From Burkholderia plantarii (GTDB lineage Bacteria > Pseudomonadota > Gammaproteobacteria > Burkholderiales > Burkholderiaceae): a stretch of 64,000 nucleotides of DNA. Each line of letters opens with the position of its first letter. Position 1 is the first letter of the stretch. The stretch covers positions 2,046,001 to 2,110,000 of the forward strand of contig NZ_CP007213.1 in NCBI RefSeq assembly GCF_001411805.1, written 5' to 3'. Both the position numbers and the translations under genes were made by a program. Below, piece by piece: positions 1 through 64,000 of this stretch. The notes beneath the pieces are model-generated. The model ran no database searches. It saw only the letters and a list, made by a program, of their open reading frames with translations, and had not been told where the DNA came from.

Positions 1-413
1 GCCTCGCTCACCTGCATGCCGGGCGGCAGCATCCGCGCGCGGCGCAGCACGGCGCGAATCCGCGCGTACAGTTCGCGCACCGCGAACGGCTTGGTCAGGT
101 AATCGTCGGCGCCCATTTCGAGGCCGACGATGCGGTCGGTTTCCTCGTCGCGCGCGGTCAGCATCACCACCGGTACCGCACGGTGCTTGCCGGCGCGCAG
201 CTCGCGGCACAGCACGAGCCCGTCGTCGCCGGGCATCATCACGTCGAGCACGATCAGGTCCGGCGCGCCGTTCTCGAGCTGGCCGCGCATCTCGCGGCCG
301 TTCGCGGCCAGCGACACGCGCATGCCGTTCTTCTCCAGGTACTGGCCGACCAGCTCGCGGATGCCGCGGTCGTCGTCGACCACCAGCACGTGATCGGGGC
401 GCTCGTTCATCAT
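1..413 (-). CDS. OmpR-family response regulator, N-terminal part (runs off left edge)
   Basis: Translation from 413 downwards gives a receiver domain: VLVVDDD near the N-terminus (acidic pocket), VLDVMMP with the phospho-acceptor Asp, the switch region VVMLTARD, and the conserved KPF lysine followed by ELYARIRAVLRR, the usual linker into an OmpR/PhoB winged-helix domain. The DNA-binding domain lies beyond base 1. Two ATGs lie in tandem (413 and 410); the upstream one overlaps the stop of the small membrane protein as ATGA, suggesting translational coupling. A partner sensor kinase would be expected further left but is not visible. The signal sensed is unknown. The receiver assignment is secure; the subfamily is inferred from the linker. 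Confidence 0.9.
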   Translation of the reverse strand, partial: MMNERPDHVLVVDDDRGIRELVGQYLEKNGMRVSLAANGREMRGQLENGAPDLIVLDVMMPGDDGLVLCRELRAGKHRAVPVVMLTARDEETDRIVGLEMGADDYLTKPFAVRELYARIRAVLRRARMLPPGMQVSE

Positions 414-610
414 GCGCGCGCGTCTCCTTCCCTCTCGTCATCGCGATCGCGCCGGCGCGCCGCGGCCGGGCCGCGCGCGACGAGCGTGTTGCAGGTGAAC
501 GGATGCGCGATTTCCGTGGCGAAGCCGCCCGCCACGAACGCGACGATCGCGACGAGCCGCAGCAGCGGATGGCGCCGCGCTGCAAGTGGCGCCTGCATGG
601 CGTGGCTCAT
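410..610 (-). CDS. small hypothetical membrane protein (66 aa)
   Basis: A 66-residue frame with one hydrophobic segment (about residues 17-32, LRLVAIVAFVAGGF) and a charged C-terminus rich in Arg, Asp and Glu. I do not recognise a family. Its ATG overlaps the stop of the GFA-family gene as ATGA, and its own stop overlaps the start of the response regulator in the same way, so the three are probably co-translated. That double overlap is the main reason to believe it is a real gene. It could be a small membrane component of the adjoining two-component system; this is only inference from position. Confidence 0.5.
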   Translation of the reverse strand: MSHAMQAPLAARRHPLLRLVAIVAFVAGGFATEIAHPFTCNTLVARGPAAARRRDRDDEREGDARA

Positions 611-978
611 GCGTCCTCCACCACCGACAGGCTCGCGCCGTCGTTGAGGCTGGCCTGCTGCACGTAGGGATCCACGCCGTCGAGGCAGCCGAGGTTGGCG
701 CGCCAGCGCGTCGGGTCCACGCGCGTCTGATGGAACGGATAGATCCCGCAATGGCGGCAGAAGAAATGGCGCGCGGCACGCGTGTTGAAGCGGTATTCGG
801 CCAGCGCGTCCTCGCCGGCGACGATGGTCAGCGCGTCGCGCGTGAACGGCGGCGACATCAGCGCGCCCTTGCGACGGCACAGGCTGCAATTGCAGCGCGT
901 GGCCGGCGCGAGCGGCGTGCGTACCTCGAAGCGAACGGCCCCGCAGTGGCAGGAACCTTGATACGTGTCGGCGTTCAT
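607..978 (-). CDS. GFA-family zinc protein (CENP-V / glutathione-dependent formaldehyde-activating type)
   Basis: A 123-residue protein with the full GFA zinc-site layout: CHCGAV at about residues 10-15, CNCSLCRRKG at about 29-38, and FFCRHCGIYPF at about 71-81. In this family the cysteines bind two zinc ions. Some members promote glutathione-formaldehyde adduct formation, but most are of unknown substrate, so the enzyme name should not be taken literally. The length is normal. It is the first gene of a three-gene overlapping set reading toward the left edge with a small membrane protein and a response regulator. The roughly 230-base stretch upstream to the divergent thioredoxin-like gene should hold its promoter. 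Confidence 0.85.
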   Translation of the reverse strand: MNADTYQGSCHCGAVRFEVRTPLAPATRCNCSLCRRKGALMSPPFTRDALTIVAGEDALAEYRFNTRAARHFFCRHCGIYPFHQTRVDPTRWRANLGCLDGVDPYVQQASLNDGASLSVVEDA

Positions 979-1208
979 CGTGCGAGCCTCCCTCAGTCAT
1001 TGAGCAATGACGGTTTTATAGCCGATGGCGGCCGTCGATTTGTGTCGCAATGTATCTGAAATCGCCCTCGACACACAACATTGCACAGCCCCGGGCCGGC
1101 CGAAACATCGGCGATACGCGGGCGCGCTCCAATGCTTCCACCGCCGCGGCGCGCGAGTGATCACCGCCGCCGCGCCGCCTTCGTCTTGGCCATCCAGGAG
1201 CCCCCAAC

Positions 1209-1772
1209 ATGCGCCCGCTTTATCGTCTGTGTACCGCCGCGATCGTCGCCACCGCTGCCTGCGTCGCCGTGCTTGCCGCCACCCGGCCGGCCGCCCTCGC
1301 GTCCTCCCTCACACGCGCCGAGCCGACGGCCACGGGTGCCGCGCCCGAATTCACCGGCATCGACCACTGGCTGAACGGGCCGCCGCAGTCGCTCGCGCAA
1401 TTGCGCGGCAAGGTGGTGCTGGTCGATTTCTGGACCTACACCTGCATCAACTGCATCCACACGCTGCCCTACGTCGAGCGCTGGCACGAGAAATACCGCG
1501 CGCAGGGGCTGGCCGTGATCGGCGTGCATACGCCCGAATATCCGTTCGAGCGCAGCACGGCCAACGTGCGCGACGCGGTGCGGCGCTTCGGCCTGACCTA
1601 CCCGATCGCGCAGGATAACGACTACGCCACCTGGCGCGCCTACGGCAACCAGTACTGGCCGGCGTTCTATTTGATCGACAGGTCCGGGAACATCGTCTAC
1701 CGGCAATTCGGTGAAGGCGATTACGAAAAGACCGAAGCGGAAATCGCGAAACTGATCGCGCAGCCGGGTTGA
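1209..1772 (+). CDS. exported thioredoxin-like protein (TlpA/DipZ C-terminal type)
   Basis: A 187-residue protein with an N-terminal hydrophobic signal or anchor (about residues 5-32) and a thioredoxin fold whose active site reads WTYTCINC, a CxxC redox motif typical of the periplasmic domain of DipZ and stand-alone relatives. The region GVHTPEYPFE and the cis-proline context YWPAFYLID fit the same family. It probably acts as a periplasmic thiol reductase or as an antioxidant protein; the electron donor is not encoded next door. An AGGAG sequence lies about 8 bases before the ATG. It stands alone, divergent from the GFA gene. The fold is certain, the substrate unknown. Confidence 0.88.
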   Translation: MRPLYRLCTAAIVATAACVAVLAATRPAALASSLTRAEPTATGAAPEFTGIDHWLNGPPQSLAQLRGKVVLVDFWTYTCINCIHTLPYVERWHEKYRAQGLAVIGVHTPEYPFERSTANVRDAVRRFGLTYPIAQDNDYATWRAYGNQYWPAFYLIDRSGNIVYRQFGEGDYEKTEAEIAKLIAQPG

Positions 1773-2215
1773 AACCGGCACGCTCCCGAGGTGCGGATCG
1801 CGATTATTGGCCGGCGGCACGAGTTTTCGCCTCGATAATCGCGACACCGGCCGGCGGGATAATTCATGATCGCCGCGCCCGGTGAAGCGGATTAATATCG
1901 GCAATTCCCCGGCAATCTTGATTCCCGGCACGACGGGCGTGAATTCGACGCAATCGCATTGCAGCATGCCGGGCCGCGCCGGTGCGCCGAAAGCGGCCCG
2001 GGCCGGGGCTTGCAGGCATTTCGTAAAAACCAATTGCAGTTTTTGCACGAGCGGCTAAGATACGAAGCGCGGGAAAAACCCCACCTCGTTTCCACACAAT
2101 ACAAGCCACATCGGACGGCGGGGTAATTCGAACGCAATAACGGAAGCCGTGATTCCGGAAAATCAGAAGCCGTTCCGCTGTATCAAAAAGAAATCAGACC
2201 AACAGGGGCCTAGCC
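1773..2215. other. 443-base intergenic region with a candidate promoter
   Basis: No coding frame here has Burkholderia-like codon use or recognisable protein similarity. The GC content falls toward the right. The region separates the thioredoxin-like gene from the exported CxxCH protein and carries a plausible sigma-70 promoter for the latter (see the separate entry). Confidence 0.6.
2034..2061 (+). promoter_or_regulatory. candidate sigma-70 promoter upstream of the exported haem-motif protein
   Basis: TTGCAG at 2034-2039 and TAAGAT at 2056-2061 are separated by 16 bases, in a locally AT-richer stretch about 155 bases upstream of the start at 2216. The match is moderate and was judged by eye. 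Confidence 0.35.
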
Positions 2216-3679
2216 ATGAAAACCGTCCATTACCGGGCCGCGGCACTCGCCGCGCTGCTCGCCGGTGCCGCCGCATCGGTACACGCCGATCCCGTCCCGC
2301 TGCCCGACCCGCAGATTCCCGGCTATCACTTTCCCGAAACGGAAGCCACGCTGCTCGGCTGGGTCAACCAGCCCACGGCCGCCAACCGGCAATCGATCGA
2401 CCTGCATGGCTGGGGCCTGTGGGCCTCGTTGACCGCGCCGAGCGGCCAGACCGAATTCGGCATCCAGAACGTCCCGGTTTACCTGACCTGGCTGTCGCCG
2501 CAGGAAATCGCCAAGCTGCCGCCGGGCGCCGCGTCCAGCCCCGTGAAGCTGGCCCACGTACAGCGCGCGCTGACGCTCGGCCTGCCGACGCAGTTCTTCC
2601 GCAGCAAATCGCTGATCGACAAGCTGGACAACGACGCCGCCAAGCACAAGAAGCTGCTGGGCGCCGCGTCGTCCACGCCGATGAGCGTGCGCGATACCGA
2701 CGTGATCGAGACGGTCGGCTACGATCCGAGCGCCGCCGCGTTCGCGCAGCAGAACAACCTGTTCTCGCTCGCCGCGCTGCGGGCCATCTACAAGGCCGGC
2801 AACGCGTCGATCCCAGCCTTCCCCGACACGGCGGTCACCATCAAGCCGGTGTACAAGGTGGTCAGCAAGGCGCACTCGTTCCAGAACCTGTACGTGATGC
2901 CGGCCTGGCCCGGCACGCCTGAGGTCATCACGCCCAAGATCAAGTCCGAGGGCTTCCCCGAAAGCGCGTGGCCCGGCTGCGTCTACGTCGACAACCAGAA
3001 CACCGGCACCTCGACGGCCAGCGGCGTCGATCCGACCTGCAAGGGACCGACGGCGAACAGCACCTATGGCCTCGGCGACTTCATCCATGCCACGGTGACG
3101 AAGGACAACATCGACCAGATCAAGAGCACGAGCCGCCTCACCGACATCGAGCTGGGCGACACCGTGATCCTGGTCGGCATGCACGTGACCTCGCGCGAGA
3201 TGACCGAGTGGACCTGGCAGAGCTACTTCTGGACGCCCGATCCGGCGAACCCGCCGCTGCCGAGCAGCGCCGAGGTGGCCTCGCACCGGCCGGCCCAGCT
3301 GACCGGCCCGGCCGCCCACTACGCGATGACGATCGGCTACCAGATGGTCGCGCCGAACCAGCCGGTGAGCGGCGGCAAGAGCGTGGGCGAGCCGGTGATC
3401 GCCTACAACCCGTATCTCGAGTCGGGATTCAATGCCGCCACGTTCGGGCCGACGCCGGCCAACCCGGGCATCACCAACCCGGCCACGGGCAAGACCTACC
3501 GGGCCACGGTCGGCGTGCAGACCAACTGCATGGCCTGCCACGGCACGGCGTCGGCGGCGTTCGACGGCAGCAAGCGGCTCGCCTACCTGACCGACATGTA
3601 CCTGTCGCGCACCGACCCGGTGTTCCAGAAGCATCTGCAGACGGAATTCCTCTGGTCGATTCCCGACAACGCCAAGTGA
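2216..3679 (+). CDS. exported protein with a single C-terminal CxxCH haem motif
   Basis: A 487-residue protein with a clear signal peptide (residues 1-24, ending SVHA). Near the C-terminus (about residue 440) CMACH is a canonical haem c attachment motif, but the surrounding sequence does not look like an ordinary small cytochrome c domain and the preceding 400 residues resemble no family I can name. Repeated prolines, a WTWQSYFWTPDP segment and SYF/PYL patches suggest a compact periplasmic enzyme or binding domain. The gene is preceded by a candidate promoter and ends against a strong hairpin at 3757-3791, so it is probably monocistronic. A periplasmic redox role is inferred from the haem motif alone. 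Confidence 0.7.
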   Translation: MKTVHYRAAALAALLAGAAASVHADPVPLPDPQIPGYHFPETEATLLGWVNQPTAANRQSIDLHGWGLWASLTAPSGQTEFGIQNVPVYLTWLSPQEIAKLPPGAASSPVKLAHVQRALTLGLPTQFFRSKSLIDKLDNDAAKHKKLLGAASSTPMSVRDTDVIETVGYDPSAAAFAQQNNLFSLAALRAIYKAGNASIPAFPDTAVTIKPVYKVVSKAHSFQNLYVMPAWPGTPEVITPKIKSEGFPESAWPGCVYVDNQNTGTSTASGVDPTCKGPTANSTYGLGDFIHATVTKDNIDQIKSTSRLTDIELGDTVILVGMHVTSREMTEWTWQSYFWTPDPANPPLPSSAEVASHRPAQLTGPAAHYAMTIGYQMVAPNQPVSGGKSVGEPVIAYNPYLESGFNAATFGPTPANPGITNPATGKTYRATVGVQTNCMACHGTASAAFDGSKRLAYLTDMYLSRTDPVFQKHLQTEFLWSIPDNAK

Positions 3680-3749
3680 TGCCGGCGCGCCGCGGCGCGT
3701 GAGCCATCGCGGCGCGCTTCTCACATCCAGGCGAATCCCTGCTCCCCCC

Positions 3750-3793
3750 CAAAAAAACACGCGGCCCGCCAAAACCTGGCGGGCCGCGTGTTG
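3750..3793 (-). terminator. strong hairpin terminator (serves the beta-helix gene; may be bidirectional)
   Basis: ACACGCGGCCCGCC (3757-3770) pairs perfectly over 14 bp with 3778-3791 around a 7-base loop. On the minus strand the stem is followed at once by seven Ts (the A-run at 3751-3757), giving a classical intrinsic terminator for the beta-helix gene. The plus side has only a weak T-tract. The stem differs from the hairpin after groEL (5594-5627) by one compensated base pair within the shared 14 bp. Confidence 0.85.
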
Positions 3794-3879
3794 CCCTTGA
3801 AGCGCGCATCATGGGTGCTTCGGCGTCCCGGCTCCGGCGTCAGAACGCGAGTTGCCCGGCGTTTCGCCGCGGTGCGGAA

Positions 3880-5304
3880 TCAGTCGATGTCCCAGGCGCC
3901 GACGAATCCGAGATTCACGACGTTCGTCATTGCCTTGAGTACCTGCACCGTGCCGTCCAGATTGATGCGTCCCGGCGCGATCCCGTCGCCATCGCTGCCG
4001 CCCGAATACACCACCACGATCGGCGTCGACAACGCCGGCACGTAACCTTGCGGAATCGTCGCCACCACGGCGCCGTAGGCAACGGCACCGGCCGTCTGGC
4101 TGATCGTGCCGTTGATGATGCAACGCTTCGCTTTCTTGTTCAGAACGGCGTCGGACGTCCACCCGCTCGCTACCGGCAATTGAACCGGCGCGCGATAGGT
4201 CAATGGAGACCAGTCGCCGGCCCCATTCGTGCTCATGTACGGATTGCCGTGAATTTCCGTTTCCAGCGCCACCGTGGCATTGATGCCGTAACCGCCGTTG
4301 TTGCGGATGATGGTGTTGTCGGCCACCGTCAGGAGCACCGTGGCATCGTCCACCCGGATTGCGTCGCCGTTGCAATTGAAAATTTCCGGGCTGCCAATCG
4401 AAACGGCGCCCGTATTCCAGTTCTTGATGTAAATCGCATTTTCGACAGCGGAGCCCATGAAGCAATCTATGAGGATTTGTCCATCTCCGGCAACCTCGCA
4501 ATCCACGATGATGTCATACGTCGTATGGTCTCCAAGCCCGTCGAAAGTCGCGCCGTCAGAAATAATGATTTCACGATTACTCTGATTGTTGAGCGAGTTG
4601 TCGATCGCCAGCCCGGCATAACTATTGCCGAGAATTTCCACGTTGCTGCCGATGAACAGGCCACCGAATCCACCGCCGCACCGAATACCGGCCGCGCCGC
4701 AAAAATTCAGATAGCCATTCGACAAATACAGATCCGCATTGGACGAAACGTCGTTGCCTGATACGGATAAGCCGTTGTATTGGCACTCGACGGCGAAATC
4801 GTTGAGCCACACCTCGTGGCAGCCATCGAAAAAATAGCCGTTCCAGAGCGTGCGGCTTCCGTCCATGCCGTCGGCGATCACCTTGTCGACGAACGAATCC
4901 GAAAAACGCTGCATGCGCAGCGCGTAGCCCTGCGTCATGGTCGTGCCCGACGTCACGCGAAACCCTGAGAGCAGCCAGTTGTTCTGGTTGTTGGTGCCGT
5001 CTCCCAACACGATCAGGTCCTCGACGGTTGCGGTGCCGACGTATTTCAGGATCGACGCATAGGCATCGCCGCGGATGGTGATGCCGCTGCCCGATTTCTG
5101 CAACTGCTCATCGAACAGATAGGTTCCGGCCGGGATGTAGCCCGATTGCGTGTCGGACAGGGCCTCGAGCCAGGCCACGAGCGCGGCCGTGTCGATCGTG
5201 ACGCCATCGCCCTTGGCTCCGAAATCCTGCGGCGTGACGGGCAGATCGCTCAACTGAGCGCCGACGCTGGCCGCGGCCCGCTGCTTGATTGCTTCGATAT
5301 TCAT
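3880..5304 (-). CDS. right-handed beta-helix protein, pectate-lyase-superfamily / phage tail-spike-like
   Basis: Start set at 5304 because AGGAG lies just upstream; the frame continues further but without a ribosome site. The 474-residue product has the N-terminal signature of the pectate-lyase-3 superfamily (VTPQDFGAKGDGVTIDT, about residues 22-38), as found in phage tail spikes and in polysaccharide-cleaving enzymes. Many short beta-rich, Asn- and Gly-rich rungs follow, and then a separate C-terminal domain ending FVGAWDID that resembles the trimerising tips of phage fibres. There is no signal peptide. Base composition is clearly lower in GC than the neighbours, suggesting transfer. It is monocistronic and flanked by similar terminator hairpins. 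The substrate would be a surface or plant polysaccharide; a phage or tailocin origin is inferred. Confidence 0.75.
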   Translation of the reverse strand: MNIEAIKQRAAASVGAQLSDLPVTPQDFGAKGDGVTIDTAALVAWLEALSDTQSGYIPAGTYLFDEQLQKSGSGITIRGDAYASILKYVGTATVEDLIVLGDGTNNQNNWLLSGFRVTSGTTMTQGYALRMQRFSDSFVDKVIADGMDGSRTLWNGYFFDGCHEVWLNDFAVECQYNGLSVSGNDVSSNADLYLSNGYLNFCGAAGIRCGGGFGGLFIGSNVEILGNSYAGLAIDNSLNNQSNREIIISDGATFDGLGDHTTYDIIVDCEVAGDGQILIDCFMGSAVENAIYIKNWNTGAVSIGSPEIFNCNGDAIRVDDATVLLTVADNTIIRNNGGYGINATVALETEIHGNPYMSTNGAGDWSPLTYRAPVQLPVASGWTSDAVLNKKAKRCIINGTISQTAGAVAYGAVVATIPQGYVPALSTPIVVVYSGGSDGDGIAPGRINLDGTVQVLKAMTNVVNLGFVGAWDID

Positions 5305-5687
5305 TTGACTCCTCGCTGCATCCTGTTGATCCAACACGCTTGCCCGATATCGAAAATTCCGGCACCACCTTTCACGTCGCTCGACCGGGAATATCCCTCT
5401 CGGGAGTTCGAAATCCGACCGCAAGGAAAAATAAATCCTGAATCAATTGGAGCAATAAACTTCCCACGTGAAGCGGGATTGATTAGATCACGCTTGCCGA
5501 TCGAGGCGCATGATTTTATTTTTTTGGGGGAAGATCGAAATTTTCATTTATCCGCAGATGGCGGCCGGCGCCGCAAAGCACCGCATCAAACGAACACGCG
5601 GCCTGCCGAAACCGGCAGGCCGCGTGTCGTGTTCCGGCAAGCACCCCATGTCCGGCCTCAGCGTCGGACGGGTGGCGCGCCGTCCTG
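5305..5687. other. 383-base intergenic region between groEL and the beta-helix gene
   Basis: This region is AT-rich for the window from about 5410 to 5560, including an AT-rich run of mostly Ts near 5514-5526. It holds the leader of the beta-helix gene and, at its right end, the groEL terminator. No coding frame is convincing. Confidence 0.6.
5594..5627 (-). terminator. groEL terminator hairpin
   Basis: ACACGCGGCCTGCCG at 5594-5608 pairs perfectly over 15 bp with 5613-5627 around a 4-base loop. It lies about 60 bases past the groEL stop. The T-tract on the minus strand is weak and interrupted. The stem is almost identical to the one at 3757-3791, with one compensated C-G to T-A change. Confidence 0.7.
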
Positions 5688-7632
<1,945 letters not shown>

Positions 7633-7666
7633 CTCGGCATTCCTCTCTGGAAAATTTGCTGTGGGA

Positions 7667-7693
7667 TTGGCACTCGTGTGGTTCGAGTGCCAA
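7667..7693 (-). promoter_or_regulatory. CIRCE element (HrcA operator) of groESL
   Basis: TTGGCACTC at 7667-7675 and GAGTGCCAA at 7685-7693 are perfect inverted arms separated by exactly 9 bases, matching the CIRCE consensus apart from a compensated change of the third base. It lies between the promoter and the groES start, the position where HrcA represses heat-shock operons. Confidence 0.93.
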
Positions 7694-7702
7694 GCGGAAT
7701 CC

Positions 7703-7732
7703 AGTATAAGAAGCGGGCGCGCGCCGATCCAA
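7703..7732 (-). promoter_or_regulatory. groESL promoter
   Basis: Read on the minus strand, TTGGAT (7732-7727) and TATACT (7708-7703) are spaced by 18 bases and lie just upstream of the CIRCE element. They form a credible housekeeping promoter for groES-groEL. Confidence 0.65.
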
Positions 7733-7858
7733 TAACGGATCGGCAGAAGGTTATGAACGGGCGTGAAGAAGGCATATCGGGGCGGCCCGGTTGCCCGCGC
7801 CCGCCGCCAGGCGAGAGGCCGGACGCGACGCGGCGGGAGGCGACGCTCCGCGAGCCGC

Positions 7859-8599
7859 TCAGGCGCCGGTCGTGTCGCCCGCGGCCGTGCCCAGGTAAGC
7901 GCTGCGTATCCGCGCGTCGTCGAGCAGCATGCGGCCCTGCCCTTCCAGCACGACGCGGCCGGTCTGGAGCACGTAGCCGTAATGCGCGATCTGCAGCGCG
8001 AGGCTCGCGTTCTGCTCGACCATGAACACCGTCACGCCCTGCCCGTTGATCTGCCCGATCAGGTCGAGCACCTTGTCGACGTAGAGCGGCGAGAGCCCCA
8101 TGGTCGGCTCGTCCATGCAGATGAGCCGCGGACGCGCCATCATCGCCCGCGCCATCGCGAGCATCTGCTGTTCGCCGCCCGAGAGCGTGCCGGCGCGCTG
8201 CGCGAGCCGCTCGCGCACGCGCGGGAACAACTCGAGCACGCGCTCCAGGTCCTCGGCGATGCCGGCGCGGTCGCGTCGCGTGTAGGCGCCGATCAGCAGA
8301 TTCTCGCGCACGCTCATCTCGCCGAACAGCCGCCGCGCCTCGGGCACCGCGGCGATGCCGCGCCGCACGCGCTGCGGCGTCGGCAGCGTCGTCACGTCTT
8401 CGCCGTCGAAGCGCACGGTGCCCGTGCGCGGGCGAGTCAGCCCGAGGATCAGCTTCATCGAGGTGGATTTGCCGCTCGCGTTGCCGCCGAGCAGGCTGAC
8501 GATCTGTCCACGCCCGACCGTCAGGTTGACGTCGAAGTGGACCTGAACCGGCCCGTAGAAGGTATCGATGTGGTCGAGTTGCAGCAGCGGGTCGGTCAT
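7859..8599 (-). CDS. branched-chain amino-acid-type ABC importer ATPase (LivF-like)
   Basis: Start set at 8599 ([12 protein letters not shown]); the longer frame has no better site. The 246-residue ATPase has Walker [10 protein letters not shown], signature LSGGEQQ, Walker B LICMDEP and switch His in VEQNA, the last typical of LivF rather than LivG. It supplies energy for uptake with the adjoining LivG-like ATPase, the fused permease and the binding protein upstream; all five functions lie in one minus-strand operon. Walker A reads GGNASGK where GPNGAGK is usual, a small but clear deviation that keeps the essential Lys and Ser. The transported compound is not known. Confidence 0.92.
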
Positions 8600-8651
8600 G
8601 GTCGCTCGGTGGGCGTCGGTGTCGGATGGAAGCGGCGCGCGGCGGCCCGGC

Positions 8652-9500
8652 TCACGCGGCGGCACGCGCCCGGGCAGTCTGGCGATGGCCGAGGTAGGCC
8701 TCGATCACGTCGGGATGGTCGCGCACCTCGGCCGGCGCGCCGTCGGCGATCTTGCGGCCGTTGTCGAGCACGATCACGCGGTCGGACACGCGCATCACCA
8801 GGTCGAGCTTGTGCTCGATCAGCAGGATCGTCAGGCCGTCGGCCTTGAGCCGCAGGATCAGCTCGAGCATCTCGGCGGTCTCGGTCTCGTTCATGCCGGC
8901 CGTGGGTTCGTCGAGCAGCAACAGGCGCGGCCTCAGCATCAGCGCGCGACCGATCTCCACGCGCCGCCGGTTCGCATACGAGAGGCTGTGGGCGGGCTCG
9001 TCGATGCGCGGCAGCAGCCGCTCGCCGAAGCCGGCGATGAGCGCGCGCGCCTCGGCGCGCAGCGCCGCTTCCTCGGCCCGGGTGCGCCGGCCCGGCAGCA
9101 GCGCGCGCAGCGTCTCGGCGAGCGCGCCCAGCACCGGCCAGCCGCGCCGCGCGACGCGCAGCCGGGCATGGGCGCCCACCAGCACGTTGTCGAGCACGCT
9201 CAGGTTGCCGAACACGCGGCCGTGCTGGAACGTGCGCGCGAGCCCCAGCGCGGCGAGCCGCTCGGGCGGCAGGCGGGTCACGTCGAGGCCGTCGAGCCGG
9301 ATCCGGCCCGCGTCGGGCCGATCGACGCCGGCAATCAGGTTGAACAGCGTCGATTTGCCGGCGCCGTTCGGGCCGATCACGCTGAGCAGTTCGCCGCGCG
9401 CGAGCGCGAGGTCGACGCCGTCGAGCGCGGTCACGCCGTCGAAGCGGCGCACGAGGCCGGCGACGTCCAGCAGGGGGACGGGATTCGCGATGTCGTTCAT
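8652..9500 (-). CDS. branched-chain amino-acid-type ABC importer ATPase (LivG-like)
   Basis: This 282-residue ATPase has Walker A GPNGAGKST, the Walker B segment LLLLDEPTAGMN and switch His in IEHKLD, which is the LivG pattern. The ABC signature is degenerate: the residues before the Walker B read SLSYANRRRVEIGRAL, with SYANRR in place of the common LSGGQ or LPYGxQR, a variation accepted in LivG. It starts 7 bases after the permease stop and precedes the LivF-like gene. Its partner in the heterodimeric ATPase is the downstream gene. Confidence 0.92.
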   Translation of the reverse strand: MNDIANPVPLLDVAGLVRRFDGVTALDGVDLALARGELLSVIGPNGAGKSTLFNLIAGVDRPDAGRIRLDGLDVTRLPPERLAALGLARTFQHGRVFGNLSVLDNVLVGAHARLRVARRGWPVLGALAETLRALLPGRRTRAEEAALRAEARALIAGFGERLLPRIDEPAHSLSYANRRRVEIGRALMLRPRLLLLDEPTAGMNETETAEMLELILRLKADGLTILLIEHKLDLVMRVSDRVIVLDNGRKIADGAPAEVRDHPDVIEAYLGHRQTARARAAA

Positions 9501-9507
9501 GGCCGCC

Positions 9508-11319
9508 TCACACCGTGCCGAGCACGCCCTGCGGCCGGAACCGCACGAGCAGCAGCAGCACCAGCCCGTAGATCAGCATCCGGTAGTCGGCCGCCCAGCG
9601 GAACAGCTCGGGCAGGCCGATCAGCGCGAGGGCGCCGAGCATGCTGCCCGGCACGTTGCCGAGGCCGCCGAGAATCACCATCGTCAGCGCGAGGATCGAC
9701 ACCTGGGAATCGAAGGTCTGGTAGTTCACGTAGCTGTACAGATGCGCGGCCACGCCGCCGCCGACGCCGGCCGCGAGGCCGCCGAACGCGAACGCCAGCG
9801 CCTTGTAGCGATTCGGCGAGATGCCGTGGGCGCGCGCGGCGACGTCGTCCTCGCGGATCGCGCGCAACGTGCGGCCGAGATGCGAGCGCAGCAGGCGCGC
9901 CTGCAGCAGCGCGAACCCCGCGAGCAGCGCGAGCGCGATCCAGTAGACGGCGGCCGGCCCCGGCGAGCCGGGCAGCGGCGGGATGCCGGTCACGCCGATC
10001 GGCCCGCGCGTGAGGCTGTCCCAGTTGAGGATCACGAGCCCGACCACTTCGCCGATGCCGAGCGTGGCGATCGACACGTAATGGCCGCGCAGCCGGAACG
10101 CCGGGTAGACGAGCAGCGTACCGAGCGCGGCGGTGATCGCGCCCGCGCACGGGATCGTCACGGCCGGCGACCAGCCGAGGTCGAGCGACAGCAGCGCCGA
10201 GGCATAGGCGCCGATCACCAGCAACGCGGCGTGACCGAGCGAGACCTGCCCGACGGTGCCGGCCACCAGCGTCAGGCTCAGCGCGAGCAGGCCGTACAGC
10301 CAGGCGTTGGTCAGCGTCTGCAGCAGGTAGGCCGACACGCCGGCCAGCGGCAGCGCCGCCGCGACGGCCGCGAGCGCGGCCAGCAGCCCCGGCGGCACGC
10401 GCACCGGCCTGGCCGCGGCGAGGAAGGTGCCCGTCATCGGCTCGGCGGGCGGCTGGTGGCGGCCGCTGAAGAGCCCGTTCGGGCGCCACACCAGGAACAC
10501 GATCAGCAGCGCGTAGGCGAACAGGTCGCGGTAGCTGGTGCCGAACAGCGCCACGCCGTAGCTTTCCACGAGGCCGAGCAGCAGGCTGCCCGCGATCGCG
10601 CCCGGCACGTTGCCGAGGCCGCCGATCAGCAGCGCGACCACGCCCTTGAGCGTGGCCTGGAAGCCCATCGCCGGGTCGACGCTGTTGTAGTACATGCCCA
10701 CCAGCAGGCCGCTCACGCCGCCGAGCGCGCAGGCGATCGCGAACACGAGCTGGTTCACGCGGTCGACGTCGATACCCATCTGCAGCGCGGCGTCGCGATC
10801 CTGCGCGGTGGCCCGCACCGCCCAGCCGAGCCGCGTGAAGCGCAGGAAGCCGAACAGCAGCGCGGCGGCGGCCAGGCCGATCGCGGCGATCAGCAGGTCG
10901 AGCGCGCCGAGCGTGGCACCGCCCAGGCGCAGGTGCCAGTCGGGCAGCGGCGTCGGTACCGGACGCGGATCGGCGCCGAACAGCAGCTGCGCGGCCTGGT
11001 CGAGGATGAAGCTGATGCCGATCGTGGCGAGCAGCGGCGCGATGCGCGCGCCGTGGCGCAGCGGCCGCAGCCCGATGCGCTCGATCGCGAGGCCGATCAC
11101 GGCGCAGACCGCCGCCACCAGCACCAGCGCGGCCGGCAGCGGCAGCCCGAGCCGGGCGAGGCAGAACCAGCCCGCGAACGCGCCCGCCATGTAGACCGAG
11201 CCATGCGCGAAGTTGATCAGGTGCGAGACGCCGAAGATCAGCGCGAGCCCGACCGCCAGCAGCGCGTAGATGTTGCCGACGATGAGGCCGTTGATCGTGT
11301 AGTCGAGCCAGGTGGACAT
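9508..11319 (-). CDS. fused LivH-LivM permease of a branched-chain-type ABC importer
   Basis: One 603-residue protein contains both permease subunits that are usually separate. Residues 1 to about 290 are LivH-like ([34 protein letters not shown]) and about 315-600 are LivM-like ([35 protein letters not shown]), each with about eight or nine hydrophobic segments. A linker rich in Pro joins them around residue 300. Such fusions are known in this transporter class. It carries solute across the inner membrane with the downstream ATPases and the upstream binding protein. The fused stoichiometry would make one polypeptide the complete membrane unit. Confidence 0.93.
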
Positions 11320-11341
11320 GGGCGCTCCCGGTAACGGCCGG

Positions 11342-12538
11342 TCAGTGCGCGGCCGCGGCCGGCTTCCTGCCGTCCCACAGCGCGAACTGCCCCTGGCGCA
11401 CCACCAGATACACGGTGCGGGCGCCAGCCACGCGGCGCGTGGCCGGATCGAAGCGCACCTTGCCGAAGATCACGCTCGGCACATCGGCGATCCTGCCGAA
11501 GCCGTCGTGCGCGGCCTCGCGCGTCGTGCCGTAGCGGCGCAGCACCTCGGCCGAGAGGATCATGGCATCGTAGGCGCGCGCGACGAACGAATCGGGATCG
11601 CCGTGATACTTCGCGCGATAGTGCTCGACGAAGTTGCGTACCTCGGGTCGCGGCTCGCCGGGAAAAAAGTTCGACTCGGTGTAGACGCCTTCCACGGCCT
11701 GCCCGCCCAGCTCGATGAACTTCGGCGAGTAGACCGAGCCGACCGCCGCGATCGGCTGCGCGAGGCCCGCGCCGCGTGCCTGCCGGACGATCTGCGCGCC
11801 GTCGGCGTAGTACGAGATCAGCACGATCGAATCGGGCCGCGCCGCGTTGATGCGCACCAGCGTCGAGCGGAAGTCCTTCTCGTTGGGCTGGTAGCCCTCG
11901 GCCGCCACGATCTGCGCGCCGTAGCCGGCCGCTGCCCTGGCGAAGATGTCCTTGCTGGTGCGCCCCCAGTCGGTGTTCAGGTACAGCACCGCGATCTTGC
12001 GGAAGCCGAGGTCGCTGACCGCGTAGCGCGCCAGCAGCGGCTGTTCCTCGGCCTGGCTCAGCGCGGTGCTCCAGAGATAGTCGCCCCCCTTCGTGAAGTC
12101 TGGATGCGAATTCGTGAAGCCGAACTGCACGAGCCGGCCGCGCTGATAGATCGGCGAGGCGGCCATCGAGGTCGCGCTCGAGAAATCGCCCAGCTCGATC
12201 AGCACGCGCGGATCCGAAACGAACTTCTGCGCGATCGCGACGGCCTGGCGCGGGTCGCTGCGGCTGTCCTCGAAATCGTAGGCGAGCGGACGGCCGTGGA
12301 TGCCGCCGTTCGCGTTGACCTCGTCGAGCGCGAGATCGAAGCCGCGCTTCCACTGTTCGCCGTACTGCGCGTCCTGGCCCGTGAGCGGCCCGCTCACGCC
12401 CACCAGCACCGGCTCGCCGGTGGCCGCCGCGTTGAGCGTCGCCGCCCCCGCCGCCACGCTCCATGCCGCCGCGAGCGCGACCATCGCGGCGCGCGCGCGC
12501 CGCATCGCGCGATGCGCGCCGCTGTTCGAAACCGTCAT
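11342..12538 (-). CDS. periplasmic leucine-binding-type substrate-binding protein
   Basis: Start set at 12538 (MTVSNSG), giving 398 residues with a signal peptide (about 1-35, cut near AAGAA). The mature part has the type I periplasmic binding fold of the LivJ/LivK class: [21 protein letters not shown] at its start, [15 protein letters not shown], and the later hinge regions. It captures the solute for the fused permease and two ATPases that follow. It is the first gene of the operon and is divergent from the LysR-type gene across a 338-base region. The ligand may be an amino acid, an amide or an aromatic acid; sequence alone cannot say. Confidence 0.9.
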
Positions 12539-12876
12539 GCCAACCTCGCTCGTTCGAAAAAGTGCGGCCATGAAATCACGCACGATTCGGGCGTCCCAAC
12601 GAAGTTTTCCGCATATCGATATCGCGCCGGCCAACCCGATCCGGCGGCGCCGCCCCGCCGGATCCGACGGCCGGCACCCGGCCGGCCCGCGCGCGGCGCA
12701 TCGGGCCTTGATTTCGCGGGGAATTCACGAGGAACGGGGTACCGCCGGCACGGCGAAGACGGCCTCGCCGCGAGGCGGCCCATTGCATGTCCACGTCTGT
12801 CGATAGCAGGAATCATTATAAGAATCACGCATGCTGATGCCGCTAGAATGCGCCGAACACATACTCGTGTCCGCCG
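12539..12876. other. divergent control region between the liv-type operon and the LysR gene
   Basis: The 338 bases hold no gene. On the minus strand TATAAT lies at 12820-12815, a perfect -10 for the importer operon without a good -35, as is common for activator-dependent promoters. GATTC repeats (read on the minus strand) flank it at 11-base spacing. On the plus strand TAGAAT at 12844-12849 could serve the LysR gene. Control of the importer by that LysR protein is inferred. Confidence 0.4.
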
Positions 12877-13863
12877 ATGGAACTGCATCAACTCGAAGCG
12901 TTTTCCGCCGTCATGTCGGCGGGCAGCATCACCGGCGCCGGCGAACTGCTGGGCCGCTCGCAGCCGGCCGTCTCGCGGCAGATCCAGGAGCTGGAACTCG
13001 ACCTCGGCTACGTGCTGTTCGAGCGCCACGGCCCGCGCGTCACGCCCACGCCCCGCGCGTTCCTGCTGCACGACGAGGTCGAGCGTTCGCTGGTCGGCCT
13101 GCGTGCGATCGAGGCGCGTGCCCGCGCGATCGGCGCCGACGCGGCCGAGCCGGTGCGCATCGCCGCCACGCCCGCGCTCGCCGCCACGCTGGTGCCGGCC
13201 GCCCTCGCCCGGCTCGACGCGGACCGGCAGGCGCCGCAATACGTGCTGCGCGGCGCCTCGGCCGAGCATGTCGTCAACGAGGTGCTGATGCGCACCGCCG
13301 ACATCGGCGTCGTCACGCTGCCGCTCGCGCATGCCGGGCTCGAGGTGCACTGGATCGCCGAAACGCCGTGCGTGGCCGTGCTGCCCGCGACGGATCCGCT
13401 CGCGTCGCGCCCGGTGCTCGCGCTGCGCGAACTCGCCGGGCGCCGCATCGCGACGGTCGCGAACCGCCACCGGCTGCGCGCGCGTATCGACGCGGCACTG
13501 ACCGCCGCGCGGGTCGAGGCCGTGGCGTTCATCGAGACCAATGCATCGCTGAACGCGGTGATGGCCGCGCGCGCCGGCCTCGCGATCGCCATCGTCGATC
13601 CGGCCACCGGCCTCGGCGTGCCGGTGGCCGGCACGGTGACACGGCCGCTCGACGTGGCGATCCCGTTCAGCTTCGGTATCGCGACGCCGGCCGGCAAGCC
13701 GCCGGCGCCGGCCGTCGGGCACGTGCTGGCCGCGCTGGCCGACGCCACGCGTGCGCTGCTGCCCGACACGGTGTTCCACGAGGCGGGCGCGCACGACGCG
13801 CTGCTGCGCCGCGCCACGCATCGCGCCGCGCGCACGCGCGGCCGCGCGGAGGCTTCGGCATGA
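12877..13863 (+). CDS. LysR-family transcriptional regulator
   Basis: A 328-residue protein with the N-terminal winged helix of LysR regulators (ELHQLEAFSAVMSAGSIT, then GRSQPAVSRQIQELE, about residues 2-40) and a C-terminal effector-binding domain. It probably activates either the divergent importer operon or the oxidoreductase gene that follows. Its stop overlaps the start of that gene as ATGA, so the two are co-translated, which is unusual for a regulator and points to a shared pathway. The C-terminal extension beyond about residue 295 is rich in Arg and Ala and has no evident function. The effector is unknown. Confidence 0.92.
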   Translation: MELHQLEAFSAVMSAGSITGAGELLGRSQPAVSRQIQELELDLGYVLFERHGPRVTPTPRAFLLHDEVERSLVGLRAIEARARAIGADAAEPVRIAATPALAATLVPAALARLDADRQAPQYVLRGASAEHVVNEVLMRTADIGVVTLPLAHAGLEVHWIAETPCVAVLPATDPLASRPVLALRELAGRRIATVANRHRLRARIDAALTAARVEAVAFIETNASLNAVMAARAGLAIAIVDPATGLGVPVAGTVTRPLDVAIPFSFGIATPAGKPPAPAVGHVLAALADATRALLPDTVFHEAGAHDALLRRATHRAARTRGRAEASA

Positions 13864-15320
13864 GCCAAGACCGCGCCTCCGGCTCGTCGGACTCGCTGGC
13901 GGCGCTCGAAGCGCGCCTCGCCGACGACCTGCGCCTGCTCGACCTGCCCGCGCCGGCGTGGGTGCCGCCGCGCGAGGCAGACGGCCGGCGCGTAGACGAC
14001 GTCGTCGTGATCGGCGCCGGCATGGCCGGACTCGCCGCCTCGGCCGAACTGCGCCTGCTCGGCATCGAGCACCGCGTGTACGACCGCGCGCCGGCCGGCC
14101 GCGAAGGACCGTGGGTGACCTACGCGCGGATGCGCACGCTGCGCTCGCCGAAGCAGCTGGCCGGCCCCGCGCTGCGCTTCGCGGCGCTGACGTTCCGCGC
14201 CTGGTACGAGGCTCAATTCGGCCGGGCCGCCTGGGACGCGCTCGACAGGATCCCGCGCGTGCAGTGGATGGACTACCTGCGCTGGTACCGCCGCGTGCTG
14301 GCGCTGCCGGTACGCAACGACACGGCGCTCACCGCGCTGCGACCGCGCGCCGACGGCCTGCTCGAGCTGGCGCTCAGCAGCGGCGGCCAGCAGCGGGTCC
14401 GGCTCGCCCGCCACGTGGTGCTGGCCACCGGCCGCGAGGCACTCGGCGGCCCGTTCGTGCCGGCCGTCGCCGACGGCATCCCGCGCACGCGCTACGCGCA
14501 CTCGTCGGACGCCATCGATTTCGCGGCGCTGGCGGGGCGACGCGTGGCGGTGGTCGGCGCCGGCGCATCCGCGTTCGACAACGCCGCCACCGCGCTGGAA
14601 GCCGGCGCCACACGGGTGGACCTGCTGTTCCGGCGCGACGACATCCCGCGCATCAACAAGCTGACCGGCATCGGCAGCCCGGGCCTCGTGCATGGCTTCG
14701 CCGATCTCGACGCGGCCGACCGATGGCGCTTCCTCCATCATTCGCTGAGTACGCAGACCCCGCCGCCGCGCGACAGCGTGCTGCGCGTGTCGCGCCATCC
14801 GAACGCGTTCTTCCACGCCGCCAGCCCGATCGAGGCGCTGCGCGCCGAGCCGGACGGGCTGGTGGTCGTGACGCCGCGCGGCAGCCACCACGTGGATTTC
14901 CTGATCTTCGCGACGGGCTTCCAGACCGGCTTTCGCGACGACGGAGCCGCGCGCCCCGAGTTCGCCGCGTTCGCGGGACGGATCCGGCGCTGGCGGGATC
15001 GTGACGACTTCCCGCCGGGGCCGGGAAACGACGAACTGGCGGACTCGCCCGATCTCGGCGAGGCCTACGCATTCCGTGAACGCGAGCCGGGCACCTGTCC
15101 GGCGCTCACGCGCGTCCATTGCTTCAACCACGCCGCGAGCCTCAGCCACGGCAAGCTGTCGGGCGACATCCCGGGCATCAGCCAGGGCGCGCTGCGACTC
15201 GCGACCGGCATCGCCAGCGCGCTGTTTCGCGCCGACCGGGAGCGCCACCACGAGGCACTGCTCGCCTACGACAAGGCCGAGCTGCTGGGCGACGAGTGGC
15301 GCGACGCCGGCGGCCGCTGA
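13860..15320 (+). CDS. flavin-dependent monooxygenase / NAD(P)-binding oxidoreductase
   Basis: A 486-residue protein with an FAD-binding Rossmann motif GAGMAGLAA at about residues 53-61 and a second, NADPH-type motif VVGAGASAFDNA about 190 residues later, the layout of class B flavoprotein monooxygenases (Baeyer-Villiger and N-hydroxylating types). ATGFQTGF near the C-terminal third matches the ATG motif of this class. The exact FxGxxxHxxxW fingerprint is not evident; the corresponding place reads RYAHSSDAIDF. It probably hydroxylates or oxygenates a small solute taken up by the neighbouring ABC importer. It is coupled to the LysR gene by an ATGA overlap, and a pair of CMD-type proteins follows. 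Confidence 0.82.
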   Translation: MSQDRASGSSDSLAALEARLADDLRLLDLPAPAWVPPREADGRRVDDVVVIGAGMAGLAASAELRLLGIEHRVYDRAPAGREGPWVTYARMRTLRSPKQLAGPALRFAALTFRAWYEAQFGRAAWDALDRIPRVQWMDYLRWYRRVLALPVRNDTALTALRPRADGLLELALSSGGQQRVRLARHVVLATGREALGGPFVPAVADGIPRTRYAHSSDAIDFAALAGRRVAVVGAGASAFDNAATALEAGATRVDLLFRRDDIPRINKLTGIGSPGLVHGFADLDAADRWRFLHHSLSTQTPPPRDSVLRVSRHPNAFFHAASPIEALRAEPDGLVVVTPRGSHHVDFLIFATGFQTGFRDDGAARPEFAAFAGRIRRWRDRDDFPPGPGNDELADSPDLGEAYAFREREPGTCPALTRVHCFNHAASLSHGKLSGDIPGISQGALRLATGIASALFRADRERHHEALLAYDKAELLGDEWRDAGGR

Positions 15321-15377
15321 GCCGCGACCGACGCCGCCGCGCCGTCATCAACCGTTCTTTCGAGGAGTGTCCCCGCG

Positions 15378-15929
15378 ATGTCAGCACTTGAACCGGGCGC
15401 CTGGCCCGACACCATCGATCAGGCCGCCGGCCTGCACGCCACCGGCCCCGTGGCCGGGCTGCGGCGGGCTCGCGAGAAAGCGGACCGGCACACGCGCGGC
15501 AGCGAAGCCGCGCTGTTCGATCCGGCGTTGACTGGCCTGGCGCTGACCGAGCGGCTGCACGCGGCGCGTCAGGCGGCCGTGCTGTCGCGCGCCGACGCGC
15601 TCGCCGGGCTGTACCGGCGACGGCTGATCGAGCACGAGGTCGCGGCCGGCACCGCGCCCGAGGCCGTGGAGGCGACGCTCCACGCGATCGACGAGGGCGA
15701 CCGGGCCGCGCTGCCGCCGCGGCTCTCGGCGATCGCCTCGCATACCCGGCGGCTCGTCGCCGCGCCGGCCACCGCCTCGCCGGCCGACCTGCTCGCGTTG
15801 CGCGCGGCCGGGTTGACGACGCCAGCGATCGTCGCGCTGTCGCAACTCGTCGCGTTCGTCACCTATCAGGCACGCGTGGCGGCGGCCTGCGCCGCGCTTC
15901 AGGCCCATCTCGCGCCGGAGGCCCCATGA
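15378..15929 (+). CDS. CMD-domain (carboxymuconolactone decarboxylase-like) protein
   Basis: A 183-residue, helix-rich, Ala-rich protein that resembles the CMD-domain proteins found as partners of AhpD-like proteins (the type named Avi_7170). It has no CxxC pair of its own. GAGGAG lies just before the start. Its stop overlaps the start of the next gene as ATGA, and that gene carries the catalytic cysteines, so the two probably work as a complex. The pair is often found next to transport and flavoprotein genes, as here. The reaction is unknown; a peroxidase-like or hydroperoxide-detoxifying role supporting the flavoprotein is possible. Confidence 0.7.
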   Translation: MSALEPGAWPDTIDQAAGLHATGPVAGLRRAREKADRHTRGSEAALFDPALTGLALTERLHAARQAAVLSRADALAGLYRRRLIEHEVAAGTAPEAVEATLHAIDEGDRAALPPRLSAIASHTRRLVAAPATASPADLLALRAAGLTTPAIVALSQLVAFVTYQARVAAACAALQAHLAPEAP

Positions 15930-16510
15930 GCACCGCCCTGGCCTTCACGTCCGCGCCGCTCGGCTGGCGTGCATGGCTCGACACCGTGCCGCTCGAGGCG
16001 GCCACGCCGGCACAGCTGGCCGTGCTGGAAACGAGCCATCCGCAGGCGCGCGCCTCCGAGTACTACCGTCTGCTGGTGCATGAGCCGGCCATCCTCGACG
16101 AGCGCTCCGCCGTGTTCAACGCGATCATGTACGCGCCGGGCGGCCTGTCGCGGGCCGAGCGCGAACTGGCCAGCACCGCGGTCTCGCGTGTGAACGGTTG
16201 CGTGTACTGCGCCTCGGTCCACGCGCAGCGATTCATGCAACTGACCCGACACGACCTCGTGATCGAGCAGGTTTTCGCGAACCCGGACCGGGCCGGAACC
16301 ACGGCGCGCGAGCGGGCGATCGTGCGCTTCGCGATCGCGCTCACCGAAGCGCCCGACGCCGTCGATGCCGAGGCGATCGCCGCGCTCGCGGCGGCCGGCC
16401 TCGCGCCGGCCGAGATCCTCGATCTCGCCCACGCGGTCGCGATCTTCGCCTGGGCCAACCGGCTGATGCTGTCGCTCGGCGAGCCGGTGCCGGCCGCTGC
16501 GGCACCCTGA
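15926..16510 (+). CDS. alkylhydroperoxidase (AhpD/CMD)-type protein
   Basis: A 194-residue protein with the AhpD-core catalytic motif NGCVYCASVHAQRF (about residues 89-102): a CxxC pair followed by a His, needed for peroxidatic thiol chemistry in AhpD. It matches the family named Avi_7169, whose members form pairs with the CMD protein encoded directly upstream (start and stop overlap). The N-terminus has an extra segment of about 45 residues before the CMD core. It ends the plus-strand operon LysR - monooxygenase - CMD - AhpD-like. The physiological substrate is unknown; removal of a peroxide or peroxy-acid product is a reasonable guess. Confidence 0.82.
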   Translation: MSTALAFTSAPLGWRAWLDTVPLEAATPAQLAVLETSHPQARASEYYRLLVHEPAILDERSAVFNAIMYAPGGLSRAERELASTAVSRVNGCVYCASVHAQRFMQLTRHDLVIEQVFANPDRAGTTARERAIVRFAIALTEAPDAVDAEAIAALAAAGLAPAEILDLAHAVAIFAWANRLMLSLGEPVPAAAAP

Positions 16511-17143
16511 GCATCGCGACGATGCCGGCGGGCGTCATTTCGCGTCCGCCGGCACGTCGAGCCGCAGCGCGTCGTACATCACCTGGCCCGGTGTCGTGTT
16601 CGCCGGCACCGATCGGTCCCGCGACGCGGGACCGAAACGCGCGAACGGCACCGCATCGGCATGGCGCAGCGTGATCACGTTCGGTCCGGCTTTCAGCAGC
16701 GCGGCGCCGAACGCGATCTCGCGCACGTTGCAGGGCGCATCCTGCCCCCGCCCCGGTAGCCTGCCGCGCCAGTCTTCGGCAGATGAATCGCGGCGGCCTC
16801 GGTGCCGTCGACGGCCCCCTCCGATCGGTGAGCCGGTGCCCCGGCGCCGGTTGCGCGGACGCGAAGCCGATCGTCAATGTGGCCCGACCGGCGCGGTGAC
16901 GCGGCGGATCGAAACGGACCGGGTTGCTGACAATCCTCAACCGCCTGAATCCTCGGCTGGAGGAACGCGCCCGCACATCGTTCCATCCCTTGTGACCGGT
17001 GATGGACGGGCCAGGCGGCTCCCGATGCCGGCCCCGGGCGCGCGGGCTCGCGCCATCCATCGCGGACGGCATCGTGCATGTCGCGATCGGGCCGGACGCG
17101 AGCGGGACGTCCGCCCGTGTCCGCGCGACGACACGACTTGCCC
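16511..17143. other. 633-base stretch without an intact gene
   Basis: Apart from the lyase remnant on the minus strand (about 16535-17010) no supported gene lies here. The rest, to the amidase stop at 17144, shows Arg- and Pro-rich frames on both strands that look like non-coding high-GC sequence. Confidence 0.6.
16535..17010 (-). pseudogene. remnant of a family 4 polysaccharide lyase (rhamnogalacturonate lyase-like), C-terminal domain
   Basis: Two minus-strand segments in different frames together resemble the C-terminal carbohydrate-binding-like domain of PL4 lyases. The first (about 16930-16850) reads RATLTIGFASAQPAPG. The second, 16726-16535, reads KAGPNVITLRHADAVPFARF and then VMYDALRLDVP, ending at a normal stop. 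The join needs at least one frameshift near 16730-16850, and nothing upstream of about 17010 looks like the lyase catalytic domain. It is therefore a truncated, frameshifted fossil. Intact PL4 enzymes cleave pectic rhamnogalacturonan I. The identification rests on motif memory, not a search. Confidence 0.5.
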
Positions 17144-18643
17144 TCAAAACCGCTCGCGCAGCGGCGGATCCGTGACGATCGCATGCAGCCGCGCCGGCAT
17201 CCGCTCGCGCAACCCGATCAGCTTGCGCAGATCCGGAACCGGCCGCGCCAGCGCCGCATCGCGCGCGAACGCGGCTTCGAGCGCCTGCGCCGCGTCGAGC
17301 AGGCCGGCCTCGCCGCGCATCGGGCCGATCACCTGCAGGCCGAACGGCATGCCCATGTGGTCGACGCCGCACGGCAGCGACAGCGCCGGGTTGGTCAAGA
17401 GCGTGACGACGTAGGTCAGCGCGACCCAGCGGTAGTAGGTGTCGAGCGTGATGTCGCCGATCCGGACGCAATGCGGCGTGGTCCACGCGAACGGCGTGAC
17501 CGGCGACACCGGCGAGACGATCAGGTCGTAGCGCGCGAACAGCGCCTGGAAGCGCCGGTACATCGCGGTGCGCCGCGTCTCGGCACGCGCCGCGTCGGCG
17601 AGCGTGAACGCGCTGCCCATCTCGTAGTTGGCGCGCGTGTTCGGCCCGAGCAGCGCCGGATCGCGCTCGTGGGTCTCGCGCATCGCGGCGACGAATTCCT
17701 GCGCGCGCACCACGTCGAACACCTCGTGCGCGTCGGCCAGCTCCGGCTCGACCGGCTCGCACACGCGCACCAGCGAGGCGAGGCGCGCGAGCCTGGCGCG
17801 GAACGTCGCGCGGATCGAATCATCCACCGCGCAGACGCCGAAATCCTCGGTGTAGCCGATGCGCAGCGTGGCGGGATCGCGCCGCGGGCCGGCCCGCGGA
17901 TCGAGCCACGCGGGATAGCCGAGCGGATCGTCGGGCGCGTGGCCCGCCACGGCGGCCAGTTGCAGCCGCACGTCGGCCACGCTGCGGCCCATCGGCCCGC
18001 TGACCCAGTTCGGCGCCCAGCCCAGCAGCCGCTGCGCCGACGGCACGAAGCCCGGCGAGGCGCGAAACCCGACCACGCCGCACAGCGCCGCCGGAATCCG
18101 CAGCGAGCCGCCGAGATCCGAGCCGGTCGCGAGCGGCAGCATGCCGGTGGCGAGCGCCACCGCCGAGCCGCCCGACGAGCCGCCCGCGTTCAGATCCGGA
18201 TCGAACGGATTGCCGGTGGCGCCCCACACGGCGTTGCGCGTGTTGGCGCCGGCGCCCATCTCGGGCGTGTTGGTCTTGGCGGCGACGATCGCGCCCGCCG
18301 CGCGCAGGCGCGCGACGAACGCGTTGTCGGCGGCCGGCACGTGGTCGCGATGCGGCACCGAGCCGTAGGTGGTCAGCAGGCCGGCCGTTTCCTCCAGATC
18401 CTTCACGCCGATCGGCAGGCCGTGCAGCAGGCCCAGCGGCCGGCCGCGCGCGACGGCTTCCTGCGCGAGCCGGGCCTCGTCGCGCGCGCGCTCGAACGCG
18501 GTGGCCGCGAGCGCGTTCACTGCCGGCCCGACGGCCTCGATGCGCGCGATGCAGGCGTCGAGCAGCTCGACGGGCGAGAGCTGGCCCGCGCCGATCAGGC
18601 GGCGGGCCTCGACGGCGGATAGTTCCGTTAAGGTGGCGGACAT
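17144..18643 (-). CDS. amidase (amidase-signature family)
   Basis: A 499-residue enzyme of the amidase-signature family. The Gly/Ser-rich core NAGGSSGGSAVALATGMLP contains the cis-Ser and leads to the nucleophile in GSDLGGSLRIPAALCG. The catalytic Lys is in IGVKDLEETAG near residue 80. It hydrolyses a carboxamide or a related bond. It is the last gene of a minus-strand set with a nitrate/sulfonate-type ABC importer, a second amidase and a GntR regulator, so it probably helps degrade the imported amide. Length and motifs are intact. Substrate ranges in this family are too wide to predict. Confidence 0.9.
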   Translation of the reverse strand: MSATLTELSAVEARRLIGAGQLSPVELLDACIARIEAVGPAVNALAATAFERARDEARLAQEAVARGRPLGLLHGLPIGVKDLEETAGLLTTYGSVPHRDHVPAADNAFVARLRAAGAIVAAKTNTPEMGAGANTRNAVWGATGNPFDPDLNAGGSSGGSAVALATGMLPLATGSDLGGSLRIPAALCGVVGFRASPGFVPSAQRLLGWAPNWVSGPMGRSVADVRLQLAAVAGHAPDDPLGYPAWLDPRAGPRRDPATLRIGYTEDFGVCAVDDSIRATFRARLARLASLVRVCEPVEPELADAHEVFDVVRAQEFVAAMRETHERDPALLGPNTRANYEMGSAFTLADAARAETRRTAMYRRFQALFARYDLIVSPVSPVTPFAWTTPHCVRIGDITLDTYYRWVALTYVVTLLTNPALSLPCGVDHMGMPFGLQVIGPMRGEAGLLDAAQALEAAFARDAALARPVPDLRKLIGLRERMPARLHAIVTDPPLRERF

Positions 18644-18700
18644 GCGGATCGGGGAAGAATGAGCGGCCGGACGAAGCCGGCCCGTGAAGCACGGGCGCGC

Positions 18701-19366
18701 TCAGGCCGCCAGCGCGCCCGCGGACCGGTCGACGCAGGCCACGATCGCGTCGCGCGTATTGAGCAGGTGCAGGCGCGTCTGCTCATGCACCGCGGCGGTG
18801 TCGCGCGCGCGCCAGGCCGCCAGCAGCTGCGCGTGATCGTGGTTGTTGCTGGCCATGATGTCCGGTTGCACGTACATCGAGAGCGACACGTAGGGGCGCG
18901 CCAGCAGCGACAGCCCGCGCACCACCTCGAACAGCCGCGTGCCGGCCTCGCACTGCATCAGCGCCTGATGGAATTCCTCGTTGAGCAGCGTCCACTGCTC
19001 CGAACTCGGCGCGGCCTCGCTCATCGCGTCGTGGCACGCGGTGGCGGCCTCGAGCTGGGCCTCGCTCGCCTGCCCGCAGGCGCGCGCGGCGAGCATCGGT
19101 TCAAGCAGCATGCGCAGCTCGTAGATCTCGCTGACGTCGCCGGCCGTCAGGCCGCGCACCTCCACACCCTTGTTCGGATCGATCGCGACGAGCCCTTCCG
19201 CGCGCAGGTCGCGAAACGCCTCGCGCACCGGCGTCGTGCTCACCTCGAGCCGCCTGGCCACCTCCTCCTGGCGCAGGCGCGTGCCGGCCGCGTAGACGCC
19301 CTGCAGAATCTCCGCGCGCAGCGTGCCGAGTACATATTCCTGGATGGTGCGATACGGTTTGCCCAT
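18701..19366 (-). CDS. GntR-family regulator, FadR (FCD) type
   Basis: A 221-residue protein with the N-terminal winged helix of GntR proteins (ILQGVYAAGTRLRQEEVARR; VSTTPVREAFRDLRAEG, about residues 20-60) and a C-terminal all-helical FCD domain, which in relatives binds organic acids through a metal or an Arg/His set. It sits between two amidase genes in the same direction and most probably represses the importer-amidase set until the substrate is present. A palindrome with GCACAA arms upstream of the first gene (23508-23522) is a candidate site for it. Confidence 0.92.
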   Translation of the reverse strand: MGKPYRTIQEYVLGTLRAEILQGVYAAGTRLRQEEVARRLEVSTTPVREAFRDLRAEGLVAIDPNKGVEVRGLTAGDVSEIYELRMLLEPMLAARACGQASEAQLEAATACHDAMSEAAPSSEQWTLLNEEFHQALMQCEAGTRLFEVVRGLSLLARPYVSLSMYVQPDIMASNNHDHAQLLAAWRARDTAAVHEQTRLHLLNTRDAIVACVDRSAGALAA

Positions 19367-19408
19367 GATGTCCCCTCCGATGCCGATGCGGCTGCCGATA
19401 ACGGTGTG

Positions 19409-20731
19409 TCAGGCCACGGCGCCGAACGCGCCGGGATCGAGATCGCGCCGCGCGCCGATCTCGCGCTCGACCCAGGCCGCGATGCGCAGCGTCGCCAGGT
19501 CCGCGCCGAACGCGCCGACCACCTGGAAGCCGAGCGGCAGGCCCTGCGCGGTCCAGCCCGACGGCACCGTCACGGCCGGCATGCCGATCAGGCTCCACGG
19601 CGCGCAGAACACCGGATCGCCGGTGTCGTCGAGCCCTTCGGGCGCCGCGCCGGTGGCCGGCACGCCGACCAGTGCGTCGCAGCCGTCCAGCAGCGCCGCC
19701 GATTCGGCGCGCAGCGCGCGCTGCAGGTCCAGCGCCTCGCGATAGCGTGCCTCGGGCATCGCCGCGCCTTCATCGACGAGCGCGCGCATGTGCTGGCTCA
19801 GCTGCCCCGGATGATCGCGATCCACCGGCCCGACCGCCCGCCACGCCTCGACGCGCAGGATCACCTGCAGCGCGTCGACGATCCGCGCCAGGTCGGCGCC
19901 GAACGCGATCTCCACCACCTCGGCGCCGGCCGCGCGCAGGCGCGCGAGCGACGCCTCGAAGTTGTCCTTCTGCGCCGCCTGCATGCGCGCGTCGAACGGC
20001 GTGCGCACCACGCCCAGGCGCGGCGGCACGGCCAGCGGCGCGAACCAGGCCTGCCAGCTCGCCACGTCGCCGATGGCCTGCGGCTGCCCGGCCACGAACA
20101 GCGCGTGCGCGAGCGCCGCCGTCTCCACCGACTGCGCGAAGAAGCCGACGTGATCGAGCGAGGCCGCGAGCGGATGCACGCCCTCGCGCGAGACGCCGCC
20201 GTGGCTCGGCTTGTAGCCGACCACGCCGCAGTAGGCAGCCGGCCGGATCACCGAGCCCACCGTCTGGGTGCCGAGCGCGAGCGGCACGATGCCCGCGCCC
20301 ACCGCCGCGGCCGAGCCGCTCGACGAGCCGCCCGGCGTGTGCGTGGTGCGCCACGGGTTGACGGTCGGGCCGGGCTGGCGCCACGCGAACTCGGTGGTCA
20401 CGGTCTTGCCGAACACCACCGCGCCGTATTCGCGCAGCTTCGCCACCACGGCCGCGTCGGCGGCCGGGCGATGCTCGCGGTAGATCGGCGAGCCGTAGGC
20501 GGTCGGCATGTCGGCCGTATCGATCAGGTCCTTCACGCCCACCGGCAGCCCCGCCAGCGGCGCGCCGGCGGCGGGCTCGGCATACGCGGCCGGGCGATGC
20601 GTGAAGGCGCGCAGCACCGGTTCGAGCGCCTCGGCGCGCGCGATGCTGGCGGCCAGCCGCGCGCGGCTCGCGGCGGGCTCGCCGCGCTGCGAGATCAGCG
20701 TGGTCACGAACGACGGGGCGGTTTCGGTCAT
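19409..20731 (-). CDS. amidase (amidase-signature family), second copy
   Basis: A 440-residue amidase-signature enzyme with the catalytic Lys in VGVKDLIDTADMP, the GTHTPGGSSSGSAAAVGAG loop with the Ser pair (here THTPGGSSSGSA), and GTQTVGSVIRPAAYCG containing the nucleophile Ser. It differs enough from the amidase at 17144-18643 to be a separate branch rather than a recent duplicate; the GTQTVGS form is typical of the AtzF/allophanate- and aspartyl-amidase-like branches. It lies between the binding-protein gene and the GntR gene in one direction. Two amidases in one operon suggest stepwise cleavage of a substrate with two amide bonds. Confidence 0.9.
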   Translation of the reverse strand: MTETAPSFVTTLISQRGEPAASRARLAASIARAEALEPVLRAFTHRPAAYAEPAAGAPLAGLPVGVKDLIDTADMPTAYGSPIYREHRPAADAAVVAKLREYGAVVFGKTVTTEFAWRQPGPTVNPWRTTHTPGGSSSGSAAAVGAGIVPLALGTQTVGSVIRPAAYCGVVGYKPSHGGVSREGVHPLAASLDHVGFFAQSVETAALAHALFVAGQPQAIGDVASWQAWFAPLAVPPRLGVVRTPFDARMQAAQKDNFEASLARLRAAGAEVVEIAFGADLARIVDALQVILRVEAWRAVGPVDRDHPGQLSQHMRALVDEGAAMPEARYREALDLQRALRAESAALLDGCDALVGVPATGAAPEGLDDTGDPVFCAPWSLIGMPAVTVPSGWTAQGLPLGFQVVGAFGADLATLRIAAWVEREIGARRDLDPGAFGAVA

Positions 20732-20810
20732 GTTGCGGCTCCCTGCGGAGCGTTCGCCGGCCCCCGGCCGCGAACGCGTTGATCGAAGCGCGGGCGGGCC
20801 CGCGCGGAAC

Positions 20811-21794
20811 TCACTTGCCCAGCGCCGCGGCGAACGAATTGTCGACCGCGCCGGCGTAGGTCACGCTGCCGGGCTTGATGTTGCCGATCGACTCCTGCAG
20901 GTCCAGCGCGTTGCGGAATGCCTGCTCGGAAATCGCGGGCGTCGGCGCATAGATGTTCTGGTCGATCAGGCGGCCCACGGCAGCCTCCACGATCTTCGGG
21001 TCGAGCGTCGGAAACTCGCTTTTCGCCACGTCCTTGGCGGTCTGCGGCGACTGGCGGATCAGCGCCTCGGCCTCGGCCATCGACTTCACGAAGGCGGCCA
21101 CCATCTTCGGCTTGTCCTTGATGGTGGACGCCAGCGTGTCGATGGTCGAGAACGCGTAGCCGCCCGGGTAGGCCTTCGGGAAACCATATACGATCCGGTA
21201 GCCCTGCGCGATGCCGGTGTCGGCCTGCGGCTCGTAGACGGCCGCCGCCTGGCTGCGGCCCGCGCTCACCGGCGCGAGTTCGGTGCCGATCTGCACCGTG
21301 TTGAGCGCGACCTTGTCGATCTTCTGGTCCTTCACGAGCCGCTGCAGCAGGTAGGTGCTGGTGGACGGCGGCAGCGCCACCGCCACGCTCTTGCCCGACA
21401 GGTCGCCCGGCTGATGCACGCCGGCCTCGGGCGGCGCGATCACCCACACCGGCACGCCCGCCACCACGTTGGCCACGCTGATCACGCTGGCGCCCTTCAG
21501 GTTCGCGAGCACCGCCGTCATCGGGTCCTGCAGCGAGAAATCGGCATGGCCGCCGATCACCGCCGCCACGCCGGCCGCGCCGCTGCTGGCCGTCACCTTC
21601 TTCACGTCGAGCCCGTTCTTCGCGAAGATGCCCTTGTCGATCGCGACGTAGAGCGGCAGGTACTGGATCGACTGGAACGCCTGGTACACCGTCACCGGCT
21701 CGGCCGCCCGCGCCTGCATCTGTCCCGCCAGTCCGGCCGCGAGCGCGACGCCCGCCGCGATTGCTCCCGTGCGCATGTTGATTCGCTTCATCAT
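20811..21794 (-). CDS. nitrate/sulfonate/taurine-type ABC substrate-binding protein
   Basis: Start set at 21794 because its ATG overlaps the permease stop as ATGA and GGAAGG precedes it; a second ATG follows at once. The 327-residue protein has a signal peptide (cut near QARA-AEP) and the SsuA/TauA/ThiY-like (NMT1) fold: FQSIQYLPLYVAIDKGIF, then KGASVISVANV. It delivers solute to the permease and ATPase encoded upstream. Together with two amidases it implies uptake of a small amide or N-containing compound. No sulfonate monooxygenase lies nearby, which argues against alkanesulfonate use. Confidence 0.9.
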   Translation of the reverse strand: MMKRINMRTGAIAAGVALAAGLAGQMQARAAEPVTVYQAFQSIQYLPLYVAIDKGIFAKNGLDVKKVTASSGAAGVAAVIGGHADFSLQDPMTAVLANLKGASVISVANVVAGVPVWVIAPPEAGVHQPGDLSGKSVAVALPPSTSTYLLQRLVKDQKIDKVALNTVQIGTELAPVSAGRSQAAAVYEPQADTGIAQGYRIVYGFPKAYPGGYAFSTIDTLASTIKDKPKMVAAFVKSMAEAEALIRQSPQTAKDVAKSEFPTLDPKIVEAAVGRLIDQNIYAPTPAISEQAFRNALDLQESIGNIKPGSVTYAGAVDNSFAAALGK

Positions 21795-22624
21795 CTTGCC
21801 TTCCATGAAATCACCTTCGCTTCCGTGAATTGAACGATCCAGCTCAGCAGCGTCGCCATCAGCGTGAGCACGATGATGCCGAGCCACACCGTGTTCAGGT
21901 CGAACAGCGAACCCGCGACGAACACCTCGTGGCCGAGCCCGGCCTGCGAGGCGATGTACTCGCCCACCACCGCGCCGATCAGCGCGAAGCCGATGTTCAC
22001 GCGCAGCGTCGAGAACACCCACGGCAGCGCGCCCGGCAAGATCAGCTTGGTGAAGATCAGCGCGGGCCGCGCGTTGAACGAGCGGAACAGGTTGAGCAGA
22101 TCGCGGTCGATCTCGCGCGAGGCCGCGCACGCCGAGATCATCGCCACCGCGAACGTGGAAATGCCGGCCAGCCACACCTTCGACGCCATGTCGGAGCCGA
22201 ACCAGATCACGATCAGCGGGCCGAGCGCGATCTTCGGGATGCTGTTGAGGATGATCGACAGGCCCTCGGCCACGCCCGAGACGCGCGGCACGAACCACAG
22301 CAGCAGGCCGGCCGCGATGCCCAGGCCGCTGCCGATCACGAGGCCGAGCACGGTCTCGTAGAACGTGACCAGCGTGTCGCCGACCAGCGTGCCGCCGTCG
22401 AGCCCCTGCCGCAGGGCCAGCCAGATGCCGGTGGGCGAGCCGAGCAGCTTGCCGTTGATCCAGCCCGCCGAGACCGCCAGCTGCCAGAAGCCGATCAGCA
22501 GCAGCACCACCAGCGCGACCGCGCCCGTGGTGCCGAGCCGGGCGGCGCGGCGCGGTTTCGCGCGCCGGCGCGGCGGCAGATTGGACGAATTCGACGAATT
22601 GGAAGACATCGCTACGTCGCTCAT
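21791..22624 (-). CDS. ABC permease of nitrate/sulfonate type (SsuC/TauC-like)
   Basis: A 277-residue inner-membrane protein with about six hydrophobic segments and the binding-protein-dependent permease motif in its C-terminal half (ILPGALPWVFSTLRVNIGFAL, the EAA-loop region contacting the ATPase). The N-terminus carries a short Ser/Asn repeat (SSNSSNSSN) and then basic residues before the first segment, an odd but probably unstructured cytoplasmic tail. Its start overlaps the ATPase stop (ATGA), and its stop overlaps the start of the binding protein in the same way, so the three are tightly coupled. Confidence 0.92.
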   Translation of the reverse strand: MSDVAMSSNSSNSSNLPPRRRAKPRRAARLGTTGAVALVVLLLIGFWQLAVSAGWINGKLLGSPTGIWLALRQGLDGGTLVGDTLVTFYETVLGLVIGSGLGIAAGLLLWFVPRVSGVAEGLSIILNSIPKIALGPLIVIWFGSDMASKVWLAGISTFAVAMISACAASREIDRDLLNLFRSFNARPALIFTKLILPGALPWVFSTLRVNIGFALIGAVVGEYIASQAGLGHEVFVAGSLFDLNTVWLGIIVLTLMATLLSWIVQFTEAKVISWKAR

Positions 22625-23478
22625 GTCGTGGCTCCCGCGTGCTGGATGGTGTGGCTGCGCAGTCCGTTCCAGACGCGCGAGTGGTAGGTGCGGAACTCCG
22701 GCGCCTCGCGCGCCGACACCGCGGTGCGCGGGCCGTGCGTGGTGAGGCGCACCTCGATGTCGTCCTCGATGCGCGCCGGGCGCCCGCCCAGCAGGATCAC
22801 GCGATCGCTGACCGCGATCGCCTCCTCGATGTCGTGCGTGACGAGCACGACGCTCGTGCCGTTCTGCTCGCGCAGCATCATCACGTCGTCCTCCAGCGCG
22901 AGCCGGGTCTCGTAGTCGAGCGCGGAGAACGGCTCGTCGAGCAGCACCAGCGTGGGATCGACCAGCAGCGTGCGGGTCAGCGCCACGCGCTGGCGCATGC
23001 CGCCCGACAGCGAATGCGGATAGGCGTCGGCCACGGCGCCCAGCCCGTAGCGCGACAGCATCTGGCGCGCGCGTTCGAGATCGGCCGGGCCGATCTTGCG
23101 GTACAGCTCGATGCCGAGCACCGCGTTCTGCAACACCGTGCGCCACGGCATCAGCAGGTCCTTCTGCAGCATGTAGGCGATGCGGCCCGCGCTGCCGTCC
23201 TCGCGCGCGCCCACGCTCACCTGGCCCGACTGCGGCCGGATCAGCCCGGACACCAGATTGAACAGCGTGCTCTTGCCGGCGCCGCTGCGCCCGACGATCG
23301 ACACGATCTCGCCGCGCTTCACGCTGAAGTCGAGCCGCTCGAAGATCGGCACCTCCACGTCGTCTGCAGTCCGAAATGCATGGCTGAGCTGCTGGACCCT
23401 GAGGCGGTCCGTGCCCGATGCGCGCATCGCATCGATCCCGCCCGCTGCAGGCGCAGCGGCAAAGGCAGAGAGATTCAT
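22621..23478 (-). CDS. ABC ATPase of nitrate/sulfonate type (SsuB/TauB-like)
   Basis: Start set at 23478 (MNLSAFAAA) because GGAG precedes it at good spacing; ATGs at 23484 and 23490 in the same frame are possible. The 285-residue ATPase has Walker A GRSGAGKST, signature LSGGMRQR, Walker B VLLDEPFSALD and switch His in VTHDIEEA, the pattern of SsuB/TauB. It energises the permease that follows. It is the first gene of the importer-amidase set and lies downstream of a region with palindromic GCACAA repeats. An N-terminal stretch of about 25 residues before the ATPase core is poorly conserved. Confidence 0.93.
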   Translation of the reverse strand: MNLSAFAAAPAAGGIDAMRASGTDRLRVQQLSHAFRTADDVEVPIFERLDFSVKRGEIVSIVGRSGAGKSTLFNLVSGLIRPQSGQVSVGAREDGSAGRIAYMLQKDLLMPWRTVLQNAVLGIELYRKIGPADLERARQMLSRYGLGAVADAYPHSLSGGMRQRVALTRTLLVDPTLVLLDEPFSALDYETRLALEDDVMMLREQNGTSVVLVTHDIEEAIAVSDRVILLGGRPARIEDDIEVRLTTHGPRTAVSAREAPEFRTYHSRVWNGLRSHTIQHAGATT

Positions 23479-23848
23479 GGACATCTCCATCGGTACGTGA
23501 TGTACGTTTGTGCTATGCACAACGCATCATGCACAATCAAAAAAGCCGTGGCACAAAATGAAAAAAAGTCGGTGGCGGCCGCGTGCCGCAAGCTGGGGCG
23601 CGGGTCGCGCACGAAAAACGTGCGGGCTGGTGAAGTGTCGTGCCGGCGCGGGGAATGCCGCACCGCGATGGCGCACGAGGCGGTGCGCCGGCAACGATCG
23701 CCGAGGGAGGACGGGGGAAGGAGGCGACTTCGTTGTTCTTCGTTATTGAACGAAGCCGCCGGAGCTGGAAAACCTGTCGGTGTGTCCGCGCCGTATCCGG
23801 GATCGCGATGGATTCGATCCGGCTGGCGGCGCTGCGGGCCTTGTGCCC
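23479..23848. other. 370-base control region upstream of the importer-amidase operon
   Basis: No gene is supported here. The left half contains A-rich sequence and the GCACAA repeats described separately. The right half is GC-rich and adjoins the stop of the FkbM gene. Confidence 0.5.
23508..23556 (-). promoter_or_regulatory. candidate operator: TTGTGC-TAT-GCACAA palindrome plus two more GCACAA half-sites
   Basis: TTGTGC and GCACAA form a perfect inverted repeat at 23508-23522 around TAT, and further direct GCACAA half-sites occur at 23531-23536 and 23551-23556. The cluster starts 30 bases upstream of the ATPase start and lies in the expected promoter zone. Length and symmetry fit a dimeric GntR/FCD regulator; assignment to the GntR gene at 18701 is inferred. 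Confidence 0.5.
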
Positions 23849-24667
23849 CTACGCGGCCGGCTCGCGGCAGAACACGAACATCGGGCTGGTGTGGTGATAC
23901 GTGTCGCCCGGCTCGGTATCGATGTCCACCAGTTCCAGCGCGTAGTCGGACTTGCGCAGGAACGCGCGGTAGCCATGGGGATGGGTCGCCTGCACGCCGG
24001 CCTGGAACGGGTGCCGCAGGTCGCCGAACAGCTCGGCGATGATCGCGCGCGGCGGCGCCTCGGCCAGCGTCCGGCGCGCGCCCGCGAGCGCGTCCACTTC
24101 GGCGCCCTCGATGTCGAGCTTCCAGATGTCGAACGCGCCGTGGGCGTCGCGCAGCGCGTCGATGGTGGTGGTGCCCACCTCGATGCGCTGATGCTGGTCG
24201 CCGAAGATGTACGGGAACAGCGCGAGCACCTCGTCCTTCAGGCTCGAGCCCTGGTTGTGCGCGAGCGAGATCGTCATCGCGGCCTGGCCGATCCCGCCCG
24301 AGATCGCCTGATCGACGGCCACCACGCGCACGGCCGGCAGCATCGCGAGCCGCGCGAACAGCGCCGGGACCGGCTCGGCCGCGATCACGCGGCGCGCGCC
24401 GGTTTCGAGCAGCTCGAGCGCCGTCACGCCGATGTTCGCGCCGGCGTCGAGCACCTGGTCGCCGGGCTGCACGAAGCGCCGGAACAGCGCGCGGTCCACG
24501 TCGCCCTGTGGGTAGCGCAGCTCGAGCAGCAGCGACGCCGCGTAATAGCGTTCGTGCCGGTGGGACAGGTCCAGCGTGATGGGAATCGCGCCGATCTCGA
24601 AGCTGACCTTGCCGCTGTCGCGGATGTTGGCCTCGATTTCCGTGTGCAGCATTTCCCGCTTCGACAT
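23849..24667 (-). CDS. FkbM-family SAM-dependent methyltransferase
   Basis: Start set at the ATG at 24667 (MSKREM); the longer frame would need a GTG. The 272-residue protein has the SAM-binding motif VLDAGANIGVTALELL at about residues 71-86 and the FkbM hallmark DIWKLDIEGAEVDAL about 90 residues later. FkbM-type enzymes O-methylate sugars, polyketides or glycopeptides. No glycosyltransferase or polyketide gene adjoins it. The neighbour upstream is an aldo/keto reductase in the same direction, 97 bases away. Its substrate cannot be told from this context. Confidence 0.88.
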   Translation of the reverse strand: MSKREMLHTEIEANIRDSGKVSFEIGAIPITLDLSHRHERYYAASLLLELRYPQGDVDRALFRRFVQPGDQVLDAGANIGVTALELLETGARRVIAAEPVPALFARLAMLPAVRVVAVDQAISGGIGQAAMTISLAHNQGSSLKDEVLALFPYIFGDQHQRIEVGTTTIDALRDAHGAFDIWKLDIEGAEVDALAGARRTLAEAPPRAIIAELFGDLRHPFQAGVQATHPHGYRAFLRKSDYALELVDIDTEPGDTYHHTSPMFVFCREPAA

Positions 24668-24764
24668 GGTGCGCTCTTCGGTTGGATGAAGGCGCACATT
24701 ATGCCGTACCCGCCGCGCCGCCCGTTCGGGCGCGCGGCGGCACTCCGCACGGCGTGGCGCGGGC

Positions 24765-25748
<984 letters not shown>

Positions 25749-25928
25749 TTCCCACTCCTCCATCAGATTGATTCGCCGGTCGGCTTGCACCGGTTTTGCA
25801 ATTGGCTTACGGCGGCGGGCGCCGCGCCGCGTGCCGACGCCAACGGGACAGGATTGTCGCCCATCTCGGGGGAGGCTGCCGCGAGGCCGCGCGCGGCGCG
25901 GCGGGCGGTGGTCACGCTCTGGTCACTG

Positions 25929-26903
25929 CTACGCGTCGCGATATCCCGGCGGGTTCGTCTCCGAGCGCGGCAGCGCCTCGTCCGCGAGCCCCCAGCGCGC
26001 CAGCGCCGCGCGATACTGGCCGCCCGCGATCAGGCGGTTGGTGGCCGCCGTCAGCACCGGCGCGAGGCCGCCGCCCTTGCGCGTGGCGATCGCCACGTCG
26101 GCGCGCTCGGGCCAGCCCGCGTTCACCGTGCCGACCAGGCGAATCGTGTGCTGCGTGGCCGCCTCGTAGGCGAGCGGCGCGTGCGGATTCAGCACCGCGT
26201 CGGCGCGTCCCGAGCCGAGCGCGAGCAGCGCCGAGGCGGCATCGTCGAAATACAGCAGCGTGGCCGCCTTCAGGCCGTGCGCCACGTTCTCGCGGCTCCA
26301 TGCCAGCAGGATGCGCTCCTGGATCGTGCCGGAGCTGGTGATGATGCGCAGCCCGGCGATGTCGCGCGGCCCGCGGATCGCCGCGATCGGGCTCGCGGCC
26401 GGCACGTAGAACGCGTGCAGGCCGAGCCGGTAGGTGCTGAAGTCGAACTTGCGCTTGCGCTGCTCGGTCACGCCGACGTTCGAGATCACCGCGTCGAACT
26501 TGCCCGACGCGAGCCCGAGCGGCCAGTCGGGCCACGCCACCACCACCGGCGCGAGCGCCAGGCCCAACGCGTCGGCGAGCAGGTGCGCGTAGTCCGGGTC
26601 CGAGCCGACCAGGGTCCGCGCGTCGCTCGCATAGGTGGCGATCGGCGGCGCGAACGGCGACACGGCCACCGTCAGCGCGCCGGGCGTGACGAGCCGGTAG
26701 CCGGAGGCGGCGAGCGCGGCCCGCGCGGCCGGATCGTCGGGCGCGCGAATCCGGCCGCGCTGCGCGGGGCTGAAATCGAAGGCCGGCGGCGGCGTATCGG
26801 GCGATGGCGATGGCGCGGCGGCGGCGGCGAGGCCGTCGCGCCACGCCGCCGCCGTGAGGGTCCAGGTGCCGAGTTGCGCGAGGAATTGTCTGCGTCGGGT
26901 CAT
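25929..26903 (-). CDS. polar amino-acid-type periplasmic substrate-binding protein with a Tat-like signal
   Basis: The 324-residue protein begins MTRRRQFLAQLG, a twin-arginine-like motif, then a hydrophobic stretch to about residue 28 and a Pro-rich linker. The mature part is a type II binding protein of the family 3 class (YLLADALGLALAPVVVAWPDW-like region; SGKFDAVISNVGVTEQRKRKFDFS). No permease or ATPase gene adjoins, so it is an orphan or serves a transporter elsewhere. A Tat signal on such a protein would be unusual and would imply folding in the cytoplasm before export. Confidence 0.78.
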   Translation of the reverse strand: MTRRRQFLAQLGTWTLTAAAWRDGLAAAAAPSPSPDTPPPAFDFSPAQRGRIRAPDDPAARAALAASGYRLVTPGALTVAVSPFAPPIATYASDARTLVGSDPDYAHLLADALGLALAPVVVAWPDWPLGLASGKFDAVISNVGVTEQRKRKFDFSTYRLGLHAFYVPAASPIAAIRGPRDIAGLRIITSSGTIQERILLAWSRENVAHGLKAATLLYFDDAASALLALGSGRADAVLNPHAPLAYEAATQHTIRLVGTVNAGWPERADVAIATRKGGGLAPVLTAATNRLIAGGQYRAALARWGLADEALPRSETNPPGYRDA

Positions 26904-27178
26904 GGGTGGTCCTGCGTCGTGCCGGGTGGTCCCGCAGCGGCGCGGCGCGAAGCCGTGGCGAAGGCCGCGCGCCGCTGCCGCAGCGGCTGTCGCCGCCGAG
27001 TGTAAGCAATGCGCGCGGGTTCGCGAACGAGGCGATCCGGGAATCCTTATCGCCAGACGTGCACAAGCGGCGCGGCGGCGCCGGACCGGCGTGTTACGCT
27101 GCGTGGCGCGTCGCGTCGGCGGCCGCGTCGATCCCGACATTCGTCAAAATCATCAGAACGACACGAGACCCGCTAACC

Positions 27179-27532
27179 ATGATCGCCAACCTGCTGACCG
27201 GCCTCGTCGCCGCCATCCACGTCTATATCGTCGTGCTCGAAATGTTCCTGTGGACCACGCCGAAGGGCCGCCGCGTGTTCGGCCTGACGGCGGACTTCGC
27301 GCAGCAGACGCGCGTACTGGCCGCCAACCAGGGCCTCTACAACGGCTTCCTCGCGGCGGGGCTGATCGCCGGGCTCGTGTCGGCCGAACACGGCCACGCG
27401 TTCAAGCTGTTCTTCCTGATCTGCGTGATCGTGGCCGGCGTGTTCGGCGCGGCCACCGCGAGCCGCCGCATCCTGTTCGCGCAGGCGCTGCCGGCCGCGA
27501 TCGCGCTGGCCGCCCTGTTCGCGAACGTCTGA
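27179..27532 (+). CDS. DUF1304-family small membrane protein
   Basis: A 117-residue protein with four hydrophobic segments and the DUF1304 hallmarks: HVYIVVLEMFLWTT near the N-terminus, NQGLYNGFLAAGL in the middle and the VIVAGVFGAAT segment. The length is typical for the family. It resides in the inner membrane; no activity is known. It stands alone and is divergent from the binding-protein gene across about 275 bases. A 413-base gap follows it. Confidence 0.88.
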   Translation: MIANLLTGLVAAIHVYIVVLEMFLWTTPKGRRVFGLTADFAQQTRVLAANQGLYNGFLAAGLIAGLVSAEHGHAFKLFFLICVIVAGVFGAATASRRILFAQALPAAIALAALFANV

Positions 27533-27945
27533 TGCCAGGCCGCGGTGCTTGATGCGCCGCGCGCCCGACTTCCTCGCACGAACGCGGCGGCGCCGAGCCG
27601 TCGCGGCGCTCGCCTGATCGGCCCGCCCGACGGCGCGGCACGCGTCACGACGCCGGGCAACATCGAAGCCCGCGACGCCGCCCGCATCGCGCATCGGCAC
27701 CGATAAAAACCACCCCCGGTCCGCCCGTTCCCACCAGACGCGGCGCGACGACACGAATCGCGACGCGGCGCAACACCGCGCGATCCTCCACTCGCGACGC
27801 CCTTCCCGCCCGCATCCTCGCCTCGCCCCATGCCATACCTTCGTCTATCTGTGCGCCCGCGATAGCGGTCGATACGATGGGTTCCATGGAGCGCCGGATC
27901 ACACGAGCCGACCACCGCCGTGTTCAACCACTTAGCGAGAATGCC
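27533..27945. other. 413-base intergenic region ahead of the 28-37 kb gene set
   Basis: No coding frame is convincing. The right part (about 27840-27945) is less GC-rich and should hold the promoter of the oxygenase gene at 27946. I see no clean -35/-10 pair or operator by eye. Confidence 0.5.
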
Positions 27946-28851
27946 ATGTCCTTTCCCCTGTCTCCCGCCCAGGTCGCCCAGTTCGAAGCCGACGGATTCC
28001 TCGTCATTCCCGGCCTGCTCGACACCGAGGCGGTCGCCTCGATGCAGGCCGCCATCGACGAGATCATCGCCTCGACCAGCGACCTGCGCGAAGTCGCCGA
28101 ACTCGAGCCGAGCGATCCCGCCGTGATCCGCCGCATCTGGCAACCGTCGAAGCGCCACGCCGCGTTCCGTGCCGTGCAGGAGAACTCGCGCCTGCTCGAT
28201 CATCTCGAGTCGCTGATCGGCCCCGACATCGTGTTCCACCACAGCAAGCTCAACATGAAGGGACCGCGCGTCGGCTCGCCGGTGGAATGGCACCAGGATT
28301 TCTCGTACTACCCGCACACCAATTCGAAGCTGGTGGCCTGCCTCGTCTATCTCGACGACGCGTCCGAATCGAACGGCTGCCTGCGCGTGCTGGCCGGCTC
28401 GCACAAGGCGCAGATCTACGACCACTCCGAGAACGGCTTCTTCCGCGGCAAGGTCGGCCTCGACAAGCTGCCGTCCGGCTGCGTGGAAAAGACCGCGGCG
28501 GGCCGCGCCGGCAGCGCCGTGTTCCTGCACTGCCGCGTGCTGCACCGCTCCGACCCGAACCATTCGGACCGCTACCGCCGCTGCTTCATCCCGGCCTACC
28601 GCGCCGCCGACGCGCTGCCGATCTACTACGGCCCGCACGCCGCGCACAACGAGGCCGGCACCTATCTGCTGCGCGGGCAGCAGCGCCGCTTCGTGACGAG
28701 CGAGGCCGGCACCTGGCCGATGCCGATCACGGAGAAGGCGTTCAACTCGCTCTACGCGCTGCAGCAGGGCGAGCACACGCTCGACCAGCCGCTGCACACC
28801 GTGTCGAGCGGCTACGCCACCCAGCCCCACCAGCCCGCCACCCACCAGTAA
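27946..28851 (+). CDS. phytanoyl-CoA dioxygenase (PhyH)-family Fe(II)/2-oxoglutarate oxygenase
   Basis: Start chosen at 27946 (MSFPLS); the frame extends 23 codons upstream without family similarity. The 301-residue protein shows the iron-binding facial triad as His116 and Asp118 in EWHQDFSYY and a distal His200 in VLHRSDPN. The Arg-rich segment RYRRCFIPAYR lies downstream, where 2-oxoglutarate-binding residues are expected. PhyH enzymes hydroxylate or otherwise oxidise small molecules and appear often in natural-product loci. The ATP-grasp/DUF1611 gene starts 10 bases after its stop, so they share a transcript. It would tailor an acid or amino-acid-like building block here. Confidence 0.88.
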   Translation: MSFPLSPAQVAQFEADGFLVIPGLLDTEAVASMQAAIDEIIASTSDLREVAELEPSDPAVIRRIWQPSKRHAAFRAVQENSRLLDHLESLIGPDIVFHHSKLNMKGPRVGSPVEWHQDFSYYPHTNSKLVACLVYLDDASESNGCLRVLAGSHKAQIYDHSENGFFRGKVGLDKLPSGCVEKTAAGRAGSAVFLHCRVLHRSDPNHSDRYRRCFIPAYRAADALPIYYGPHAAHNEAGTYLLRGQQRRFVTSEAGTWPMPITEKAFNSLYALQQGEHTLDQPLHTVSSGYATQPHQPATHQ

Positions 28852-28861
28852 CGGGGTCGTC

Positions 28862-31231
28862 ATGAAACCGCACATCCTCGTGATGAATCGCTGGCCGCAA
28901 TACCGCAACGGGCATCCGTGGGATCACGAGCTGTGCCGGCATGACGAAATCATCCCGTCGCGCTACGCGGTCAGCTATCTCTGCGACGAGGAAGGCAGCC
29001 GCGGGCTGCCGCTCGGGCAGGACCCGGCCCGCGTTTATCGCGTCGACGATTTCCTCGACACCGAGGCGCTCGCCGCGCAGGTCAAGCGCGCGATCGTCGA
29101 GCACGGCCCGGTCTCGCACCTGCTGGCGTTCTCGGAGTACCTGCTCGACCCGGCCGCGGCGATGCGCGAGCGCTTCGGCATTCCCGGCCAGAGCCGCGCC
29201 GAGGTCGACCGGTTCCGCGACAAGACGCTGATGAAGCGGATCCTGCAGGCGGCCGACCTGCGCGTGCCGCGCTGGTTCGCCTGCACCACGCCCGACGAGA
29301 CCGAGGCGCGGGCGCGCGAACTGGGCTTCCCGCTGATCCTCAAGCCGATCCGCGGCGCGTCGAGCAAGGGCGTGCGGAAGCTGGACTCGATCGACGCGCT
29401 GCGCGCCGCGCTCGCCACGCCGGACCTCGGCCAGTACGAGATCGAGGAATACATCGACGGCGAGATCCTGCACGTGGACGGCGTCCTCGACCGGGCGGGC
29501 CGCTGCATGTTCCTCTGCGTGAGCCGCTACATCTCGTCCTGTCTCGACTTCGAGGCCGGCGTGCCGCTCGGCTCGGTGATCCAGACCGACACCCCGCTCG
29601 CCCGCGCCTGCCGCGCGTTCGCGCTGGCCTGCCTGCGCGCGCTCGAGCTGCGCGGCTCGGCGTTCCATCTCGAACTGTTCAGCCGCCACGGCGAGCTGGT
29701 GTTCCTCGAGATCGGCGCGCGCGTGCCCGGCGCCGACGTGCCCTACACGGTCGACCGCGCGTTCGGCGTCAACCTGTTCCGCCTGTGGGTGGACGCCGCG
29801 CTCGACCTGCCGGCCTCGCTGCCGGTGGTGTCGCCGCCGCGCAGCGCCGGCTGGGTGACGATTCCGCGGCCCGCGCCGCTGCCGCGCCGGGTGGTGTCGG
29901 CGGGCTCGCTGCTGGGCCGCGTCCCCGGCCTCTATCGCGAACTGATCCCGACGCCGGGCGACCTGCTGACGGACACCGGCGGCGGCTACACGCACCTGCA
30001 GGGCGGCCGCTTCCTGATCGAGGGCGCCAATGAGCGCGAGGTGCTCGCCTCGATCCGCGAGATCGTCGCCCGCTACGAACTGAGCACCACTCCCGTTTCA
30101 GCCGCCTCTGTCGATTTTCACCAGGAGACTCCCATGCGAACGCTTACCCATGCCGAACTGCTTGCCAAACGATGCGTCGTCTTCGCCGAGGGCTGCTTCG
30201 GCCTCTTCACCAGCAAGGTGGCCGCCTCCTACCTGCGCTACCGGCCGGAATCGGCGCTGGCCGTGATCGACAGCACCCAGGCCGGCAAGCGCGTGAGCGA
30301 CGTGATCGGCTACGGCGGCGAGATCCCGGTGGTCGCGAGCGTCGAGGAAGCGCTCGCGGGCAAGCCCGAAGTGCTGCTGATCGGCAAGGGGCTGCATTCG
30401 GCCCAGCTGCCGCCGGGCTGGAAGGTGCCGCTGCTCACCGCGATCCGCAGCGGCCTGCACGTCATCAACTGCATCCACTTCCGGCTGCGCTCGGACCCGG
30501 ACCTGGCCGCGGCGATCGACGAGGCCGGCATCACGGTCTGGGAGACCAAGGAGCCGGTGCCGCTCGAACTGAACAAGGCGCGCGTGCTGGCGCTGCCCTG
30601 CTTCGTGGCCCATACCTGCGGCAGCGATTCGAACATCGGCAAGAAGACCGCGGCGCTCGAAATCAGCCTGGAAGCGAACCGGCGCGGCATCCGCACCGGC
30701 TTCGCCGCCACCGGCCAGACCGGCATGCTGATCTCCGGCACTGGCATCGTGGTGGACTGCATCCCGAGCGACTTCGTGGCGGGCGCCGCCGAGAAGGTGG
30801 TGCTCGACGCCGCCGAGGGCAACGACTGGGTGGTGCTCGAGGGCCAGGGCTCGCTCAACCACATCGGCGCGAGCGGCATCGCGCTGGCGCTGCTGCACGG
30901 CGGGCTGCCGCACGCGCTGATCTTCTGCCACCGGCTCGGCCTCGAACGCACCAAGGTGTGGGACACCAAGCTGCGGCCGATCCCCGAGCTGATCCGCCTC
31001 AACGAGGCGCTCACGGTGTTCGAGCGGCCGGCCAAGGTGGTGGCGATCAGCGTGAACAGCGCGGGCTTGAGCGACGCCGACTACCGCGCCCAGGCCGACG
31101 CGCTGGCGCGCGAGACCGGCCTGCCGGTGGTCGATCCGTGCCGCGACGGCGCCGGCCTGCTGGTGGACGCGCTGCTGGCCTACCAGAAGACGCTGGAAGC
31201 CGCCCCGCACGCCGAAGAGGTGACGCAATGA
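28862..31231 (+). CDS. ATP-grasp ligase fused to a DUF1611 (DgcN-like) domain
   Basis: A 789-residue two-part protein. Residues 1 to about 405 form an ATP-grasp ligase: RDKTLMKRILQAADLRVPRW, FPLILKPIRGASSKGV (ATP-binding Lys and loop), YEIEEYIDGE and the metal-binding end FLEIGARVPG. Residues 425-789 match DUF1611, with the P-loop-like GSDSNIGKKTAALE; a relative, DgcN, acts with the enolase-superfamily DgcA in D-glutamate use. A linker of about 18 residues joins them. An AGGAG sequence and an in-frame ATG sit exactly at the join (30134), so the second half may also be made separately. Its stop overlaps the next ATP-grasp gene (ATGA). Peptide-bond-like ligation is inferred. Confidence 0.85.
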   Translation: MKPHILVMNRWPQYRNGHPWDHELCRHDEIIPSRYAVSYLCDEEGSRGLPLGQDPARVYRVDDFLDTEALAAQVKRAIVEHGPVSHLLAFSEYLLDPAAAMRERFGIPGQSRAEVDRFRDKTLMKRILQAADLRVPRWFACTTPDETEARARELGFPLILKPIRGASSKGVRKLDSIDALRAALATPDLGQYEIEEYIDGEILHVDGVLDRAGRCMFLCVSRYISSCLDFEAGVPLGSVIQTDTPLARACRAFALACLRALELRGSAFHLELFSRHGELVFLEIGARVPGADVPYTVDRAFGVNLFRLWVDAALDLPASLPVVSPPRSAGWVTIPRPAPLPRRVVSAGSLLGRVPGLYRELIPTPGDLLTDTGGGYTHLQGGRFLIEGANEREVLASIREIVARYELSTTPVSAASVDFHQETPMRTLTHAELLAKRCVVFAEGCFGLFTSKVAASYLRYRPESALAVIDSTQAGKRVSDVIGYGGEIPVVASVEEALAGKPEVLLIGKGLHSAQLPPGWKVPLLTAIRSGLHVINCIHFRLRSDPDLAAAIDEAGITVWETKEPVPLELNKARVLALPCFVAHTCGSDSNIGKKTAALEISLEANRRGIRTGFAATGQTGMLISGTGIVVDCIPSDFVAGAAEKVVLDAAEGNDWVVLEGQGSLNHIGASGIALALLHGGLPHALIFCHRLGLERTKVWDTKLRPIPELIRLNEALTVFERPAKVVAISVNSAGLSDADYRAQADALARETGLPVVDPCRDGAGLLVDALLAYQKTLEAAPHAEEVTQ
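30123..30136 (+). promoter_or_regulatory. internal ribosome binding site and in-frame ATG between the two domains of the fusion
   Basis: AGGAG at 30123-30127 stands 6 bases ahead of ATG at 30134-30136, which opens the DUF1611 part as MRTLTHAELL. The spacing is ideal and the site is stronger than those of several neighbours. It may start a separate DUF1611 protein of 365 residues from the same message. Confidence 0.6.
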
Positions 31232-32538
31232 AAGACGCCGTGATCCTGCTGATGCATCAGGGCAACTCGTTCGTGCAGGAGCTGGCCGCGCTGCTCGCCG
31301 CGCGCGATCTCGCGCTCGTGGCGGTCAGTTCGAAGCCCGCCGACACGGCCGTGTTCGAACGCAACCAGGCGTTCCTCGACGGCTGGCAGCTGACCGACTC
31401 GGCCGAGCTGCGGCCGGCCGACGTGACGACCGCCGCGCGGCACTTCGAGCAGGCCGGCTACCGGTTGCGCGCCGCCATCGCCACCTTCGAGGGCTATCGG
31501 CTGCTGATGGCCGAACTGAACGCCACGCTCGGCGCGCGCGACGCGCCCGCCGCGGCGCTCGCGCTCGCGCTCGACAAGTTCCGCTGCCGCACCTTCCTGC
31601 GCGAGGCGGGCCTGAGCGAGGTGGCCTGCGAGCTGATCGAGGCCGGGGCGGCGGTGCCCGACCTGGATCCGTCGCGCCGCTGGTTCGTCAAGCCGGTGCG
31701 CGGCGCGGCCTCGTTCGGCTGCTTCATCCTGGCCCATCCCGACGACCTGCGCGACCTGCCCGAGATGCAGGCGCAGATGCACAACGACGGCAAGCTGTCG
31801 TCGATCTTCATGGGCAAGTTCGGCTTCTTCGCCGAGGAATACGTCGAGGGCCCGGAGTTCAGCTTCGAGATCGCGGCGGCGGACCGCCCGCGCGTGGTCT
31901 GCGTCCACGAGAAGGCGCGCGTCGAGCGCCTGCAGCGCACCACGCTGGAGAGCATGTCGATCTCGCCGCCCGTGAGCCTGCCCGAGGCCACGCTGCGGGA
32001 AGGCGCCGCGTTCGTGTCCGAGTGCCTGGGCCGGATCGGGCTCACCAACGGCGCGTACCACGTCGAGATGAAGTACTGGGAGGCGCGGCGCCGCTGGGAA
32101 ATCATCGAGATCAATCCGCGCATGGGCGGCAGCCTGATCAACGCCAGCACCGAGCGGATCACCGGCGTGTCGATGCTCGAACTCTGGCTGCGCTCGCTGC
32201 TGCTGCGCGACGCGGCCGGACTGGCCGGCTTCCACGGCTTCGTCGACGGCGTCGCGCAGGCGGGCCGCGCCGCCGCCGAGACCGGCGAGCGCGCCACGGT
32301 GTTCGTCAGCAAGTACGGCCAGAAGGGCCGCACGGTGGCCTCGATCGAGTACGACGCGGGCGGCCGCACGCCCGACGTGCTCGAACTGCACGTGAAGGCC
32401 GGCGCGACGCTCGAGAACTCGGACCGCGCGATCTGCGTGATGGACGCGCTCTGGGAAGTCGATCGTGCCTCGCTCGCGCAGTCGGTCGAGGCGATCGAGC
32501 AGGAATCGGACGCACGCTTTCACATCACGTACCAGTGA
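31228..32538 (+). CDS. stand-alone ATP-grasp carboxylate-amine ligase
   Basis: A 436-residue ATP-grasp enzyme. It has DKFRCRTFLREAGL before the fold, RWFVKPVRGAASFGCFIL (ATP-binding Lys and Gly/Ser loop), FFAEEYVEGPEFSFE and the metal-binding end WEIIEINPRMGGSLIN. These motifs are typical of ligases joining a carboxylate to an amine with ATP through an acyl phosphate, such as dipeptide and L-amino-acid ligases. Its start overlaps the stop of the ATP-grasp/DUF1611 fusion, giving two ligases in tandem. The N-terminal 100 residues form a pre-ATP-grasp domain (VILLMHQGN; GYRLLMAELNATLG). The substrates are unknown; with the neighbours a short peptide-like product is possible. Confidence 0.88.
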   Translation: MKDAVILLMHQGNSFVQELAALLAARDLALVAVSSKPADTAVFERNQAFLDGWQLTDSAELRPADVTTAARHFEQAGYRLRAAIATFEGYRLLMAELNATLGARDAPAAALALALDKFRCRTFLREAGLSEVACELIEAGAAVPDLDPSRRWFVKPVRGAASFGCFILAHPDDLRDLPEMQAQMHNDGKLSSIFMGKFGFFAEEYVEGPEFSFEIAAADRPRVVCVHEKARVERLQRTTLESMSISPPVSLPEATLREGAAFVSECLGRIGLTNGAYHVEMKYWEARRRWEIIEINPRMGGSLINASTERITGVSMLELWLRSLLLRDAAGLAGFHGFVDGVAQAGRAAAETGERATVFVSKYGQKGRTVASIEYDAGGRTPDVLELHVKAGATLENSDRAICVMDALWEVDRASLAQSVEAIEQESDARFHITYQ

Positions 32539-32599
32539 CGATACGGCGGCCCGCACGGCGGCCGTCCGGCGGTTGGCTCCTTCCTTGTCGGAGACGTTC

Positions 32600-33763
32600 A
32601 TGGCAGATCTGTCCCATCCGGCTTTCGACGCCCATCTCGGCGGAAAGCTCGAAGTCGTCGGCCGGGTTCGCATCGACACGCGCGAGGATCTCGCGCGCGT
32701 CTACACCCCCGGCTTCGCCCACGTCGCCGCCGCGATCCATCGCGATCCGGCGCTGATCCGGCGCTACACCATCCGCCAGAACACGGTCGCCATCGTCACC
32801 GACGGCACCGCCGTGTCGGGCATCGGCAACGTCGGCCCGCATGCCGCGCTGCCGGTGATGGAAGGCAAGGCGCTGGTGTTCCGCCGCTTCGCCGGCCTCA
32901 ACGCGGTGCCGCTCTGCCTGGCCACCACCGATCCGGACCAGATCGTCGAGACCGTCGAGCGGATCGCCCCGGCGTTCGGCGCGGTGATGCTGGAAGACAT
33001 CTCGGCGCCGCGCTGCTTCGAGATCGAGACACGCCTGCACGAGCGGCTCGAGATCCCGGTGATGCACGACGACCAGCACGCCACCGCGATCTCGGCCGGC
33101 GCGGCGCTCGTCAACGCGCTCAAGCTGGTGGGCAAGCGCGTCGAGACCGTCAAGGTGGTGATGGTGGGCGCGGGCGCGGCCGGCACCGGCTGCGCGAAGA
33201 TGTTCCTGAACCTCGGCGTGCGCCGGCTGATCGGCTGCGACCGCGCGGGCGCGATCCATCGCGGCCGCGCCGATCTGAACGACGCCAAGGCCTGGTTCGC
33301 CCGGCACGCGAACCCGGATCAGGAAACCGGCTCGCTGCGCGAGGTGCTGGCGGGCGCGGACGTGTTCCTCGGCGTGTCGGGGCCGGGCGTCGTCACGGCC
33401 GACGAGATCCGGCTGATGGCGCGGCGCCCGATCATCTTCGCGCTCGCCAATCCGCAGCCGGAAATCATGCCGGCCGATCTGCGCGACGTCGACGCGATCG
33501 TGGCGACCGGGCGCAGCGACCTGCCCAACCAGATCGACGGCGGGCTGGCCTACCCGGGCCTGTTCCGCGGCGTGCTCGACGTGGGCGCGGCGAAGTTCTC
33601 GGAGGCGATGAAGCTGGCCGCCGCGCAGGCACTGGCCAGGCTCGTGGACGGCGCCGCGCTCGAGGCCGGGCGAATCGTCCCGGACATCTTCGACGAACGC
33701 GTGATGCCGGCCGTGGCGGCGGCCGTCGCGGCGGCCGCCACGCCCGCGGCCCGCGCCGCCTGA
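32600..33763 (+). CDS. NAD(P)-dependent malic enzyme, short form without phosphotransacetylase domain
   Basis: Start set at 32600 (MADLSHPAF) with GGAG just upstream. The 387-residue enzyme has the malic-enzyme signatures RVYTPGFAHVA and IVTDGTAVSGIGNVGP, the metal-site segment MHDDQHATAI, and the nucleotide-binding VVMVGAGAAGTGCAKMFL. It decarboxylates malate, or a relative of it, to pyruvate. It is about half the length of MaeB-type enzymes, which carry a C-terminal phosphotransacetylase-like domain. Placement among ligase and racemase genes suggests it feeds or trims a hydroxy-diacid precursor rather than serving central metabolism; that is inference. It lies 61 bases after the second ligase gene. 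Confidence 0.92.
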   Translation: MADLSHPAFDAHLGGKLEVVGRVRIDTREDLARVYTPGFAHVAAAIHRDPALIRRYTIRQNTVAIVTDGTAVSGIGNVGPHAALPVMEGKALVFRRFAGLNAVPLCLATTDPDQIVETVERIAPAFGAVMLEDISAPRCFEIETRLHERLEIPVMHDDQHATAISAGAALVNALKLVGKRVETVKVVMVGAGAAGTGCAKMFLNLGVRRLIGCDRAGAIHRGRADLNDAKAWFARHANPDQETGSLREVLAGADVFLGVSGPGVVTADEIRLMARRPIIFALANPQPEIMPADLRDVDAIVATGRSDLPNQIDGGLAYPGLFRGVLDVGAAKFSEAMKLAAAQALARLVDGAALEAGRIVPDIFDERVMPAVAAAVAAAATPAARAA

Positions 33764-33837
33764 CGCGGGGCCGCGCGATGCCGCCTCCCGTTCATTCCGT
33801 TCGCGCCGCTGCCGCCGCGCGATGCGTGCCGCGCCGC

Positions 33838-34716
33838 TCAGGCCGCCAGATGGACGCGGGCCTGGTCGAGCACCACCTGGCGCAGCTGCTCCAGCGCCGG
33901 CGACATGCGGGTCTGGCCGTCGTGCAGGCACAGCTCGACGACCGGCAGCCCGGGCAGGCCCTCCGCCTCGCCGAGCCGGCGCAGCGTGGGCGGAATCCCG
34001 GCGGCGGTGCGCAGGGTGATGCCGAGCCCCGCCTCCACGCCGGCCCACAGGCTCTGCAGGCTCGCCGTGGTATAGGCGAGGCGCCACGGGATCTTGGCGT
34101 CGTCCAGCGCCTGCACGCCGGCGCGGCGGAACTGGCACGGCGGGTTGTAGAGCGCGAGGTCGAGCGGGCGGTCGGGCCGCGGCGGCGCCGCCGCGCCGTG
34201 GTTCGGCCCGATCCAGGCCATCGGCAGCGAGGCGATGTGCCGGGCGTCGGCGCGCGTGGCATGGCCCATCGCCAGCGCGAGATCGAGTTCGCCGCGGTCG
34301 AGCCGCTCCAGCAGCAGCCGGTTCGGCTCGACGGCGATCTCCACGCGCACCGCGGGATGGCTTTTCTTGAAGTCGCCGAGCACGGCGGGCAGCCAGGTCT
34401 CGGCGAAATCGCTGGGCAGCCCGAAGCGCACGCTGCCTTCCAGCGCGCTGCCGCGCACCGAGAGGATCGCCTCGTCGTTGAGGTCGAGGATGCGCCTGGC
34501 ATAGGAAAGAATCACGTCGCCCGCCTCGGTCAGCACGAGCCCGCGGCCCTGCCGGCGAAACAGCGGCAGCCCGACCTGTTCCTCGAGCTTGCGGATCTGC
34601 TGGCTGATCGCCGATTGCGATCGCCCGACCCGTTCCGCCGCCCGATTCAGGCTGCCCAATTGATGCGCGGCCAGTAATGTCCGCATTACATCCATATCGA
34701 GATTCGGCAGCGACAT
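33838..34716 (-). CDS. LysR-family transcriptional regulator
   Basis: A 292-residue LysR regulator with the DNA-binding helix pair LGSLNRAAERVGRSQSAISQQIRKLEEQVG (about residues 20-49, quoted here as two adjoining helices) and the usual substrate-binding-like C-terminal domain. It interrupts the plus-strand gene set and is divergent from the lipocalin-like gene at 34884, with 167 bases between them. That places its own operator in the gap, and makes it the probable controller of the genes that follow and perhaps of those before. The gap is AT-rich by local standards. The effector is unknown. Confidence 0.93.
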   Translation of the reverse strand: MSLPNLDMDVMRTLLAAHQLGSLNRAAERVGRSQSAISQQIRKLEEQVGLPLFRRQGRGLVLTEAGDVILSYARRILDLNDEAILSVRGSALEGSVRFGLPSDFAETWLPAVLGDFKKSHPAVRVEIAVEPNRLLLERLDRGELDLALAMGHATRADARHIASLPMAWIGPNHGAAAPPRPDRPLDLALYNPPCQFRRAGVQALDDAKIPWRLAYTTASLQSLWAGVEAGLGITLRTAAGIPPTLRRLGEAEGLPGLPVVELCLHDGQTRMSPALEQLRQVVLDQARVHLAA

Positions 34717-34883
34717 GATTCAGTTTTTCCACAGAGTCGATGAAGAATTATCGCATTTCTTACGGGCCGGGTTGGCTACCATTCCGGTTGCGATTCGCAC
34801 CAGCGGCCCTTACCGGCCGGCGCTTATCGATTGGTGATGGAAACGGAATAATGCCGAACCCGAAATCATTATGGATCCCGCAT

Positions 34884-35402
34884 ATGCTCAAGAAAACTGA
34901 ATGGTCGTTGCCGCGCGGCGCGCTGGCCCTGCTCGCCTGCGCCTCTCTCGCGATGCCGCTGCGCGCCATGGCCGACGGCGCCGCGGCCGCGCTGGCCGGC
35001 ACCTGGACGCTGGTCGCGGCCGACGTGGAGCACCCCGACGGCACGCGCGGCCGCGATTATGGCGCGGCACCCTCGGGATTGCTGATGATCGACGGCGAAG
35101 GCCGTTATTCGCTGCAGATTTTCAAGCAGGAACGCGAACGTTTCGGCACCGGCGACAAGGCGACCGGCACCGCCGCCGAATACAAGGGCGCGGTGACGGG
35201 TTCGAGCACGCATTTCGGCACGCTCGAAATCGATCCGGCCGCGCATACCCTGGTTTTCCATATTCAGCATGCGTCGTTTCCGAATTGGGAAGGCGCGCAA
35301 CAGAAACGGACTTACGAAATTCACGGTAACGAATTGAGTTATCGCGTGGTGGCCCGTCCGAACGGCGATGTGCCGATCTCGGTCTGGAAGAAAGTGGATT
35401 GA
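34884..35402 (+). CDS. exported lipocalin-like protein
   Basis: Start set at 34884 (MLKKTEWSLPRG) because it gives a proper signal peptide (about residues 1-30, cut near AMA-DG). The 172-residue product has the short lipocalin-like fold of small bacterial proteins: LAGTWTLVAADVEHPDG at the start, GLLMIDGEGRYSLQIFK, and a closing YEIHGNELSYRV strand. Such proteins probably bind a small ligand in the periplasm. It is divergent from the LysR gene and begins the right half of the plus-strand set (exporter and racemase follow). A link with the pathway product, such as binding it before export, is speculative. Confidence 0.72.
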   Translation: MLKKTEWSLPRGALALLACASLAMPLRAMADGAAAALAGTWTLVAADVEHPDGTRGRDYGAAPSGLLMIDGEGRYSLQIFKQERERFGTGDKATGTAAEYKGAVTGSSTHFGTLEIDPAAHTLVFHIQHASFPNWEGAQQKRTYEIHGNELSYRVVARPNGDVPISVWKKVD

Positions 35403-35494
35403 CGCGGCTTCCGGCGGCGCGCGCCGGGCGGGCGGCATGCCTCGCCGCTCCGCCAGGCGCGCCGCCGACGCCGCCCTCACCCTGACGAACTGAC

Positions 35495-36424
35495 ATGGCA
35501 ACGCTCTCATCGACCCCGTGGGAATGGGCCTGGGTGCCCATCGTGCTGTGCGCCGCCTTCGGGCGCACCGTGCGCAATGCGGCGCAGCGCAGCCTGACCG
35601 AACAGGCCGGCACGCTGCCCGCCACCCTGGTGCGGTTCCTGTACGGGCTGCCGTGCGCGCTCGCCTGGCTGCTGCTGCTCGAACACCTGAGCGGCGGCGC
35701 GATGCCGGGCGTGACGCCGGTCTGGGCCGGCTGGCTCACGCTCGGCGCGGTCGCGCAGCTGAGCGCCACCGCGCTGCTGCTGATGGCGATCCGGCATTGC
35801 AACTTCGTGGTGGCCGTCACCTACTCGAAGACCGAGCCGGTGCAGGTCGCGCTGTTCTCGCTGCTGTTCCTCGGCGAGCTGCCCGGCGAGTATTCGATCC
35901 TCGGCATGCTGATCGCGATGGCGGGCGTGGCCCTGCTGACGTTTCCGCGCCGCGAGCAGCGCGCCGCCATGGCCGGCAGCTGGCTCGGCCGCTCGACGCT
36001 CTACGGGCTCGGCGCGGGCGCGCTGTTCGCGCTGATGGCGGTGGGCTATCGCGCCGCCGCGCTGCACCAGCCGCACGTCACGCCCTGGCTGAACGGCGCG
36101 TGGGGCGTGCTGTGGGCGCAGGCGATCCAGTCGGTGCTGCTCGGCGGCTACCTGCTCGCCACCAATCGTCCGGGGCTGCTCGTGATCCTGCGGGTCTGGC
36201 GCTTCTCGACGATGGTCGGCACGGTCGGCGCGCTCGCCACCATCGGCGAGCTGACCTCGCTGGCGCTGCACGGCGCCACCGACGTGCGCACCCTGGGGCT
36301 GATCGAGGTGCTGTTCAGCTATCTGGTTTCGCGCCGCTTCCTCCGCGAGAAGCTCGGGGCGATCGAGGGCTGGGGCATCGCGCTCGTGACCTCGGGGCTC
36401 GTGGTGGTCTGCGCGCAGTGGTAG
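35495..36424 (+). CDS. EamA/DMT-superfamily transporter
   Basis: A 309-residue membrane protein with about ten hydrophobic segments in two similar halves, the pattern of drug/metabolite transporters. KTEPVQVALFSLLFLGE in the first half and VLFSYLVSRRFLREKLG in the second are the paired EamA end-of-repeat motifs. Members export amino acids, metabolites or toxins. It lies between the lipocalin-like gene and the racemase-like gene, 58 bases before the latter, and is the natural candidate to export a product of the surrounding enzymes. Direction and substrate are inferred. Confidence 0.9.
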   Translation: MATLSSTPWEWAWVPIVLCAAFGRTVRNAAQRSLTEQAGTLPATLVRFLYGLPCALAWLLLLEHLSGGAMPGVTPVWAGWLTLGAVAQLSATALLLMAIRHCNFVVAVTYSKTEPVQVALFSLLFLGELPGEYSILGMLIAMAGVALLTFPRREQRAAMAGSWLGRSTLYGLGAGALFALMAVGYRAAALHQPHVTPWLNGAWGVLWAQAIQSVLLGGYLLATNRPGLLVILRVWRFSTMVGTVGALATIGELTSLALHGATDVRTLGLIEVLFSYLVSRRFLREKLGAIEGWGIALVTSGLVVVCAQW

Positions 36425-36482
36425 CCACGCGCCCTCGCGCGCCGTCGCGGTACGCCTTACCGCCCCCCTCAGGAGATGATCG

Positions 36483-37568
36483 ATGATGCCAAGCCTCAAG
36501 TTTCGCGAGCTGAAGGCCACCCCGGTGCGCCTGCCGATGTCGAACCCGATCCGCACCGCCAGCGGCACGATCGCCGATGCGCCGTTCGTGCTGATCGACC
36601 TGCACACCGACCAGGGCGTGACCGGACATGCCTACCTGTTCGTCTTCACGCCGCTCGTGCTGAAGGCGCTGACCACGCTCATCACGCAGCTCGGCGAGCG
36701 CCTCGAAGGCAAGCCGCTCGCGCCGCTCGACACGCGCGACGCGCTCGAATCGCAGTTCCACCTGGTCGGCAACACCGGGCTCGTCAGCATGGCGATCGCC
36801 GGCATCGAGATGGCGCTGTGGGATGCCCACGCGCGCGCGCTCGGCGTCCCGCTGGTGCGCGCGCTGGGCGGCACGCCGCAGCCGGTGCCGGCCTATTCGA
36901 GCATCGGCATGCTCGGCGCCGAGGCCAGCTGCCGGCTCGCCGAGCAGTCGGTCGAGCGCGGCTTTCGCGCCATGAAGATCAAGATCGGCCACATCACGCT
37001 CGAGCAGGACCTGGAGGTGGTGCGGGCCGTGAAAGCGGTGCTGGGCGACCGCTCGATGCTCTGCATCGACTACAACCAGGGCCTGACGGTGGACGAGGCG
37101 GTGCGCCGCTGCCGTGCGCTCGACGAGCTGGGCCTGGGCTGGATCGAGGAGCCGACCCGGCAGGACGACTACGCCGGCCATGCCCGCGTCGCGGCCGCCA
37201 CCGCCACGCCGATCCAGATGGGCGAGAACTGCTTCGGCATCCACGAGCTGGCCAAGTGCATCGCCGCCGGCGCGTCCGACCTGCTGATGTTCGATCTGAT
37301 GAAGATCGGCGGCGTGTCGCGCTGGCTGCAGGGCGCGGCGCTGGCCGACGCCGCGTCGCTGTCGGTCAGCACCCACAACTACCAGGAGATCAGCGCGCAC
37401 CTGATGGCCGTCACGCCCACCGCGCACTGGCTCCAGTACTACGACTACGCCGACCTGGTGCTGCGCGAGCCGATGCGCATCGTCGACGGCAACGCGATCC
37501 CGAACGAGACGCCCGGCAACGGCATCGACTGGAACCCCGAGGCCGTCGCGCGCTACCGGGTCGAATGA
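36483..37568 (+). CDS. mandelate-racemase-like enolase-superfamily enzyme with Gln in place of the acid Glu
   Basis: A 361-residue protein that aligns by eye with Pseudomonas putida mandelate racemase over nearly its full length without gaps; tandem ATGs start it. Catalytic positions (enzyme numbering is one lower) are Lys165 and Lys167 in MKIKIGH, the metal ligands Asp in CIDYNQG, Glu in WIEEPT and Glu in QMGEN, Asp in FDLMKIGG, and His298 in STHNYQEISAHL. The racemase Glu317, which acts as the electrophilic acid, is Gln318 here (AHWLQ). It may racemise or dehydrate an alpha-hydroxy acid with altered chemistry. AGGAG precedes the start. It ends the plus-strand gene set. Confidence 0.92.
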   Translation: MMPSLKFRELKATPVRLPMSNPIRTASGTIADAPFVLIDLHTDQGVTGHAYLFVFTPLVLKALTTLITQLGERLEGKPLAPLDTRDALESQFHLVGNTGLVSMAIAGIEMALWDAHARALGVPLVRALGGTPQPVPAYSSIGMLGAEASCRLAEQSVERGFRAMKIKIGHITLEQDLEVVRAVKAVLGDRSMLCIDYNQGLTVDEAVRRCRALDELGLGWIEEPTRQDDYAGHARVAAATATPIQMGENCFGIHELAKCIAAGASDLLMFDLMKIGGVSRWLQGAALADAASLSVSTHNYQEISAHLMAVTPTAHWLQYYDYADLVLREPMRIVDGNAIPNETPGNGIDWNPEAVARYRVE

Positions 37569-37942
37569 GGCGCGCGGGCCGCGCCGCCGCGCCTCGCGGT
37601 GGGGGCGCGGCGGCGGATGAATCACGGCAGGCAGGAAAAAAGCCTGAAAATGTTGACGGGACGTCCGGAAAAAATGGCAGCCAGGAATTCAGGGAGGACG
37701 CCGGGCGCGAGTTCGGGCAGAGAGTTCGGGCGGGAGGCGCGCGGCCGCGAGCAGGCGGGCGGCCGCGCGTTCGCCCGTCTCGTTCGCTCGTGCGTTCGCC
37801 GTCCCGGGGAAGGGGGACGCGGAAGGACCGGAGCGGTCGCCGGGACGGCCCGCGGTGCCGGGTGGCGATCGGTGGCGGACCGTCGGACGGCGCGGCCCGC
37901 GGCACCGGCTTGCGCGTGCGCCGGCGGCGCACGCGTGGCGCG
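37569..37942. other. 374-base convergent intergenic region
   Basis: This region separates the racemase-like gene from the convergent LuxR-type gene. It contains a strong GC hairpin just after the racemase stop (see the separate entry) and otherwise Arg- and Gly-rich frames without protein similarity. Confidence 0.5.
37582..37615 (+). terminator. GC-rich hairpin after the racemase-like gene
   Basis: CGCCGCCGCGCC at 37582-37593 pairs perfectly with 37604-37615 around a 10-base loop, 14 bases after the stop codon. No U-tract follows, so it may slow transcription or stabilise the message end rather than act as a full intrinsic terminator. Confidence 0.4.
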
Positions 37943-38329
37943 TCAGGCCTCCTCCTTCACGGCCAGCCAGTCCGGCTCGACCTCGGCCGTGCTGGTGATG
38001 AGCCCCATGCCCCGTACCGCGGCCCTGGTTCGATTGGTCACGCCGAGCTTCTTGAACAGGATGCCGATATGCATCTTGACCGTGACGATCTCGATGCCGA
38101 GCAGATCGGCAATCGCCTTGTTCTGGTAACCGTGGATGATGCAGACCAGAATCTGCTGCTGTCGCGATGACAGCTTGGGGACGTCGTAGCCGGACAGCTC
38201 CACCGCCTCGTCCTGCCGATACTCGCCGCGCTGGCCCGGGGTCGGCCTGAACCCGGTGGACGCTGCCGGCTGCGGCGAGCGCCGCGATCGGGAAGTGTCG
38301 TCGTGCCGCACGACACCCTCGCAATTCAT
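37943..38329 (-). CDS. LuxR/GerE-type helix-turn-helix regulator (short, no receiver domain)
   Basis: Start set at the ATG at 38329; an upstream TTG at 38374 is possible. The 128-residue protein has a LuxR-type DNA-binding domain at about residues 52-105 (LSSRQQQILVCIIHGYQNKAIADLLGIE followed by TVKMHIGILFKKLGV, quoted here in two segments), with about 50 residues of Arg- and Ser-rich sequence ahead of it. There is no receiver or autoinducer-binding domain, so it is a minimal DNA-binding unit. It is the last gene of a minus-strand set with the EPSP-synthase-like and diiron-like genes and probably controls them. Confidence 0.82.
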   Translation of the reverse strand: MNCEGVVRHDDTSRSRRSPQPAASTGFRPTPGQRGEYRQDEAVELSGYDVPKLSSRQQQILVCIIHGYQNKAIADLLGIEIVTVKMHIGILFKKLGVTNRTRAAVRGMGLITSTAEVEPDWLAVKEEA

Positions 38330-38419
38330 CTCGAATTCGAATCGCTTTTCCACTGCTCTCTCCAGGTGGATCAAACGGAAACACGTCCAGCGTCGGGGCG
38401 GCTACATGGGCTGCCCGAT

Positions 38420-39766
38420 TTATTCGTCGGCGGCTTCGACGACGTAATGCGCCGATGCCGTACTCTGGACGCCAAGCGCTTGGAACTGATCGAGAAAATC
38501 GGGAAACGAGCACGTCACGTCGCTGTATCCGTCGAGATTGCAGGCCTTGTCGAAACGCAAGGCCGCCACGAACAGCGACATGAAGTTGCGGTGGTCGCCC
38601 TGGCTGCTCAGCGACACGCCGCCGGCGTAACGCGCCCTGCCGCGCGTGACGAATCCGTCGACGTGGCCGTCGGGGTGATACAGGATCTCGATGTCGGCGC
38701 CGAGCTTCAGCACCTCGGCCACCATCGACTCGATCCGCGACGACTTGTGGAAGCGCGTGACCGCCCCGCCCCTCACCGTGAATTTGCCCTTCACGAACAG
38801 GCTCAGCGCGACCAGCGTCGGGATGATGTTCGGCCCGTGGCTGACGTCGAATTCGAACTGCCCGTCCAGGCTGGCGGCGGTGCTGTCGACATGCAGGACG
38901 CGGCCGGCCTCGTAGCGCATCGTCGCGCCGAGCGCCTCGGCGATCTCGACGAACAGCTGCTCGCCCTGCAGCGTGGCCGCGTCGATGCCGGCGATCCGGT
39001 AGTGGCCCGGGAACAGCACGCAAGCCATCAGCAGATACGACAGCGACGTGAAGTCGGCGTTGATCTCGGTCTCGAACGGCTGGTAGGCGCCGGGATGCAC
39101 CCGATACGCGGCATAGTCGGGGCTCGCCTCCACGTTGATGCCGGCGAGGCGCAGGATCTCGAGCGTCTGCGCGATGTACGAGTTCGACAGCACCGGCGAG
39201 GTCATTTCGATATCGACGCTGTGCTCGCCGAACGGCGCGGCCATCAGGATCGCCGTGACGAACTGCGAGCTGATGTCGCCGGCCAGCTGGCAGCGCGTGC
39301 CCTTGAGCGCCTTGCCCCAGTTGATCACGGGTGCCTTGTCGTCGTCGCCGAGGAACGTGAAGCTCGCGCCCAGCGAATGCAGCGCGTCGAACAGCGGCTT
39401 CATCACGCGGCGGCGCAGCGTGGCGTCGCCCGTCAGGATGGTGGGAAAGCCACGCATGCAGTTCAGCGCCATCATGGTGCGGAACACCAGGCCGGAACCC
39501 TTGGCGTCGATCACGTGGATGTCGGTGCTGAAGCGGCCCCCCGCGCCGGTGATCACCAGCGAATCGTCGGTCTCCTCGATGATCGCGCCGAGCTTGCGGC
39601 ACGCGGTTTTCATGGTTTCGGTCTCGAGGCAGCGAAGATCGTTATGGATGATCGACGTACCCGCCGCGAGCGTGGCGGCCAGAATCGCCCGTTGCGTTTC
39701 CGGCTTCGAGGCGGGAACGCGCATATCCCGTCCCAACTGTTTGATCGGTTCGACACGCAGATACAT
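38420..39766 (-). CDS. EPSP-synthase-family (enolpyruvyl transferase) paralogue with altered catalytic residues
   Basis: Start set at 39766 (MYLRVEPIKQ) with GGAGAGG just upstream. The 448-residue, two-domain protein keeps EPSP-synthase landmarks: Lys21 and Arg26 in ASKPETQR, GDATLRRRVM, DISSQFVTAILMAAP and QGDHRNFM. By eye, catalytic Asp313, Glu341 and Lys411 of the E. coli enzyme fall at Asn (GPNIIPTL), Lys (FHKSSRIESM) and Cys (TCSFPDF). It is therefore unlikely to be the housekeeping aroA and is probably repurposed in a small-molecule pathway. It lies between the diiron-like gene (133 bases upstream) and the LuxR-type gene. Confidence 0.85.
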   Translation of the reverse strand: MYLRVEPIKQLGRDMRVPASKPETQRAILAATLAAGTSIIHNDLRCLETETMKTACRKLGAIIEETDDSLVITGAGGRFSTDIHVIDAKGSGLVFRTMMALNCMRGFPTILTGDATLRRRVMKPLFDALHSLGASFTFLGDDDKAPVINWGKALKGTRCQLAGDISSQFVTAILMAAPFGEHSVDIEMTSPVLSNSYIAQTLEILRLAGINVEASPDYAAYRVHPGAYQPFETEINADFTSLSYLLMACVLFPGHYRIAGIDAATLQGEQLFVEIAEALGATMRYEAGRVLHVDSTAASLDGQFEFDVSHGPNIIPTLVALSLFVKGKFTVRGGAVTRFHKSSRIESMVAEVLKLGADIEILYHPDGHVDGFVTRGRARYAGGVSLSSQGDHRNFMSLFVAALRFDKACNLDGYSDVTCSFPDFLDQFQALGVQSTASAHYVVEAADE

Positions 39767-39898
39767 ACCCTCTCCCATCGGATTAAAAACAGGGAATGCC
39801 GGAATGGCGGATCCATTCCGGGCACCGGCGCGGCCCGCGGCAAGGCTCGCGGTCGGCCACGCGCTCACGAAGGCCGGCAGTGGCCCGGCCGGACCGGC

Positions 39899-40651
39899 TT
39901 ACGCCGCCGTCTTCTGCGTTGCCTTCAGCACCGTGTCTTCGTAGATCTCGCGAAAGAACATCGCGAGGATCTCCTGCACGTCGTCGATGTACTTGAACAC
40001 CGCTTCGTAGTCGTCCTCGCTGAGGATCAGCTGGTTCAGGATCTTCCACATCTCCAGCGAGTGATCGTCGCGGGTGTCCACCACCAGATGCGCCTCCTGC
40101 CCCTTGATCAGGTCGTGGCCGAGCGTGGACTTCAGGTTCTTCACGATGTCCGGCTGCAGCTTGGCCTGCGTGTATTCGACCAGGTAGTTCGACACCACCG
40201 GCGCCATCGGGTGTTCGTGTTCGAGGGTGTAATAGAAATAACCTTCGAACAGCTTGGTCGAGAGGTACGGCTCGGTGTTGAGGATCTCCTCCATCGAGAC
40301 GCCGGCGGCCTCGCAGTCGTGAATGTAAAGCTTGTCGTGCAGCATCTCGTCGGCCTGATAATGCGCGTATTCCTGTGCCGCGGCCGGCGAAATCTGGGCG
40401 ATCTTATAGATCGCCTTCGACTGGCTCACTCGGGAAAGACGAATCCGCCACACGTGCTCGATCAGTGTGCGCCGGTAGTAATTCATGTTGATGGTTTTGT
40501 CTTTCATATGGGAGGCGTATGGCACCGACTGGCGCCAGGCTTCCATCTTCTTGTCGAGATAGCGATCGATTCTCGATTTCCGCTCCAACCCCTCCGTATC
40601 GGAGAAGAACGGAGTCGGATGCTGAATGCCGGTGTGTTGAACGCGATTCAT
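39899..40651 (-). CDS. haem-oxygenase-like (putative diiron) oxidase/oxygenase
   Basis: Start set at 40651 (MNRVQHTG) with GGAG upstream. The 250-residue, all-helical protein resembles the haem-oxygenase-like diiron enzymes (a TenA-like fold; the class of UndA, BesC and SznF). Candidate metal ligands are the Glu and His of QADEMLHDKLYIHD and the Glu, His and Asp of KGQEAHLVVDTRDD, spaced as in that class. Such enzymes cleave or N-oxygenate amino acids and fatty acids. It is the first gene of a minus-strand set with the EPSP-synthase paralogue and a LuxR-type regulator. Metal content and substrate are inferred. Confidence 0.72.
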   Translation of the reverse strand: MNRVQHTGIQHPTPFFSDTEGLERKSRIDRYLDKKMEAWRQSVPYASHMKDKTINMNYYRRTLIEHVWRIRLSRVSQSKAIYKIAQISPAAAQEYAHYQADEMLHDKLYIHDCEAAGVSMEEILNTEPYLSTKLFEGYFYYTLEHEHPMAPVVSNYLVEYTQAKLQPDIVKNLKSTLGHDLIKGQEAHLVVDTRDDHSLEMWKILNQLILSEDDYEAVFKYIDDVQEILAMFFREIYEDTVLKATQKTAA

Positions 40652-40741
40652 GGATAGCTCCAGGGGGACAAGCGAGGAAAGAAACAGCCGATGGCATGGG
40701 CAGCCGATGCGCAAGGCGCGGCCTGTTACAACTTCGTTGAC

Positions 40742-40768
40742 ACAGATCCCTCTCTCATGGACATCTGT
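40742..40768 (-). promoter_or_regulatory. inverted repeat ACAGAT-N15-ATCTGT upstream of the diiron-like operon
   Basis: The arms at 40742-40747 and 40763-40768 are perfect inverted copies, centred about 104 bases upstream of the start at 40651. It could be an activator site, for instance for the LuxR-type protein of the same operon. Six-base arms with a 15-base gap can occur by chance. Confidence 0.25.
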
Positions 40769-41330
40769 TCTTTGAATTCGAGAAAAACCAGCTCTCGAGT
40801 GGAATTTCTAATTCAACGAATCGCGAAAACCCGGAATGCCGCGCAATTGCCATAAAAAAATAACCGCAATTGCCTTTGCAACCATTACCGCCGCCCGTCG
40901 ATTCGCTTAACATTCTTAATGCTCATAATATGTGAGCCTCGCGATCGGAAAAGATATCCAAAGGTATATGTTCGATGCACCGGGAAATACCTTGTAAACT
41001 TTTCCGGATTTCCTGAAACAAACAATTCCCGTGGCAATCCGCCATGCACAATAAATCGTGGAAAATTGCCGCGAAAGTCCACAAGCGCGCGCAGTGGCGG
41101 ACATGCAAGCGGCATGGCGCGGCGCATCACGCGGGGCGGCGGGCGTGGCCATGGCCTGGCGCTTCTGTCGAACCGCATGGCGGGCCGCGTGTTGCCGACG
41201 CCGCGCGACGGGGTCGGACGAAGCGGGCACGCGATGCGCGAAGCGGGGGAACACGAGAGCATGCCGGGGATCGAATGCGGCGCGGTGCCCGGCCACTTGG
41301 CAGGCGGGACGTGAGGCGGGAGATGGATGA

Positions 41331-41351
41331 CTCGCACCGTGACGGTGCGAG
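41331..41351. repeat. 21-base perfect palindrome
   Basis: CTCGCACCGT (41331-41340) and ACGGTGCGAG (41342-41351) are exact inverted copies around one central G. It sits in the middle of the gene-free stretch, far from any start codon, so operator, recombination-site and chance explanations remain open. Confidence 0.6.
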
Positions 41352-42396
41352 GCGAGGCAACCGGCATCCGCGCGACACGATCGACACGACTGGTGCGATC
41401 GCTCATGGCGCCCCGCGCCGCCGCGCGTCGTGATGACGGCGATGACGACGCCAACGATGACGACGCCAAAAGCGGATACGGCCCGATCGGCACTTGATCG
41501 GGCCGGCATGGCATGGGCGCTCACCATACGGCCCCCGGTCTCTCGCGAACAGCTTGTCGTTATCGATGCAGAGGCGTGCGGCGCCATCGGCAGGATGGCT
41601 CCCGTGCTCCGGCTCCGCGACGCCCGCCCCCGTTGGCGTGGGCTGCCGGCTGCCGCAGATCGACCGTCATGGATCCGGACCGCCATGGTGCGTGGCCCGC
41701 GCGGCGTTCGACGAGTCCGGCACCGACCCGTCGCGACTGCCCGGCCACCTGCTTCCACCATCGAACTTGATGCGGGCTTCGGCTATCCATGCTTTCCCGA
41801 AGCGCGGCGCGATGCAGGTCGTTGCACGAGCGAGCGGCCGGCCTCGCCGCGCATCGGGCCACCGGTTCCGGCCCCGGCCCGCCCGGCGGCGCGATTCGCG
41901 CGGCGCCACGCGAACCGGCCTCGTTCATTTGACCCAGCGCGAGCGATTTTCCTTCCGCCCTCTTTTCGTTCGTCACCGGCGGCTGGCATGTCCTGCGCCG
42001 ACGCCCGGCGTCGTGCGTGACCTCAGCATGCGCAGCGCGCGGCGGGTACGACGACTGCTCGACCGGCTCGCCGCCTCCCGTCCTGCGCAACCACCCGGCC
42101 CCCGGCGCGTGGTGCCCCGCCACCGCGTCACGCGCCACCGGCGCGCGATCCCGCCACCGGCCACGGCCCATCGCGCCTCGCGCCATCCTTCGTTCGCACC
42201 CGGCGCGGTTTGCATAGCGCGATTCCTCGTTTGCGGCCGTTGCGCCATTGAACAACAATCGAGCGCGACATTCACCGATCCCCAACCCGCTGCCGCGCCG
42301 GCCGGTCGCCGCCCGTCGTCCGGACTCGCCATCGAGCCGGGCGTCGCGCAGGCGATCACCGGCGCCGGCCGCCGCTTCGCTCCGGAGACGCGACGC

Positions 42397-43665
42397 ATGC
42401 CCACCGAAAACTCCCGTCCCTCACCGGCGCCCGCCTCGCCGTCGCGCCGCGGCGCGCTGCGCCGGCTCGCCGCCAACGCGGCCGGCGGCGTCGGCGCCAC
42501 GCTGCTGCCGACACTGGCCCCCGCCGCGCCGCTCGAGGTCGCCCCCTGGACCCGCGAGCCCGGCGCCGCGCTGCTCTCGCCGCCCTACGGCCAGCCGAGC
42601 CCGCACGAGGCCGACGTGATCCGCCGCAGCGCGCGGCCGGCCGCGATGCCGGGCTCGGGCTCGTCGATGACGCCGCTCGCCGAGCTGCACGGCACGCTGA
42701 CGCCGAACGGCCTCGTCTACGAGCGCCATCACGCGGGCGTGCCCGCGATCGACCCGGACCAGCACCGGCTCGCGGTCCACGGCCTGGTGCGCGAGGCGCG
42801 GCTCTACACGATGGACGACCTGCTGCGCTTGCCGTCCGAGACGCGCATCCACTTCCTCGAATGCTCGGGCAACACGCGCAGCGAATGGGCCGGCCCGAGC
42901 GGCCAGCCGGTGCAATACACGCACGGCCTGCTGTCGTGCTGCGAGTGGACCGGCGTGCGGCTCGCCACGCTGCTCGACCAGTCCGGCGTCGATCCGGCCG
43001 CGCGCTGGCTGCTGGCCGAAGGCGCCGATGGCGCCGCGATGACGCGCAGCCTGCCGCTCGATCGCATCCTCGAACGCGCGCTGGTGGTCTACGCGCAGAA
43101 TGGCGAGCGGCTGCGCCCCGAGAACGGCTACCCGCTGCGGCTGATCGTGCCCGGCTTCGAGGGCAACACCCACGTCAAGTGGCTGCGGCGCCTGAAGCTG
43201 ATCGCGGCGCCCGAGATGACGCGCGAGGAAACCTCGAAATACACCACGCTGCTGCCGAACGGCTGCGCGCGGCAGTTCGTGTTCGAGATGGATGCGAAGT
43301 CGGTGATCACACGGCCCTCGGCGGGGCACCGGCTGGCCGCGCGCGGCTACTACGCGCTGAGCGGCTACGCGTGGTCGGGGCGCGGGCGGATCCTCCGCGT
43401 CGAGGTGTCCACCGACGGCGGACGCAGCTGGCGCGAGGCGCGCCTGGCCGGTGCGCCGCACGATCGCGCGCTGACGCGCTTCGAGGCCGACTGGACCTGG
43501 GACGGCGGCCCGGCGAACCTGCAGAGCCGCGCGATCGACGAGACCGGCTACGTGCAGCCCACGCGCGAGGCGCTGGTGGCCGCGCGCGGCTTGAATTCCG
43601 AGTACCACTACAACGGCATCCAGAACTGGCGCGTGGACGAAACCGGGGAGGTGCGCAATGCCTGA
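42397..43665 (+). CDS. soxC: sulfane dehydrogenase molybdoprotein subunit SoxC
   Basis: Start set at 42397 (MPTENSR) with GGAG upstream; the frame extends further without similarity. The 422-residue protein has an N-terminal signal region with Arg residues before the hydrophobic part (SRRGALRRLAANAAGG, possibly Tat) and the sulfite-oxidase fold, including the molybdenum-ligand Cys in HFLECSGNTRSEW. The C-terminal GRGRILRVEVSTDGGRSW is the dimerisation-domain signature. SoxC works with SoxD in thiosulfate oxidation, removing electrons from protein-bound sulfane. The stop overlaps the soxD start by 8 bases. No soxXAYZB genes are in the window. Confidence 0.93.
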   Translation: MPTENSRPSPAPASPSRRGALRRLAANAAGGVGATLLPTLAPAAPLEVAPWTREPGAALLSPPYGQPSPHEADVIRRSARPAAMPGSGSSMTPLAELHGTLTPNGLVYERHHAGVPAIDPDQHRLAVHGLVREARLYTMDDLLRLPSETRIHFLECSGNTRSEWAGPSGQPVQYTHGLLSCCEWTGVRLATLLDQSGVDPAARWLLAEGADGAAMTRSLPLDRILERALVVYAQNGERLRPENGYPLRLIVPGFEGNTHVKWLRRLKLIAAPEMTREETSKYTTLLPNGCARQFVFEMDAKSVITRPSAGHRLAARGYYALSGYAWSGRGRILRVEVSTDGGRSWREARLAGAPHDRALTRFEADWTWDGGPANLQSRAIDETGYVQPTREALVAARGLNSEYHYNGIQNWRVDETGEVRNA

Positions 43666-44333
43666 ACGGATCGAATGCGGCAGCGGCCGCGACGCTGGTT
43701 TCGGCGCAGCCGCGCATGCGCGGCGGGCACGGCCCCGGTTCGCCGCGGCGCTCACCGGGCTCGCGGCCTGCGTCGCCGTCGCCAGCGCGGGCTGCACGAA
43801 CGGCGGGGCCGGCACGGGCGCGTTCGCCGCCACCGGCGCCACGCCCGCATCCGCGCCAGCGCGATACGGGCTCGGCCAGCCCGTCACGGAGGCCTCGCTG
43901 GCGGCCTGGAACATCGACGTCGCGCCGGACGGCCGCGGCCTGCCGCCAGGCTCGGGCAGCGTCGCGCACGGCGGCCAGGTGTATGCGCAGAAATGCGCGA
44001 TGTGTCATGGCGCGAAGGGCGAAGGCGGCGCCGGCGACGCGCTGGTCGGCGGCATCGGCACGCTCGCGGACAAAAAGCCGAAGAAGACGGTGGGCAGCTA
44101 CTGGCCCTACGCGACCACGCTGTTCGACTACATCCGCCGCGCGATGCCGTACAACGCGCCGGGCTCGCTGAGCGCCGACGACGTCTATGCCGTCAGCGCG
44201 TTCCTGCTCAACCGCAACGGCATCGTGCCGGACGGCACGACGCTCGACGCTCGACGCGACCACGCTGCCGCAAGTGAGGATGCCGAACCGCGACGGCTTC
44301 GTGCCCGATCCACGCGGCCCCGGCAAGCTGTAG
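43658..44333 (+). pseudogene. soxD: SoxD c-type cytochrome, frameshifted near its 3' end by a 7-bp duplication
   Basis: The product has a signal region (to about residue 48), a linker, and a cytochrome c domain with CAMCH and a later Met in RRAMPYNAPG that fits the axial ligand. At 44238-44251 CGACGCT occurs twice in tandem. Removing one copy restores a normal SoxD ending that reads TTLDATTLPQVRMPNRDG and stops at 44333. With both copies the frame shifts +1 and runs on to 44974 as an Arg-rich extension antisense to the kinase gene. The haem domain is intact, so some function might survive if the tail is tolerated. A sequencing error cannot be excluded. Confidence 0.8.
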
Positions 44334-44369
44334 CACGCCCTGCCGCGGCCTGCCGAGCCCGGTCGCGCG

Positions 44370-45701
44370 CTATCGCGCCAGATGCACGCGCAGCCGTTCG
44401 ACGATCGCCTCGAAGCCGGGGCGGCTGCCGGCATCGGGGCTCAGGCAGGCCGCCGTCAACGCGGCCAGCGCGTCGAGCGCGGCCGAGCGGTGCGCCTCGG
44501 TGCGTTCGAGCAGTTCCTCCAGCAGGCAGCCGAACGCGCGCACCTCGATGCGCTGCAGCGCGAGGCCGGGCGCCGCGTCGCGCGGGCCATACAGCGAGGC
44601 GGCGCCGAAATCGCCGAGCAGCGCGTGGCCGGCGCCGTCGTGCAGGATGTTGTGCGCGTAGAGATCGCCATGCAGGATGCCGCGCCGGTGCAGGTGCGCG
44701 GCGGCCGACGCGATGCCGTGCGCGATCCGCAGCGTCGCGCCCAGATCGAAGCGCCGGTCGTCTGGATAGACGTCGCGCGTGCAGCTGTCGAAGCTCGGCG
44801 GCGCCGCGAGTACTTCGAAGTCGTGTTCGATCAGCGGCATCACCAGCCCCTGCTCGCCGATCGGATGGCCCTTCAGCTTGCCGAGCGCGCCGATCAGGTT
44901 CGGCTGCGCGCCCGCATGCAGGCAGGCGGCCATCTCGCGATCGGGCAGGCCGTCGCTCGTCACCGCGCCCTTGAACAGCTTCACGGCCACCGCCTGCTGC
45001 GGGTGATGGTCGGCCGACAGCCGGATCGCGCGATAGATCACGCCCGAGGCGCCCTCGCCGAGCTTCTGGCCAAGCGCGAGCGTGGCCCAGCCGATCTCGC
45101 CGACCGCGCCGTCGGCCGCCGCGTCGGCCTCGGCCGCGGCGGCGCACGGGTTGCCCGCGTAGCCGAGCCAGGCCAGGCGCGGCAGCCGCAGCAGCCACTC
45201 CGGCAACGCCTCGAACCGGTTCGCGGCCAGCCGCACCAGTTCGAGCCGCGTGCAGGCCGCCATCTCGTCGGGCAGCGCGCTCAGGCGGTTGCCGGCCAGC
45301 ATCAGCTTCTGCAGTTCGGCGCAGCGGCCGAGTTCGGGCGGCAGCGCCGCGATCTCGTTGTCGGTCAGGATCAGCCAGCGCAGCCGCGGCGGCAGCGCGG
45401 CGCCCGGCACCTCGCGAATCCGGTTCGCCTTGAAGCCCACCATGCTCAGCTGCCCGCACTCGCCGAGCACGGCCGGCAGTTCGGTAAACGGATTGTTCGA
45501 GGCGAACAGCACGCGCAGCTTCGCGAGCCTGGGCAGGTCGTCGGGCAGCGTGCCGAGCGCGTTGCCGGACAGATCGAGCACTTCCAGCGTGTCGGCCAGC
45601 TCGAAGATCTCGCGCGGGAATTCGGTCAGGCCGCCGCCGAGTTTCAGGTGCCGGGCGCCCGCGAGTTCGCCGGCTTTCAGTTGTTCAAGGGTGGTCGTCA
45701 C
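44370..45701 (-). CDS. leucine-rich-repeat protein with C-terminal Ser/Thr-type kinase domain
   Basis: A 443-residue fusion beginning with GTG. Residues about 15-190 hold some six leucine-rich repeats of the pattern LxxLxLxxNxLxxLP. Residues about 205-443 form a protein-kinase domain with a Gly-rich loop GEGASGVIYRA, the ATP Lys in VAVKLF, a catalytic loop HGDLYAHN (Asp and Asn present, but Gly replaces the usual Arg of HRD) and DFG in LLGDFGAAS. The domain is shorter than in eukaryotic kinases, and the C-lobe is small. It may phosphorylate host or bacterial targets; there is no signal peptide. It stands alone between soxD and tkt, facing left. Confidence 0.9.
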   Translation of the reverse strand: MTTTLEQLKAGELAGARHLKLGGGLTEFPREIFELADTLEVLDLSGNALGTLPDDLPRLAKLRVLFASNNPFTELPAVLGECGQLSMVGFKANRIREVPGAALPPRLRWLILTDNEIAALPPELGRCAELQKLMLAGNRLSALPDEMAACTRLELVRLAANRFEALPEWLLRLPRLAWLGYAGNPCAAAAEADAAADGAVGEIGWATLALGQKLGEGASGVIYRAIRLSADHHPQQAVAVKLFKGAVTSDGLPDREMAACLHAGAQPNLIGALGKLKGHPIGEQGLVMPLIEHDFEVLAAPPSFDSCTRDVYPDDRRFDLGATLRIAHGIASAAAHLHRRGILHGDLYAHNILHDGAGHALLGDFGAASLYGPRDAAPGLALQRIEVRAFGCLLEELLERTEAHRSAALDALAALTAACLSPDAGSRPGFEAIVERLRVHLAR

Positions 45702-46051
45702 GAGCGGAACCGGCGGCGGCCGGGGTGGATGGAGGACGTTTCGATTCTACCGGGATCGCCCGCGCGGCGAGCGCGGAGATACCCCGAACGGCGGCCCGCG
45801 CGCCGCATCCAAGCCCGTCGATCCGGCGGGTTCCGGCGCCTCCCGGGCACCGCACGCCGGGCACGACGCTTGCGTGGCGCCGGCATCCACGCGGCGGCAT
45901 CCGCCACCCACACCCACGCGCGCAGCGCCCCGCGCCCCACGCTCGACGCGACCGTCGCCCCGGCCTCGACCCGCCGCCGCGCCGCCCGTGTTAGCGTGAA
46001 CCGACCTCAGGCCACCGCGCCCCCCGCCACCCATCCCATGAGGGCCATCGA
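45702..46051. other. 350-base divergent region between the LRR-kinase and transketolase genes
   Basis: No gene is supported. The region is GC-rich throughout, with no clear promoter hexamers by eye. Both flanking genes must be started from here. Confidence 0.5.
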
Positions 46052-48082
<2,031 letters not shown>

Positions 48083-48167
48083 CGCCCTGCCTGCGGGCCA
48101 TGGGCGGCGGACCGGACGGCTCGGCCGGCGGCGCGCCCGGGCATCTCGCCCGCTCGGCCGCCCTTGC

Positions 48168-49100
48168 TCAGCGCCGGAAGTCGACCACGCTCTTGCCCCG
48201 GTGCGCCGAGACGCGGTGGCGCTCGATCGCCCCGGCCAGCTGGTCCGGCGCCACCACCTCGGTCACGCGCGACACCAGCCGCCCTCGCGCGACGTCCGCG
48301 ATGATCCGTTCGAGCCGTTCGGCATCGGGCGTCACCATGAACCAGAGCCCGCGACGCCCCGCCGGCGTGCGCGCGACGATCTCCGGCGAGGTCGTGCCGA
48401 CCACGCAGCCCCCCGGCGCCAGCACCTGCCACGAGCGCTCCAGCGCCTCGCCGCCGACGTAGTCGAGCACCAGGTCGACGTCGGCCACCTCCGCCTCGAA
48501 ACGCTGCGTCTCGTAGTCGATCACCTGATCGGCGCCGAGCGCGCGCACCTCGTCCGCGTAGCGCCCACGCACGGTCGCGATCACGAACGCGCCGGCCTGC
48601 TTCGCGAACTGCACCGCGAAGCCGCCCAGGCCGCCCGCCGCGCCGTGGATCAGCACGCGCGCGCCCGGCGCGAGCGGCCCGGCCGCGTGCAGGCTCTGCC
48701 AGGCCGACATCGCGGCCACCGGCAACGCGGCGGCCTGCACCTCGTCGAACCCGTCGGGTACGCGCGCCAGCTTCGCCGCGTCCACCGCCACGTAGTCCGC
48801 GTAGGCGCCGACGCGGCCCAGGCCGCCCGCCACGCGATCGCCGCGCGCGAAGCGCGTCACGCCCGCGCCCACCGCCTCCACCACGCCGGCCAGCTCGATG
48901 CCGAGCACGGTCGGCAGCGCCAGCGGAAACGCGTCGCGCACGTAGCCTTCGCGGATCTTCCAGTCGAGGCCGTTGATGCCGGCCGCGGCGACGCGCACCA
49001 GCACCTCGCCCGGCGCGGGCGCCGGCTTCGCGACGGTGTCGAGCCGCGTGTTCGATGCATCGCCATAGCCGTTCAGCACGAGGGCACGGTTGGAATTCAT
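48168..49100 (-). CDS. zinc-free quinone oxidoreductase (MDR superfamily)
   Basis: A 310-residue NADPH oxidoreductase of the QOR branch: an N-terminal GroES-like domain (GEVLVRVAAAGINGLDWKIREG) and a nucleotide domain with VLIHGAAGGLGGFAVQFAKQAG. It lacks the cysteine cluster of zinc alcohol dehydrogenases. It probably reduces quinones or activated alkenes. It is divergent from a LysR gene 103 bases away, the usual arrangement for a stress-inducible oxidoreductase under that regulator's control. Confidence 0.93.
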   Translation of the reverse strand: MNSNRALVLNGYGDASNTRLDTVAKPAPAPGEVLVRVAAAGINGLDWKIREGYVRDAFPLALPTVLGIELAGVVEAVGAGVTRFARGDRVAGGLGRVGAYADYVAVDAAKLARVPDGFDEVQAAALPVAAMSAWQSLHAAGPLAPGARVLIHGAAGGLGGFAVQFAKQAGAFVIATVRGRYADEVRALGADQVIDYETQRFEAEVADVDLVLDYVGGEALERSWQVLAPGGCVVGTTSPEIVARTPAGRRGLWFMVTPDAERLERIIADVARGRLVSRVTEVVAPDQLAGAIERHRVSAHRGKSVVDFRR

Positions 49101-49203
49101 GAGGTTGCTCCTTCGATGTCAGGGGAGCCCTCACGATAGGCCGTATCGAATCGGAAACACAGCCGCTACAATTCGAACGCCCTGTCTCGAAAATGGAACG
49201 AAA

Positions 49204-50091
49204 ATGGACCTGAACGCGCTGGCCGATTTCAATCTGGTTGCCGCGCACGGCGGCTACGGCCGGGCGAGCCGCGCGAGCGGCCGGTCGAAGGCGACGCTGT
49301 CGCGCCGCGTGGCGGAACTCGAGCGCGCGATGGGCGTGCGGCTGCTCGAGCGCGGCGCGCGGGGGCTGGTGCTGACCGAGGCGGGCGAGCTGCTGGCCGC
49401 GCGCACCGAGGGGCCGATGCACGAGGTGGCCGACGCCGTGGCCGCCGCGCGCGAGGGGCTCGCCGCGCCGCGCGGGCTGTTGCGGATCGCCGCGCCGCTG
49501 CTGTTCTCACAGATCGCGCTCGGGCGGCTCGCGGCCGGCTTCGCGGCCGCCTACCCGGAGGTGCGGATCGAGGCCGTGGCCGAGGACCGCGTGGTCGACC
49601 TGATCGAGGAGCGCTTCGACGTGGCGATCCGCCCGAACCCGCGCGCCGATTCGAACCTGGTCGGCCGCTGTTTCGTGCGCGACCGGATGGTGGTGGTGGC
49701 CGCGCCGTCGGTCGCGAGACCCGTGGCGGCGGATGGCGACGGCGCCGCGCCGGTGGCCGTGCCGGCCGTGGTGATGGCCACCCGCGAGGGCGAGACCTGG
49801 CGCCTCGACGCGGGCCGGCTCGTGATCGAACCGGTGCCGCGGCTGCGGCTGTCGTCGCTGCTGATGGTGCGCGACGCGGCCATCGCCGGCGCCGGCGTCG
49901 CGCTGCTGCCGCGCTCGATCGTGGCCGCCGCGCTCGCCGCCCGGCAACTCGTGGAATGGGGCGCGCACGGCGCCGAGGTCGAGCTGTGGGTGCTGCACAC
50001 CTCGCGCCGGCTGCCGAGCCCGAAGGTGCGCGCGTTCGTCGAATTCGTCTGCGCGCGGTTCCCCGACGGTGCCCTGCTGACCGACGCGTGA
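49204..50091 (+). CDS. LysR-family transcriptional regulator
   Basis: Start set at 49204 (MDLNALADF). The 295-residue protein has a LysR winged helix (LADFNLVAAHGGYGRASRAS, then GRSKATLSRRVAELE) of the AaeR/DhcR-like branch that acts on its divergent neighbour, and an effector domain with the EERFDVAIRPNPR segment typical of that branch. It most probably controls the quinone oxidoreductase gene across the 103-base gap. The inducer is likely to be an electrophile or quinone, by analogy only. Confidence 0.93.
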   Translation: MDLNALADFNLVAAHGGYGRASRASGRSKATLSRRVAELERAMGVRLLERGARGLVLTEAGELLAARTEGPMHEVADAVAAAREGLAAPRGLLRIAAPLLFSQIALGRLAAGFAAAYPEVRIEAVAEDRVVDLIEERFDVAIRPNPRADSNLVGRCFVRDRMVVVAAPSVARPVAADGDGAAPVAVPAVVMATREGETWRLDAGRLVIEPVPRLRLSSLLMVRDAAIAGAGVALLPRSIVAAALAARQLVEWGAHGAEVELWVLHTSRRLPSPKVRAFVEFVCARFPDGALLTDA

Positions 50092-50113
50092 CGCGGCGCG
50101 GGCACCGCCGTGC

Positions 50114-50833
50114 TCAGACCGCGGCGGCCGGCAGGTCCGCCGCTTCCGGCGCCGCGGTGCGCCGGCGCACGAACCACGCCATCGCGATCCGGTCCAGCGC
50201 CGAACACAGCACCAGATACAGCAGCGCGACGAACAGGAACACCGGGATCGGATACACCATCAGCCGGTTGTTGACCTGGGTGGCCACGAACGAGAGTTCG
50301 TTGACGCCGACGATATAGGCGAGCGAGGTGTCCTTCACCAGCGACACCCACTGGTTGACGAACGACGGCGCCATGATCCGCACCGCCTGCGGCAGCACCA
50401 CCTCGCGCAGCGTCTGCCAGCGCGTGAGCCCGAGCGAGAGCCCCGCCTGCCACTGCGCGTCGCCCACCGCCGCGATGCCGGCCTGCACCGAATGCGCGAG
50501 ATAGGCGCCGCCGATCAGCGACAGCGCGCAGACCACCGCCACCAGCCCCGGCACGTCCACGTCGAACAGGATCGGCAGCAGGAAATACGTCCAGAAGATC
50601 AGCATCAGCACCGGAATCGCGCGAAAGAAGCCGATCACCACCAGCAGCGCCACGCGCGTGGCGCGGCCCGCCATCGCCAGCGCCACGCCGGCCGCGAAGC
50701 CGATCACGCCCGAGGCCAGCGCCGAGGCCACCGCCAGCACCAGCGTCAGCGCCGCGCCGCCGAGCGGGCCGTCCGGAAACGCACCGATCAGCAGATAGCG
50801 CAGGTTGCCCGCGAACACGTCCCACGGCATCAT
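50114..50833 (-). CDS. polar amino-acid ABC permease (GltK/HisM-type)
   Basis: A 239-residue permease with about five hydrophobic segments and the family 3 EAA-loop region WQAGLSLGLTRWQTLREVVLPQA. Tandem ATGs (50833 and 50830) start it, the first overlapping the stop of the preceding permease as ATGA. It forms the membrane channel with that permease and receives solute from the binding protein at the head of the operon. No ATPase gene follows within the window: the next gene downstream on the left is a convergent LysR. Confidence 0.92.
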   Translation of the reverse strand: MMPWDVFAGNLRYLLIGAFPDGPLGGAALTLVLAVASALASGVIGFAAGVALAMAGRATRVALLVVIGFFRAIPVLMLIFWTYFLLPILFDVDVPGLVAVVCALSLIGGAYLAHSVQAGIAAVGDAQWQAGLSLGLTRWQTLREVVLPQAVRIMAPSFVNQWVSLVKDTSLAYIVGVNELSFVATQVNNRLMVYPIPVFLFVALLYLVLCSALDRIAMAWFVRRRTAAPEAADLPAAAV

Positions 50834-51561
50834 CGGCGCGCTCCCTGGCCGGCCGCGCCGGCATGGCGCACCGCGTGCAGCGCGGCCTCGATCACCGCGA
50901 TCGCCGCGATGTAGAGCACCGTGGCCACGCCGAACGCCTCGAAGGTGCGGAACGATTCCGTCTCCACCTGCCGCGACGCATAGGACAGCTCGGCCAGGCC
51001 GATCGCCATCGTCAGCGAGGAATTCTTCACGAGGTTCATGTACTGGCCGAACAGCGGCGGCAGCGCGATCCGCACCGCCTGCGGCAGCACGATATGGCGA
51101 AACGCCTGCAGGCGCGTGAGGCCGAGCGCGGCCCCGGCCTGCCATTGGCCCTCGCGCACGCCGGCGATGCCGGCCTCGAACTCGCCCGCGATGAACGCGG
51201 CCGAGTAGCAGGTCAGGCCGAGCCAGCCCGCCACGAACTCGAACGACGGCCAGTGCAGCGCGCCCAGCAGCGTGGTTGCCACGTGCGGTGCGTTGAGCCA
51301 GCCGATCGCCGCGTCGGGCAGCAGCGTGGCCGCGCCGAAGTACCAGAAAAACAGTTGCACGAGCAACGGGGTGTTGCGAAACGCGCCGATGTAGGCGCGC
51401 ACCAGGAAACGGGCCGCGCGCCAGCGGGAGCGGCCGGCGAGCGCGAGCGAAACGCCCGCGAACGTCGACGACACCGCCGCGGCGAGCGTAAGCCCGATGG
51501 TCACGCCGAATCCCTGCCAGAGCCACAGCAGGTATTTCGGCGCCAGGAAGCTGTCGATCAT
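50830..51561 (-). CDS. polar amino-acid ABC permease (GltJ/HisQ-type)
   Basis: A 243-residue permease with about five hydrophobic segments and the EAA-loop region WQAGAALGLTRLQAFRHIVLPQA. FRNTPLLVQLFFWYF in the first third is the hallmark of this permease class. It pairs with the next permease gene (start-stop overlap) and follows the binding-protein gene by 26 bases. As in the partner gene, no ATPase is encoded nearby, so energy must come from an ATPase encoded elsewhere. Confidence 0.92.
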   Translation of the reverse strand: MIDSFLAPKYLLWLWQGFGVTIGLTLAAAVSSTFAGVSLALAGRSRWRAARFLVRAYIGAFRNTPLLVQLFFWYFGAATLLPDAAIGWLNAPHVATTLLGALHWPSFEFVAGWLGLTCYSAAFIAGEFEAGIAGVREGQWQAGAALGLTRLQAFRHIVLPQAVRIALPPLFGQYMNLVKNSSLTMAIGLAELSYASRQVETESFRTFEAFGVATVLYIAAIAVIEAALHAVRHAGAAGQGARR

Positions 51562-51587
51562 CGTGTGAAGCCGATGGCGCGCGCCGC

Positions 51588-52409
51588 TCAGGTCTTGTCG
51601 CCGATCTTGAAGGTCCGCGTGAGCGGCGTCTTGGTGGTCGGCCCGAACCAGCGGTTGTAGATCGTGGTGGCCGTGCCGTTCGCCTCCAGCCCCTTCAGCG
51701 TGTCGTTGACGAACGACACCAGGCGCGGCTCGCCCTTCGGAATGCCCACGCCCATGTAGTCATTGGTGATCGTGAACGGCGGGATCTCGTACTTCTGCTT
51801 GTCGGGCACGTTGGCGAGCAGGCCGACCAGCTTCGGACCGTCCTGCGTGATCGCCTGCACGTTGCCGGCGCGCAGCGCGGCGAACGCGAACGGCGTGTCG
51901 TCATAGGCCACGATGGTCGCCTTCGGGAACTGCTCGCGCACCGCGATCTCGTTGGTGGTGCCCTTGTCGGCACCGATCCGGAAGCCGTTGAGCTGGTCCT
52001 TCGAGGTCAGCACGCCCTTCTTCGCGAGGAACTGCTGGCCCGACGAGAAATACGGAATGCTGAAATCGACCTGCTTGGCGCGCTCGTCGGTGATCGTGAA
52101 GTTCGCGAGCACGAGGTCGACCTTCTTCGAGGTCAGGAACGGAATCCGGTTCGCCGGATTGGTCGACTGCAGTTCGAGCTTGACGCCGAGCTTGTCGGCC
52201 AGCGCCTTCGCGTAATCGACGTCGAGGCCCACCGTGTGGTTGGTGGCCGGATCGACGAAGCCGAACGGCGGGTTGCTGTCGAAGGTGGCCACGCGCAGCA
52301 CGCCGGCCTTCTTGATGTCGTCGAGGCGATCGGCGTGGGCGAGCGCGGGGAACAGCGCGGTGAAGCTGGCAAGCGTGGCGAGCGAGGCGGCGAGCAAAGT
52401 CTTTTTCAT
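51588..52409 (-). CDS. polar amino-acid periplasmic binding protein (glutamate/aspartate-type family 3)
   Basis: A 273-residue protein with a signal peptide (about residues 1-26, cut at AHA-DRL) and the family 3 binding fold: KAGVLRVATFDSNPPFGFVD, GLDVDYAKALADKLG, LVLANFTITDERAKQVDFS and the hinge segment IGADKGTTNEIAV. It captures an amino acid for the two permeases that follow. Similar proteins bind glutamate, aspartate, arginine or cystine; the exact ligand is not evident. It is the first gene of the operon. Confidence 0.93.
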   Translation of the reverse strand: MKKTLLAASLATLASFTALFPALAHADRLDDIKKAGVLRVATFDSNPPFGFVDPATNHTVGLDVDYAKALADKLGVKLELQSTNPANRIPFLTSKKVDLVLANFTITDERAKQVDFSIPYFSSGQQFLAKKGVLTSKDQLNGFRIGADKGTTNEIAVREQFPKATIVAYDDTPFAFAALRAGNVQAITQDGPKLVGLLANVPDKQKYEIPPFTITNDYMGVGIPKGEPRLVSFVNDTLKGLEANGTATTIYNRWFGPTTKTPLTRTFKIGDKT

Positions 52410-52573
52410 TGGAGATTCCGTAGGCAGTGGTCATGCCGGGCCAGGATCGAGCCGATCGTGCCGACCCGGTGGCGCGCCACGTTAGCATCGGCCGGCGCCA
52501 AACCTAAGCGAGGAATTCTCCTGAATAAAGCAGTAAACGTGATAACGATGCACGCCTGCCGCGTGGCGCGCGC

Positions 52574-54364
52574 TTAATCCGCCGACGCGCGCGTCTGCGC
52601 CTGCCACATCGCGCGATAACGGCCGTCCGTGCCCATCAGTTCATGACGGCTTCCCTGCTGCACCAGCCGTCCGTCTTCGATCACGAGAATCCGGTCGGCC
52701 CCGACGATCGTCGAGAGCCGATGCGCGATCACCACCACGGTCCGGTCGCGCACCAGCATGTCGATCGCGTGCTGGACCGCCAGTTCGCTTTCCACGTCGA
52801 GCGCGGAGGTGGGCTCGTCGAGGATCACGATCGGCGCGTCCTTCAGCAGCGCCCGTGCGATCGAGATGCGTTGCCGCTCCCCGCCCGACAGCCGGCCGCC
52901 GATCTCGCCGAGCCGCGTCTGCCAGCCCTGCGGCAGACGCTCGATGAACTCGTCGCACCGTGCCGCGCGTGCCGCCGCCAGCACCTCGTCGTCGGACGCA
53001 CCAGGGCGCGCCATGCGGATATTGGCCAACGCCGTATCGTCGAACAGGTAGACGTCCTGGAACACCACCGAAATCAACGCATTCAAGGCCGGCTCCGGGA
53101 TCTCGCGCAGATCCACGCCACCGATCCGGATCGCGCCGCGCTGCGGATCGGCATGCCGCAACAGCAGGCGCACGAGCGTCGATTTCCCGCAGCCGGACGG
53201 CCCGACCAGCGCCGTCATCCCGTACATTGGCAGCCTCGCGTCGAAATCGACGATCGCCGGCTTCGTCGCCTGCGCGTACTGGAAACTCACGCCCTCGAAG
53301 CACAGATCGAAGCGGGTCGGCACCCGCGCCGGCGTGCGTTGCGCCAGCGGTTCGATCGCGCCCAGCGCCTCGATCCGCACCAGCGCCGCCTCGATCATCT
53401 CGATGATGGTCGAGTAGCCGATCAGCGTGGCCATCGGCTCGCTGAAGCGCGCCACGATCACCGTGACCGCCGCGACCACCGAAAGCGAGAGGGTCCCCAT
53501 CACGACCCACGTCACGCCCGCCACCACCACGATCTGCAAGCCGAGTTCGACCACGCTCGCCACCGCCAGATCGGGCTTGGCGCCTTGGCGCAGCGTGGCG
53601 AGCTGGACGTCGTGTACGCGCTGGAACACCTCGTCGAGCCGCTGCGCCCGGTCCGCGTCGCAGCAGGCCGCGCGCAGCACCGGCAGCCCCTGGACGAACT
53701 CCACCACCTGCGCGTTCAGCAGCCGGTGCGCGTCGGCCAGCGCCTGGGTGCCGCCGCCAAGCGACGGCCGCCGCCAGCGATAGATCGGCACGATCGCCGG
53801 AAACACCAGCAGCAGGATCAGCCCGATGCGCCAGTCGAACCACAGCGCGGCCAGCGCCACCACGCACGGCGTGACGGTCGCCACCAGGATCAGGTTGGCG
53901 ATCGCGATCGCGTAGTTGAGGTTCTCGTCGACGCTGCCGAGCAACAGCGCGTTCAGTTCGCCGGAGCGCTTCGCCTGCAGCGCTTCCAGCGGCATCCGGC
54001 GCAGCTGTTCGCCGAGCCTCATGCGCAACGCGTGCGTGGTGAGCGCCAGGCGGCCGTTGTATTCGAACCCTTGCGCGTACCAGCGCACCACGGTCACGAA
54101 GATCGTCAGTGCCGTCATCGCGCCGAGCCAGCCGAGCGCCACCGCGCTCGGCCGCCGTGCCAGCAGCGCGCCGAACAGCGGAAACAGACAGGCGAACGCA
54201 AGCCCCTGTGCGAACGCGGCCGCGACGAGCCCCAGCACGCTGCGGTGCAGGGCCGGCGCGTAGCGGCCCGAGCTGCGCAGCAGGCGGCGATAGGTTCCAT
54301 ACCAGGAAGTCGGGCGCCGCTGCGGCTGGCCGGCATCGGTATCGTGCCTCGTGCCCGCGCTCAT
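52574..54364 (-). CDS. ABC transporter with fused membrane and ATPase domains (YbtQ/PchI-like)
   Basis: Start set at 54364 (MSAGTRHD), overlapping the stop of the partner ABC gene as ATGA. The 596-residue half-transporter has a six-segment membrane domain (about residues 40-320) and an ATPase with Walker A GPSGCGKST, signature LSGGERQR and Walker B VILDEPTSALD. Paired with the next gene it should form a heterodimer like YbtPQ, which takes iron-yersiniabactin across the inner membrane, or PchHI, which serves pyochelin. It is the last of a four-gene minus-strand set with a receptor and a methyltransferase. Confidence 0.9.
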   Translation of the reverse strand: MSAGTRHDTDAGQPQRRPTSWYGTYRRLLRSSGRYAPALHRSVLGLVAAAFAQGLAFACLFPLFGALLARRPSAVALGWLGAMTALTIFVTVVRWYAQGFEYNGRLALTTHALRMRLGEQLRRMPLEALQAKRSGELNALLLGSVDENLNYAIAIANLILVATVTPCVVALAALWFDWRIGLILLLVFPAIVPIYRWRRPSLGGGTQALADAHRLLNAQVVEFVQGLPVLRAACCDADRAQRLDEVFQRVHDVQLATLRQGAKPDLAVASVVELGLQIVVVAGVTWVVMGTLSLSVVAAVTVIVARFSEPMATLIGYSTIIEMIEAALVRIEALGAIEPLAQRTPARVPTRFDLCFEGVSFQYAQATKPAIVDFDARLPMYGMTALVGPSGCGKSTLVRLLLRHADPQRGAIRIGGVDLREIPEPALNALISVVFQDVYLFDDTALANIRMARPGASDDEVLAAARAARCDEFIERLPQGWQTRLGEIGGRLSGGERQRISIARALLKDAPIVILDEPTSALDVESELAVQHAIDMLVRDRTVVVIAHRLSTIVGADRILVIEDGRLVQQGSRHELMGTDGRYRAMWQAQTRASAD

Positions 54365-56217
54365 CGTGTCCCCTCCTCTGCCTGCCGGGCCGCTCCGGCC
54401 GCCGCCTCGCCGCGCAGCGCCCAACGATGCACGCGCTCGTGGTCCTCCCATAGTTGCGCATAGCGGCCGTGCCGTGCCAGCAATGCGTCGTGCCGCCCCT
54501 GCTCCACGAGCCGGCCGCCCTCGAACACGAGAATCTGTTCGGCGTCGCGGATCGCCGCGAGCCGGTGTGCGATCGTGACGACGGTCTTGCCGTGCATCAG
54601 CTGCGTCAGCGCCTCGATCAGCTTCATTTCGTTCTCGGCGTCCGCGAACGCGGTGGCTTCGTCGAGCACGAGTATCGGCCGATTCTGCAGGATCGCGCGC
54701 GCGATGGTGATGCGCTGGCGCTGTCCGCCCGACAGAAACGTGCCGCGCTCGCCGGCCAGCGACGCGTATCCGTCCGGCAGCGCCATGATGAAATCGTGCG
54801 CGCGCGCCGCCACGGCCGCCGCGATCACCTCGTCCATCGTGCTGTCGGGCGAGCCGAGCCGGATATTGTTCGCGATCGTATCGGCGAACAGGAACGTCTC
54901 CTGAAACACGAACGACACCTGCGACATCAGCGTGTCGGACGCCAGCTCGCGCACGTCCACGCCACCCACCAGCACGCGCCCAGTATCGACGTCGCGCAGG
55001 CGCGGGATGAGCCGCGCCACCGTCGTCTTGCCCGCTCCGGACGAGCCGACCAGCGCGGTGGTGGTGCCGGGCTCGACCCGAAAGCTCACGTCGTCCAGCG
55101 CCGGCGCACCGGCGCCGGCACCGCTGCTGTCGTCATCGCGGCCATAGCGAAACCCAACCCGCTCGAACCGCACGCTCGCGTCGCCGGGCAGGCGTGCCTG
55201 CTGCGGCACCGTCATCACGGGCAGCGCCATGATCTGCTGGATCCGCGCCACACTGAGCTTGGCCTTGTCCACCATGTGGTTGAGCGCCATCATCGGCGTC
55301 ACGGCCTCGGCGATGCCGGTGCCGACCAGCAGCGCCCCCACCCAGGTCGCGAAGTCCACCGCATCGTGAACCATCAGCGCCAACCCGATCCACAACAGTG
55401 CCAGCAGGGTCGGCAGCGGATTGAGCACCGCGAGCGAGAAGCGCGCGCCGAAGCCGGCCTGCCGATACCAGCGCGTCAGCACGTCGAGATAGGCATCCAG
55501 TGCATGCTGATAGCGGCCGAACGTCGAATAGCCGGCATCGAAGGTGCGCACCACCGGCATGGCCTGCACGAACTCGATGACGGCCGTGCTGACGCGCTCG
55601 CGCGCGGCGTTGTACAGACGGCTCATCTCGACCGAATTGCGGATCGCCAGCGCCAGCACGGCGAACCCCGTGCCGAGCACGGCCACCACGCCGAGCGCGA
55701 AGCGCCAGTCGAGCCAGATCAGCGCCAGAAACATGACGGCCGGGCCGAAGAAGGCTCGCGCGCAGAACGGCGTGCTGTCCGCCACGAACACATGCAGCGC
55801 CTTCACGTCGTCATGCACGACCTTGGACAGCGCACCCGCGCCGATCTCCTCCAGCGTGCCGAGCGGGACGCGGGTCAGATGCGCGACCAGCGCGCGACGC
55901 AGGATCAGTTCGAGCCGGAACGCGGCCCGGTGCGACTGGCCGAACGCGGCGAGCCGAGCGAGATAACTGCCGATCAGGCACACGATCGCGGCCGCGACCG
56001 GATCCAGCGGCCAGACCTCGGGCGCGGCGTCGAGGCGGCGGAACGTCCAGGCCAACGACAGCAGAAACCCCAGCCCGAGCAGCGCCGCGAGCGCCGCCAG
56101 CCCCATCGCGAAGCCGATCTGCCCGCGCACCGGCCGCATGATGCTCCAGGGGCCCTGGCGTGGCGCTTCGCCCGCCTCGGTGGGCGGAACCGCATTTCGC
56201 TGCGACGAACTTGGCAT
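54361..56217 (-). CDS. ABC transporter with fused membrane and ATPase domains (YbtP/PchH-like)
   Basis: Start set at 56217 (MPSSSQRN) because GGGAG precedes it; an in-frame ATG at 56229 is possible. The 618-residue half-transporter has an N-terminal cytoplasmic tail, six membrane segments and an ATPase with Walker A GSSGAGKTT, signature LSGGQRQR and Walker B LVLDEATAFAD. It pairs with the following ABC gene. A short insert rich in Asp, Ser and Gly (DDDSSGAGAGAP) lies ahead of the ATPase core. The order with receptor and methyltransferase genes fits a yersiniabactin/pyochelin-type uptake set. Confidence 0.9.
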   Translation of the reverse strand: MPSSSQRNAVPPTEAGEAPRQGPWSIMRPVRGQIGFAMGLAALAALLGLGFLLSLAWTFRRLDAAPEVWPLDPVAAAIVCLIGSYLARLAAFGQSHRAAFRLELILRRALVAHLTRVPLGTLEEIGAGALSKVVHDDVKALHVFVADSTPFCARAFFGPAVMFLALIWLDWRFALGVVAVLGTGFAVLALAIRNSVEMSRLYNAARERVSTAVIEFVQAMPVVRTFDAGYSTFGRYQHALDAYLDVLTRWYRQAGFGARFSLAVLNPLPTLLALLWIGLALMVHDAVDFATWVGALLVGTGIAEAVTPMMALNHMVDKAKLSVARIQQIMALPVMTVPQQARLPGDASVRFERVGFRYGRDDDSSGAGAGAPALDDVSFRVEPGTTTALVGSSGAGKTTVARLIPRLRDVDTGRVLVGGVDVRELASDTLMSQVSFVFQETFLFADTIANNIRLGSPDSTMDEVIAAAVAARAHDFIMALPDGYASLAGERGTFLSGGQRQRITIARAILQNRPILVLDEATAFADAENEMKLIEALTQLMHGKTVVTIAHRLAAIRDAEQILVFEGGRLVEQGRHDALLARHGRYAQLWEDHERVHRWALRGEAAAGAARQAEEGTR

Positions 56218-56349
56218 GCTTGCTCCCATTGAACGTTTCCGTATAGACGATCGCGCGCCGGCCGCGATGCGGCTCGTCGCGATGGCCGCGGGCGAGTCGC
56301 GTGCGGCGCCGGTCCGCGCCCGGTGTCTCGCGAAGACCGGCTGGTTCCG

Positions 56350-57102
56350 CTAGGCCGCGCCGGCAGCCTTCGGACGCAACAACACCGCCGGCACCGGGCT
56401 GGCGTCGAGCCGCTGCGCCTGCAGCCCGGCCACGGCGGCTTCGTCGATCAGCCGGGTCAGCGCGAAGGCGTGCCAGTCGCGCTCGACCGTAAAGCGCCGC
56501 ACGAGATGCTCGCCGTCCCATTGCTCGTAACGCGTGGTCCAACGGACCCGGTCGTCGCCGGCCGGCGCCCCCGACAGCCAGACGTCGTAGCGATGCGCAC
56601 CGACTTCGGTACTGACGGCGCGCATCTCGTCGACCACCTGCGGCCTGTCCAGCGGCATCAGGTCGGCCAGCACCCGTGCGTCGGGCGCGAGACTGGCTGC
56701 AAGGCGCCGCCATAGCCGCGCACGAGCCGCCTCGTCCATGAAGCCGAGACAGCCGCACACCATCGCGAAATCGATCCGTGCCGGCAGCCTTGCGTCGTCG
56801 AAACCGACCGGCTGCACGCTCACGCGCCGGCGCAGCTCGGCGTCGGCGACGATGCGCGTCATCAGGCCGACCCGCATCGAGGCCGACGGCTCCACGGCGT
56901 GAATCCGCGCTGCCGGCAGCGCGGCGGCCAGCAGCGGCAGATACGGCCCGGTGCCGGTCCCGATATCGAGCACGACCTCGGCGTCGCGCACCTGCTCGAG
57001 CGTGGCGGCCAGCGACGCGCGCCGCGCCTGCCAATGCGTCTCGCTCAACAGGTCGTACAGTTCGGCCGATTGGACATAGGGGTCCGCTTCCCTCATCGCC
57101 AT
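56350..57102 (-). CDS. class I SAM-dependent methyltransferase in the siderophore locus
   Basis: A 250-residue methyltransferase with SAM motif I VVLDIGTGTGPYLPLL at about residues 43-58, the acidic residue at the end of strand 2 in IHAVEPSASM, and motif II region RIDFAMVCGCLGFMD. It lies 51 bases after the receptor gene and 132 bases ahead of the ABC pair, all in one direction, so it is probably induced with them by iron shortage. It may methylate the siderophore or an intermediate, or be a resistance-type tailoring enzyme. The substrate is not known. Confidence 0.85.
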   Translation of the reverse strand: MAMREADPYVQSAELYDLLSETHWQARRASLAATLEQVRDAEVVLDIGTGTGPYLPLLAAALPAARIHAVEPSASMRVGLMTRIVADAELRRRVSVQPVGFDDARLPARIDFAMVCGCLGFMDEAARARLWRRLAASLAPDARVLADLMPLDRPQVVDEMRAVSTEVGAHRYDVWLSGAPAGDDRVRWTTRYEQWDGEHLVRRFTVERDWHAFALTRLIDEAAVAGLQAQRLDASPVPAVLLRPKAAGAA

Positions 57103-57153
57103 CTCACGTTGCCCCTGGTTGGCGGGGCGGGCGCCGCCCGCCCCGCAGTGGAA

Positions 57154-59304
57154 TCAATAATCGAATGCCACCGTGAAGCCCACCGTGCGCCCGAGCCCGA
57201 CCTCGGCCATCTTGCCGCCGGGGCTGTTGAATCCGTACATGCGGTAATCACGGTTGGTCAGGTTGTGCGCGTACAGCGTCAGTTCGACATCGCGGCGCGG
57301 CTGCCAGCCGATCGATGCGTCCACCAGCGCGTAGCCGCCCTGGCGCAGCAGGTTTTCCTTGTCGAAATACTGCGCACCGAGCCACCGCACGGCAACGCTC
57401 GGGCGCAGCTTGCCCACCTCCGTCGGAATCGCGCCGGCCAAATTCAACGTCACGCCGTACCTCGGCGCGAACGGCACGTTATTGCCCGCGCAGGTCGGGC
57501 AGCCGGCCGCATCGGTGTAGTGCCGGAACGTCGCGTGGTTCACGAACGCGTCGAGCCCCGCCGTCCAGCCTCGCGCGAGCCCCCATTCGAGCCCGAACTC
57601 GGCGCCGATCGAGCGCGAATCGCCGACGTTGTTCAGCGTCATGTAGCCGGGCGCGCCGGCGTAGAGCTGCACGTTGCGGATGTCGATCCGGTACAGCGCC
57701 AGGCTGCCACGCAGCGCATGGCCGTCGTAGCGCGTGCCGAGTTCGTAGCTGACGGCGCGTTCGGCACCGAAGCCGGCGGCGTCGGCGATGCTGGTCGGCG
57801 CGAGATTGAAGCCGCCCGGCTTGTAGCCCTGCGACACGTTTGCGTAGGCTCGCCAGGCGCGATCGATCTGGTAGCCGGCCGAGACCTTGCCAAGCACGCG
57901 ATTGCCGCTGCGCGCGTTGGCACCGGCGAAGCCCGCATAGCCGCCCGACGGCAGCATCGAGCTGCCGGCAAAATCGGTCCACGCCTGGTCGAGCGAGACG
58001 CGCAGGCCGGCGGACAGGTCGAACGCATGGGTCACGTGCCAGGTCGCGTCGCCATACGCGGCGAGCGACGAGCTCTCGTTGCCGGACAGCGCCGTCATCA
58101 TCGAGGCAAACATCGGTACCGTCATCGAGTACAGCGAACTGCGCGACTGATCGACGTCCTGCCGGTACAGGCCGAACACGGCATCCCAGCGGCGGCCCGG
58201 CGCATGGGTGGCGAGCCGCAGCTCCTGCACGTTCTGCCGCCAGTTCTCGGGCTGCTGGAGAAAGCTGGTACCGGACGAGAATTCGCGCGAGAAATGCGAG
58301 GTCTGCCAGGCCGACATCGCGGTCAGGCGCCACTGGCCGAAGTCGTAACGCCCCGACAAGGCATAGTTGCTGCCGCATCGATTCAGGTAGGGCTCGGCAT
58401 ATTGCGCCGGCAGATTCGCGGCGATGCCCGCGGTGTGGTTGCCGATGTTGTCGAACGGCACGTAGATGTCCTGCGTGGCCATCATGCAGTCGCGGCTGGC
58501 CGTCAGGTTGATCTCCCACGGCGCGCCGCTCGGCGCGAGCCGCAGCCGCGCGGTGCCGGCATACGAACGCGAGCCGCCCTCGTGATTCGCCCCGGTCACG
58601 GGATTGGTCAGGTCGCCGGGCGCATCGACATGGGCGAGCGAGACGCTGCCGTACAGCAGATCCTTGACGATCGGCCCCGCCACCGCCAGTTGCTCGACGT
58701 TGCCGAGCCGGCTCGACATCCCCGCGTCGGCGTGAATCCGCAGCTGGTTGTCCGGTGCCTGCGTGACGATGTCCAGCACGCCGCCTTCCGCGCTCTTGCC
58801 GTACAGCGTGCCCTGCGGTCCCTTGAGCAACTCGACGCGGTCCACGTTCAGCAGCGTCTGCATCGTGAACGTGGGCAACTGAGGCACGCCGTCCACATAG
58901 ACCGTCAGCGCGGGATTGTAGAAATCCTGCGCCGACGACACGCCGCGCACGCTGATCATCGGAAACAGGGCCGACCCGCCGTTGGCCATCTGCACGCCCG
59001 GCAGCACGCGCTGCAGATCCATCGTGTTGTTGACCTGGGCCGCATCCAGCGCCGGCCGCTCGACCACGACCGCCGAACTGTTGAGAGTGGCCAGCGACTG
59101 GTCACGCTTGCTCGCCGTCACCGTCACGACGGGCAGCGCAGCGCCGCCCCCGGCGCTCGCACGACCTCCTTCGCCCACGGTTTCACCTTCCGCGCGACGT
59201 TCGGCCAGCGCCGACGCCGGAATTTGCGCCAGCGCAATCGCGATGAAAACGACGATCGCCTTCGGTGAAGGACGGTCTGACCGCCAAGCTCGTTGACACA
59301 CCAT
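57154..59304 (-). CDS. TonB-dependent siderophore receptor (FyuA/FptA-like)
   Basis: Start set at 59304 with GGAGAGGG just upstream. The 716-residue outer-membrane protein has a signal peptide (cut near ALA-ERR), a TonB-box-like VVTVTASK, a plug domain with SVRGVSSAQDFYNPALTVYV and VELLKGPQGTLYGKSAEGG, and a 22-strand barrel ending in an aromatic residue (FTVAFDY). The YGKSAEGG plug loop is characteristic of the FyuA class of yersiniabactin/pyochelin receptors. It imports the ferric siderophore using TonB energy. A Fur-box match lies in the divergent region upstream, so iron repression is likely. Confidence 0.93.
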   Translation of the reverse strand: MVCQRAWRSDRPSPKAIVVFIAIALAQIPASALAERRAEGETVGEGGRASAGGGAALPVVTVTASKRDQSLATLNSSAVVVERPALDAAQVNNTMDLQRVLPGVQMANGGSALFPMISVRGVSSAQDFYNPALTVYVDGVPQLPTFTMQTLLNVDRVELLKGPQGTLYGKSAEGGVLDIVTQAPDNQLRIHADAGMSSRLGNVEQLAVAGPIVKDLLYGSVSLAHVDAPGDLTNPVTGANHEGGSRSYAGTARLRLAPSGAPWEINLTASRDCMMATQDIYVPFDNIGNHTAGIAANLPAQYAEPYLNRCGSNYALSGRYDFGQWRLTAMSAWQTSHFSREFSSGTSFLQQPENWRQNVQELRLATHAPGRRWDAVFGLYRQDVDQSRSSLYSMTVPMFASMMTALSGNESSSLAAYGDATWHVTHAFDLSAGLRVSLDQAWTDFAGSSMLPSGGYAGFAGANARSGNRVLGKVSAGYQIDRAWRAYANVSQGYKPGGFNLAPTSIADAAGFGAERAVSYELGTRYDGHALRGSLALYRIDIRNVQLYAGAPGYMTLNNVGDSRSIGAEFGLEWGLARGWTAGLDAFVNHATFRHYTDAAGCPTCAGNNVPFAPRYGVTLNLAGAIPTEVGKLRPSVAVRWLGAQYFDKENLLRQGGYALVDASIGWQPRRDVELTLYAHNLTNRDYRMYGFNSPGGKMAEVGLGRTVGFTVAFDY

Positions 59305-59607
59305 GAAACCCTCTCCTGATTCCAGATCGAAGTGAAGAATCGACGCGGCTGCGAGTCGCACTCTGGTCGCCGACACGACACGACGGCCCGACCTTGAACG
59401 GCCCGGCCACGCCGCACCGAAACGGGCACCGGCCGCGCCGGTCAGGCGGACGGCCTCGCGAAGATGCCCGGAATGCAAACTGGCGGTCGTCTCGACAAGC
59501 GTTATGGACACCGTAATAATGATATCGATTCTCATTTATCCTTCTACCCGAAACCGGTTGGATTTCACTCCGATCGGATCATCGACTGCCCGGATGCCCT
59601 GATATCC
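59305..59607. other. divergent control region between the receptor and AraC regulator genes
   Basis: About 300 bases with no supported gene. AT content rises sharply at 59510-59545, where a Fur-box match lies (separate entry). An AraC-type frame extends upstream of 59608 but without family similarity, so this region is taken as non-coding. Confidence 0.5.
59515..59533. promoter_or_regulatory. Fur box between the receptor and AraC regulator genes
   Basis: The 19 bases match the inverted-repeat Fur consensus at 14 of 19 positions, with the left half (ATAATGATA) perfect. The site stands about 211 bases upstream of the receptor start and 75 bases upstream of the AraC start, in the AT-rich part of the divergent region. 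Confidence 0.7.
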
Positions 59608-60594
59608 ATGCCGCTTCACAGCCACACGCTCACGCCGGCCGAGGTCACGGTCTCGGCCCTGATCACCGATTACGCTGCACCGGAAGCCACCGTTCCGGGC
59701 TACCAACTACTGCGAACCACGCTACGCGACGGCATCGACCTGCTCGTCTGGCGAGGCGGCCAGCCGCAACCGCTGTCGATGAACGTCCGCGACGACTGGG
59801 GCCGCGTGCAGTTCAGCTATGCGCTGCAAGGCCACGCGCATTTCTCGTTCGATGCGCGCAGGCGGGTCGTCGAGCACACCTTGACGGCCGGTTCGAGCTG
59901 CATCAGCCATACGCCAGACTGTCGCGGGAAATCGACGCACGTCGGCCAGATCGAAAACGTGGTGGTGTCGATCCGGCCCGACCTGCTGCACGAGCTGGCG
60001 CCCGACATGGACGGCGCGCTCAGGCAACGGCTCGATTCGCGGCGCTGCTGCGTGCCATGCCGCTGCTGTGCGGAAATGGGCGCCACCGCGCGGGCCTTGA
60101 GCGACGCGCTACAGGCACCGCAGCGCGCGGCCGGATGCCGCGTGCATCGCTCGACGATGTGGCTGCTCGGGCAGAGTCTGGCGCTCACCAGCCTGATGCT
60201 CGACGCGCATCGCGACGCCGAGGCCGCACCCGGCACGCTGCCGCGGGCCGATCACGCGAAGCTGCTGCACGCGCGCGATCTGCTGCTGGCGGACCTGACC
60301 TGCGCGCCGACCATCGTCGAACTGTCGAAGGCGGCCGGGCTCAGCGAGCAGAAGCTCAAGCGCGGTTTCCGGCTGCTGTTCCAGCACGGTGTCTACAGCC
60401 TGTTCCAGCACGAGCGCATGCACGAGGCGCGCCGGCGGCTGGCGATCACGGGCATGTCGGTGATGACCGTCGCGACCGACATGGGCTATGCCAATGCGAG
60501 CCACTTCACGGCAGCGTTCCACAAGCAGTTCGGCGTGAACCCGTCGGCACTCAAGCAGAGCCGGCGGTCGGTGTCGATCGTTCACCGCGAGTGA
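59608..60594 (+). CDS. AraC-family siderophore regulator (PchR/YbtA-like)
   Basis: Start set at 59608 (MPLHSHTLTP); the longer frame would read through the Fur-box region. The 328-residue protein has an N-terminal effector domain and a C-terminal pair of AraC helix-turn-helix motifs (TIVELSKAAGLSEQKLKRGF and MTVATDMGYANASHFTAAFHKQFG). Regulators of this type activate pyochelin or yersiniabactin genes when the ferric siderophore is bound. Four of five residues from Cys206-like RRCC through CRCC are cysteines clustered within nine positions (RRCCVPCRCC), an odd feature that might bind metal. It is divergent from the receptor gene. Confidence 0.92.
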   Translation: MPLHSHTLTPAEVTVSALITDYAAPEATVPGYQLLRTTLRDGIDLLVWRGGQPQPLSMNVRDDWGRVQFSYALQGHAHFSFDARRRVVEHTLTAGSSCISHTPDCRGKSTHVGQIENVVVSIRPDLLHELAPDMDGALRQRLDSRRCCVPCRCCAEMGATARALSDALQAPQRAAGCRVHRSTMWLLGQSLALTSLMLDAHRDAEAAPGTLPRADHAKLLHARDLLLADLTCAPTIVELSKAAGLSEQKLKRGFRLLFQHGVYSLFQHERMHEARRRLAITGMSVMTVATDMGYANASHFTAAFHKQFGVNPSALKQSRRSVSIVHRE

Positions 60595-60685
60595 ACGCGG
60601 CTTGCCGGTCCCGCACCCGGACCGCGGAGCGCGCGCCGCACCGATCCGAGCGGAACTGATCCGATGCGGGTAGAAACATGAAAAC

Positions 60686-60704
60686 GTGAATGCTTATCAT
60701 TACC
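60686..60704 (+). promoter_or_regulatory. Fur box upstream of the biosynthetic genes
   Basis: The 19 bases match the Fur consensus at 14 of 19 positions, with the right half (ATCATTA) strongest. The site ends 84 bases before the start of the small protein gene at 60789, the expected place for iron repression of the biosynthetic operon. Confidence 0.68.
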
Positions 60705-60788
60705 TCCACTGCCGTGACGAGGCGAGCGCGGACCGCACGTCCCCTCGCCGGCTTTGCGCGGTACCCGCATCGCGAACCAGGAGGCGCC

Positions 60789-61220
60789 ATGACCGATTTC
60801 ATCGACACCCGGCTCTGGCCGATCGTGCAGCTGCACATGCCGGCACAGGTCGACGACGCGAGCGCGGACGAGCGGCTCGCGCAATTCCAGGCGGTCCACA
60901 CCCGCGGCGAACGGTTCGTGTTCCTGCTCGACGGCGAGGAGCTCCCGCGACATTCGCCGCGCTTCATGTCGGCCTATACGCAGTGGACGCATGAGAACGT
61001 CGAGCTGCTGCGCAATTGTGCGGGCGCGATCCGGATCGAACCGGACCCGCGACAACGCGGCGTCCACGAGGAAAAGGCCCGCATCTGGAACGCGTCGGAT
61101 CAGGCGCCCTACCCATTCCTGGTCGCGGCCAGCCGCGAAGACGCGCTGGCCCGGGCCCGCGCGCTGCTGTCGGCGGCCTCGGACGCGGCTGCCGGGCCGC
61201 GCACCGAGCCGAATCCATAA
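60789..61220 (+). CDS. small protein of unknown function at the head of the siderophore biosynthetic operon
   Basis: A 143-residue protein preceded by an excellent AGGAGG at 60780-60785. It begins MTDFIDTRLWPIVQLHMPAQ and has a middle region EELPRHSPRFMSAYTQWTHENVELLRN and a C-terminal helix. It lacks the conserved Trp/Pro pattern of MbtH proteins and has no enzyme motif I know. It follows a Fur box and precedes the carrier-protein gene by about 160 bases, so it is likely to be co-induced. A helper or accessory role in siderophore assembly is a guess from position. Confidence 0.6.
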   Translation: MTDFIDTRLWPIVQLHMPAQVDDASADERLAQFQAVHTRGERFVFLLDGEELPRHSPRFMSAYTQWTHENVELLRNCAGAIRIEPDPRQRGVHEEKARIWNASDQAPYPFLVAASREDALARARALLSAASDAAAGPRTEPNP

Positions 61221-61383
61221 ACGGATCGCCGCCGATCCCTCTGCAGCACGCGCGGCAGGGCCGACGCCGCGCGTGCCTGTCACCTTGCATTCCGAATCCG
61301 TGCCCGCGCCGGTCGCCGTTCGCAGGCGTGTTCGCCCGACACGCGTCGTCATCGATTCGCATCACTAATCAGAATATTCACGC

Positions 61384-63594
61384 ATGCCACCATCAGAAAT
61401 ACGTCCTGACTCCGCCGCGGCAGCGCCGCGCACGCGGCTCGATGGCGATTCGCTGCGCGCCGCGCTCGCCGCCGAGCTGGGCATCGACGCCGCCGAGCTC
61501 GGCGACGACACCAGCCTGCTGGAACTCGGCTTCGATTCGATGCGCCTGATGGCGTGGCTGAACCGGCTGCGCTCGGACGGTTACGCGCTGACGATGCGCG
61601 ACCTGTACCGCGAGCCGACGCCGGCAGGCTGGCGCCAGCTGCTGCAACACCCGCCCGCGCCGCCGGCCGAGCCGGACCCGGCGCCCCGGCACTGGCCGAC
61701 GATGCGCGACGGCGATGGCGTCGCCGACGCGCTCTACAGCGACAACCCCGCGATCGACTGCCTGAATCGCGGCGCCGCGCAGATCGCCCGCGCGCTCGCC
61801 GCCCCGCACGACGGTCTGGCCGTGCTCGAAGTCGGCGCGGGCACCGCGGCCACTACGCGCCACCTGCTTCCGGCGCTCGAAGGCCGGCTGCAAGGCTACC
61901 GCTTCACCGACGTCTCGCCGCTGTTCCTCGACGACGCCCGCCGGCGCTTCGCCGGCCACGCGGCGCTCGACTACGCGCTGTTCGACATCAACGCGGCCGT
62001 CGATTTCGACGCGCATCCCGAAGCCGGCTACGACCTCGCCGTCGCGGTCAACGTGCTGCACGACGCGCGCGACGCGGTGGCGTCGCTGCGGCGGATCGGC
62101 CGCTTGCTCAAGCCGGATGGCCGGCTGCTGATGATCGAGGCGACCGAGCGCAGCAGCATGCTGCAGCTGGCCAGCATCGGCTTCATCGAAGGCCTGAACG
62201 GCTACGACGACCAGCGCACCGTCGACGACAAGCCGATGCTCGACCTGCCGATGTGGCGCGACGCGCTCGCGCGGGCCGGCTTCTCGGTGGAGCTCGTCTG
62301 GCCCGATGCCGAGCGCAGCCCGTTGCGCCAGCATCTCGTGCTGGCCCGCGCCGAGCATGGCGGGCGGCTCGATCTGCCGACGCTCGCCGGAGAACTGCGC
62401 GCCCGCTTCGGCAATGCGCTGCCGCCCGTGCGGATGCGGCAGTGCGAGCACATCGATCGCTACGCGCCGCTGCGAACCGGCCCCGCCGCCGGCCCGGACC
62501 CGCGCGACGAAGGCGGCGATCCCCTCATGGCCGCCCCCGGCCGTGCGGCCCCTCCCCCGGCGCAGCAGGCCGCGCTCGAACGCGAGGTCGGCGCACTCTG
62601 GCGCACGCTGCTCGATCGCGACGTCAGCGGCGACAGCGACTTCTTCCAATGCGGCGGCGACAGCCTGATCGCCACGCGCATGGTCGCGCAATTGAGCCGC
62701 AGCGGCGTGCGCGGAGCGAATCTGCAGGCGTTGTTCGCCGCTCGCACGCTCGCCGCGTTCTGCGCCACGCTCGCGGCCCCGGCGGCGGCCGATGCAGCGA
62801 ATCCGGCCGATTGCATCGTGCCGCTCGCGGCGGGCGAGGCGGCCGACGAGGTGTTCGTGTTCCACGCTTCCGACGGCGAGCTTGCCGCCTATCTGCCGCT
62901 CGCGCGGCAGCTGGGATGCCGCGTCCACGGCCTGCGCGCCACCGACGCGCCGTTGCCGGACAGCCTCGACGCGCTGGCGACGCATTATGCGCAGGCGATC
63001 CGCGCAACGCGCAAGCAAGGTCTCTGCACTCTGGTCGGCTGGTCGTTCGGCGCGTTCACCGCGGCCGCGGCCGCGCGCGTGCTGCACGAAGCGGGCGACA
63101 CGGTGGAACTGGTGCTGCTCGACCCCGTATGCCGCGATGATTTCCGTCACGGCGACCGCGCATCGCTGCTGCGGCTGCTCGATCAAGGCCGGGGCGGACT
63201 GACGCTACCCGAGTCGTTCGGCGAACTCGACACCGATGCCCAGCTTGCCTGCTTCACCCAGGCCGCGCGCGAGGCGGGGCTGCTGCCCGCGGCGGCCGGC
63301 ACCGACGATGCCCGCCGCTGGCTGCAACGCGCGGGCGAGCTGCTCGCGCTGCTGACGCGCCATCACGCGCCAGTGCCGCTGCCGATTCGCTGCCTGTGGC
63401 TCACCGCCGAACGCCGCCCGGCGCACTGGCAGCCCGGCGAAGCCGACTGGCACGACTGGCAGGCCCGTGCCGAGCGCCACACGCTCGACGCCGACCATTG
63501 GTCGCTCGTCCTCGACGAAACCAGCGCAGTAAAGGTCGCCACGCTGATCCGGCAGTGGCGGCAGCAAGCTCACAGCTCCTCGGAGGCTTCCTGA
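61384..63594 (+). CDS. compact NRPS-type protein: aryl carrier - methyltransferase - peptidyl carrier - thioesterase
   Basis: The 736-residue protein has four domains. An aryl-carrier-like domain (about 20-90) has its phosphopantetheine Ser52 in LGFDSMRLM. A SAM methyltransferase (about 100-340) carries VLEVGAGTAATTRHL at 147-161 and FTDVSPLFLDDA. A peptidyl carrier (about 390-465) has Ser427 in CGGDSLIATR. A type I thioesterase (about 475-736) has Ser554 in GWSFGAF. Condensation/cyclisation and adenylation domains, present in PchE/PchF and HMWP2, are absent. The tail order methyltransferase-carrier-thioesterase matches the end of HMWP1/PchF. It probably needs partner domains from genes beyond the right edge. 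Its stop overlaps the reductase start (TGATG region). Confidence 0.85.
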   Translation: MPPSEIRPDSAAAAPRTRLDGDSLRAALAAELGIDAAELGDDTSLLELGFDSMRLMAWLNRLRSDGYALTMRDLYREPTPAGWRQLLQHPPAPPAEPDPAPRHWPTMRDGDGVADALYSDNPAIDCLNRGAAQIARALAAPHDGLAVLEVGAGTAATTRHLLPALEGRLQGYRFTDVSPLFLDDARRRFAGHAALDYALFDINAAVDFDAHPEAGYDLAVAVNVLHDARDAVASLRRIGRLLKPDGRLLMIEATERSSMLQLASIGFIEGLNGYDDQRTVDDKPMLDLPMWRDALARAGFSVELVWPDAERSPLRQHLVLARAEHGGRLDLPTLAGELRARFGNALPPVRMRQCEHIDRYAPLRTGPAAGPDPRDEGGDPLMAAPGRAAPPPAQQAALEREVGALWRTLLDRDVSGDSDFFQCGGDSLIATRMVAQLSRSGVRGANLQALFAARTLAAFCATLAAPAAADAANPADCIVPLAAGEAADEVFVFHASDGELAAYLPLARQLGCRVHGLRATDAPLPDSLDALATHYAQAIRATRKQGLCTLVGWSFGAFTAAAAARVLHEAGDTVELVLLDPVCRDDFRHGDRASLLRLLDQGRGGLTLPESFGELDTDAQLACFTQAAREAGLLPAAAGTDDARRWLQRAGELLALLTRHHAPVPLPIRCLWLTAERRPAHWQPGEADWHDWQARAERHTLDADHWSLVLDETSAVKVATLIRQWRQQAHSSSEAS

Positions 63595-64000
63595 TGACAC
63601 CCAACGCGAGATTCGGCGCCGCGCGCAACCGGCGCGTGCTGGTGGTCGGCGCCAAGTTCGGCGAAATCTATCTGAACGCCTTCCTCGAGGCGCGACCGGG
63701 CTTCGAGCTCGCGGGCCTGCTCGCCAACGGCAGCCCGCGCGCGCGGCAGCTCGCCCAGGCCTACGGCATCGCGCTCTACACCTCGCTCGACGAGGTGCCG
63801 CCCGACATCGACATCGCCTGCGTGGTGGTGCGCTCGGCGGTGGTGGGCGGGATGGGTACCGTGCTGGCCCAGGCGATGCTCGAACGCGGCGCCCATGTCG
63901 TGCAGGAGCACCCGCTGCACCCCGACGACATCGTGCGGCTGCAGCGCTTGGCCAGCGAGGTGGGCCGGATCTATTGGGTCAACGGCTTCTACGCACACAC
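63594..64000 (+). CDS. thiazolinyl imide reductase (PchG/Irp3-like), N-terminal part (cut by right edge)
   Basis: The first 135 residues show an NAD(P)-binding Rossmann domain of the Gfo/Idh/MocA fold with RVLVVGAKFGEIYLNAFLE, the signature of reductases that convert a thiazoline ring to thiazolidine in yersiniabactin and pyochelin synthesis. VQEHPLHPDDIVRLQ matches the catalytic-loop region of this family. Its start overlaps the stop of the carrier-methyltransferase-thioesterase gene by one base. Its presence shows that the pathway product contains a reduced thiazoline, so a cyclisation domain must be encoded elsewhere. The rest lies beyond base 64000. Confidence 0.9.
   Translation, partial: MTPNARFGAARNRRVLVVGAKFGEIYLNAFLEARPGFELAGLLANGSPRARQLAQAYGIALYTSLDEVPPDIDIACVVVRSAVVGGMGTVLAQAMLERGAHVVQEHPLHPDDIVRLQRLASEVGRIYWVNGFYAH

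Follow-up and report, generated by a model that had tools for sequence, protein, structure and literature searches.

A conserved gene group of Burkholderia and Streptomyces that combines an MboA-type oxidase with an altered EPSP-synthase homologue and appears to make a small peptide

Introduction

A locus of Burkholderia plantarii that encodes two ATP-grasp ligases, a PhyH-type dioxygenase, a haem-oxygenase-like diiron oxidase (HDO) and a homologue of EPSP synthase, the glyphosate target, raises the question of whether its two convergent gene sets serve one pathway or two, and what they make. It was analyzed within a stretch of 64,000 nucleotides (the window, whose coordinates are used below unless a genome or locus is named), which lies on contig 2 of a three-contig, 8.08-Mb genome. 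The gene group is common to Burkholderia and some Streptomyces and appears to make a small peptide. Because a relative of the mangotoxin enzyme MboA and a rebuilt relative of EPSP synthase occur in one gene group, the locus points to unexplored natural-product chemistry. The gene set was not described in the titles and abstracts of the open-licence PMC literature searched.

Gene content and extent of the locus

Genes were called by combining open reading frame (ORF) lists, third-position GC and Pfam matches. Every gene of the original prediction was recovered with the family named for it: PhyH, ATP-grasp, DUF1611, malic enzyme, Lipocalin_5 and EamA by Pfam, and the mandelate-racemase family, EPSP synthase, haem-oxygenase-like protein, LysR and LuxR/GerE by family search. 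The predicted ATP-grasp/DUF1611 fusion consists of the first ATP-grasp ligase (AG1) and DUF1611 in a single frame, and the second ATP-grasp ligase (AG2) is a separate gene. The plus strand carries, in order, PhyH, AG1-DUF1611, AG2, malic enzyme, lipocalin, EamA and racemase; the minus strand carries LysR, which lies inside the plus-strand set, followed by LuxR, the EPSP-synthase homologue (hereafter the altered EPSPS) and the HDO.

27946..28851, plus strand: PhyH-type Fe(II)/2-oxoglutarate dioxygenase (PF05721, E 3.2e-33; ORF opens at 27877)
28862..31231, plus strand: AG1-DUF1611 fusion, a 789-codon frame (Pfam)
31228..32538, plus strand: AG2, second ATP-grasp ligase (ATP-grasp_4; 4-base overlap with the fusion)
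32600..33763, plus strand: short malic enzyme without a phosphotransacetylase domain (Pfam; ORF opens at 32465)
33838..34716, minus strand: LysR regulator (family match; resident gene, probably a bystander)
34740..35402, plus strand: Lipocalin_5 protein (Pfam; resident gene, probably a bystander)
35495..36424, plus strand: EamA transporter, putative exporter of the window subtype (Pfam)
36483..37568, plus strand: mandelate-racemase-family enzyme (family match)
37943..38374, minus strand: LuxR/GerE-type regulator (PF00196; the HTH part alone matched)
38420..39766, minus strand: altered EPSPS, with the EPSP-synthase fold and altered catalytic residues (ORF opens at 39868)
39899..40651, minus strand: HDO, an MboA-type haem-oxygenase-like diiron oxidase (ORF opens at 40714)

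The ATP-grasp match of AG2 was first obtained in a longer overlapping ORF, and its own start is at 31228. The limits at 27946 and 40651 are the first methionines that PhyH and the HDO have in common with their relatives, as counted by hand. The flanking genes for an SBP_bac_3 protein, a sulfite-oxidase-like protein, an aldo-keto reductase and an FkbM methyltransferase were unmatched at E ≤ 1e-4 in the stretches of the other 16 class A loci (defined below) and were rejected as members; the cluster is therefore taken to run from about 27.9 to 40.7 kb. Elsewhere in the window, a single protein encoded at 44370-45701 (minus strand) has leucine-rich repeats followed by a protein-kinase-like domain, and two amidase-family genes lie close to an NMT1-type substrate-binding protein and an ABC-transporter ATPase at 17144-23520 (minus strand).

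Distribution and conservation of the gene set

The core was defined as six proteins: the PhyH dioxygenase, AG1, DUF1611, AG2, the altered EPSPS and the HDO. Statements on neighborhoods cover the 21 loci of the altered EPSPS whose surroundings were examined, 17 of class A and four of class B; all 17 class A loci encode the altered EPSPS by way of their choice. PhyH accompanied the altered EPSPS at all 21 loci. The six-gene core was complete in 16 of the 17 class A loci, from Burkholderiaceae and Streptomyces, the exception (G149) lying at a contig end. DUF1611 was present in 17 of 17, and AG1, AG2 and the HDO each in 16 of 17, the G149 contig being short. In G042 the core is spread over two contigs, with PhyH and AG1 at the start of the other contig. 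In G154, which belongs to another genus, the genes for HDO, altered EPSPS, LuxR, PhyH, AG1-DUF1611, AG2, malic enzyme, lipocalin, EamA and racemase follow one another on one strand, with 73-94% identity. The original prediction had left one pathway or two undecided and had proposed a search for the gene set in other genomes; far from never co-occurring, the two sets were together in 16 of 17 class A loci and co-directional in G154, which favors a single pathway. The predicted genes exist and constitute a single conserved pathway.

AG1 plus DUF1611 was found in eight of 65 same-genus genomes (G000, G017, G025, G038, G042, G052, G063, and G064) and the altered EPSPS in 11 of 65 (E ≤ 1e-60), including all eight (Fisher p 3e-8, a value not corrected for relatedness). 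The altered EPSPS was present in 10 of 299 genomes of an even sample of the family (E ≤ 1e-70) and, with the Salmonella copy as query, in one of 398 genomes from across the phylum, which is the genome of the window. Among 70 genomes of the genus to which the Streptomyces locus L034 belongs, two carried it, the genome of L034 included. No relative of P0102 was found in plasmid records at E ≤ 1e-60.

Over 15 of the 17 class A loci, G042 and G149 being left out, the six core proteins gave concordant distance matrices (r 0.79-0.99, 0 of 2000 permutations each). Agreement was highest for AG1 with AG2 (0.99), DUF1611 with HDO (0.98) and PhyH with the altered EPSPS (0.97); that of PhyH or the altered EPSPS with the ligases was 0.88-0.90. 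Such agreement is a measure of co-inheritance, not of function, and shared descent alone could produce it.

Two further classes of loci contain parts of the set. Class B (G015, G027 and G059, together with another locus of the genome that contains the window) comprises the altered EPSPS, PhyH, LysR and an MFS gene, and no relative of the ligases or HDO was found nearby; the PhyH-EPSPS pair may therefore make something of its own. At the locus in the window's genome (G000:C2:2351766-2353076, L042), the second altered EPSPS (61%) adjoins PhyH (49%), MFS and LysR genes; the class B altered EPSPS of G027 carries two stops. Class C (L097, L098, L055, L081, and L083) comprises a 2Fe-2S protein, an HDO and three ATP-grasp ligases, and two of these clusters are on plasmids, of Burkholderia stagnalis (L097) and Streptomyces cyaneofuscatus (L098). 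Genome G059 bears one class B and one class C locus on different contigs.

The HDO and its relation to mangotoxin biosynthesis

The HDO scored slightly below the Pfam cut-off (26.2 vs. 28.9 bits). A 14-row HDO profile matched MboA (PDB 9ypi) at E 2.8e-41, and the next match was a TenA-like protein at E 6.9e-12; E values were 0.036 for the structure that we take to be CADD, 0.37 for SznF and 1.1 for the structure that we take to be BesC. MboA is the mangotoxin acetylenase and desaturates the C-terminal residue of a tripeptide built by two ATP-grasp ligases (PMC13185094). Its diiron ligands are E86, H89, E143, H172, D176, and H181, Tyr82 is placed as the base, and D90 is flexible (PMC13185094). 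When positions are shifted by a constant 37, as derived by hand, the ligands correspond to E123, H126, E180, H209, D213, and H218 of the window HDO and Tyr82 to Y119, all of which were invariant in the 14 rows, the window's included; D127, the equivalent of D90, was nearly invariant. Judged by these residues, the metal centre and chemistry of the HDO are probably MboA-like. The arginine guanidinium contacts of MboA, N57, D61, and D139 (PMC13185094), are replaced by S94, Q98, and N176. Because these contacts are not kept, the HDO would act on a substrate different from that of MboA, and its substrate residue is probably not arginine. A distant HDO (28%) at L054:8293-11426 (G014), which adjoins two ATP-grasp genes, agrees with MboA in having N and D at two of the three positions that contact arginine.

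The original prediction knew of no product for this enzyme set; the combination of HDO and ATP-grasp ligases does have a known product in mangotoxin (PMC13185094). The window cluster shares with mboABCDEF of Pseudomonas syringae two ATP-grasp ligases and an MboA-type HDO with six diiron ligands and the tyrosine; it differs in having the altered EPSPS, PhyH, DUF1611 and malic enzyme, and in an AG1 that is fused to DUF1611 instead of free-standing. No 2Fe-2S or FAD-reductase match that would indicate an MboB-like reductase was obtained in 20001-47000 of the window with class C proteins as queries, and no counterpart of the MboE deiminase was among the protein families identified in the cluster. 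Because reductase, deiminase and arginine pocket were not encountered, the pathway is not considered a member of the mangotoxin cluster family. Its ligase-plus-HDO part would work as in mangotoxin biosynthesis. A survey shows, in a supplementary figure, 25 or more kinds of cluster that combine an HDO with ATP-grasp ligases (PMC13185094), and that of the window may be among them.

Two other systems invite comparison. The class C clusters L097 and L098 have an HDO (43-45%) together with AG2-like and AG1-like ligases; they differ in having three ligases and a 2Fe-2S protein, and the altered EPSPS, PhyH and DUF1611 were not found in them. For thiovarsolin from Streptomyces varsoviensis, compared here by description, loss of the HDO VarO is reported to remove a double bond in an arginine residue of the peptide, and the cluster likewise has an ATP-grasp gene. 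Unlike the window pathway, thiovarsolin biosynthesis is of the RiPP type and uses YcaO/TfuA together with a precursor peptide; YcaO and TfuA were absent among the families found in the window.

Ligases, DUF1611 and PhyH

AG1 and AG2 both resemble L-amino acid ligases, and AG2 matched the structure of one (PDB 3vot, E 2.2e-10). Within the fusion, the ATP-grasp domain of AG1 spans about residues 1-415 and DUF1611_N/C about 470-770. The two are one protein in the window and in Trinickia caryophylli (P0124); their frames are separate or interrupted in G017, G038, G042, G052, G025 and L033-L035. The P-loop of DUF1611 was kept in the alignment, one bad row aside. Its fusion to AG1 suggests that DUF1611 acts on the substrate or product of that ligase. 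PhyH retained HxD and a distal His, which we take to be the PhyH motif, in seven rows of the alignment. An AG1-like ligase also occurs at L053:4425-15074, with a luciferase-like enzyme, a class II aminoacyl-tRNA-synthetase-like protein and another ATP-grasp protein.

The altered EPSPS

Residues of the altered EPSPS were numbered by E. coli AroA (L056) and compared across the best 120 of 201 database matches. Relative to AroA, the cluster proteins carry D313N, E341K, K340H, N94G, S23P, T97L and C or L at K411. D313N was found in 120 of the best 120 relatives, and E341K and K340H each in 119 of the 119 with a letter at the site. Asp313, Glu341 and K22 are catalytic in AroA. Among the same best 120 of 201, R27, R124, S169, S170, Q171, S197, Y200, and R386 were kept in 120 of 120, K22 in 119 of 120 and R344 in 119 of 119; K340 and K411 were replaced. 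The kept residues presumably bind the anions of S3P and PEP, the PEP site being K22, G96, R124, Q171, R344, and R386, each present in 119 or more of these 120 relatives.

The altered EPSPS has the family of AroA and most of its phosphate- and carboxylate-binding residues, and it scored below the cut-off of the AroA model (NCBIfam TIGR01356, 272.0 vs. 287.25 bits). In the tree a long branch separates it from AroA (stem support 80/78). The closest relatives (best 120 of 201) are named AroA wherever the records give a name; carriers among the matches listed include Trinickia, Achromobacter, Caballeronia, Pseudoalteromonas, Vibrio, Enterobacter, Salmonella, Streptomyces, Kitasatospora and Nocardia. 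The host also encodes an ordinary AroA at C1:1018587 (58% to the E. coli enzyme), which differs, of the sites compared, at 336 (Ser) and 196. On these sequence comparisons the altered EPSPS is not AroA, and it is unlikely to be a copy for self-resistance. Two tandem EPSP-synthase-like genes also lie beside an asparagine-synthase-like gene and an ATP-grasp amino-acid ligase at L043:5634-11701 (G000:C2 about 2936600-2942700); the copy at L043:9002-10357 retains D313 and E341 but not R386.

Alternative explanations

The score close to the AroA model, the retention of most anion-binding residues and the gene's presence in every class A locus, a count that follows from the choice of loci, would also suit an additional EPSP synthase, itself resistant to inhibition, that shields the producer of a glyphosate-like inhibitor. 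The replacements at 313, 341 and 340 throughout the relatives, the ordinary AroA in the host and the long branch make this highly improbable, and self-resistance was rejected on the replaced catalytic residues. A better chance, still below even, attaches to an altered EPSPS that transfers an enolpyruvyl group to another acceptor; this would concern one step and is compatible with the preferred peptide pathway. Its PEP site is kept, and an EPSPS homologue in a cluster has a precedent in bisenarsan of S. lividans, for which BsnM, an EPSP-synthase homologue, is reported to be required and is proposed to transfer the pyruvyl group of EPSP to arsenate (PMC12159101). BsnM is set beside the altered EPSPS by description, and bisenarsan is arsenic chemistry; arsenic or C-P genes were absent among the families found in the window, and K411 and both acid/base residues of the altered EPSPS are replaced.

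Two readings concern the locus as a whole. PhyH and the altered EPSPS could make a small molecule of their own next to an independent peptide pathway of AG1, AG2 and HDO, as the separate existence of classes B and C, their joint occurrence in G059 and the closer co-divergence within the PhyH-EPSPS and AG1-AG2 pairs would allow. We consider this unlikely, since both blocks are together in 16 of 17 class A loci from two phyla and in several gene orders, and DUF1611, fused to AG1 in the window, adjoins the altered EPSPS in G063-type loci. A catabolic or housekeeping role, with malic enzyme, racemase and D-glutamate use like that of DgcN and DgcA, which are described as partners in one pathway (PMC10845958), is highly improbable. 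DUF1611 has the Pfam domains and P-loop of DgcN; unlike DgcN, it is fused to an ATP-grasp ligase and falls below the equivalog cut-off (NF041892, 181.6 vs. 480 bits). The racemase-family enzyme likewise matches the DgcA model weakly (NF042940, 43.7 vs. 400 bits), and a DgcN-DgcA pathway was rejected on these curated cut-offs. The racemase occurs in just five of 17 class A loci, and the altered EPSPS is rare, as its single occurrence among the 398 phylum-wide genomes illustrates.

Proposed pathway

We consider it reasonably likely that this is a specialised-metabolite pathway that resembles mangotoxin biosynthesis and leads to another product. The computations show a single gene set, the family and metal ligands of the HDO, the changed active site of the altered EPSPS and its constant pairing with PhyH. 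Its substrates, order, product, altered EPSPS reaction and any antimetabolite role, for the pathway as a whole, are what we infer in the following scheme. PhyH and the altered EPSPS, with malic enzyme (or aminotransferase in other subtypes), would convert a small, probably phosphorylated or PEP-derived precursor to a nonproteinogenic amino acid, which AG1 and AG2 would join to one or two others at the expense of ATP. DUF1611 would modify or cap the substrate or product of the ligases by N-acylation, the activity for which its relative DgcN is named, or by another P-loop reaction. The diiron HDO would then grip the peptide by its C-terminal carboxylate and desaturate that residue between Cbeta and Cgamma, probably halting at the alkene since an MboB-like electron donor was not found here. 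EamA would export the product, under regulation by the LuxR-type protein. This agrees with the original prediction of a natural-product locus with ligases at its core and a short peptide as the likely product; its other suggestion, a hydroxy-acid conjugate, gained no support of its own.

A more specific proposal has a slightly less than even chance: that the altered EPSPS is a rebuilt family which lost both acid/base residues and gained a reaction new to the fold, and which together with PhyH supplies a new amino acid, from which the two ligases and the MboA-type oxidase form an unsaturated peptide antimetabolite in two phyla. A precedent for PhyH and altered EPSPS as a building-block module was not found in the literature searched. 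If the proposal is true, a family of specialised-metabolism enzymes is concealed in public annotation by the name of the glyphosate target, and peptide pathways of the HDO/ATP-grasp type can be interpreted as sets of modules, with ligases and oxidase constant and the building-block module and electron donor variable.

Variable genes and bystanders

Malic enzyme was present in eight class A loci (seven of Burkholderiaceae and G377) and an aminotransferase in eight others (G063, G064, G191, G294, G112, and three of Streptomyces); the two were never together in the class A stretches examined, and G149 has neither. This alternation hints that both may handle a 2-oxo or 2-hydroxy acid. Compared with E. 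coli MaeB, the window's malic enzyme kept the motifs of its family. EamA was found in five of seven window-type Burkholderiaceae clusters, with an MFS transporter instead in G025 and G052, and a LuxR/GerE-type regulator was matched in all seven. The racemase-family enzyme (E ≤ 1e-110), whose nearest solved structures include mandelate racemase, was found in four of 65 genus genomes, each time inside the cluster, and in G154.

A 2Fe-2S protein resembling the class C one was matched in all five complete G063-type loci, as in the five class C loci themselves. The 11 other class A loci (G149 set aside) had no such match; the Streptomyces loci L033 and L034 have a flavin reductase instead. If the proposed pathway is true, this distribution would permit a direct test of what determines alkene vs. 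alkyne formation.

LysR and lipocalin, which the original prediction had counted with the pathway, did not hold up as members. Lipocalin was found in 24 of 65 genus genomes (E ≤ 1e-20), and the divergent LysR-lipocalin pair stood apart from the cluster at five of five places examined, of 18 lipocalin places outside the cluster; two of the five were in G052 and G025, whose cluster lies elsewhere. Because the pair also stands away from the cluster, both genes are probably resident bystanders. G154 retains lipocalin, and LysR was unmatched there. The same kind of pair lies beside the cluster in G063 and G064, which belong to another subtype, and thus next to two cluster subtypes (window 33838-35402; L051:1-1174; L052:18610-19901); it may be a preferred place of insertion.
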